A stretch of 24,170 bases of DNA from a virus: IMG/VR virus record IMGVR_UViG_3300025687_004724, positions 1 to 24,170 of that record; one strand, 5' to 3'. Both the position numbers and the translations under genes were made by a program. Below are positions 1 through 24,170 of the stretch, piece by piece (the first letter of the stretch is position 1; each line of letters starts with the position of its first letter). The notes beneath the pieces are model-generated. The model made no database searches. It saw nothing but the letters and a program-made list of their open reading frames with translations, and was not told the DNA's origin.

Positions 1-695
1 CTCTTGCTAAGGGTTCTAATATGCGCATCTTTAAGCACATTAGAACTCGTTTGGATGAAGCGAATCTAGAACTCGGCAAGAGCAGAGGAGAGGCACCTGA
101 TGCTAAGGGAACTAATCGTCGTTTCTCTCACATGATGGCGATCGCACCTAATGCATCTTCATCCATCATCATGGGCAATACCTCACCGTCGATTGAACCG
201 TGGCGAGCAAATGCATATCGTCAAGATACTTTGTCCGGTGCACATCTCAATAAGAATAAATACCTCGATGCTGTCATCAAGGAAGAAGCGAAAAACAAGA
301 AAGAAGGTTGGTATGAGGATGTTTGGTCATCCATTATCGCCAACGATGGTTCTGTTCAGCACCTTACCTGGATGGATCAGAGGACCAAGGATGTTTATAA
401 GACTTCGATGGAAATTGATCAGCGTTGGGTTATTGATCTTGCAGCAGACAGACAGAAGTTTATTGATCAGGCGCAATCTCTGAATGTGTTTTTTAGACCA
501 GATGCCAACATCAAGTATCTTCATGCTGTTCACTATCTTGCTTGGAAACAAGGTTTGAAGACTCTTTATTATTGTCGTTCGGAAAAAATCGGCAAGGCAG
601 ATAAGGTTGCCAAGCGCATCGAGCGCGAAGCAATTAAAGAGATTGACTTCAAGACTATGATTGAAGGCGATACATGTCTCGCTTGCGAAGGTTAG
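1..695 (+). CDS. nrdA: Ribonucleoside-diphosphate reductase, large subunit (class Ia), C-terminal part
   Basis: This is the 3' end of the gene. The frame is open to the left edge (codons in phase from base 3), so the start lies outside the window. The large subunit reduces ribonucleoside diphosphates to deoxy forms with NrdB. The visible 230 or so residues carry the family's C-terminal landmarks: the segment NVFF near a conserved Pro-Asp, the tyrosine pair in LKTLYYCRSE that relays the radical (Tyr730/731 in E. coli), and a C-terminal CLAC cysteine pair that passes electrons from glutaredoxin to the active site. The next gene is a glutaredoxin and nrdB follows shortly after, so electron donor and both subunits are co-transcribed. 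The internal ATG at 21 is not the real start. Confidence 0.95.
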   Translation, partial: LAKGSNMRIFKHIRTRLDEANLELGKSRGEAPDAKGTNRRFSHMMAIAPNASSSIIMGNTSPSIEPWRANAYRQDTLSGAHLNKNKYLDAVIKEEAKNKKEGWYEDVWSSIIANDGSVQHLTWMDQRTKDVYKTSMEIDQRWVIDLAADRQKFIDQAQSLNVFFRPDANIKYLHAVHYLAWKQGLKTLYYCRSEKIGKADKVAKRIEREAIKEIDFKTMIEGDTCLACEG

Positions 696-706
696 GGGAA
701 TAACTA

Positions 707-937
707 ATGCATTTTGCAGAGATATATACTAAACCTGAATGTCCCTTTTGCGTGATGGCAAAAGAATTTATGGATGGGATGGAAATAACATACAAAGAAA
801 CTGTTATTGGTAAGGATGTTGCGTGGGAACAAGTTGTTGCTGCCATTCCTGGAATTACAACAGTTCCGCAAATTTTTATTAATGGAACTCACGTAGGTGG
901 TTACGAAGGTTTGATTAAATGGGCAGGAGATAATTAA
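707..937 (+). CDS. grx: Glutaredoxin
   Basis: A 76-residue single-domain glutaredoxin. It shows the redox motif CPFC at residues 12-15, the cis-proline segment TVPQIFI around residue 54 and the GGYEGL glutathione-binding loop near residue 64. Length is normal for a minimal phage glutaredoxin (T4 nrdC type). It sits 11 bases after nrdA and overlaps the next start (TAATG). The likely job is to reduce the C-terminal cysteine pair of phage NrdA, either from host glutathione or via a reductase. A GGGGAATAA stretch before the ATG is a weak ribosome site. Function is confident from motif and position; the exact reductant is inferred. Confidence 0.93.
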   Translation: MHFAEIYTKPECPFCVMAKEFMDGMEITYKETVIGKDVAWEQVVAAIPGITTVPQIFINGTHVGGYEGLIKWAGDN

Positions 938-1089
938 TGGCAAAGGCAAGAGGTGGTGGCACAGGTAAGAAAACTATTAATGATGTGCATCGCAAGGGTA
1001 CATCTATTGGTCGTGGAAAAATTAAATTTAGCACTATGAATAAGCACAAGAAGAGAAGTTTTAAACGCTACCGAGGTCAGGGAAAGTAA
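937..1089 (+). CDS. Small basic protein between glutaredoxin and nrdB
   Basis: A 50-residue ORF that starts in the TAATG overlap with the glutaredoxin stop and ends one base before the nrdB start, so translation is coupled on both sides. The product is very rich in Lys, Arg and Gly (for example GRGKIKF and HKKRSFKRYRGQGK), with no acidic cluster, cysteine or hydrophobic helix. It resembles a short nucleic-acid-binding or ribosomal-type peptide, but I recognise no family. The tight placement inside the ribonucleotide reductase operon and good codon structure make it a real gene. A role in RNA or DNA binding is only suggested by charge. Confidence 0.75.
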   Translation: MAKARGGGTGKKTINDVHRKGTSIGRGKIKFSTMNKHKKRSFKRYRGQGK

Positions 1090-1090
1090 A

Positions 1091-2062
1091 ATGCTAACAC
1101 AAGAAAGAGCATACTTCAAACCATTTAACTATCCATGGGCATATGATGCGTGGTTAAAGCACGAACAGTCGCATTGGTTGCATACCGAAGTTCCCATGAT
1201 GGAAGACGTCAATGATTGGAAGAAGAGAATGACGCACGAGGAAAAATATTTCCTCACGAATATTTTCCGCTTCTTTACACAGGGTGATATTGACGTTGCT
1301 GGTGGTTATGTTACTAACTATCTTCCGTATTTTCCACAACCTGAAGTCCGTATGATGCTTCTAGGGTTTGCTGCGAGAGAGGCACTGCATGTTGCTGCTT
1401 ACTCGCATCTGATCGAAACACTTGGTATGCCCGAATCAACATATAATGAGTTTCTTGACTACGAAGCAATGCGCGATAAGCACGATTACTTTACCACACT
1501 TGCCAATTCTAATGGTGACAAGAAGACTGTCGCAGCAAATATCGCAGCATTTTCTGCGTTCACTGAAGGCATGCAATTGTTCTCATCTTTCATTATGCTA
1601 CTGAATTTCCCACGTCATGGTAAGATGAAGGGAATGGGGCAGATTGTTACTTGGTCGATTGTTGATGAAACGCAACACGCCGAGTCGATGATTAAGTTGT
1701 TCCGCGAGTATGTCAACGAGAATATTGAAATCTGGAACGACGATCTTAAGTCGAGAATCTATACCATTGCTGAAAAGATGGTGGAACTTGAAGATAAATT
1801 CATTGAGTTGTCTTTCTCACTTGGTGCGATGGAAAATCTAACTGAACAAGATGTTAAGAAGTATATCCGCTACATTGCAGATCGTCGATTAATTTCTCTG
1901 GGTATGAAGGGAATCTTTAAGATCAAGAAGAATCCTCTACCGTGGGTCGAAGAAATGATTAATGCTCCGACGCACACGAACTTCTTTGAGAATCGTGCGA
2001 CTGATTATGCTAAGGGTGCTATCACCGGAAAGTGGGATGACGTTTGGGGCGAAGCAGCATAA
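1091..2062 (+). CDS. nrdB: Ribonucleoside-diphosphate reductase, small subunit (class I)
   Basis: A complete 323-residue radical-generating subunit. Ferritin-like diiron ligands can be placed: Asp66 (in FTQGDIDV), Glu97 and His100 (REALHVAAY), Glu159 (FTEGMQLF), and Glu193 and His196 (DETQHAES). The radical tyrosine fits Tyr104, seven residues after Glu97 as in E. coli (Glu115/Tyr122), so this looks like a tyrosyl-radical enzyme rather than a Tyr-less class Ic form. It is somewhat shorter than E. coli NrdB (about 375 residues), as in several phage and marine bacterial forms. It follows nrdA, glutaredoxin and a small basic gene in one operon. It supplies dNTP precursors for phage DNA synthesis in the cytoplasm. 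Confidence 0.96.
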   Translation: MLTQERAYFKPFNYPWAYDAWLKHEQSHWLHTEVPMMEDVNDWKKRMTHEEKYFLTNIFRFFTQGDIDVAGGYVTNYLPYFPQPEVRMMLLGFAAREALHVAAYSHLIETLGMPESTYNEFLDYEAMRDKHDYFTTLANSNGDKKTVAANIAAFSAFTEGMQLFSSFIMLLNFPRHGKMKGMGQIVTWSIVDETQHAESMIKLFREYVNENIEIWNDDLKSRIYTIAEKMVELEDKFIELSFSLGAMENLTEQDVKKYIRYIADRRLISLGMKGIFKIKKNPLPWVEEMINAPTHTNFFENRATDYAKGAITGKWDDVWGEAA

Positions 2063-2073
2063 GTAGGGATCGT

Positions 2074-2229
2074 ATGAAAAACGTAATAACATGTGATAGT
2101 TGCGATGCAGAATTTAAACTATCGCACTCTATGGATGAGGACTACTATAACATAACATATTGCCCATTCTGTGGAGAGGAGTTTAATCATGAAGAAGAGT
2201 TCTACTTCTCGTCCGAAGAGGAAGATTAA
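2074..2229 (+). CDS. Zinc-ribbon miniprotein
   Basis: A 51-residue protein. I chose the ATG at 2074, which has the ribosome site AGTAGGGA just upstream, over an ATG at 2044 inside nrdB. Two CxxC knuckles, CDSC (residues 7-10) and CPFCG (about residues 31-35), are spaced like a single zinc ribbon. The C-terminal third is strongly acidic (EEEF, SSEEED). Such minimal zinc ribbons are common in phages and often bind nucleic acid or protein partners; the partner here is unknown. Its 3' part overlaps the next gene's start in another frame, and both frames appear coding. Confidence 0.7.
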   Translation: MKNVITCDSCDAEFKLSHSMDEDYYNITYCPFCGEEFNHEEEFYFSSEEED

Positions 2230-2545
2230 ACCTAAAAAAATACACAGAGTATATTGCACATATTTTGATGATGGTAAATATTACATAGGGTATTCTTGTA
2301 AACCAGAAAAGCAATATGAATCATACTTTGGCAGCGCAAGTTATGTTGCATTGTATGAGGGTAGTATGAGAAAAGAAACCATTGCAGAATATGATAACAA
2401 GTCTCATGCAAAGGCAGTTGAACATATTCTGCAATGGAATTACAGGCACGACGATAGATGCATCAATCAGATGTGGAATGTTCGTCTCCGATTAGATCAC
2501 CTTAAAGATCTGGTAATACCCAAGTGGTCACCAGGAAATTTTTAG
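2189..2545 (+). CDS. Small GIY-YIG-like nuclease
   Basis: A 118-residue protein. The ATG at 2189 is preceded by a strong ribosome site (GGAGAGGAG, 2173-2181), so the upstream TTG-type extension is unlikely. After a basic leader (KKSSTSRPKRKIKPKK) comes VYCTYFDDGKYYIGYS, which matches the VY...GKxYIG core of GIY-YIG nucleases, then YFGSA, where many homing enzymes of this family have YxGSG. A Glu in KAVEHIL and an Asn in CINQMW match the expected downstream metal-binding Glu and late Asn. No separate DNA-binding module follows, so this is a stand-alone catalytic-type domain. Placement next to nrdB is typical of free-standing phage homing endonucleases. Activity is inferred. Confidence 0.6.
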   Translation: MKKSSTSRPKRKIKPKKIHRVYCTYFDDGKYYIGYSCKPEKQYESYFGSASYVALYEGSMRKETIAEYDNKSHAKAVEHILQWNYRHDDRCINQMWNVRLRLDHLKDLVIPKWSPGNF

Positions 2546-2546
2546 C

Positions 2547-2580
2547 TTGACAATTGTGCACTTTTATAGTAGTATAAATA
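2547..2580 (+). promoter_or_regulatory. Promoter upstream of the WYL_2 gene
   Basis: TTGACA at 2547-2552, a 17-base spacer, then TAGTAT at 2570-2575. It overlaps a perfect T4-type late core TATAAATA at 2573-2580. It begins right after the stop of the GIY-YIG gene and lies 28 bases ahead of the next ATG, which has GAGGTG as ribosome site. It could serve as an early (sigma70) promoter, a late promoter, or both. Confidence 0.65.
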
Positions 2581-2607
2581 TATTGTCTAGAAAAAACGAG
2601 GTGTTCA

Positions 2608-2904
2608 ATGACTGAATTTCACGAAAAGGATGGTCCCATTCCTGAATGGCGTGAGGATGTAAAGCGCATGTTGAAGCGCAGAGTCGCAGAGGTTGTCTTC
2701 AAAAAGGCAAATGGCGACATTAGAACTATGCACTGCACTCTGAAGGAATCCGCTCTGGCACAGGATGCCAAGGAATACGGACGAGTTGGCAACAATCTCC
2801 CCCGAAAAGAAAACCCCGAAGTGCTGTCAGTATGGGATACTGACATGAACGATTGGCGTTCGTTTCGTTGGGATAGAGTTTGTAGTCTAAAATATTTCCC
2901 TTGA
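2608..2904 (+). CDS. WYL_2 / DUF2693-type SH3-like beta-barrel protein
   Basis: A 98-residue protein with the hallmark pattern of small phage proteins with an Sm-like/SH3 barrel (DUF2693, WYL_2). EVVFKKANGDIRTMHCTL forms the first strands, and NPEVLSVWDTDMNDWRSFRWD the second part. These proteins usually look like a single strand-turn-strand barrel of unknown ligand; WYL-type folds in bacteria often sense nucleic acid or small ligands, but no function is established here. The gene has its own promoter, and its stop codon overlaps the -35 box of the next promoter. An N-terminal basic stretch (KRMLKRR) is visible. Confidence 0.75.
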   Translation: MTEFHEKDGPIPEWREDVKRMLKRRVAEVVFKKANGDIRTMHCTLKESALAQDAKEYGRVGNNLPRKENPEVLSVWDTDMNDWRSFRWDRVCSLKYFP

Positions 2905-2929
2905 CATTTTTGTAATTTTAGGTTAGAAT
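2901..2929 (+). promoter_or_regulatory. Strong early-type promoter upstream of the 371-residue gene
   Basis: TTGACA (2901-2906), a 17-base T-rich spacer, then TAGAAT (2924-2929). The expected start is about 2936, giving a short leader with GGAG ahead of a GTG start at 2954. The -35 box overlaps the preceding stop codon. The spacer TTTTTGTAATTTTAGG resembles that of other early promoters in the window. Confidence 0.8.
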
Positions 2930-2953
2930 GCTATTCTAACATGGAGTGAAGTC

Positions 2954-4069
2954 GTGCATAAATTTAAGATTTCTAAATCAGATCAAAATTATTATGGTAC
3001 TGAACCTCTTTGGGTCGATCAGTACACGCCGAAGGATTATACACTAGAGATCACCAAGACTCTAAACTGGTATAATGATCTGGCAACTGCGAAAGATTGC
3101 CGCGAGTTTCTCAAGGATTGGTTCAAGACCGACGAACAGAAACTGAAGCAACTCGCAACCATTCCCGATAAGTTTATCCCCACTACGTATGCTAATCTCG
3201 CCCGTATGGCGATGCGGGGTTTTCCTATTGACGAACCGCATCGGGAGAGGATCGCGGAGTCTATCAACTCTCGCGCAACCCTTAAAGAAGATAAAGTAGA
3301 TATCCCTGCTTCTGTTCGGTCAGCACCTAAGTTGCGACCACTCGCCACAGCATTTATTGTTTCGGAAATGTGTGATGAGATTGAATACGTAGTTGACGGC
3401 GAAGATCCTCGCAAACTCGATGTGATTCTAGAGAATTATCGAATCACTGGTAATCAATATATCGAATGTGCGCAAAAGGTTGAAAACATCGCTGCTGAAT
3501 TTACTGAGTTGCTCGAAGCGCGACGCAAGAAGAAGTCGGAACTCAGCGAAGATGAAGAGCAGTTGCTCGAGAACTATTCTAATCTCGCGACATTGTCAGT
3601 GATTAAGAAAATCATTCGTGTTCTTGAGACTCATTCGCTGAATCTTCGCAAGAGGTATACCGAAAGGCAGAAGGTTCTGGTTCGCAAGAAGAAACCAAAG
3701 GATCTTAGCAAAATGGTTAAGAACCTGAAGTATCTTCGCTCTGATCCGGAGTTGGGGATTACGAGTCTGGACCCAACCAACCTTCTGAATTGTTCTGAAG
3801 TCTGGACTTATGATACCAAGACTAAGAGAATTTCTCGATTCTTTACGAGTATCTCTGGATCTATTACAGTCAGGGGTGCATCTATTGTGGAATTTAACGG
3901 GGATATGTCTTCGAGTAAACTCCTACGCAAACCAGAAACTCAGTTGAAAGAATTTCAGGAATGTGCCAAGAAAGACTTGACTTCTTGGTACTCTGGTATT
4001 AAAAGTAAGCCTGCGGTTGTTAAAAAGCGCACGACTGATACGACTCTAATTTTGAAAGTGTTCCGATGA
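2954..4069 (+). CDS. Unrecognised 371-residue phage protein
   Basis: The GTG start is supported by GGAG at 2943-2946 and the promoter just upstream; no better in-frame start exists. The product is highly charged and mostly helical in appearance, with a long Glu/Lys-rich stretch around residues 180-215 (ARRKKKSELSEDEEQLLE) that may form a coiled coil, followed by a basic patch (VLVRKKKPKDLSKMVKNLK, about 263-281). There is no signal peptide, membrane helix or cysteine motif. The C-terminal third looks more beta-rich (TVRGASIVEFNGD). I do not recognise the family. It leads an ATGA-coupled operon with an unknown gene and RNase H, which suggests a role in DNA metabolism, but that is only context. 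Confidence 0.85.
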   Translation: MHKFKISKSDQNYYGTEPLWVDQYTPKDYTLEITKTLNWYNDLATAKDCREFLKDWFKTDEQKLKQLATIPDKFIPTTYANLARMAMRGFPIDEPHRERIAESINSRATLKEDKVDIPASVRSAPKLRPLATAFIVSEMCDEIEYVVDGEDPRKLDVILENYRITGNQYIECAQKVENIAAEFTELLEARRKKKSELSEDEEQLLENYSNLATLSVIKKIIRVLETHSLNLRKRYTERQKVLVRKKKPKDLSKMVKNLKYLRSDPELGITSLDPTNLLNCSEVWTYDTKTKRISRFFTSISGSITVRGASIVEFNGDMSSSKLLRKPETQLKEFQECAKKDLTSWYSGIKSKPAVVKKRTTDTTLILKVFR

Positions 4070-4416
4070 ACGATGATTATGATAATGTGACATTTCTTCC
4101 TTTCGGTAAGAAGGAGGTTCCCGATGAACCAGCAGTCGATCAGGATATTATGCAGAAGATTGAGATGAACATGAACATCGTCGATGCTGCTGCCGAATGC
4201 GAGTCGATTACCAAGGGGATTCTCTTTTCTGTGACTGCTGCCATTGAAGAGCGAATCCCCATCACTGATAAGGATGCTCTGCTACGGCATATGTCTGTTA
4301 TCTCGTGTTTGTGTTTTGGCGCTCTTATGCAACAGCGTCAGGTTGCGTGTCGGGAAAACAATTTGTTGAACGAACTCGTCGCAACAATGGAAAGTGCGGA
4401 AGGTGTTAATGTATGA
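4066..4416 (+). CDS. Unrecognised 116-residue helical protein
   Basis: Starts in an ATGA overlap with the preceding stop and ends in an ATGA overlap with the RNase H start, so it is translationally coupled on both sides. The N-terminal 25 residues are acidic (MNDDYDNV, DEPAVDQD). The rest looks like three amphipathic helices, one with a hydrophobic run ISCLCFGALM near residue 88 that is too short and mixed for a confident membrane helix. No catalytic motif is visible and no family is recognised. Genomic coupling suggests it acts with the flanking DNA-metabolism genes. Confidence 0.8.
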   Translation: MNDDYDNVTFLPFGKKEVPDEPAVDQDIMQKIEMNMNIVDAAAECESITKGILFSVTAAIEERIPITDKDALLRHMSVISCLCFGALMQQRQVACRENNLLNELVATMESAEGVNV

Positions 4417-5294
4417 TTGTTGTAGATTATAATCAAACTGCCATCAGTAGTCTTATGGCAGAACTGGGTGGTCGCCGTGACGTTGAGGTAAACATTCCTC
4501 TCGTCCGGCACATGATCATTAATTCCATTCGCTCTTATAAAAAGAAGTTCGGTCAAGAATTCGGCGAGATGGTTATCGCTTGCGACAATCGTCACTATTG
4601 GCGGCGACAGTACTTTCCGAACTATAAGGCGAACCGTAAGAAGTCACGCGATGATAGTGGTTTCGATTGGAACTCCATCTTCGAAGCATTGAACCTTGTC
4701 CGCGATGAAATTCAGGAAGTGTTTCCCTATCCTGTCATCGATGTGGATGGTGCAGAGGCAGACGATGTCATTGCTACATTGGCAGAATACAGTCAAACGT
4801 CAAACACTGACGGACTGTTGCCATCGGCAGAACCATTCTTGATTTTGTCCAGCGACCATGACTTTAAGCAACTGCACAAGTGGTCCAATGTCAAGCAGTT
4901 CGCACCAATTCAAAAGAAGTGGGTAAAGTGTGCTGATACACCGTCCGTGGTGTTGATGGAGCATATCATTCGCGGAGATAAGGGCGATGGTGTGCCTAAT
5001 ATCTTCTCTGCAGACGATGTATTCGTCACGGGTTCGCGTCAACGTCCGATCAGAAAAGATAAACTCGAGGAGTGGAAGAAGCAACAACCCGAAGAGTTTA
5101 TCACGAATGATGAGATGTGGCGTAATTTCCAACGGAATCGTGAGTTGGTAGATCTCTCGCGCATTCCTGAAGAAATTAAAATGAATATTGTTGATTCATA
5201 TGAGAAGCAGCGCGATCGAGACGCTTCTGGTCTTTTGAATTACTTTATTGCAAATCGTATGAAGAACATGATCGATGTAATGGACGAATTTTGA
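4413..5294 (+). CDS. rnh: T4 RNase H-type 5'-3' exonuclease (FEN family)
   Basis: A 293-residue flap/5' nuclease that in T4 removes RNA primers and some adjacent DNA from lagging-strand fragments. The acidic metal-binding set is intact: Asp5 (VVDYN), Asp58 (ACDNRHYWRR), Glu115/Asp117/Asp118 (DGAEADDVI), Asp148/Asp150 (LSSDHDF) and Asp189/Asp192 (RGDKGDGVPN). Basic residues after Asp58 (RRQYFPNYKANRKK) form the usual helical arch. Length is close to T4 Rnh (305). It closes the 2954-5294 operon. The match is to the whole motif series, so the assignment is firm; whether it is essential depends on host polymerase I. Confidence 0.93.
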   Translation: MIVVDYNQTAISSLMAELGGRRDVEVNIPLVRHMIINSIRSYKKKFGQEFGEMVIACDNRHYWRRQYFPNYKANRKKSRDDSGFDWNSIFEALNLVRDEIQEVFPYPVIDVDGAEADDVIATLAEYSQTSNTDGLLPSAEPFLILSSDHDFKQLHKWSNVKQFAPIQKKWVKCADTPSVVLMEHIIRGDKGDGVPNIFSADDVFVTGSRQRPIRKDKLEEWKKQQPEEFITNDEMWRNFQRNRELVDLSRIPEEIKMNIVDSYEKQRDRDASGLLNYFIANRMKNMIDVMDEF

Positions 5295-5309
5295 TCGAGT
5301 ATATATAAT
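5281..5309 (+). promoter_or_regulatory. Candidate promoter before the DUF6433-like gene
   Basis: TGGACG (5281-5286, four of six matches to the -35 consensus), a 17-base spacer, then a perfect TATAAT (5304-5309). The -35 lies in the last codons of the RNase H gene. The predicted start near 5316 leaves about 20 bases before the ATG at 5337. The weak -35 lowers confidence. Confidence 0.5.
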
Positions 5310-5336
5310 ATAAGAACTTGAGAAAGAGAATTGATA

Positions 5337-5843
5337 ATGCCAACACAACCTAAACGATTCAAGATGATCAACGAAGCCTTAGATTGGGCGATGGAAGCGA
5401 AGACTACAGATGATCTTCGCGAAAGAGTTCGTGCTATTTCCCTCGGTAATAGTATCCTTATGCGCTTTCTTGCGTGGGGGGTTGGTTATGAAGAGGGACC
5501 GTCGAACCTCCCCGAAGGTGCTCCACCTCTGAAGGACGAAGGTTTGCCAGAAGGTATCTCAGATGCCACGATTACCAGCGAGTTCCGTAGACTTCTTGTT
5601 CTGCTGCCTGAGGGTTCCGGTAAGAATGTAAAGCAGGTGCGCAGAGAGGAAATCTTCATTGAGGTCTGTCAGGGTGTGCACCCAAAGGAAGCAGATCTCA
5701 TAGTCGCAGCAAAGGATAAGACTCTACTGCAGATATATCCTAGACTCGCGGAAGTTCTCCCCGATTTTCTGACTGGATGGAAAGCACCAGAGGTTAAGAA
5801 GAAGAGGGTATCAAAAAAATCCTCGACCACTGCAGAAACTTAA
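5337..5843 (+). CDS. Phage protein resembling the DUF6433 family
   Basis: A 168-residue protein from the ATG at 5337, with AGAAAGAGA upstream; a TTG at 5331 is too close to that site. The pattern is that of a T4-like marine phage family (DUF6433): an N-terminal helix with LDWAMEAKTTDDLRERV, a proline-rich middle that gives a short Gly/Pro/Leu segment (NLPEGAPPLKDEG), then a conserved acidic-helical half containing EIFIEVCQGVHPKEADLI and AAKDKTLLQIYP. It ends in a Lys/Ser/Thr-rich tail. No enzyme motif is visible. Function is unknown; family naming is from memory of the pattern, so treat it as probable. Confidence 0.65.
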   Translation: MPTQPKRFKMINEALDWAMEAKTTDDLRERVRAISLGNSILMRFLAWGVGYEEGPSNLPEGAPPLKDEGLPEGISDATITSEFRRLLVLLPEGSGKNVKQVRREEIFIEVCQGVHPKEADLIVAAKDKTLLQIYPRLAEVLPDFLTGWKAPEVKKKRVSKKSSTTAET

Positions 5844-5880
5844 TAAATAAGTTCTTTCCACATAAGGAGACAGCAGTGAA

Positions 5881-6267
5881 ATGGGGAAAGTTCTCGAGCA
5901 CAAGCATCTGATCATCAGAGCAGAATTAAATAATCCACCTACATGCACAGACACGATCGAAAATTGGATGCGAGTGCTCGTCGATACCATTGGTATGAAG
6001 ATACTGATGGGCCCATACTCTGTTTATTCTGAGATGGCAGGAAACAAAGGATTAACTGCAGTAACAATCATAGAAACAAGTCATATTGCCATACATGTGT
6101 GGGACGAAGTGCATCCGGCATTAATGCAAATGGATGTCTATACTTGTTCAGCGCTTGACATAAATGATGTGTTCAACGCAATACAAATGTTTGATCCCGC
6201 CAAGACTGAATATAAATTTATTGATAGGGAACAAACATTATTGTTGCGTGATAAAGGAATGTTGTGA
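5881..6267 (+). CDS. speD: S-adenosylmethionine decarboxylase proenzyme
   Basis: A 128-residue pyruvoyl enzyme of the short (Bacillus/Thermotoga) SpeD type that makes decarboxylated SAM, the aminopropyl donor for spermidine. The self-cleavage region reads IETSHIAIHVWDE: Ser67 is the expected pyruvoyl residue, His72 the processing histidine, and Cys89 in DVYTCSA the catalytic cysteine. In cellular enzymes the residue before the cleaved serine is normally Glu; here it is Thr66, with the Glu one place earlier. AAGGAG at 5864-5869 is the ribosome site. SpeD is known as an auxiliary gene in marine T4-like phages. It likely supports polyamine supply for DNA packing or host physiology; that role is inferred. 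Confidence 0.88.
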   Translation: MGKVLEHKHLIIRAELNNPPTCTDTIENWMRVLVDTIGMKILMGPYSVYSEMAGNKGLTAVTIIETSHIAIHVWDEVHPALMQMDVYTCSALDINDVFNAIQMFDPAKTEYKFIDREQTLLLRDKGML

Positions 6268-6767
6268 GCACACAAAAATACTATCTGTTTCAATGTCGTA
6301 ATGAGTTATGGATCGTAAAGGATTCAGAGGCAGTCCCCAAACCAAGAGAACTGCTTATCCAAACATCGAACATCGAGTATTTGCGCGAATATGCTCATAA
6401 AATTCCCAAGATAACAAAAATAAATGACAAGGTTTCGCGTCAGAGAAATGACCACTGGACTCCAGAAGGTCGTAAGATTATGTCTGAAAAGAAACTCGGA
6501 AGCAATAATCCAATGCACGGGGGATTGTCTGAAGAGCATAAACTGAAGATTAGTAGAACTATGCGCGGAACTCGACGAGGTGAAAACAATCCGATGTATG
6601 GTCGTCGGCATAGACACGAAACTCGACGCAAAATGAGTATTGCTCAGAGCATGCGTGTTCGCAAATGGTGTGTGGAACCTTCGGGTAAAACGCACCTCGT
6701 TGATCCAAGAACGTTCATACTTCCTGGTGGTTGGAAATGGGGAAGATTTTTCGATCCTTACAAATAA
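6264..6767 (+). CDS. NUMOD3-containing homing-endonuclease-like protein without an obvious catalytic domain
   Basis: A 167-residue protein on a GTG start that overlaps the speD stop (GTGA) and has AAGGA six bases upstream. The middle carries two tandem NUMOD3 DNA-binding repeats, GSNNPMHGGLSEEHKLKIS and GENNPMYGRRHRHETRRKMS (about residues 78-126). These normally follow a GIY-YIG or HNH nuclease domain. Here the N-terminal 60 residues show neither motif. The C-terminus (WCVEPSGKTHLVD...LPGGWKWGRF) resembles tails on phage HNH and GIY-YIG proteins. It may be a degenerate homing enzyme or a regulator built from its DNA-binding part. The two possibilities cannot be separated from sequence alone. 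Confidence 0.75.
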   Translation: MSTQKYYLFQCRNELWIVKDSEAVPKPRELLIQTSNIEYLREYAHKIPKITKINDKVSRQRNDHWTPEGRKIMSEKKLGSNNPMHGGLSEEHKLKISRTMRGTRRGENNPMYGRRHRHETRRKMSIAQSMRVRKWCVEPSGKTHLVDPRTFILPGGWKWGRFFDPYK

Positions 6768-6772
6768 AATTA

Positions 6773-6801
6773 TTGACTTCTGACGAAAACTAGGGTATAT
6801 T
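6773..6801 (+). promoter_or_regulatory. Promoter of a putative small RNA
   Basis: TTGACT (6773-6778), a 17-base spacer, then TATATT (6796-6801), just after the NUMOD3 gene. Predicted start is about 6808, only 65 bases before a strong terminator, with no plausible ORF in between. Confidence 0.7.
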
Positions 6802-6807
6802 GATAAT

Positions 6808-6872
6808 ATACTGAATAGGGGTTGCTACCTAATAGGCACGCGAGGGACCATGGTTAGTCCCTCAGTTTTTTG
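6808..6872 (+). ncRNA. Putative phage small RNA of about 65 nt
   Basis: Defined by the promoter at 6773-6801 and the terminator ending at 6871. The predicted transcript has a 5' hairpin (TAGG 6816-6819 with CCTA 6828-6831, 8-base loop GGTTGCTA), a short single-stranded linker AATAGGCACGC, and the terminator hairpin GAGGGAC/GTCCCTC. There is no start codon with a usable reading frame. The structure (5' stem, open seed-like linker, terminator) is like a trans-acting small RNA. It may instead be only an attenuated leader or a terminator for the upstream operon with a spurious promoter. I recognise no known RNA family. Confidence 0.5.
6842..6871 (+). terminator. Intrinsic terminator
   Basis: A perfect 7-bp stem GAGGGAC (6842-6848) / GTCCCTC (6857-6863) with an 8-base loop, followed by AG and a run of six T (6866-6871). 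It is the clearest rho-independent terminator in the window. It ends the speD-NUMOD3 transcript and the putative small RNA. Confidence 0.9.
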
Positions 6873-6922
6873 AAAAAAAGATGATTTAGGGGCTTGACTT
6901 TTTCCTCGTTTTATGGTAGAAT
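6873..6922 (+). promoter_or_regulatory. Strong early promoter with A-tract UP-like element
   Basis: A run of seven A and GATGATTT (6873-6887) precede TTGACT (6894-6899), a 17-base spacer, and TAGAAT (6917-6922). The whole block from 6873 to 6923 is repeated with few changes at 23115-23165. It drives the small membrane peptide, both tRNAs and the SGNH hydrolase. Confidence 0.85.
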
Positions 6923-6955
6923 GTATATATTGATTGAGTGAAGGAATAAGTAATT

Positions 6956-7090
6956 ATGTTTCAGGTTATCCGTGATCTTAAGTCTGTTATGACTCCTGAA
7001 GAATTTCGTAACGAGATCTTCGGTGGTATCTTTTTCTTGATCGGGTTTCCGATTGTGTTTGCAGGTCTCTGGATTATTTCGCCTGTTTGA
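6956..7090 (+). CDS. Single-helix membrane peptide, 44 residues
   Basis: The ATG at 6956 has AAGGA at 6941-6945. After a short charged N-terminus (FQVIRDLKSVMTPEEFRNE) comes a hydrophobic segment from about residue 23 to 42 (FGGIFFLIGFPIVFAGLWII), long enough to span a membrane once. It is the first gene after the strong promoter at 6873-6922, so it is likely expressed early and highly. Small early membrane peptides in T4-like phages often act on the host envelope or superinfection, but I recognise no family here and do not assign a role. Confidence 0.7.
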   Translation: MFQVIRDLKSVMTPEEFRNEIFGGIFFLIGFPIVFAGLWIISPV

Positions 7091-7098
7091 AAGTTAAT

Positions 7099-7175
7099 GG
7101 TCCCGTAGCTCAGCAGGATAGAGCACGTGCCTTCTAAGCATGGGGTCAGAGGTTCGAGTCCTCTCGGGATCGCCA
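7099..7175 (+). tRNA. tRNA-Arg (anticodon UCU)
   Basis: A full cloverleaf: acceptor GGTCCCG/CGGGATC with one G-T pair, D-arm GCTC/GAGC, anticodon stem CGTGC/GCATG with loop CTTCTAA, T-stem AGAGG/CCTCT with loop TTCGAGT, and an encoded CCA at 7173-7175. The anticodon TCT (7133-7135) reads AGA, a codon used repeatedly in the phage genes here. Confidence 0.95.
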
Positions 7176-7190
7176 TCTCGGACCTTTAGC

Positions 7191-7267
7191 AGGGATATAG
7201 TCCAACAGGCAGAGACAGAGGACTTAAAATCCTTCCAGTGTGGGTTCGAATCCCACTATCCCTACCA
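7191..7267 (+). tRNA. tRNA-Leu-like (anticodon UAA) with a short variable loop
   Basis: Acceptor AGGGATA/TATCCCT (7 bp), T-stem GTGGG/CCCAC with loop TTCGAAT, anticodon stem GAGGA/TCCTT with loop CTTAAAA, encoded CCA at 7265-7267. The anticodon is TAA, which reads UUA (Leu). The variable region is only about five bases (CCAGT) and the total is 77 nt, whereas bacterial and T4 tRNA-Leu have a long variable arm. The charging identity is therefore less certain than the fold. It abuts the ribosome site of the next gene. Confidence 0.85.
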
Positions 7268-7279
7268 AGAGGAATATAT

Positions 7280-7696
7280 ATGTTAGAATGTTTGATTATT
7301 GGCGATAGTATCGCAGTCGGTACTAAGATGTTTGCTCCCACGGAATGTGTTTCGTATTCTAAGGGTGGGTGGAACACTTGGCAGTGGAATCAGAAGTGGG
7401 GCAAGACTCCGCTTGAAGCGAAGACGATTGTGATCAGTCTTGGAACGAACGACCATTCTGGTGTTAAAACCGAGAAAGAACTGATGAAGATTCGCACTCG
7501 TATTAAGATGGGAAATGTTGTTTGGATTATGCCTCCGTGTAATGCGAAGTTCTGCAAACCAGCAGTCAACGCTACAGTGAAGAGCATTGCTTACAACTAT
7601 GGAGATCGTATCATTGCTACGTCTTATGTTCAACCAGATGGTATCCATCCTTCATGGCGCGGATATAAGGAATTGGTGAGAAAGGCAGGACTTTAA
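7280..7696 (+). CDS. Small SGNH/GDSL-type hydrolase
   Basis: A 138-residue protein. The ATG at 7280 is chosen because AGAGGA (7268-7273) directly precedes it and the longer frame would run back into the tRNA. It shows the family blocks in order: IIGDSIAVG (residues 6-14, nucleophile Ser in GDS), LGTNDHSG (block III Asn) and DGIHPSWRGY (block V, catalytic Asp and His). The block II glycine may be in SYSKGGW. It is shorter than most SGNH esterases (about 200). These enzymes remove acyl or acetyl groups from glycans or lipids; for a phage a surface-sugar deacetylase is plausible, but the substrate is unknown. It ends in a TAATG overlap with the next gene. Confidence 0.85.
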   Translation: MLECLIIGDSIAVGTKMFAPTECVSYSKGGWNTWQWNQKWGKTPLEAKTIVISLGTNDHSGVKTEKELMKIRTRIKMGNVVWIMPPCNAKFCKPAVNATVKSIAYNYGDRIIATSYVQPDGIHPSWRGYKELVRKAGL

Positions 7697-8262
7697 TGTA
7701 TGTAAAGATAGGACCATATAAGAATTGGTTTGGTCCATTCCAACTGGCTGAAAAGATCCTGTTCTGGAAGGACAAGGAAGATGATGCGGTCTACGATCTG
7801 GGAGAGAAGATTAGCGAAACTTTCATCGACGATTTTCTTTTCTGGATTGACAGCAAGAAGAAGCGCACCAAAAAGGTTCGTATCGACAAGTTTGACACTT
7901 GGAGCATGGACCGCACTCTTGCTGTGATCATTCTGCCCATGCTCAAGCAACTCAAGGCAACCAACCATGGCGCACCCTTTGTTGATGACAAGGATGTACC
8001 CAAGCACTTGAAGTCAACTAGCGCACCAGAACTTACACGGGAAGAAAAAGACTGTGGTGCTACTGATGCGTTTCATTTTGAACGTTGGAACTGGGTCATG
8101 GACGAAATGATCTGGGCATTTGAACAGATCGTGAATGACAGCAAAGAGCATCTCTATTTTGAAGATGGCACTCTTGATGTAGAAGGGTGTAAGGCATACA
8201 ACAAGCGTATTGACAACGGCACCCGACTGTTTGGTGTTTACTTCCGCGGATTGTGGGACTAA
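7696..8262 (+). CDS. Conserved phage protein of unknown function, 188 residues
   Basis: Starts in the TAATG overlap with the SGNH stop. The sequence has a pattern I associate with uncharacterised proteins of marine T4-like phages: KVRIDKFDTWSMDRTLAVIILPMLKQLK around residues 60-85, a following HGAPFVDDKDVP, and FHFERWNWVMDEMIWAFEQI in the second half. Aromatic residues and charged helices dominate, with no signal or membrane segment. It appears well conserved, which suggests a structural or assembly role, but nothing in the sequence proves this. Confidence 0.85.
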   Translation: MYVKIGPYKNWFGPFQLAEKILFWKDKEDDAVYDLGEKISETFIDDFLFWIDSKKKRTKKVRIDKFDTWSMDRTLAVIILPMLKQLKATNHGAPFVDDKDVPKHLKSTSAPELTREEKDCGATDAFHFERWNWVMDEMIWAFEQIVNDSKEHLYFEDGTLDVEGCKAYNKRIDNGTRLFGVYFRGLWD

Positions 8263-8268
8263 AATATT

Positions 8269-9729
8269 ATGCCAGCAATTTCTAGAGAGATAATCTCTGA
8301 CAACTTTGTAGGGATCAACTTACCTGAAGGTGACTCTTATGATAAGTCGCAATTGGCAGATAAGATCGACAGGTGGAAATATTATCTGGTTGAAAAATGC
8401 TCTGCTAAGAAAGGCGACCGGATTATAATCGGAATTTCCGCTATCTCAGTAGATTTTGTTGCACTATGCTTTGCTGCATTCGAACTTTCTTTGGTCTTGG
8501 TTGTTGCTGCGGATGAACCAATCCGATCAGTTGCTGATAAAACAATTGTTAATCCCAAAACCACCAAGTTGCTGCCTATCGACATTCTGATCTGGGAAAG
8601 TATTCCGGAAGAAGGTGATGAGGTGCTGAGTGCATCAAGGAAATTCAATTTCTATAAACAAAACTGCAGGATTTACAAGAGTCTTGGTGATTTCTACAGA
8701 ACAGAATTTCCAGAAGATCTGGGTCATGCTCCGTCTATAATGCCAGACGAAAATGATCTGTTAATGCTAACAACAAGCAGCGGATCGACTGGGACTGCCA
8801 AACTTGTTGAACACACTCACAAATTCTTCAGATCTCTGTGCGAACGCAACTCTAAAGAATTTTCCGGTAACATTGTGCATTGCAACAACATGCACCATGG
8901 TAGCAGTTTGAGCGTATTCTATTTACCTTCATTGATTAGTGATGACATAACAACGCATTATTTTATACCTTGTTATGAGAATCACTACGATCGTTTTGCT
9001 AGGGACATCAAGGGTATTGATCTGAATCACCTTTCTGTACCGTATATTAAATTCGTGGAAGGTGTTCTTGATGCATTCGTGGAAGAGGATGCTAAGTTTC
9101 CTAACATGCGATTGTCTTTGCTGACGTATGTTCCTTCGTTTTGCAAGAAATTTATTGAAGAAGGGTATATTGCTGAGGTCGAAAGTATCTTTGGTTCGAA
9201 TGAAACTGCTGGTCCAGTTTTTCTGTCGAGAATTAATTCTGAGAACATGAGTAATTATGACAATCGTTTGTTTTATAAACCAGATTCTTTCTATGACATC
9301 ACATTAGATGATGGAGAACTTAGTGTTAAACTCCCTCATTATGAGAAGACAATCAAAACAAATGATTTGTTCTCTTATGATGGTGATTCTTACCGACATA
9401 TGGGTCGTTCGGATCTCGTGAGAATTAATGATGTGACTGTCGATTTTGAGTTCTTTAACAATCTATCACAACAATATCGTAATGACATAATTATTACTAC
9501 TGATGGAATTGAGAATAAAATTTATTTGGTTGTCCAGAGGGATTCTATACTACACAAAAGTATGGAAATGCCCGAATTAATACGGCAATTAGACACAAAG
9601 ATACGAGTATACTATTCTACGGATCGTTTGCAAATAGATAAATACGTTGTTGAGGATTTCTCTGTTTTTTACAGTGGAGTCAAAATAGATAAAGAACTTA
9701 TTAGAGAGTATTTTAAACAACATGTTTAG
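8269..9729 (+). CDS. ANL-superfamily adenylate-forming enzyme (acyl-CoA synthetase / adenylation-domain type)
   Basis: A 486-residue enzyme predicted to activate a carboxylate with ATP as an acyl-AMP, and possibly pass it to a thiol or amine. ANL motifs appear in order: the ATP loop LTTSSGSTGTAKLVEHTH (residues 167-184), FGSNETAG (308-315) in place of YGxTE, the TGD-like TNDLFSYDGD (364-373), the hinge GRSDLVRIND (379-388) and a C-terminal lysine motif GVKIDKEL (470-477). It is slightly shorter than typical ligases (500-550), and the core around residues 190-300 is divergent, so substrate cannot be read. No carrier protein or condensation domain is fused. The first 50 residues are unusual. 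It heads the accessory block, followed by overlapping genes. Function class is fairly firm; substrate and acceptor are unknown. Confidence 0.88.
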   Translation: MPAISREIISDNFVGINLPEGDSYDKSQLADKIDRWKYYLVEKCSAKKGDRIIIGISAISVDFVALCFAAFELSLVLVVAADEPIRSVADKTIVNPKTTKLLPIDILIWESIPEEGDEVLSASRKFNFYKQNCRIYKSLGDFYRTEFPEDLGHAPSIMPDENDLLMLTTSSGSTGTAKLVEHTHKFFRSLCERNSKEFSGNIVHCNNMHHGSSLSVFYLPSLISDDITTHYFIPCYENHYDRFARDIKGIDLNHLSVPYIKFVEGVLDAFVEEDAKFPNMRLSLLTYVPSFCKKFIEEGYIAEVESIFGSNETAGPVFLSRINSENMSNYDNRLFYKPDSFYDITLDDGELSVKLPHYEKTIKTNDLFSYDGDSYRHMGRSDLVRINDVTVDFEFFNNLSQQYRNDIIITTDGIENKIYLVVQRDSILHKSMEMPELIRQLDTKIRVYYSTDRLQIDKYVVEDFSVFYSGVKIDKELIREYFKQHV

Positions 9730-10000
9730 CAAACATCTAGAGAAAAGTAAAGAAACATATATAAGTCATCTAATTTGGGCAATCCTTGCTAGTCTTAGAT
9801 TGCTTTGGGCAGCGATTGCTAGTCTTATTCATGGGTTCTTTCCGAATCTGTTTCCTGGGACAGCAGCGAAGACAGTGATTGACCTATACCACAAACGTCT
9901 AGTCAATCATCCCAATAAAGAATACCAAAAATATATTGATTTCTACGAGAAAAAATATGAAAGAAGAATTAATTCGAAGATTGACTCTGATGCACACTAA
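9722..10000 (+). CDS. DUF6356-like small membrane-associated protein
   Basis: A 92-residue protein whose start overlaps the end of the adenylating-enzyme gene by eight bases. It begins MFSKHLEKSKETYISHLIWAI, then LLWAAIASLIHGFFPNLFP and GTAAKTVIDLYHKRL. This matches the pattern of DUF6356: HL..ETY..H, a hydrophobic region, an IHxxxP turn and a TA/TASxTI helix before a basic end. That family occurs in alphaproteobacteria and marine phages and is uncharacterised. Two hydrophobic helices (about 16-40) suggest membrane contact. Link to the adenylating enzyme is by overlap only. Confidence 0.7.
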   Translation: MFSKHLEKSKETYISHLIWAILASLRLLWAAIASLIHGFFPNLFPGTAAKTVIDLYHKRLVNHPNKEYQKYIDFYEKKYERRINSKIDSDAH

Positions 10001-10112
10001 TCTTATGAATGAGGCAACAGAGGCAAGAACACGAGGAGGAACAATGGCGATGAAAATCGGTTCTCGTGCGAAGTTGATTAAAGAAACCATTGACTTTCTC
10101 GAAAAAATATAG
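9957..10112 (+). CDS. Small helical protein, 51 residues
   Basis: An ATG at 9957 inside the 3' end of the DUF6356-like gene (44-base overlap) opens a frame ending at TAG 10110-10112. The product is basic and amphipathic, KEELIRRLTLMHTNLMNEATEARTRG then KIGSRAKLIKETIDFLEKI, consistent with two helices. No motif or family is recognised. The following promoter -10 starts directly after its stop codon. Coding is supported by the uninterrupted frame and by its filling the gap, not by homology. Confidence 0.6.
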   Translation: MKEELIRRLTLMHTNLMNEATEARTRGGTMAMKIGSRAKLIKETIDFLEKI

Positions 10113-10120
10113 TATAAATA
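10090..10120 (+). promoter_or_regulatory. Composite sigma70-like / TATAAATA late-type promoter
   Basis: TTGACT (10090-10095), a 17-base spacer, then TATAAATA (10113-10120), which is both a good -10 and a perfect T4 late core. The ATG of the next gene is at 10127, so a transcript from here would have almost no leader. Confidence 0.65.
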
Positions 10121-10126
10121 TTTTTA

Positions 10127-10690
10127 ATGCAGTTTGTAAAGACCATAGACACAGACATTTTGAGTTCTAGATTGAAGGCAGAGGTCTATCAACTTCTGAA
10201 CGAGCATCAACTACTTGAAAAGACACAAGTGAGTCTGACCAGCATAAATGGCGACAATAATTGGGATGAGTCGACGGGAAAACTTCACTCGCTCTCTCAT
10301 GAAGAGAAATCCTACTCTAAACTAAACGTCGCGCTGACTGACACATACATCGCAGAACTTCTAGCAAGATATCCAGAGTATTATCGTTGGCGACTTCTGC
10401 GGATAAATCCACGTTCATGCTATAGCATACACACAGACAAACTATTAGGGAATACCATGAACGTTCGTCTTCACATTCCTGTGGTTACGAACGATAATGC
10501 ATTTCTATGTTTTTTCTCTCAACGTCCCGTCGGGAGTTCTACGCAAATGGTGCGATATGAGCATCTTTCAGAGGGTAAAAGTTATCGCGTGAACACCACC
10601 GGATTTCATACTGCAGTAAATCATGGACTCGAACCAAGATACCACATAGTGGGAGTTAAGTATGAAGATAGCGATAACTGGTCACTCTAG
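10127..10690 (+). CDS. Aspartyl/asparaginyl beta-hydroxylase-like 2OG-Fe(II) oxygenase
   Basis: A 187-residue protein. The C-terminal half has the iron and 2-oxoglutarate signature of the Asp/Asn hydroxylase (AspH-like) branch: RINPRSCYSIHTD with His102 and Asp104, RLHIPVVTNDNAF, then NTTGFHTAVNHG with His161, and EPRYHIVGV with Arg171 as the expected 2OG-binding arginine. The N-terminal 80 residues are a helical lead-in. Such enzymes hydroxylate amino-acid side chains or free amino acids using O2 and 2OG, releasing succinate. It overlaps the SDR start by 29 bases, so the two are co-translated. Substrate is unknown. A role in modifying the product of the neighbouring adenylating enzyme is a guess from context. 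Confidence 0.78.
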   Translation: MQFVKTIDTDILSSRLKAEVYQLLNEHQLLEKTQVSLTSINGDNNWDESTGKLHSLSHEEKSYSKLNVALTDTYIAELLARYPEYYRWRLLRINPRSCYSIHTDKLLGNTMNVRLHIPVVTNDNAFLCFFSQRPVGSSTQMVRYEHLSEGKSYRVNTTGFHTAVNHGLEPRYHIVGVKYEDSDNWSL

Positions 10691-11201
10691 TGGCATAGGT
10701 AAAGCAATCGCCGACGCATATCCCTTGGTGGTTGGATTTAGTCGTGGAAACGGATATGATATATCTGATCCAAAAACAATCGATAGAATTCTAGAAGAGA
10801 TCGATGACTGTGATGTGTTCGTAAACAATGCACACAGTGGTAATGCGCAACTTCAAATCTTTCAGAAACTATTGAAGAAGTGGCGTGATGATAATACCAA
10901 GACGATCGTCAACATCAACAGCAAAACCATCTATAACAAACCAAACAATCGGCAGTATACGACCGAAAAGAAATTCCTGAGATCTGCTGCGATCGATGCT
11001 ATCAATGACATAGAACGAAAGTGTCGTGTCATCAACATCAATGTTGGATATGTTACCACTAGTAGAGTTTCTCATTTGATCGGGAAACAACCGATGTTAT
11101 TCCCAGAAGAAATAGCAACCATGATCAAGTGGTGCATAGATAAACCTCTAAACATAGAGGTCGGAGAATTATCCGTTTGGTCGAAAGATATTATGGTTTG
11201 A
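10662..11201 (+). CDS. Short-chain dehydrogenase/reductase (SDR)
   Basis: A 179-residue, compact SDR. The nucleotide-binding TGHSSGIG (residues 6-13, TGxxxGxG), the NNAHSG element (55-60), Ser87 in NINSKT and the YxxxK pair Tyr99/Lys103 (QYTTEK) are all present, so an active NAD(P)-dependent oxidoreductase is likely. It is about 60-70 residues shorter than classical SDRs; the substrate-binding region after Lys103 is reduced. It overlaps the upstream 2OG oxygenase by 29 bases. Its stop overlaps the end of the convergent protease gene by 11 bases. Substrate unknown; a sugar, polyol or hydroxy acid would all fit. Confidence 0.85.
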   Translation: MKIAITGHSSGIGKAIADAYPLVVGFSRGNGYDISDPKTIDRILEEIDDCDVFVNNAHSGNAQLQIFQKLLKKWRDDNTKTIVNINSKTIYNKPNNRQYTTEKKFLRSAAIDAINDIERKCRVININVGYVTTSRVSHLIGKQPMLFPEEIATMIKWCIDKPLNIEVGELSVWSKDIMV

Positions 11202-12912
11202 AAGCTGTTGTTATGCCGGTTCGCGCATTACTTACTCCGGAAGTGGATCTTTCTGTCTCTAATGCTGCAGCAAGATCAGAATCATAACTATAATCTGTAG
11301 AGTCTCTGTCTGGGTCTGTAGCAAAAAAGAACATTGGGTTGGAATATTCTACCCCAGATGTAGAAGTTTGCTTCACTTTAAATTTTACAACTTCGAGCGT
11401 CTTACCTTCGGGCAGTGGTATATTTGGTTTGGTAATTGTTACCGCTGCTGTTGATGCATCCAACGCAACGAATTCTTCATACTTTAATCTAATATCTTCG
11501 TCTAACCATACCAACTCATATGAACACGGTTCCCCGAATGGGTCAATAGATCCTTCGAAATTGTAATTATAGACATTATATGTTATTTCGGTAAGATCGC
11601 CGTTGAAGTATCCCAGATACAAGTTAATGTTCAAAGTATCCAACGGCACAGAACCATCAATCAAGTGAACCATTCTATTTGCGTCTACGAATTTTTCTGT
11701 GTCCAACAACAGAATGTTTTGTGTAGAATCATTTATCAGAATTTGTAAGATCGACACTGGAGTCTGAAGCGATGGAGCGACTGCCATAATAGCAGAGGCA
11801 GCGCCTGTGACATATGCTGCTGATGCAGAGGTACCAGTCGGTCTGATATAGTTTCCATCATAATTCGCAACAGTTACCTCGACACCAGGAGCAAAGATGT
11901 CAACGAGTTGACCGAAGTTAGAGTCTACTTGCACCGCCGAGAAATTGTTGAAACCTGCAGCGATATCGTCGATGTCAGACGCAGCGACTGTAATTACATT
12001 CGGCAATCCAGCAGGGGTATAGTTCTCCACATTATCACCGAAGTTACCTGCTGCCGCGACAACAGTTACACCGGAATCAATCAATCGCTGAAACTTTTCA
12101 TCTAGATAGAAACTCTTTGTTGCCACCCACGAACAGTTTACAACTCTTGGTGTGCTAGGATCTGCGTCGTGATGTGCTCGAATCGCATCCAATGCTTGAC
12201 CAACTTCTAATAGAGAAGGTTTTTCAGAACCATCAAAAATCTTGACACTCATCAACTTCACATAATGCTGAAGTCCGGTGTTTACGCCAGCAACAGCAGA
12301 TGCCATAGCAGTGCCGTGACCAGTTGTATCAGCGAACGACTCAGCATATTTCTCTAGTGTGAAGAACTGAACCTTCTCTGTGTTGGGATCGCTAAATTCT
12401 ACATGGTCGAAATTTATACCTGAGTCCACGATAAAGACTTCAGGTTTTGTCTTGTAATCTGATTCTGCGATTTTGCGAAATTCCGTTGGGAGTGGTCTGA
12501 ATCTACCAGCAATACGCAGTCTTGCCCAATTAGCATTTTCATCGGCAAGAGTTACTGGCGAACCTTCAATCTCAGACATCAATTTGACAGGTGCATTGGC
12601 AGGATCCATTTTACCCGCGACTGCATCATACAGAGATAGGGGATCTTCCGTTGCGACGATATATGTGCCATCACCGAAATCCTGCACCACAACCAATTCC
12701 ACAGTCAGTGCGCTGATGTCAGCAGTTCTAATTATAAATTCCTCAGCACCTTCGCCGGAAACTGCTACAGAAACAACCGAATTATCCATCTTGATGGTGG
12801 TTAGAAGCGAGATCGGTGTGTTGATAGTCTCGCTGCCCGATGGTGTCAACCCACATTTGTTTGCGAATGCAGTACAAGCAGCAGCATCAGCGAATGTTAC
12901 AATATATTCCAT
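11191..12912 (-). CDS. Subtilisin-like serine protease (S8 family), reverse strand
   Basis: A 573-residue protein, the only clear minus-strand gene. The catalytic triad is intact: Asp163 (FIVDSGINFDH), His199 (DTTGHGTAMASAVAG) and Ser362 (PTGTSASAAYVTG), with oxyanion Asn290 (AAAGNFGDN). The first 140 residues are not protease-like and contain no signal peptide; they may be a pro-domain or virion-attachment region. About 190 residues after the catalytic domain look beta-rich, with a TSTSGVEYSNPMFF segment, and may be a beta-sandwich. The gene is preceded on its own strand by TATAAATA (12954-12947) and AAGGA, suggesting late expression and a virion or lysis-stage role. A virion-associated protease is my best guess; a virion assembly protease or host-directed protease cannot be excluded. 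Confidence 0.9.
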   Translation of the reverse strand: MEYIVTFADAAACTAFANKCGLTPSGSETINTPISLLTTIKMDNSVVSVAVSGEGAEEFIIRTADISALTVELVVVQDFGDGTYIVATEDPLSLYDAVAGKMDPANAPVKLMSEIEGSPVTLADENANWARLRIAGRFRPLPTEFRKIAESDYKTKPEVFIVDSGINFDHVEFSDPNTEKVQFFTLEKYAESFADTTGHGTAMASAVAGVNTGLQHYVKLMSVKIFDGSEKPSLLEVGQALDAIRAHHDADPSTPRVVNCSWVATKSFYLDEKFQRLIDSGVTVVAAAGNFGDNVENYTPAGLPNVITVAASDIDDIAAGFNNFSAVQVDSNFGQLVDIFAPGVEVTVANYDGNYIRPTGTSASAAYVTGAASAIMAVAPSLQTPVSILQILINDSTQNILLLDTEKFVDANRMVHLIDGSVPLDTLNINLYLGYFNGDLTEITYNVYNYNFEGSIDPFGEPCSYELVWLDEDIRLKYEEFVALDASTAAVTITKPNIPLPEGKTLEVVKFKVKQTSTSGVEYSNPMFFFATDPDRDSTDYSYDSDLAAALETERSTSGVSNARTGITTAFKP

Positions 12913-12946
12913 TAAGAGTTTCCTTGTTTATGGAGGTTTGTCCTAT

Positions 12947-12954
12947 TATTTATA
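12947..12954 (-). promoter_or_regulatory. Late-type promoter core (TATAAATA) for the protease gene
   Basis: Reads TATAAATA on the minus strand (TATTTATA on the plus strand), 35 bases upstream of the protease ATG (12912). No -35 box is visible, as expected for T4-type late promoters read with phage gp55-like sigma and the sliding clamp. A ribosome site AAGGA follows on the same strand. Confidence 0.65.
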
Positions 12955-12958
12955 ATGG

Positions 12959-12966
12959 TATAAATA
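12959..12966 (+). promoter_or_regulatory. Late-type promoter core (TATAAATA) for the PP-loop gene
   Basis: A perfect TATAAATA with no recognisable -35 box. The expected start is near 12973, followed by GAGGT (12976-12980) and the ATG at 12991. It is separated by only four bases from the opposite-strand copy at 12947-12954. Confidence 0.65.
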
Positions 12967-12990
12967 TGAGCAAGCGAGGTAAATTCTGTA

Positions 12991-13935
12991 ATGATAAAAT
13001 TTCATGACTACTGGTTGCAGCGAAATTATGCTGATGGTATCCTGACTTGGAAACTAAATTTAACACCAGAACAGATAAAATCTATTGACATTAATTCAAT
13101 TTACGAGTATTCTATAGAGGCAGTTACGTCGTTGCTGCCAGATCTCGGCGACAATCCCGCGATCTGTTTTAGCGGTGGCATAGACAGTCAAGTGATGCTT
13201 GAGTGTTTCCTGCGTGCAGGTGTCGATGTTACCATAGTCATCATGAGGTTTTCTAGTGGATTAAATGACCGCGACATAAAGACTGCAGTTGAATATTGCG
13301 AACGAAGGCAATTGAATTATAGATTTTTAGATCTAAATGTCACTAACTTCCTCGAGCGCGAGTTGCCGAGTTTTTCTGACAGATATGATGTTAGCAGTCC
13401 ACAATTCGCAACGCATTTTAAGATGTTTGAGATTTTAAAAGATAGTGGATTCTCATCAGCGATCGCTGCAGGAAACCCTGTGTCCAAATCTCTGAAAAAG
13501 TGGTATCTACCAACCAAAGAGGCAAGCGATTGGATTAAATTTTCAGATGACATCCAATGGAATATAATCGGAGACTTTCTCTTGCATAATTGGAGATTCT
13601 CTTTGTTACTGGGGTGCCTCTATGAAGAGAGCGGGGAAATGCCTAGTGGATTCCAAGCAATCAGAGATAAAGTTTACAAATTTAAGACCATAAGTTATAG
13701 ATCTGCCGATTTTGATATTATCCCACAGGAAACTAAGTTTACTGGATTCGAACAAGTCAAAGAGTATTACCATAAATCTACGGGCGACGGATGGTCTTTT
13801 GAAAAAAGATTTCGTTTTCCTCTACAAATTAAGAATGGTTCAACAGAGAAAATTGTTTTAGATGCCTCTGATGATCAGTTGAGTGCTTTGGAGTCACTAT
13901 ATGATAGATGCGCGAATCTCAGAAATCTCGTTTGA
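12991..13935 (+). CDS. PP-loop ATP pyrophosphatase (asparagine synthase-like or related)
   Basis: A 314-residue protein with the PP-loop motif FSGGIDSQVML at residues 60-70, which binds ATP and releases pyrophosphate in enzymes that adenylate a carboxyl or carbonyl oxygen (asparagine synthase B, NAD synthetase, QueC, thiouridylases). After it, VTIVIMRFSSGLNDRDIKTAVEYCERRQLNYRFLDLN gives the alternating beta-alpha pattern of the Rossmann-like core. There is no N-terminal glutaminase domain, cysteine pair or rhodanese domain, so sulfur transfer of the ThiI/TtcA sort is not indicated. The C-terminal half is rich in aromatics and unfamiliar. It has its own late-type promoter and overlaps the acetyltransferase gene by 35 bases. 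Substrate is not readable. Confidence 0.82.
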   Translation: MIKFHDYWLQRNYADGILTWKLNLTPEQIKSIDINSIYEYSIEAVTSLLPDLGDNPAICFSGGIDSQVMLECFLRAGVDVTIVIMRFSSGLNDRDIKTAVEYCERRQLNYRFLDLNVTNFLERELPSFSDRYDVSSPQFATHFKMFEILKDSGFSSAIAAGNPVSKSLKKWYLPTKEASDWIKFSDDIQWNIIGDFLLHNWRFSLLLGCLYEESGEMPSGFQAIRDKVYKFKTISYRSADFDIIPQETKFTGFEQVKEYYHKSTGDGWSFEKRFRFPLQIKNGSTEKIVLDASDDQLSALESLYDRCANLRNLV

Positions 13936-14371
13936 AGAAATAACTCCATTCTGGTTAAACCTGTGGTGGTGGCACACACCAGAAACTCTTGAGAGATTCA
14001 GTTATATGCGGTTCGGTGGTGGACACTTCAATGAAGTTAAAGATCCTGAGATAGCATACTTTGGGATCCAGTCTCGTGGTGAGATCGTGGGTGTTAACAG
14101 TATACACACTCTACCCGATGGAACCTGTCGCAGTAGAGGTTTGTGGGTCGATCCAACCCACAGAGGTAAAGGATTGGGTTTTGCATTATTGCACCACAGC
14201 ATTGGTTGGGCAGAAAACAGAGGGTTCTGGTCTTGGAGTTATCCGAGAGAAAGTAGTTTAGACACATATCTCTCTGCTGGATACGAATCTTCATCAGACT
14301 GGATTGTTTCAGAACATGGAATAAAAAACAAATTTGTTCGAAAATCCCTTGACAAACTGGTTGAAATATAG
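13901..14371 (+). CDS. GNAT-family N-acetyltransferase
   Basis: A 156-residue protein from the ATG at 13901, with GGAG at 13889-13892 in good spacing; a GTG at 13883 is possible but has a worse site. The acetyl-CoA motif RGLWVDPTHRGKGLGFALLHHSIGWAENRGF (residues 88-118) contains the R/QxxGxG loop as HRGKGLG, followed by a helix and the ARNRG-like turn. The N-terminal NLWWWHTPETLERFSYMRFGGGHF is unusual for its tryptophans. It overlaps the PP-loop gene by 35 bases, so the two enzymes are probably made together. The acceptor amine is unknown. Confidence 0.88.
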   Translation: MIDARISEISFEEITPFWLNLWWWHTPETLERFSYMRFGGGHFNEVKDPEIAYFGIQSRGEIVGVNSIHTLPDGTCRSRGLWVDPTHRGKGLGFALLHHSIGWAENRGFWSWSYPRESSLDTYLSAGYESSSDWIVSEHGIKNKFVRKSLDKLVEI

Positions 14372-14377
14372 TATATA
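14349..14377 (+). promoter_or_regulatory. Promoter of the tRNA-Thr / isocitrate lyase unit
   Basis: TTGACA (14349-14354), a 17-base spacer, then TATATA (14372-14377); the -35 lies in the last codons of the acetyltransferase gene. The sequence then continues TATAAATC, one base from the late core. A start near 14384 would give a transcript carrying tRNA-Thr, the folded leader and the isocitrate lyase gene. Confidence 0.75.
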
Positions 14378-14412
14378 TAAATCTGTAAGTTAATAGCGAG
14401 GTTGGAAGTTCC

Positions 14413-14487
14413 GCCGGATTAGCACAGTGGTAGTGCAGCGGTTTTGTAAACCGAAGGTCGGGAGTTCAAATCTCTCATCCGGCACCA
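14413..14487 (+). tRNA. tRNA-Thr (anticodon UGU)
   Basis: Acceptor GCCGGAT/ATCCGGC (7 bp), D-stem GCAC/GTGC, anticodon stem GCGGT/ACCGA with one mismatch at the outermost pair, loop TTTGTAA, T-stem GGGAG/CTCTC with loop TTCAAAT, discriminator A and encoded CCA. The anticodon TGT reads ACA. It lies alone in the leader of the isocitrate lyase transcript. Confidence 0.94.
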
Positions 14488-14493
14488 TTTTTA

Positions 14494-14614
14494 TTCCCTT
14501 GATCTGGGACACGCATATTAATAAGTCGTGCAATTAGACTAAGATCTCCTGCATTCAGGAGTACGTGGGGGTGGATCCCACAGGGAAATATAGTTATGAA
14601 CGGTAAGAAGGGAA
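14494..14614 (+). promoter_or_regulatory. Folded leader of the isocitrate lyase gene with a possible SD-sequestering switch
   Basis: This fills the gap between tRNA-Thr and the lyase start. TTCCCT (14494-14499) can close with AGGGAA (14582-14587) around a perfect hairpin CTCCTG/CAGGAG with loop CATT (14546-14561) and a 5-bp, 7-base-loop arm GTGGG/CCCAC (14565-14581), plus weaker pairs AGTC/GACT (14524-14527/14537-14540). TTCCCTT (14494-14500) can instead pair perfectly with AAGGGAA (14608-14614), which is the ribosome site of the ATG at 14621. The two pairings exclude each other. I do not recognise a known riboswitch. A decayed tRNA is possible because the last arm and closing stem are tRNA-like, but no anticodon arm is found. 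Confidence 0.5.
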
Positions 14615-14620
14615 TTGATT

Positions 14621-15850
14621 ATGGGCGAGAAGCGAAATTACTCCGAAGCGGATGTAGCGAGACTTCGTGGAACGTTTGGCATCGAACACACGAGGGCAAA
14701 ACAAGGCGCACTGGATTTTCGAACCCTTCTTGCCTCAGAGCCGTTCGTTCGCACATTCGGGGCGTACAACGGTCAACAAGCAGTTCAACATGTGAAGGCA
14801 GGTCTTAGGGCAATCTATGTTTCGGGTTGGCAGGTAGCAGCTGCTCACAACTCTACGCAACAGACATATCCGGATCAGAGTCTGTATGCTGTTGACTCTG
14901 TGCCTAATGCGGTTCGCTCGATCCAGAATGCTTTCCGCAGGCAAGATCAAATTCAAGTTGTGGAAGGTATGTCATTTAGAGATCCTGATTATCGGATGTG
15001 GGGTAATGTTCCTATCATTGCTGATGCTGAAGCAGGTTTCGGTGGTGCATTGAATGCATACGAACTAACTCGTAGTCTGATTGAGGCAGGTGCTGCTGCA
15101 GTACACTTCGAAGATCAATTGGCAGCGGAAAAGAAATGTGGTCACCTTGGCGGTAAGGTTCTCATTCCCACTTCGCAGGCAATTCGTAATCTCAATGCAG
15201 CGCGACTTGCTTCTGATGTTGAACGTACTGACACAGTAATCATTGCTCGTACTGATGCGGAAGCTGCTAGACTACTTTTATCGGATATCGATGATGTGGA
15301 CAAGAAGTTCCTTACAGGTAAGAGGACAGAAGAAGGATTTTATGAAATCACTGGTGGAATGGAGATGGGTTGTGAACGTGGCCAAGCGTTCGCTGAATAC
15401 GCCGACCTAGTCTGGTGTGAGACATCTAAACCATGTCTCAAGGAAGCCAAGCAATTCGCTGATGCTGTCCGAGGTGCCTTCCCAGATCAACTGCTGGCGT
15501 ATAACTGTTCACCTTCGTTTAATTGGAAGCAACATCTTCCATCAGATACAGAACTTGCAGAGTTTCAAACAGAACTTGGTAAGATGGGATTTAAGTTCCA
15601 GTTTATCACTCTTGCTGGATTTCACTCAACAAACTATGCGGTGTTTGACTTTGCTAAGCAATATGCACAAGATGGTATGCTCGCGTATTCGAATTTACAA
15701 CAAAAAGAGTTTGCAGCCCTTGATCAAGGATTTACGTCTGTCAAGCACCAGCGAGAGGTTGGGGTTGGATACTTCGATGCAATCTCTCAGGCTGTAGGCG
15801 CTAGTTCTGTTGCTGCTCTAAAAGATTCTACAGAATCTGAACAATTCTAA
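14621..15850 (+). CDS. aceA: Isocitrate lyase
   Basis: A complete 409-residue enzyme that splits isocitrate to glyoxylate and succinate (glyoxylate shunt). The signature KKCGHLGGKV with catalytic Cys173 (residues 171-180) is the isocitrate lyase form, not the KRCGH of methylisocitrate lyase. Also present are the metal-binding ADAEAGFGG (134-142), the substrate loops SGWQVAA and YNCSPSFNWKQH, and the family's C-terminal ending STESEQF. Length is near E. coli AceA (434). The start at 14621 has GAAGGGAA upstream; a TTG at 14615 is less suitable. No malate synthase or isocitrate dehydrogenase kinase lies in the window. A phage would gain glyoxylate and succinate from host isocitrate while bypassing CO2 loss. 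It is not frame-damaged, so it looks functional. Confidence 0.96.
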   Translation: MGEKRNYSEADVARLRGTFGIEHTRAKQGALDFRTLLASEPFVRTFGAYNGQQAVQHVKAGLRAIYVSGWQVAAAHNSTQQTYPDQSLYAVDSVPNAVRSIQNAFRRQDQIQVVEGMSFRDPDYRMWGNVPIIADAEAGFGGALNAYELTRSLIEAGAAAVHFEDQLAAEKKCGHLGGKVLIPTSQAIRNLNAARLASDVERTDTVIIARTDAEAARLLLSDIDDVDKKFLTGKRTEEGFYEITGGMEMGCERGQAFAEYADLVWCETSKPCLKEAKQFADAVRGAFPDQLLAYNCSPSFNWKQHLPSDTELAEFQTELGKMGFKFQFITLAGFHSTNYAVFDFAKQYAQDGMLAYSNLQQKEFAALDQGFTSVKHQREVGVGYFDAISQAVGASSVAALKDSTESEQF

Positions 15851-15887
15851 AACTATTGTTGACCTTTATAGGAAGATATATATTATA

Positions 15888-16469
15888 ATGCATTATGATA
15901 CTGACAAAGTGATTCTTACCGATGCCGATGGCGTTCTGCTTAACTGGGAATATGCATTCGATTGCTGGATGCAAGACCATGGTCATAAGCGGATCCGTAA
16001 TGATGTTTATGACGTTCATGAACGCTACGGCATTCCAAAGATGGAAGCCAAAGGTCTGGTCAAGATCTTTAATGAGTGTGCAGCCATTGGTTTCCTTCCT
16101 CCTCAGCGTGATGCTATGCATTACGTAAAGAAACTTCACGAACAACATGGTTACGTTTTCGTAGTGATTACCAGTTTGAGTCTGGATCCTTACGCTAAGA
16201 AACTACGGACTCGAAATCTTGAGAAACTGTTTGGCACTGCCATTCGCGAAGTTATCTGTCTTGCCACTGGTGCCAATAAGGACGAAGTGTTGGAAAAGTA
16301 TCGTGATAGTGGTCTCTTCTGGATTGAAGATAAAGTTGAGAATGCTATCGTTGGTAAAGAGTTGGGTCTTGAATCTATCTTGGTTGAACATGAGCACAAC
16401 ATGATGGTTGAAGGTATTCCTCTCGCAAAAAACTGGAAAGAGATCTATAACATAATTGTAGGAGTTTAA
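15888..16469 (+). CDS. HAD-superfamily hydrolase-like protein
   Basis: A 193-residue protein. VILTDADGVLLNW (residues 8-20) is the HAD motif I with nucleophile Asp12 and acid/base Asp14. VVITSLSLD (about 93-101) fits motif II (Ser/Thr), and FWIEDKVENAIVGKELG (about 145-161) fits motif IV. This is the pattern of small phosphatases such as 5'(3')-deoxyribonucleotidases, and similar proteins are common in T4-like marine phages. Start at 15888 follows GGAAGA at 15871-15876; a GTG at 15909 is the alternative. Substrate is unknown. A role in nucleotide or phosphosugar turnover is plausible. Confidence 0.78.
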   Translation: MHYDTDKVILTDADGVLLNWEYAFDCWMQDHGHKRIRNDVYDVHERYGIPKMEAKGLVKIFNECAAIGFLPPQRDAMHYVKKLHEQHGYVFVVITSLSLDPYAKKLRTRNLEKLFGTAIREVICLATGANKDEVLEKYRDSGLFWIEDKVENAIVGKELGLESILVEHEHNMMVEGIPLAKNWKEIYNIIVGV

Positions 16470-16470
16470 T

Positions 16471-17016
16471 ATGGAAAACTGGGCATCGCCGCCAAGCATC
16501 GTTCCGAACGTGGTGTTCAAGACTCGCGTTCGTGATGAATCTATTGAGGGACCAAACCCTTTTCGTTGGGAAGATAAGACATCGTTCGACTACTTCGGTG
16601 GCAAGCGTGTGGTTCTTTTCTCACTTCCTGGAGCATTTACACCCACCTGCTCAACCTACCAGCTTCCTGGATTCGAAGAGAAGTACGAGGAGTTTAAGGC
16701 ACTGGGCATCGACGAGATCTACTGCATCTCCGTCAACGATGCGTTTGTGATGAATTGCTGGGCAAAGGATCAGGGCGTAAAGAATGTCAAGATGATTCCT
16801 GATGGTTCGGGTGTGTTCACAGGTCAGATGGGCATGATCGTCAATAAGGACAATCTTGGTTTCGGTCTGCGCTCGTGGCGCTATGCCGCTATCATCGACA
16901 ATGGTGTCATTGAGAAGTGGTTTGTTGAACCAGGAAAAGATGATAACGTAGAAGAAGATCCTTACGGTAAGACTTCTCCTGAGCGTGTTCTAGAATGGGT
17001 CAAGGCATATGCGTAA
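16471..17016 (+). CDS. Peroxiredoxin (Prx5/thiol peroxidase type)
   Basis: A 181-residue peroxiredoxin. LPGAFTPTCS (about residues 53-62) holds the peroxidatic cysteine in the canonical PxxxT/SxxC context, and the FxxxFEEFKALGIDEIYCISVND arrangement and later RSWRYAAIIDNGVIEKWFVEP match the Prx5 (AhpC/TSA-like, redoxin) family. It reduces H2O2 and organic peroxides using thioredoxin or glutaredoxin; the phage glutaredoxin at 707-937 is a possible donor. GGAG (16461-16464) is a strong ribosome site. The next gene overlaps its end by eight bases. Phage peroxiredoxins are uncommon, and it probably protects infected cells from oxidative stress. Confidence 0.93.
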   Translation: MENWASPPSIVPNVVFKTRVRDESIEGPNPFRWEDKTSFDYFGGKRVVLFSLPGAFTPTCSTYQLPGFEEKYEEFKALGIDEIYCISVNDAFVMNCWAKDQGVKNVKMIPDGSGVFTGQMGMIVNKDNLGFGLRSWRYAAIIDNGVIEKWFVEPGKDDNVEEDPYGKTSPERVLEWVKAYA

Positions 17017-17182
17017 GGATGCTCTAATCGGAGGAATCGCTCTTCTCGCTGCAGCAGGTGTTGGTGCCTTCATTGCAGCGAGAACGTATAAGCAGGTCAA
17101 GGATCTAGATTTAGACGATATCTTTGAAGATATGAATGAGGCATTTTTTCCTGGACTAACACCAGAGAAGAATGAAAAGTAA
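17009..17182 (+). CDS. Small membrane-anchored protein, 57 residues
   Basis: Begins ATGCGTAAG, overlapping the peroxiredoxin stop by eight bases. Residues 5-24 (ALIGGIALLAAAGVGAFIAA) form one clear transmembrane helix after a short basic start, so it is likely an N-in single-pass protein with the acidic C-terminal part (DLDLDDIFEDMNEAFFPG) outside or in the cytoplasm. No family is recognised. The overlap suggests coupled translation with the peroxiredoxin. Confidence 0.7.
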   Translation: MRKDALIGGIALLAAAGVGAFIAARTYKQVKDLDLDDIFEDMNEAFFPGLTPEKNEK

Positions 17183-17195
17183 GGATATATATAAT

Positions 17196-17375
17196 ATGGA
17201 AATTAGGAATCAAATACTCATCAATGACATTGATGGCACGGATGAAATGGGGATTAACTTTAATCTCTATTTTGATGTAAGAGGTGCCTCCAATACACAG
17301 AGAGTGCAGATTCGCGAAATCGCAAGAAAGCATTTTAAGGCACTTGCTGACGAATTGAGTACTATTCCAGACTAG
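17196..17375 (+). CDS. Unrecognised 59-residue protein
   Basis: ATG at 17196 has AAGGA (17181-17185) upstream; the frame also extends back to 17172 but that would lie within the previous gene. The sequence alternates acidic and hydrophobic residues (ILINDIDGTDEMGINFNLYFDVRG), suggesting a small beta-rich fold followed by a helix (REIARKHFKALADEL). No motif or family is recognised. Confidence 0.65.
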   Translation: MEIRNQILINDIDGTDEMGINFNLYFDVRGASNTQRVQIREIARKHFKALADELSTIPD

Positions 17376-17387
17376 GAACGAATAGAA

Positions 17388-17552
17388 ATGTCTGAAGATA
17401 TTATCCTCTCCAGAAATGGAGACCGTTATACTCGTTTAGAATGGGCAAAACTCATGTCTAGCGGCGAAGCAGACATTTTACTCAAAAAGTATGGACCAGC
17501 ATATACCGAAGAAGCATGGAATCGTCACCACAATAGAAGAGGCAAACGTTAA
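17388..17552 (+). CDS. Unrecognised 54-residue protein
   Basis: A small frame from ATG 17388 to TAA 17550-17552, ending in TAATG overlap with the next start. The product begins acidic (MSEDIILSRNGDRYTR) and ends very basic (NRHHNRRGKR). The middle LEWAKLMSSGEADILLKKYG looks helical. No family is recognised; overlap and gap-filling support it being real. Confidence 0.6.
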   Translation: MSEDIILSRNGDRYTRLEWAKLMSSGEADILLKKYGPAYTEEAWNRHHNRRGKR

Positions 17553-17872
17553 TGCCCGTTTATGATTTTGTTAATACCCAGACAGGGGAAGAGTGGGAGG
17601 CGACTATGTCATATGATGACATGAAGCAACTCACTGCCGATGGTTCGGTGAAGATTGTATATAAGCAAGTTAATTTTGTGCATGCCGCTGGTTCTGATGG
17701 TGGCGGTAAGGTTCCTGATCACTTCAAGGAAGTTATGTCCAAGATCGCCGACGCGAATCCAAACTCTCCGCTTGCAGAAAAATATGGTTCTAAATCAATC
17801 AAGGATATTAAGACTCGCGATGCAGTTACCAAAGCAAAGAAAAGAGCAGGTGGTTCGCTGATCGGTGAATGA
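17552..17872 (+). CDS. FmdB-like phage protein
   Basis: A 106-residue protein starting MPVYDFVNTQTGEEWEATMSY, the pattern of FmdB/zinc-ribbon family proteins of T4-like phages (MPxYxFxxxxTGExxE), but without the usual cysteines. The C-terminal half, DHFKEVMSKIADANPNSPLAEKYGSKSIKDIKTRDAVTKAKKR, is a conserved helical segment often seen in those phage versions. Function is unknown. Similar small genes in phages are found near structural or DNA-packaging genes. It is coupled to the gene before it by TAATG. Confidence 0.75.
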   Translation: MPVYDFVNTQTGEEWEATMSYDDMKQLTADGSVKIVYKQVNFVHAAGSDGGGKVPDHFKEVMSKIADANPNSPLAEKYGSKSIKDIKTRDAVTKAKKRAGGSLIGE

Positions 17873-17875
17873 ACA

Positions 17876-19342
17876 ATGCGCCTGTTGATTCTTTCAGACC
17901 TCGCGAGTAGATATACTAGAGCAGGTTTACTACGAAATAATTCTAGGTTGGCAGGTCCCATGTGGATCTGCCAACTTGTTCGTAAGCATGGTGCAGTAGC
18001 AGAAACCATAGATTATTTTCGCCAATGGGAAGAACAGGAATTGGTGGATTCCATAATCAAATTCTTCGGCAAAGATCCAGAAATATACCTCGGTACCAGC
18101 GGTAGCGTCGACGATGGAAATACCACCTATTTCAAACAGATATGCGAACAGGTTCGCGAAAGACTACCGCATCTCAAGGTTATCCTCGGTGGATACAGAG
18201 TTGCTACTGGTGATGCCAGTTGGGTTGACGCCAGTTTCATCGGCAGATGTTCAAATTTGGTAGAAGATTATTTCTGTGGCAAAGATATCTCCGTCTCTAA
18301 AATATCCAACGATCCACCGACGTATAAGAATCCATACAACATTATTCTCGAGGAACCGATCGCGCCATTGGTTTCAGAACACGATTTCATAGACTCCCGA
18401 GAATTGCTTACGATCGAACTTGGACTGGGTTGTAAATTCAATTGTGCTTTCTGTGGATTTGACTATAGAAACAATCGTCGACCTGTCATCAACACTGTCC
18501 AGAATGTATATGACGCATGCCAATCCGCATATGACATGTATGGGGTAACAAACTTTTATCTGGCAGATGACACCATCAACGAAGTGGATGATAAGTTAGA
18601 ACTGCTCGGTGAAGTCTGTAAGAAACTCTCATATAAACCGAACTTTATGGCATTCGCTCGCCTCGACATCATTGGTGCTAAAAAACATCAGGTAGATCTA
18701 CTGAGAGAGGCAAATATAAACACGCTGTTCTTTGGTATCGAAAGTCTCAATCCCACAGTCACAAAGAGCATTCGTAAGGGTGGAAACCCAGAGAGAAACT
18801 ATGATGCGCTGCGATATATCAAGCAGGAATACAGTGATGCATTCACATATGGTAACTTTATCGCAGGATTGGCAGGCGACAGTGAAGAAGGAATACACGA
18901 CAGCGTCGATAAAATTATCGATGAACAACTGTTGACCAGTGCTGGAATTAATCCTCTGCGTATTTACTCTAGGATAGACAATCCCGACAGTCAGAGTGAG
19001 ATAGACAAGAACCCAGCAAAGTATGGATATACAATCCTAGAGGGTGGTAAATTCGCAGGTCAGTATGGTTACGATGCTGACAACTGGAGCAATGATTGGT
19101 GCGACAACAATAAAGCAGAAGAAATTAGCATAGCAGTGGAACAAAAATTCGCCAGCGGTCTGGAGAGCATATACACTGCGCATGAGTTTGCGGGTATAAA
19201 ATCCCTACTTCCTGGGTATGGAGTCTCAGATTATAACAAACTGATTTACCTCGCGAACAGGACGCAAGAGCATATGATTGTAAAAAAATACATCAGAGAC
19301 AAAAAAAACACACTTAGAAGCTTGACTATTTCGTTATCATAG
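17876..19342 (+). CDS. Radical SAM protein with B12-binding-like N-terminal domain
   Basis: A 488-residue protein. The cluster motif CKFNCAFC (Cys186, Cys190, Cys193) binds the 4Fe-4S cluster and SAM, and FFGIESLNPTVTKSIRKGG (about 283-301) is the typical later barrel strand. The first 150 residues form a Rossmann-like region with VILGGYRVA (102-110), as in cobalamin-type radical SAM enzymes, but no DxHxxG cobalamin motif is seen, so cofactor binding is unproven. The C-terminal 130 residues have no recognisable extra cluster motif. Such enzymes methylate or rearrange carbon skeletons in natural products, lipids or nucleotides. Substrate is unknown. It starts four bases after the FmdB-like gene. 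Confidence 0.88.
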   Translation: MRLLILSDLASRYTRAGLLRNNSRLAGPMWICQLVRKHGAVAETIDYFRQWEEQELVDSIIKFFGKDPEIYLGTSGSVDDGNTTYFKQICEQVRERLPHLKVILGGYRVATGDASWVDASFIGRCSNLVEDYFCGKDISVSKISNDPPTYKNPYNIILEEPIAPLVSEHDFIDSRELLTIELGLGCKFNCAFCGFDYRNNRRPVINTVQNVYDACQSAYDMYGVTNFYLADDTINEVDDKLELLGEVCKKLSYKPNFMAFARLDIIGAKKHQVDLLREANINTLFFGIESLNPTVTKSIRKGGNPERNYDALRYIKQEYSDAFTYGNFIAGLAGDSEEGIHDSVDKIIDEQLLTSAGINPLRIYSRIDNPDSQSEIDKNPAKYGYTILEGGKFAGQYGYDADNWSNDWCDNNKAEEISIAVEQKFASGLESIYTAHEFAGIKSLLPGYGVSDYNKLIYLANRTQEHMIVKKYIRDKKNTLRSLTISLS

Positions 19343-19350
19343 GGTATAGT
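19322..19350 (+). promoter_or_regulatory. Candidate promoter abutting the 19351 start codon
   Basis: TTGACT (19322-19327), a 17-base spacer, then TATAGT (19345-19350). It lies across the end of the radical SAM gene. The ATG follows the -10 immediately, so a transcript from here could use only a leaderless start at 19357 or 19366. Confidence 0.5.
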
Positions 19351-19563
19351 ATGAACATGATTGAAATGATTAAATGGTTAGGCACTGCTTGTGTCATTCT
19401 CGCCGCTGGTTGTAGAGCAATTGAGTTACATACTGCGGATCTTATTTTCTCCATCCTTGGTGCTGGTATGTGGGGTTATGTCTCCATTATAATGCGCGAT
19501 AAACCGTTGTTTGTGGTGAACGCATTCATCTGCACCATCCTGCTACTGGGTTTGTTTTTATGA
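19351..19563 (+). CDS. Small two-helix membrane protein, 70 residues
   Basis: Two or three hydrophobic helices can be seen: WLGTACVILAAGCRAI (residues 9-24), LIFSILGAGMWGYVSII (31-47) and LFVVNAFICTILLLGLFL (53-70). Only short charged loops lie between them. Similar tiny multi-helix proteins occur in many phages and are uncharacterised; an inner-membrane location is likely. The start could be 19351, 19357 or 19366. It overlaps the next gene by ATGA. Confidence 0.7.
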   Translation: MNMIEMIKWLGTACVILAAGCRAIELHTADLIFSILGAGMWGYVSIIMRDKPLFVVNAFICTILLLGLFL

Positions 19564-19808
19564 TGAAATACTGGTTGTTGATTTTTCTGTGGAATCCTGA
19601 GGGATATGTTGATCGGGTCGAGAGTCAGCATGCTAACAAAGCAGCGTGTCTCGCGGCAGCAGCAAAAGATGCACCCAAGCGTGTTAACACGGAGCATCAG
19701 GTAATGTATTTCTGTGTCACCGATGATCACTGGACTGGTAAGGCAGTTGATCCAGATGTGCCTCTTGACCTCCTAGATTTTGCAGAGTCTGATCATGGCG
19801 ACGTATAG
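19560..19808 (+). CDS. Unrecognised 82-residue protein
   Basis: Starts in an ATGATG overlap with the previous stop. The N-terminus MKYWLLIFLWNPEG is hydrophobic but too short for a convincing signal peptide. The middle contains a Cys-Ala-rich helix (KAACLAAAAKD) and a second cysteine (YFCVTDD). The C-terminus is acidic (DPDVPLDLLDFAESDHGDV). Similar short phage proteins start with a hydrophobic strand and contain paired cysteines, but I do not name a family. Confidence 0.7.
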   Translation: MMKYWLLIFLWNPEGYVDRVESQHANKAACLAAAAKDAPKRVNTEHQVMYFCVTDDHWTGKAVDPDVPLDLLDFAESDHGDV

Positions 19809-20331
19809 TATGCCAAAGTGGAGACAACGATTCCTCGATCTGGCAGAACACATCGCCACTTGGTCATATGATCCGCGCACCAAGGTTGGCGCAGTCATCG
19901 TAGATAGTAAGAAGCGTATCGTCGGAACGGGATATAATGGATTCCCCCGTGGAGTGAAGGATCTCGCCGAACGTTATGAGGATCGAGAAACAAAACTGAA
20001 ATTCGTTTGTCATGCCGAGCGTAATGCTATCGATAATGCACCCATGTCCGTAGAGGGGTGCACAATGTATATTACTCTACCTCCATGTAATGAGTGTGCA
20101 AAGAGCATCATTCAGAGTGGAATATATAAGGTTGTCACCAAGAAGCATAACAGGGAAGACACCTTTGATTGGTTGATCGCTGAACAAATGTTCAAGGAAG
20201 CAGGTGTCCAACTGTTCATAGCAGATGAAAGTAATAAATATACGCATGGACAACAAACGACACCAGCATCTGAACATGACTCCGTCGGAGAAACAAGAAA
20301 ATCGCTTGGCGATGATGGAAGAGATGGATGA
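19795..20331 (+). CDS. dCMP deaminase
   Basis: A 178-residue deaminase that converts dCMP to dUMP for dTTP synthesis. The active-site HAE (His73-Ala74-Glu75, in CHAERNAID) and the zinc cysteines in PPCNEC (Cys98, Cys101) are intact, and WSYDPRTKVGAVIVD is the usual N-terminal signature. The start is uncertain: ATG 19795 gives MATYSMPKW, ATG 19810 would begin at MPKW directly after the previous stop. The last 30 residues (YTHGQQTTPASEHDSVGETRKSLGDDGRDG) look like a disordered tail and overlap the next gene. It fits the nucleotide theme of nrdA/nrdB. Confidence 0.92.
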   Translation: MATYSMPKWRQRFLDLAEHIATWSYDPRTKVGAVIVDSKKRIVGTGYNGFPRGVKDLAERYEDRETKLKFVCHAERNAIDNAPMSVEGCTMYITLPPCNECAKSIIQSGIYKVVTKKHNREDTFDWLIAEQMFKEAGVQLFIADESNKYTHGQQTTPASEHDSVGETRKSLGDDGRDG

Positions 20332-20569
20332 TTATATCTCTGAGTGTTTGATGTATTGCGACGACGAGTCAGATGTGATAGCACTAGGGGCCGTTCTTCA
20401 AATTATCTCCAAGAATATAATAGCAGCAGCGACAGACAAAGAGTGTTGGAAAAACTCAGTGACCAGATATGTCAGGGATGTGATGAATGAACCTGACATT
20501 GAACATAAAAAGAGAAGAAGGCAGAGAGACAGTGTTCCTGCTGAGAACTATAAGGGAATCTATTGGTAA
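20246..20569 (+). CDS. Unrecognised 107-residue protein overlapping dCMP deaminase
   Basis: The frame is open from 20225, with ATGs at 20225, 20246, 20276 and 20312; none has a strong ribosome site, so the start is unresolved. From 20246 it overlaps the deaminase by 86 bases. The product is helical with an acidic start (MMEEMDDYISECLMYCDDESD) and a basic end (HKKRRRQRDSVPAEN). It has a middle hydrophobic run (IALGAVLQIISKNIIAAA). No family is recognised. It is certain from about 20330 onward, where no other gene covers the frame. Confidence 0.65.
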   Translation: MDNKRHQHLNMTPSEKQENRLAMMEEMDDYISECLMYCDDESDVIALGAVLQIISKNIIAAATDKECWKNSVTRYVRDVMNEPDIEHKKRRRQRDSVPAENYKGIYW

Positions 20570-21147
20570 TGTTGAGATTTGGTAATATCTTCTTGTTTAA
20601 GAAAGCATTCACACCCACCAGATGCGAAGAGTTTATTCATGAGCAAATCGTAAAACCGATGCAGCAAAGTATGGTTTATGGTGGAAAAGATGATCTTAAC
20701 ATCGACCATAGAAACTCAGAACAATGTAAAATCATGCCAGAGAATCCATTTTGCCGTGATGTAGCAAGATTCGTTCGCATGGTGAATGACGACTTCTTGA
20801 ACATCAATGTTTTTGAATACTGTTCTGAAAATTCTTTTATTCGATACAACGAGGGTGGAAGATTTAACAGACACAAAGATGTATTATGGCAGGCAGATAC
20901 TGTCAACCATATCTCGAGACCCATAAGAAAAATCTCTGCCATTTGTCTTCTCTCAGAAAGAGAAACCTTTGAGGGTGGTAAGTTTGTAACTTACGACAAC
21001 ACTAAACCATTCAATGCGCAAAGAACTTCATATGATTTTGATGTCGGCGACCTTATTATCTTCCCTTCGTATGTCGAACATCAAGTTGAAGAAATCACTC
21101 AGGGAATCAGGTATTCAACTGTGCATTGGTCACATGGTGGGTTCTGA
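20569..21147 (+). CDS. 2OG-Fe(II) oxygenase (prolyl-4-hydroxylase-like)
   Basis: A 192-residue enzyme with the P4H-type signature: RFNRHKDVLW with His102 and Asp104 as iron ligands, FPSYVEHQVEEI with His171, and GIRYSTVHW with Arg181 for 2OG. NSFIRYNEGGRF before the HxD pair is typical of phage PKHD-type hydroxylases. Such proteins are frequent in T4-like marine phages, where they may modify phage or host proteins or DNA. The start in the TAATG overlap at 20569 is preferred over a TTG at 20563. It is distinct from the AspH-like oxygenase at 10127-10690. Confidence 0.88.
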   Translation: MLRFGNIFLFKKAFTPTRCEEFIHEQIVKPMQQSMVYGGKDDLNIDHRNSEQCKIMPENPFCRDVARFVRMVNDDFLNINVFEYCSENSFIRYNEGGRFNRHKDVLWQADTVNHISRPIRKISAICLLSERETFEGGKFVTYDNTKPFNAQRTSYDFDVGDLIIFPSYVEHQVEEITQGIRYSTVHWSHGGF

Positions 21148-21171
21148 TTATCTTTAATAATGGAGAATGTG

Positions 21172-21372
21172 ATGCAGAATGTCGGTTATCTCGAATATGT
21201 TTTAGGAGACTCAATGTCTAAGGATGAAAATTTCATCGCTGGTTTGTGTGAGGAATCAGCGACCAAGATGTCAAATAACTGGAATGACATCGTCCAGTAT
21301 TGCAGGAACTATGAGCAAAACTCCCGAGGAAGAGGGAATAGAGAGAGGAATGCTCATTATGATCCAAGGTAA
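21172..21372 (+). CDS. Unrecognised 66-residue protein
   Basis: ATG at 21172 is preceded by GGAGA (21162-21166); an ATG at 21160 lies on that site. The product MQNVGYLEYVLGDSMSKDENF has an acidic helical half and then a basic, Arg/Asn-rich tail (NSRGRGNRERNAHYDPR). It sits between the 2OG oxygenase and the cupin and overlaps the cupin start by about 14 bases. No family is recognised. Confidence 0.55.
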   Translation: MQNVGYLEYVLGDSMSKDENFIAGLCEESATKMSNNWNDIVQYCRNYEQNSRGRGNRERNAHYDPR

Positions 21373-21712
21373 GGTTTGGGGTAAGACACAGTTGGTGCAC
21401 ACCAACAATTGTTTTGAATTTCATCGCATTGAGTTCGAGAAGGATCATGAGTGTTCGGTACACCTTCACAAGACAAAGTCTAATGGTTTCTTCGTGGAGT
21501 CTGGGCAACTTCTAATTCGCGTGTGGCAGGATGACGATCAGGATGGTCTGGTTGATGAGACAATCGTGAATCCTGGAGAATTTACCATTGTCCCTCCCAT
21601 GAAGAAGCACCAGTTTGTTGGTCTAAAGAGTGGTGTCGCATTTGAGTTGTATTGGGCAGAGTATGATCCCAACGACATCGTTCGTTTTTCGATCGGTAAG
21701 AAATGCGACTAA
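21359..21712 (+). CDS. Cupin-fold protein next to kdsA, possible sugar isomerase
   Basis: A 117-residue single cupin. HLH (His35, His37) and Glu47 in FFVESG give motif 1, and NPGEFTIVPPMKKHQF with His84 gives motif 2, so a metal site (three His and one Glu) is likely. I chose ATG 21359 because GAGAGAGGA (21339-21348) lies about 10 bases upstream; longer forms from 21311 are possible. It overlaps the kdsA start by 10 bases and kdsA overlaps kdsB, so it belongs to the Kdo operon. Cupin sugar isomerases and epimerases are known, for example D-lyxose isomerase. Producing or binding arabinose 5-phosphate, the KdsA substrate, is an attractive guess but not shown. Confidence 0.78.
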   Translation: MIQGKVWGKTQLVHTNNCFEFHRIEFEKDHECSVHLHKTKSNGFFVESGQLLIRVWQDDDQDGLVDETIVNPGEFTIVPPMKKHQFVGLKSGVAFELYWAEYDPNDIVRFSIGKKCD

Positions 21713-22467
21713 TTGCTGGCCCCTGCCAACACGAATCCCTCTCACAAAGTCTAGAGATCGCACGCGAGGGTATGCGTGTTGCAACTCTGTTTGGTATGAA
21801 ATATTTCTTCAAGGCAAGTTACGATAAGGCAAACAGAACACACATCTCAGGTAAGAGGGGACTGGGACTAGAGCAGACGATGCTCGACTTTGCCGCGATG
21901 AAGCAGGAACTTCCTGGACTGAAGATCCTCACAGATGTCCACGAGATTGGGCAGATAGATGCGATTAAAGACTTCGTCGATGTCATACAGATCCCTGCGT
22001 TTCTGTGTAGGCAGACTGATCTTATCAAAGCAGCAGTGGACACAGGTAAAATCGTCAACATCAAAAAAGGTCAGTTTCTGGCACCATGGGATGTCGGTGG
22101 TATCCTCTCCAAAACAGAAGGTGCTGAAGAGGTCTGGATTACCGAGAGAGGCACAAGTTTCGGATACAACAATCTGGTTGTGGATTTTTGCGGTATAAGA
22201 TATATGCTGGACAATTATGATGTTCCCATCGTATTTGATGCCACGCACTCAACGCAGAAACCAAGCGCATCTGGAAATGCATCAGGTGGTAATCGTGCAT
22301 ATGCACACCACCTCGCCAAATCTGCTGCCGCGATGGGTGTGAAGAACTTCTTCCTAGAGGTTCATCCTGACCCTGACAATGCACCGAGCGATGGTCCTAA
22401 CATGGTTTATCTACATGATCTAGAGAGAATTATGTATGAAGTCGAATGCCATATTGATCCCTGCTAG
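21703..22467 (+). CDS. kdsA: 3-deoxy-8-phosphooctulonate synthase (Kdo-8-P synthase), metal-dependent type
   Basis: A 254-residue aldolase-type enzyme that joins phosphoenolpyruvate and arabinose 5-phosphate. IAGPCQHES (residues 4-12) carries Cys8, which is the metal ligand of the metal-dependent (Aquifex-like) class; the E. coli enzyme has Asn there. The other ligands fit His182 (DATHS), Glu219 (FFLEVHPDP) and Asp230 (PSDGPN). KASYDKANR (38-45) is the PEP-binding signature, and IPAFLCRQTDL is conserved. It begins directly at the barrel start, shorter by about 25 residues than E. coli (284). It lies between the cupin and kdsB with overlaps on both sides, so all are one operon. Confidence 0.95.
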   Translation: MRLIAGPCQHESLSQSLEIAREGMRVATLFGMKYFFKASYDKANRTHISGKRGLGLEQTMLDFAAMKQELPGLKILTDVHEIGQIDAIKDFVDVIQIPAFLCRQTDLIKAAVDTGKIVNIKKGQFLAPWDVGGILSKTEGAEEVWITERGTSFGYNNLVVDFCGIRYMLDNYDVPIVFDATHSTQKPSASGNASGGNRAYAHHLAKSAAAMGVKNFFLEVHPDPDNAPSDGPNMVYLHDLERIMYEVECHIDPC

Positions 22468-23131
22468 ATACGGCAGCACAAGATTCCCAGCAAAACCTCT
22501 CGCCAAACTCGGCGAACAAACAATGATCGAGCGTGTCTTTTGGAGATGCGCTCGATCAGACATAGACACATTCGTTTTAACTGATAACGAAGAAATCTAC
22601 AATCTGATACCAGAGGGTCATGCTCTTCTCGACGACACACCATATAACAATGGAACGGAGAGATGCGCTGGTGCCATACGTCATCCGATGTTTGTCGATT
22701 ATAACTTCTTCATCAATGTGCAGGGCGATATGCCCGATATCTCCTATCAGGCGATCTATGGAGTTATAACGACACACACCATAGGAGACTATGAGGTTAC
22801 TACTGCATGCACCACTATGCCAGAAGATGAGCAGAATGATCCGAATGTTGTCAAGATAGTTCGTAGCAAGAATCACGCACTGTGGTTTGGGAGAGGTATC
22901 ACTGGATATGGAGAGAGGCACCTTGGCGTGTATGGATACACGAGACGTGCGCTCGATACATATGGAAAGAAGAATCCCTGTGTAGCGGAGATCGGCGAGG
23001 GACTCGAGCAGTTGCGCTGGTTGTATGCAGATATCCCCATCGGAGTCACGTGGGTTGAGTTTGATGGTGTCGAGATAAACGTTCCCGACGACATAAAAAA
23101 GTGGGAAAAAAATCAAAAAAAGATGATTTGA
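22436..23131 (+). CDS. kdsB: CMP-Kdo synthetase (3-deoxy-manno-octulosonate cytidylyltransferase)
   Basis: A 231-residue nucleotidyltransferase that activates Kdo as CMP-Kdo. The N-terminal AILIPARYGSTRFPAKPLA (residues 5-23) is the nucleotide-binding signature, and NVQGDMP (94-100) matches the conserved NVQGDEP with Asp98 kept but Met99 replacing Glu. NNGTERCAGAI fits the sugar-binding GTxR region. It overlaps kdsA by 32 bases. The last 10 codons are Lys-rich and at the same time form the A-tract of the next promoter. Together with kdsA it gives two consecutive steps to CMP-Kdo; the phosphatase KdsC and arabinose-5-P isomerase KdsD are not visible, unless the cupin serves the latter. Confidence 0.93.
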   Translation: MKSNAILIPARYGSTRFPAKPLAKLGEQTMIERVFWRCARSDIDTFVLTDNEEIYNLIPEGHALLDDTPYNNGTERCAGAIRHPMFVDYNFFINVQGDMPDISYQAIYGVITTHTIGDYEVTTACTTMPEDEQNDPNVVKIVRSKNHALWFGRGITGYGERHLGVYGYTRRALDTYGKKNPCVAEIGEGLEQLRWLYADIPIGVTWVEFDGVEINVPDDIKKWEKNQKKMI

Positions 23132-23164
23132 TGGCTTGACATTTTTGCATTTTTATGGTAGAAT
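23115..23164 (+). promoter_or_regulatory. Strong early promoter, near-copy of the one at 6873-6922
   Basis: An A-tract and GATGATTT (23115-23129), TTGACA (23136-23141), a 17-base spacer and TAGAAT (23159-23164). By eye, 42 of 51 positions match 6873-6923 without gaps. It overlaps the end of kdsB and drives the 23196 gene. Confidence 0.85.
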
Positions 23165-23195
23165 GAAATATAAGATGAAAAGAGGAAATGTGAAA

Positions 23196-23528
23196 ATGAT
23201 CAAGGTTTACCAAATCCAACTGACCGACGCTGAAATCGATGCCATCAATGGTGGTGAAGAGAGCGAAAAGTATATCGCCTATCGAGGTCGTTCGTTTGAA
23301 AACACCTTTAAGGTTGAGAACTTCAAGCATTACGATCATGTTGCCAACGTTGATGCCAATGACATGGAAGATGCTTTCGGTCTGATGAATCTTTGGAACG
23401 ACGAATCCAAAGTTGAGCGTCTTGGTCCTTGCTCGTCGATGTCTGTTGGTGACATCCTTGAAGTTGATGGTAAGTTTTACCGCTGTGCTTCGTTCGGTTT
23501 CACTGCTCTGGAAATGGAGATTGCATAA
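23196..23528 (+). CDS. Unrecognised early-type protein, 110 residues
   Basis: The ATG at 23196 is preceded by AGAGGA and lies 30 bases after the promoter -10; the longer frame to 23136 would run through the promoter. The product starts MIKVYQIQLTDAEIDAINGG and ends with SSMSVGDILEVDGKFYRCASFGFTALE. That last segment resembles a small beta-strand module (SMSVGD...DGxxYxxxSFGF) found in other uncharacterised phage proteins. No enzyme motif is visible. It is coupled to the next gene by TAATG. Confidence 0.8.
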   Translation: MIKVYQIQLTDAEIDAINGGEESEKYIAYRGRSFENTFKVENFKHYDHVANVDANDMEDAFGLMNLWNDESKVERLGPCSSMSVGDILEVDGKFYRCASFGFTALEMEIA

Positions 23529-23806
23529 TGTATACCGTTAAGAACACCCTCGCCGAAATCCACAATCTCGATGGGTGGGGAACCTTCATCGATCATTGGT
23601 CAGTCTCTGGTCGCGATGCTATCGTTTGGTCGGAGCAGGTTGAGAACAAGCATGGATCTGATGCTTGGCGAACTGCATACATCGTGCGTTACTGGGACAA
23701 TGACCAGTGGATTGATACTCGTTATTTTCAGGATGAGGTTTCTGCGACTGAGTATGCTCGGGACTTCGTGAATAAACCGCACCGTTTCCCATATCCGACT
23801 GATTAA
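23528..23806 (+). CDS. Unrecognised early-type protein, 92 residues
   Basis: Begins in the TAATG overlap with the preceding stop. The product MYTVKNTLAEIHNLDGWGTFIDHWSVSGRDAIVW is rich in aromatic residues, with several Trp, and alternates strands and turns (AYIVRYWDNDQWIDTRYF) before a short helix (SATEYARDF). No metal or catalytic motif is seen. It probably belongs to the same early transcript as the 23196 gene. Confidence 0.78.
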   Translation: MYTVKNTLAEIHNLDGWGTFIDHWSVSGRDAIVWSEQVENKHGSDAWRTAYIVRYWDNDQWIDTRYFQDEVSATEYARDFVNKPHRFPYPTD

Positions 23807-23810
23807 AGTA

Positions 23811-23839
23811 TTGACATCATACCAATTTTATAGTAGAGT
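23811..23839 (+). promoter_or_regulatory. Promoter before the last small genes
   Basis: TTGACA (23811-23816), a 17-base spacer and TAGAGT (23834-23839), with the TTTTATAGTAG spacer end seen in other early promoters here. The ATG at 23849 is 9 bases after the -10, so the leader would be only a few bases. Confidence 0.7.
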
Positions 23840-23848
23840 AATTATATT

Positions 23849-24004
23849 ATGGATAACCAAACTCGTAAGCGAATTTATGATGTGCTCGGTGCACTGATGC
23901 GGGCCCAGAACCCAGGGTTCCGTGAACTCTGGGAGAATGTCTTTAACGATATTATGGCACCATATGCACCATATAATAAGACGGACGATAACAATGTTGG
24001 TTAA
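23849..24004 (+). CDS. Unrecognised 51-residue protein
   Basis: A short frame from ATG 23849 to TAA 24002-24004: MDNQTRKRIYDVLGALMRAQ, then NPGFRELWENVFNDIMAPYAPYN. It looks helical and slightly acidic at the end. It is the first ORF after the promoter at 23811-23839 and overlaps the next gene by 11 bases. No family is recognised. Confidence 0.6.
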   Translation: MDNQTRKRIYDVLGALMRAQNPGFRELWENVFNDIMAPYAPYNKTDDNNVG

Positions 24005-24170
24005 GGGTGTGTCTCCGTATCGCAGTGCCATCGCTCTTGATGGCATTAACTTCAGCGAGAAGCATCATCTCGTTGGTTTCTCTTGGCCATATGTTAACTG
24101 CAAGGGCAAGACATATCACACAACTATGACCGACAAGGGATGGGTGTGTGATTGTCCTGGATTTAACTTC
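23994..24170 (+). CDS. Protein with a possible SWIM-type zinc motif, truncated by the window edge
   Basis: Starts at ATG 23994 within the end of the previous gene and is cut by the window edge after 59 residues. The visible end, GWVCDCPGFNF, has the CxCxxF look of a SWIM zinc finger (CxCx(n)CxH), whose second half would lie downstream. The lead-in HHLVGFSWPYVNCKGKTYHTTMTDKGW is beta-rich. SWIM-like proteins in phages are thought to bind nucleic acid. The call rests on a partial motif only. Confidence 0.55.
   Translation, partial: MLVKGVSPYRSAIALDGINFSEKHHLVGFSWPYVNCKGKTYHTTMTDKGWVCDCPGFNF

Follow-up and report, generated by a model that had tools for sequence, protein, structure and literature searches.

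PP-loop enzymes that modify proteins are a recent discovery, made in bacterial anti-phage defence. When lasso peptides are made, AsnB-like PP-loop enzymes convert carboxylates of a protein or peptide into amides. In type IV CBASS, the QueC family enzyme Cap9 links the terminal amine of its partner's flexible tail to an adenylated carboxylate, and QatC, from qatABCD, has been proposed to act like Cap9 (PMC13279940, PMC11996544). Here we describe a conserved unit of a subtilase and a dedicated PP-loop ATPase, present in many uncultured tailed phages. It was found in a viral stretch of 24,170 nucleotides, referred to below as the window (IMG/VR record IMGVR_UViG_3300025687_004724). The features of the locus are listed in Table 1.

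Table 1 Features of the subtilase/PP-loop locus and its neighbours, with positions in the window.
Feature	Position	Strand	Details
ANL adenylating enzyme	8269..9729	+	PF00501, 34.8 bits (cut-off 29.9); neighbour, outside the conserved module
DUF6356 protein	9722..10000	+	PF19883, 56.8 bits; neighbour, outside the conserved module
AspH-like 2OG oxygenase	10127..10690	+	PF05118, 21.2 bits (just below the cut-off of 22.6)
Short SDR	10662..11201	+	PF00106, above cut-off; neighbour, outside the conserved module
S8 subtilase, proteinase-K type, 573 aa	11191..12912	-	PF00082, 94.3 bits
Codon of subtilase tail lysine K572 (...ARTGITTAFKP), proposed acceptor	11197..11199	-	
PP-loop ATPase, AsnB/beta-lactam-synthetase-like fold, 314 aa	12991..13935	+	Cognate subtilase partner
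GNAT acetyltransferase	13901..14371	+	PF00583, 47.7 bits (cut-off 20.7); frequent third member

A sequence-only reading had joined the ANL, AspH-like, SDR, PP-loop and GNAT genes into a single pathway for a small molecule or a surface sugar. All five genes were recovered at the same positions, with catalytic motifs that look intact, and gene ends do overlap (ANL/DUF6356, AspH/SDR, PP-loop/GNAT). The list had missed the DUF6356 gene within the block, and it had noted but set aside the protease, an S8 subtilase around which the conserved unit is built. The ANL protein matched PF00501 and, by inspection, kept the A3/A5/A7/A10 motifs (TSSGSTGTAK, GSNETAG, MGRSDLVRI, SGVKIDKE), placing it in the ANL family. 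Loss of catalytic residues, which that reading had named as a reason to abandon it, was seen neither in the ANL nor in the PP-loop protein. The other reason it had named, scattered and independent relatives, applies to ANL, DUF6356 and SDR.

For the ANL gene, no relative was found among cultured phages, in IMG/VR apart from one near-identical contig, or in a single-sequence search of 12 related virus records, which are fragments. A stand-alone copy of DUF6356 (77% identical) lies in the ClpX/ClpP neighbourhood of another phage, and an SDR relative adjoins speD in a third. In the window, the 3' end of the SDR gene overlaps that of the subtilase gene. The window AspH has HTD and a distal His (HxD...H motif) at its sub-threshold PF05118 score. 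It is ~22% identical to the module AspH, whose gene directly precedes the PP-loop gene in many relatives, and the profile of the module AspH does not match it. It is another subtype, and its membership in the module is uncertain. PP-loop, S8 and GNAT genes cluster in unrelated backgrounds, and to that extent the proposed linkage stood. In contrast, ANL, DUF6356, SDR and this AspH subtype look like local cargo, without linked counterparts in related viruses. The genes are close, with overlapping ends, in one virus, but these four never accompany the module in any related locus, and relatives of DUF6356 and SDR are located elsewhere. The co-occurrence data thus reject the whole block as a single pathway, which we regard as highly improbable. 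A defence or counter-defence system was also rejected, as PADLOC gave no relevant match. Two GTDB genome scans for a cellular origin gave no relative of the PP-loop or DUF6356 protein, and are weak evidence because their patterns were narrow.

The subtilase consists of an N-terminal domain of ~120 aa, a catalytic domain, a beta-rich (cadherin/Ig-like) C-terminal domain and a short tail. Its Asp-His-Ser triad and oxyanion Asn (D163, H199, S362 and N290) were invariant in 12 relatives, and the family profile matched proteinase K/PCSK9 chains with an E value of about 1e-36, as expected for an S8 protease. The structure model had a pLDDT of 74.5, with a confident N-terminal domain. No signal peptide was seen. 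Sequence change is quicker in the C-terminal region than in the catalytic domain, the 95 aa ahead of the tail being 27% identical, versus 58% in the catalytic region. The beta-rich C-terminal domain, fold matches to tail proteins and an S74 tail-spike chaperone domain at the end of two family members (L114, L199) are domain hints that suggest a location in the virion. The subtilase is probably a virion protein or a protein released at lysis, and the earlier proposal of a virion modification remains plausible.

The window PP-loop protein gave only weak Pfam matches, to QueC and ATP_bind_3. Its SGGxDSQ motif was invariant in 14 relatives, in which a C-terminal motif, TGDGWxFE, was conserved as well; to our knowledge, the latter does not occur in AsnB or beta-lactam synthetase. 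The structure model (pLDDT 88) combines SGGxDS with a Rossmann-like fold, as in the PP-loop ATP pyrophosphatase (HUP) superfamily. The best PDB folds were beta-lactam synthetase and AsnB (1mc1, 1ct9; E about 4e-6); the synthetase-domain fold is present, at only moderate TM-scores of 0.43-0.47. An N-terminal glutaminase domain, or a remnant of one, is missing: the PP-loop motif lies at residues 61-66 and there is no second domain. The protein also falls outside QueC, with 18.0 bits against the PF06508 cut-off of 22 and no CxxCxxC, as in the four-Cys zinc site of that family.

An IMG/VR survey was seeded from the subtilase family of the window and, out of 234 subtilase loci, took the 80 closest. 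A PP-loop gene was found in the locus of 74 of 75 non-redundant subtilases; as the survey was family-seeded and covered the nearest loci, remoter subtilases may lack the partner, and the linkage could partly be vertical inheritance. The sole locus without it (L184) has its 5' end cut off. Conversely, S8 adjoins PP-loop in 49 of the 52 non-redundant PP-loop loci. The median gap between the two open frames was 4 bp (<=100 bp in 55), and gene order and strand vary among loci. The partner is either AsnB/beta-lactam-synthetase-like, as in the window, or QueC-like, the latter passing the PF06508 cut-off (L159, 27.8 bits). Profiles of the two partner families align over just 23 columns, at SGGxDS, and the partner class switches twice on the S8 tree. 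Neither tRNA- nor DNA-modification partner genes recurred at the S8 loci, nor did a conserved short ORF beside the pair (ORFs >=70 aa). PP-loop neighbours were absent from six S8 genes of more remote kinship, taken from phage-collection records. The protease/PP-loop pair is undescribed and very widespread. Literature searches gave nothing relevant on phage subtilases that have a PP-loop partner, and the QueC family review mentions no protease; nor did such a system occur among 50,697 cultured-phage records.

The window subtilase ends in Phe-Lys-Pro. In the family, Cys-rich tails had an even Cys count (31/31) and at least one Lys (31/31). Exactly one Lys was present in 28 of the 31 (0/20,000 shuffles), with a variance/mean of 0.08 versus ~1 for most other residues. 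Among Cys-poor tails, 39/43 (91%) had a Lys within the final two residues, and two of the four that break the rule end in a Hint-like domain. A genome-wide bias was rejected, since only 18.8% of 575 neighbouring ORFs carry such a C-terminal Lys (P 3e-24). The lysine rule held after thinning to <45% identity (10/10 and 15/18) and across 7 tail-class changes on the S8 tree. An independent-pairs test of partner class against tail class had only few changes to draw on.

The lysine could instead bind a receptor or metal, unmodified. In such a reading it would serve binding or structure in a tip that recognises the host, the substrate of the PP-loop enzyme would be something else (tRNA, DNA or a metabolite), and the two genes would merely be co-inherited. 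The fast-evolving C-terminal region would suit this, and PP-loop enzymes often act on nucleotides and tRNA. Near-universal adjacency despite reshuffled order and strand, the occupation of one slot by two unrelated PP-loop families and the lack of recurring tRNA- or DNA-modification partners argue against it, and we consider it unlikely. Cross-linking is a further alternative, in which an Asp/Glu carboxylate, once adenylated by the PP-loop enzyme, forms an isopeptide bond with the lysine, either inside the tail or between the subtilase and a different virion protein. It agrees with the AsnB/beta-lactam synthetase fold match and with the lasso peptide chemistry mentioned above. However, an intra-tail Lys-Asp/Glu ring cannot be general, because Asp/Glu are absent from 5/31 Cys-rich tails and from the final 12 residues of 36/43 Cys-poor tails; a bond with a second protein may still form. 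Cross-linking as a whole is given little credence.

Accessory genes differ between loci. GNAT, a domain confirmed by profile and by RGKGLG in the window copy, was present in 25 of the 75 non-redundant S8 loci, and it also occurs alone. It was rejected as the universal lysine modifier because most loci, including all 18 of QueC type, lack it and still keep the lysine. A Sulfotransfer_2-like gene occurred in 12 of the 15 QueC-type loci with sufficient flank and in 0/52 AsnB-like loci. Such nearby tailoring enzymes, together with tails that are short, fast-changing and Cys-rich with even Cys counts, would fit a RiPP-like system, in which the tail is a core peptide tailored by PP-loop, sulfotransferase, GNAT and oxygenases, and the protease domain frees a bioactive peptide. 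Yet many tails, including that of the window, are just a few variable residues beyond the conserved domain. Moreover, neither a precursor gene of its own nor an export gene or leader-recognition domain came to light, though the subtilase tail could take the place of a precursor, and no conserved cleavage motif precedes the tail. We find a RiPP-like system rather unlikely.

The reading that we tentatively favour, at a little under even confidence, is a two-gene module in which the PP-loop enzyme conjugates a carboxylate to the tail lysine of the phage subtilase. We infer this because of the Cap9/QatC precedent and a PP-loop fold shared with carboxylate-adenylating amide formers, and because of the near-universal pairing, the two PP-loop families and the tail lysine rules. 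The subtilase would be made without a signal peptide, with a prodomain-like N-terminal domain and a tail that usually carries one lysine. The PP-loop enzyme would hydrolyse ATP, adenylate the carboxylate of a small molecule or protein, and transfer it to the side-chain amine of the tail lysine, giving an amide. Lineage-variable enzymes (GNAT, AspH-type and other 2OG oxygenases, sulfotransferase) probably modify the subtilase or neighbouring virion proteins further. The modified protease would most likely act outside the cell, in the virion or freed at lysis.

If so, the phage would gain a chemically armed protease, carried in the virion or set free at lysis, and attachment to the tail lysine would be a novel means by which a virus decorates a protein of its own. 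The pairing in many uncultured phages, with a protease tail that retains a lysine while otherwise changing fast, suggests that PP-loop protein chemistry has a second use, one encoded by viruses. More broadly, and with slightly more reserve, we see as possible a new, widespread viral protein modification, with a PP-loop-made amide on the tail lysine, two unrelated PP-loop families converged on it, and other enzymes (sulfotransferase, GNAT, 2OG oxygenases) decorating the same protein. Some of the oxygenases, acetyltransferases and sulfotransferases that have lacked an explanation in the variable islands of aquatic T4-like phages could plausibly have their role here.

The sequence-only reading had called these genes non-standard T4-like cargo, which is only partly right. 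In the pelagiphage Mosig (MT647606), an example of marine T4-like accessory islands, two AspH genes, GNAT, redox and radical-SAM-type genes adjoin a tail-fibre gene. No relative of the window PP-loop was found in any of the 50,697 cultured-phage records. Compared with proteinase K-type subtilases, the window protease shares the invariant triad and oxyanion Asn, and by sequence it matches chains of proteinase K, VPR and PCSK9 best. It differs in lacking a visible signal peptide and in having an additional C-terminal beta domain, a fast-changing tail with a lysine and a near-obligate PP-loop neighbour. The PP-loop enzyme structurally resembles AsnB and beta-lactam synthetase most and keeps the ATP pyrophosphatase motif, but it has no glutaminase-like N-terminal domain and is nearly always beside a subtilase. 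As in Cap9 and QatC systems, a PP-loop ATPase is paired with one partner protein bearing a flexible terminal tail. Here, however, the partner is a subtilase without an MGG/MGT start rather than a CD-NTase or QatB, the conserved amine belongs to a lysine close to the C-terminus instead of an N-terminal glycine, the window enzyme is AsnB-like and not QueC, and the module belongs to phages, not to bacterial defence such as type IV CBASS or qatABCD.

Judged by its genes, the window (24,170 bases of a virus record) comes from a tailed, uncultured phage that has T4-like features. A second IMG/VR contig, IMGVR_UViG_3300007541_004890, was near-identical to it (99.9% identity over the first 15.6 kb of the window). 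Encoded functions included ribonucleotide reductase, glutaredoxin, S-adenosylmethionine decarboxylase (speD), peroxiredoxin and a radical SAM protein, a relative of which (32% identity) adjoins clpP in another phage. Three tRNAs were also present, as were isocitrate lyase and KdsA-like and KdsB-like enzymes, the three enzymes occurring together in a single phage. Both aceBA and kdsA had already been described from a T4-like marine virus (PMC5332604). Upstream of the Kdo-type genes lie genes for a further 2OG oxygenase, the second in the window, and for a cupin protein. The speD gene overlaps a NUMOD3-containing gene, and both are kept in relatives, where an SDR relative adjoins speD.

Coordinates of the features discussed
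Feature	Record or locus	Positions	Strand
speD	window	5881-6267	
ANL adenylating enzyme	window	8269-9729	+
DUF6356 gene	window	9722-10000	+
AspH-like 2OG oxygenase	window	10127-10690	+
SDR	window	10662-11201	+
S8 subtilase	window	11191-12912	-
PP-loop ATPase (AsnB-like)	window	12991-13935	+
GNAT	window	13901-14371	+
Isocitrate lyase	window	14615-15850	
Radical SAM protein	window	17876-19342	
Second 2OG oxygenase	window	20563-21147	
Cupin protein	window	21224-21712	
KdsA-like enzyme	window	21703-22467	
KdsB-like enzyme	window	22436-23131	
Genes inserted between PP-loop and S8	L018	8902-11231	
Genes inserted between PP-loop and S8	L019	3551-6432	
Sulfotransfer_2-like gene	L176	8257-8928	
Sulfotransfer_2-like gene	L159	9078-9695	
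Island adjoining tail fibre gene	Mosig (L048, MT647606.1)	54373-66939	

The sequence-only reading had proposed that the ANL, AspH-like, SDR, PP-loop and GNAT genes might form one linked pathway. All five are present and their catalytic motifs appear intact; the DUF6356 gene had been overlooked, and the oppositely oriented protease gene, which encodes an S8 subtilase, set aside. Elsewhere the linkage held for PP-loop, S8 and usually GNAT, but not for ANL, DUF6356, SDR and the window's AspH. None of the five enzymes had a relative among 50,697 cultured-phage records, a search capable of matches, as a homologue of a related AspH was recovered in pelagiphage Mosig. ANL was not found in 12 related virus records (fragments, hence weak evidence), the DUF6356 gene lies near ClpX/ClpP in another phage, and an SDR relative adjoins speD in a third. 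ANL, DUF6356, SDR and the window's AspH therefore appear to be local cargo.

IMG/VR was scanned first with single proteins, then with alignments. In these scans, all loci with a PP-loop relative also held an S8 relative, and usually a GNAT relative unless the contig ended first. Order and strand of the three genes vary (window, AspH-SDR-(S8)-PP-GNAT; surveyed loci L015, PP-S8-GNAT; L006, AspH-PP-(MPE)-S8-2OG-GNAT; L008, (GNAT)-AspH-PP-(MPE)-S8-2OG; MPE, metallophosphoesterase-like gene on the other strand). Wider scans yielded 276 loci. The survey started from the window's own family, covered fragments, and used the closest matches, 80 of 234 for the subtilase and 80 of 111 for PP-loop. S8 was close by in 49 of 52 non-redundant PP-loop loci; one of the other three was cut at the contig end. 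Of 75 non-redundant subtilases, 56 lay beside the window's PP-loop family, 18 instead had a QueC-like PP-loop ATPase directly upstream (one representative scored 27.8 bits for QueC, cut-off 22), and one locus was cut off. The open frames of S8 and PP-loop were a median of 4 bases apart (55 of the 75 within 100 bases). Since the AsnB-like and QueC-like families are alignable across just 23 columns around the ATP motif, and partner class switches twice on the subtilase tree, common descent alone can hardly explain the pairing. Six more distant subtilase genes in phage-collection records had no PP-loop neighbour. The novelty of the system is judged against the open-access literature and collections searched. 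At three loci (L073, L074, L092) both ATPase types adjoin one subtilase; at two others, a GlnE-domain nucleotidyltransferase, 2OG oxygenase(s) and a sulfotransferase-like gene are inserted between PP-loop and S8 (by inspection).

The subtilases finish in short tails that evolve much faster than the catalytic domain (29% identity, Cys and Gly excluded, vs 58%). All 31 Cys-rich tails had an even Cys number (4, 6, 8 or 10) and a lysine, exactly one in 28. Their lysine count had a variance/mean of 0.08, most residues being near 1, an evenness reached by 0 of 20,000 shuffles. Lysine lay within the last two residues of 39/43 Cys-poor tails vs 18.8% of 575 neighbouring ORFs (P 3e-24). The rule persisted after thinning below 45% identity (10/10 and 15/18) and across seven tail-class changes. 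The window subtilase ends in ARTGITTAFKP, its last three codons within or bordering the 11-base overlap with the SDR 3' end.

No signal peptide was evident in the window subtilase, whose model has a prodomain-like N-terminal and a beta-rich C-terminal domain. Two family members carry an S74 chaperone, typical of tail spikes, and a PAAR-motif gene was close by in 13 loci. At 14 loci, GNAT relatives without the pair were followed downstream by a recurring set of genes that resemble neck and baseplate genes (by inspection). Together, these features favour a virion or lysis-released subtilase, and the T4-type neck/baseplate-like neighbours of GNAT hint at acetylation of a virion protein. GNAT stood without PP-loop or S8 in 37 of 71 GNAT loci (L212-L276).

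Of the 15 QueC-type loci whose flanks were long enough, 12 had a Sulfotransfer_2-like gene, vs 0 of 52 AsnB-like loci; accessory enzymes therefore follow tail or partner class. These genes accompany Cys-rich-tailed subtilases, and 11 of the 12 tails contain Tyr. The ~12 kb Mosig island encodes a carbamoyltransferase, two aminotransferases, two AspH, GNAT, a desaturase and a MoaA-type protein, possibly a pathway for sugar or fibre decoration.

By fold, the nearest enzymes to the window PP-loop model (pLDDT 88) are beta-lactam synthetase and asparagine synthetase, in which ATP activates a carboxylate that an amine then attacks. The PP-loop ATPase would conjugate a carboxylate donor to the subtilase tail lysine. 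A Lys-Asp/Glu ring inside the tail was ruled out as a general rule, as many tails have no acidic residue. Two QueC family members offer a precedent: Cap9 attaches 7-carboxy-7-deazaguanine to the N-terminal glycine of a partner protein, and a similar action on a flexible tail has been suggested for QatC (PMC13279940, PMC11996544). Lysine-directed conjugation is proposed because the arrangement matches theirs: one flexible-tailed protein, one nearly invariant tail amine and one dedicated PP-loop ATPase.

Follow-up and report, generated by a model that had tools for sequence, protein, structure and literature searches.

Genetic context of the aceA gene

The stretch of DNA analyzed here, called the window, is an entire IMG/VR record of 24,170 bases and represents a fragment of a genome. 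Its aceA gene, for isocitrate lyase (ICL), occupies positions 14621-15850 on the plus strand, running from the ATG at 14621 to the TAA at 15850 and encoding 409 amino acids without internal stops. A Shine-Dalgarno-like AAGAAGGGA can be read from the sequence at 14605-14613 (+), and the catalytic motif KKCGH, placed by reading the sequence and its translation, falls at residues 171-175 (15131-15145, +). The initial annotation had described a complete gene carrying this motif, and both points stand.

The upstream neighbor of aceA is a GNAT acetyltransferase gene (13883-14371, +), followed by a tRNA-Thr(tgt) gene (14413-14487, +). Downstream lie genes for an HAD/NT5C-like nucleotidase (15888-16469, +) and a peroxiredoxin (Redoxin; 16471-17016, +), the latter also found near aceA in 13 other phage loci. 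Phage genes had been reported around aceA, and the T4-like markers of the window agree with this: an RNase H containing the T4 C-terminal domain (4413-5294, +, by domain and phage profile matches), the end of NrdA (21-695), a glutaredoxin (707-937), NrdB (1091-2062, +), a dCMP deaminase and a DUF6433 protein. The window holds three tRNAs. A subtilisin-like protease gene (Peptidase_S8, 11191-12912) lies on the minus strand, opposite to its neighbors. Genes for an AMP-binding enzyme, an Asp/Arg hydroxylase-like protein and a short-chain dehydrogenase stand in a row at 8269-11201; the row recurs in contig L004 and is mostly absent from other aceA phages. At 21703-23131, reading of the proteins identifies KdsA- and KdsB-like genes, which have no PHROG match; they suggest synthesis of KDO or surface sugars and a Gram-negative host.

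Assembly of phage and host DNA into a chimera, or host DNA mistaken for phage, would explain an aceA gene in such a record, and 17 other ICL loci of the viral collection do adjoin aceB and may be host operons. Those 17 ICLs fall outside the phage branch described below, and their loci resemble host operons or genes acquired independently. The check for a chimera, which the initial annotation had named, was carried out on independent contigs. L004 is 99.9% identical to the window over 4622-15583 and spans the upstream aceA junction. L002 covers aceA together with the downstream HAD and peroxiredoxin genes and so spans the downstream junction, while L003 carries aceA (protein about 92% identical to that of the window) and the T4 major capsid gene, gp23, on one contig. 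The complete circular T4-like genome of phage C48C1 also holds aceA inside. Because independent contigs cover both junctions, an assembly chimera is ruled out, and this explanation as a whole retains next to no probability. The aceA gene sits in a genuine phage genome with no host flanks beside it, one of the features expected of a phage auxiliary metabolic gene.

Four exact copies of the T4-type late-promoter motif TATAAATA occur in the window against 0.93 expected by chance, in line with the earlier description of phage-type promoters in the surroundings. They are found at 2573, 10113, 12947 (-) and 12959, each a short distance ahead of an ORF with the same orientation, and two of them stand back to back in the gap that separates the subtilase gene from the PP-loop gene. 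A motif scan of the window found no exact copy directly before aceA. The nearest such motif is a candidate late-promoter-like TATAAATC with one mismatch (14376-14383, +), which precedes the tRNA-Thr gene as well as aceA, and a search of the plus strand immediately before aceA gave no sigma-70-like site. The claim that aceA has its own promoter is not upheld by these searches.

A leader of 133 nt (14488-14620, +) with two hairpins separates the tRNA-Thr gene from aceA. Its core element (14500-14590 in the window, 1588-1690 in L002) consists of CTCCYGCATTCRGGAG and GTGGG..CCCAC hairpins, which are kept in the window, L004 and L002 with one compensatory pair change, T-A to C-G. The core in this form turned up nowhere else in the viral collection, and L003 does not have it; a 14-mer scan for the element returned unspecific matches among the matches listed. 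An Rfam search of the leader stretch matched only the tRNA, and the predicted fold of the 133-nt stretch is no more stable than those of shuffled sequences. The leader proposed at the outset is present and partly conserved in one relative, although its overall fold does not exceed shuffles. It is possibly a regulatory RNA of unknown type.

Assignment to the isocitrate lyase family

The aceA product scores 631 bits with the NCBIfam equivalog model PRK15063.1 (isocitrate lyase; cut-off 562), covering model positions 27-428 of 430, and 521 bits with TIGR01346 (cut-off 276). It matches the Pfam ICL model PF00463 at 2.5e-99. Solved ICLs align with it end to end (E values of 5e-135 to 4e-153), whereas methylisocitrate lyases give only partial alignments at 1.6e-18 or weaker. 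Models for prpB return 111.9 bits (cut-off 354.4) and 89.3 bits (cut-off 353), and identity as a methylisocitrate lyase (PrpB) was dropped with both scores far under the cut-offs. From these profile scores the product is assigned as a true ICL rather than a methylisocitrate lyase, as first annotated. Dual methylisocitrate activity is known for some ICLs, and the window ICL may share it. A predicted structure based on an 11-row alignment was of poor quality (pLDDT 47.5) and was left unused; identity to solved ICLs made it unnecessary.

An alignment of 12 phage representatives shows invariant S68, G69, W70, D85, D135, E137, H162, E164, K171 through H175, R210, E267, N295, S297, S299 and T330. 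By alignment, the active-site residues have equivalents in Mycobacterium tuberculosis ICL1, where they bind Mg2+ and substrate. Cellular AceA proteins recognized by PRK15063 and TIGR01346 resemble the window ICL in full-length match, catalytic loop and active-site residues, and many bacterial examples are about 60% identical to it. The window ICL differs from them in being encoded in a phage genome, without an aceB partner, and in belonging to a deep branch of its own.

Phylogeny and distribution among phages

In a phylogenetic tree, the phage ICLs share a single branch with a small number of bacterial sequences (support 100/100), and a stem of 0.5 changes per site separates this branch from the ordinary AceA found in Proteobacteria, Actinomycetota, Bacillota and other groups. 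The tree thus places the window ICL in a deep, mostly phage branch. Within it, AceA of a family of marine gammaproteobacteria that includes MED656 joins the ICLs of the window and L002 in one group (100/96). For trees in which the bacterial sequences branch off elsewhere than in the phage clade, AU tests gave p values of 0.052 and 0.10, too high for a firm rejection, so that nesting of the bacterial sequences in the phage clade is suggestive only.

The long stem might be expected of a paralogue with a shifted substrate, such as a methylisocitrate lyase or another activity of the PEP-mutase superfamily. The active-site residues are all retained, however, the best prpB score is 112 bits against a cut-off of 354, and the same type of ICL has taken the place of native aceA beside aceB in bacteria (see below). 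We consider a shifted substrate highly improbable.

A scan of IMG/VR found 174 contigs with close aceA relatives, from which 80 were retrieved and 79 full-length copies read. All 79 of these full-length copies in the phage branch, among them the one in the record of the window itself, contain KKCGH. Between the aceA genes of the window and L002, dN/dS is about 0.07; over 308 pairs from the branch the median is 0.06 and the maximum 0.16. Purifying selection acts on aceA, and the median value indicates that the protein has been retained for its function.

Profile searches for partner genes covered 51 aceA-bearing records including the window, most of them fragments and five of them 137-164 kb long. 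The initial annotation had called for a search of viral contigs for aceA together with T4-like markers, and gp23 occurs on 10 of the 51; many of its absences result from the shortness of the contigs. Malate synthase (PF01274), noted earlier as missing near aceA in the window, is found on none of the 51, and the same holds for serine hydroxymethyltransferase (SHMT). A search for close AceB relatives in viral contigs also found none. With psbA/psbD (PF00124) on 0/51 records, the usual photosynthesis-type T4-like cyanophage was dropped as an identity for these viruses. Phage aceA is embedded in no fewer than six distinct arrangements of neighboring genes, which indicates that the gene moved within phage genomes or was regained.

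Contrary to the initial statement that no phage example was known, viral aceA has been reported from ocean viromes (PMC4053976), in an aceBA operon of the complete T4-like marine viral genome TARA_ERS478052_N000008 (PMC5332604), in viruses assigned to Pelagibacter (PMC10721903) and from lake sediment (PMC12783922), in reports dating from 2013, 2017, 2023 and 2026. The TARA genome is T4-like and carries aceA and KDO/LPS genes, as does the window, but its malate synthase gene adjoins aceA. A further example is phage C48C1 (OQ984149.1), whose complete T4-like genome is listed under Kyanoviridae: its CDS0055, annotated as a hypothetical protein, is an ICL 66.6% identical to that of the window, from which the phage differs in its other gene neighbors and in having an alternative oxidase. 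In the literature, most subscription journals and all preprints aside, we found no description of a phage-centered ICL branch, of phage aceA regularly lacking malate synthase, or of aceA replacement in bacteria. What the present analysis finds beyond the earlier reports is the deep phage branch, the missing partners, the purifying selection and the in-place replacement in bacteria.

The gp23-bearing contig L300 (IMGVR_UViG_3300021961_000201) encodes an ICL that shares 75% identity with the Pelagibacter enzyme and falls outside the phage branch; here a T4-like phage gained aceA independently. A 338-kb contig with gp23, L357, encodes an ICL with about 63% identity to the Pelagibacter one. The ICLs of L366 and L373 (also 63% to Pelagibacter) come out as the sister group of the phage branch in a quickly built tree that has no row for L357.

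Phage-type aceA in a marine gammaproteobacterial family

The bacterial family that groups with the window phage has genomes of 1.1-1.6 Mb; MED656 has been tabulated together with UBA11654 genomes (PMC11409719). Phage-type aceA occurs in 7 of 11 family genomes, on contigs of up to 545 kb. The carriers are MED656 (GCA_002691305.1), G052-G055, G058 and G059. Their AceA proteins are 76-81% identical to the window ICL, but the genes differ from that of the window in being chromosomal, with aceB directly upstream in five genomes, at the site where another member, G057, holds an ordinary aceA.

In all five genomes whose upstream region was read (G051, G053, G055, G058 and G059), aceA directly follows aceB; G054 showed no aceB upstream of its aceA. 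The fuller regions show the order ileS-lspA-fur-mrp-regulator, then aceB and aceA, with names assigned by reading of the proteins. G057 has this same block with the same aceB, followed by ordinary aceA, and in G061 an aceA of the ordinary type adjoins the regulator. A single chromosomal site, beside aceB, carries the phage type in G053, G055, G058 and G059 and the ordinary type in G057 and G061 (loci L199-L204).

The AceB tree places the family and the G118 family as sister groups, and the AceA tree pairs the ordinary sequences of G057 and G061 with the G118 family in the same way. The agreement indicates that the ordinary gene is vertical and the phage-type gene a newcomer at the native site; on gene order and trees, native aceA has been replaced in place. 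In the AceB tree G057 is not basal in the family but groups with G055 and G059, so the newcomer entered repeatedly, spread within the family, or was lost in G057. Between G058 and G059, phage-type aceA is 87% identical against 70% for aceB, 64% for ileS and 61% for the regulator, and this lower divergence fits a late arrival or spread.

A phage is the likely donor of the bacterial gene, with an unsampled bacterial source as a possible alternative. On balance we lean slightly toward a history in which phages hold an old ICL branch and passed it to bacteria, where it displaced native aceA in chromosomal aceBA and then spread in the family. If true, this would be an unusually clean virus-associated takeover of a core metabolic step, and a central-carbon enzyme of living bacteria would derive from a virus.

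Phage-type aceA copies with in-frame stops or a frameshift occur at L204 (G055) and L168/L206 (G054), reflecting either sequencing error or gene decay. Outside the family, the 6-kb contig L198 (G118:C37) carries phage-type aceA, an alternative oxidase, a small protein (cluster 7) and cox genes; G118 is the only phage-type carrier in 40 genomes of its own family. The contig may be mis-binned, may represent a second transfer from phage to bacterium, or may hint at a bacterial source of the cassette.

Proposed role during infection

We propose that a T4-like myovirus carries a working ICL as an auxiliary metabolic gene and that malate synthase of the host, probably a Gram-negative aquatic heterotroph, completes the bypass; we put the probability of this reading at roughly two-thirds. 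Catalytic activity, expression, the change in flux and the host are what we infer in it. During infection the phage enzyme would split host isocitrate into glyoxylate and succinate, competing with isocitrate dehydrogenase at the TCA branch point. The phage would provide this step only, leaving the malate synthase step to the host enzyme. Two carbons per turn would be retained as C4 acids, to serve as aspartate and pyrimidine precursors and in gluconeogenesis for phage-made sugars, and the NADH yield of infected cells would be lowered. The nearest cellular relatives of the phage ICL adjoin host aceB. Against the proposal, the TARA T4-like genome carries aceB (PMC5332604), and the partner is thus not always left to the host. 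ICL works at the metabolic fork between burning carbon and keeping it, and a phage branch that selection maintains without the usual partner makes the question of carbon use in infected heterotrophs testable.

With malate synthase and SHMT each on 0/51 records, no phage-borne next step was found, and this bears on the fate of glyoxylate. The initial annotation offered glycine, with one-carbon units for purines, as one possible destination; as the main one, it would be reached through host transaminases and host SHMT. The missing malate synthase and the nearby genes for DNA synthesis (NrdA/NrdB and dCMP deaminase) suit such a route. The missing SHMT does not, nor do the nearest bacterial homologues, which operate beside aceB; genomic support for the route is none, although host enzymes could supply it, and we judge it unlikely.

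Alternatively, the gain to the phage might be redox relief, in which two NADH-producing steps are bypassed, succinate feeds the quinone pool and a phage alternative oxidase drains that pool. Alternative oxidase (PF01786) occurs on 18 of the 51 aceA records, and in 20 retrieved loci its distance from aceA is about 4 kb or less. The peroxiredoxin gene near aceA in the window and its 13 counterparts would suit a redox role. Yet the oxidase is commoner than aceA among viral contigs (428 matches versus 174), only 8 of 80 alternative oxidase loci hold aceA nearby, and none was found in the window, a fragment record, or in two near-complete aceA phages. Redox relief as the main function is decidedly unlikely, and completion of the bypass by host malate synthase remains our preferred reading.

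The 20 loci with a nearby oxidase are L014, L022-L025, L027, L031, L033, L036, L037, L041, L044, L046, L048, L053, L056, L057, L059, L065 and L077. Near phage aceA, the oxidase is often accompanied by the small unnamed protein of cluster 7, the same one as on the G118 contig. In C48C1 the alternative oxidase is annotated as hypothetical.
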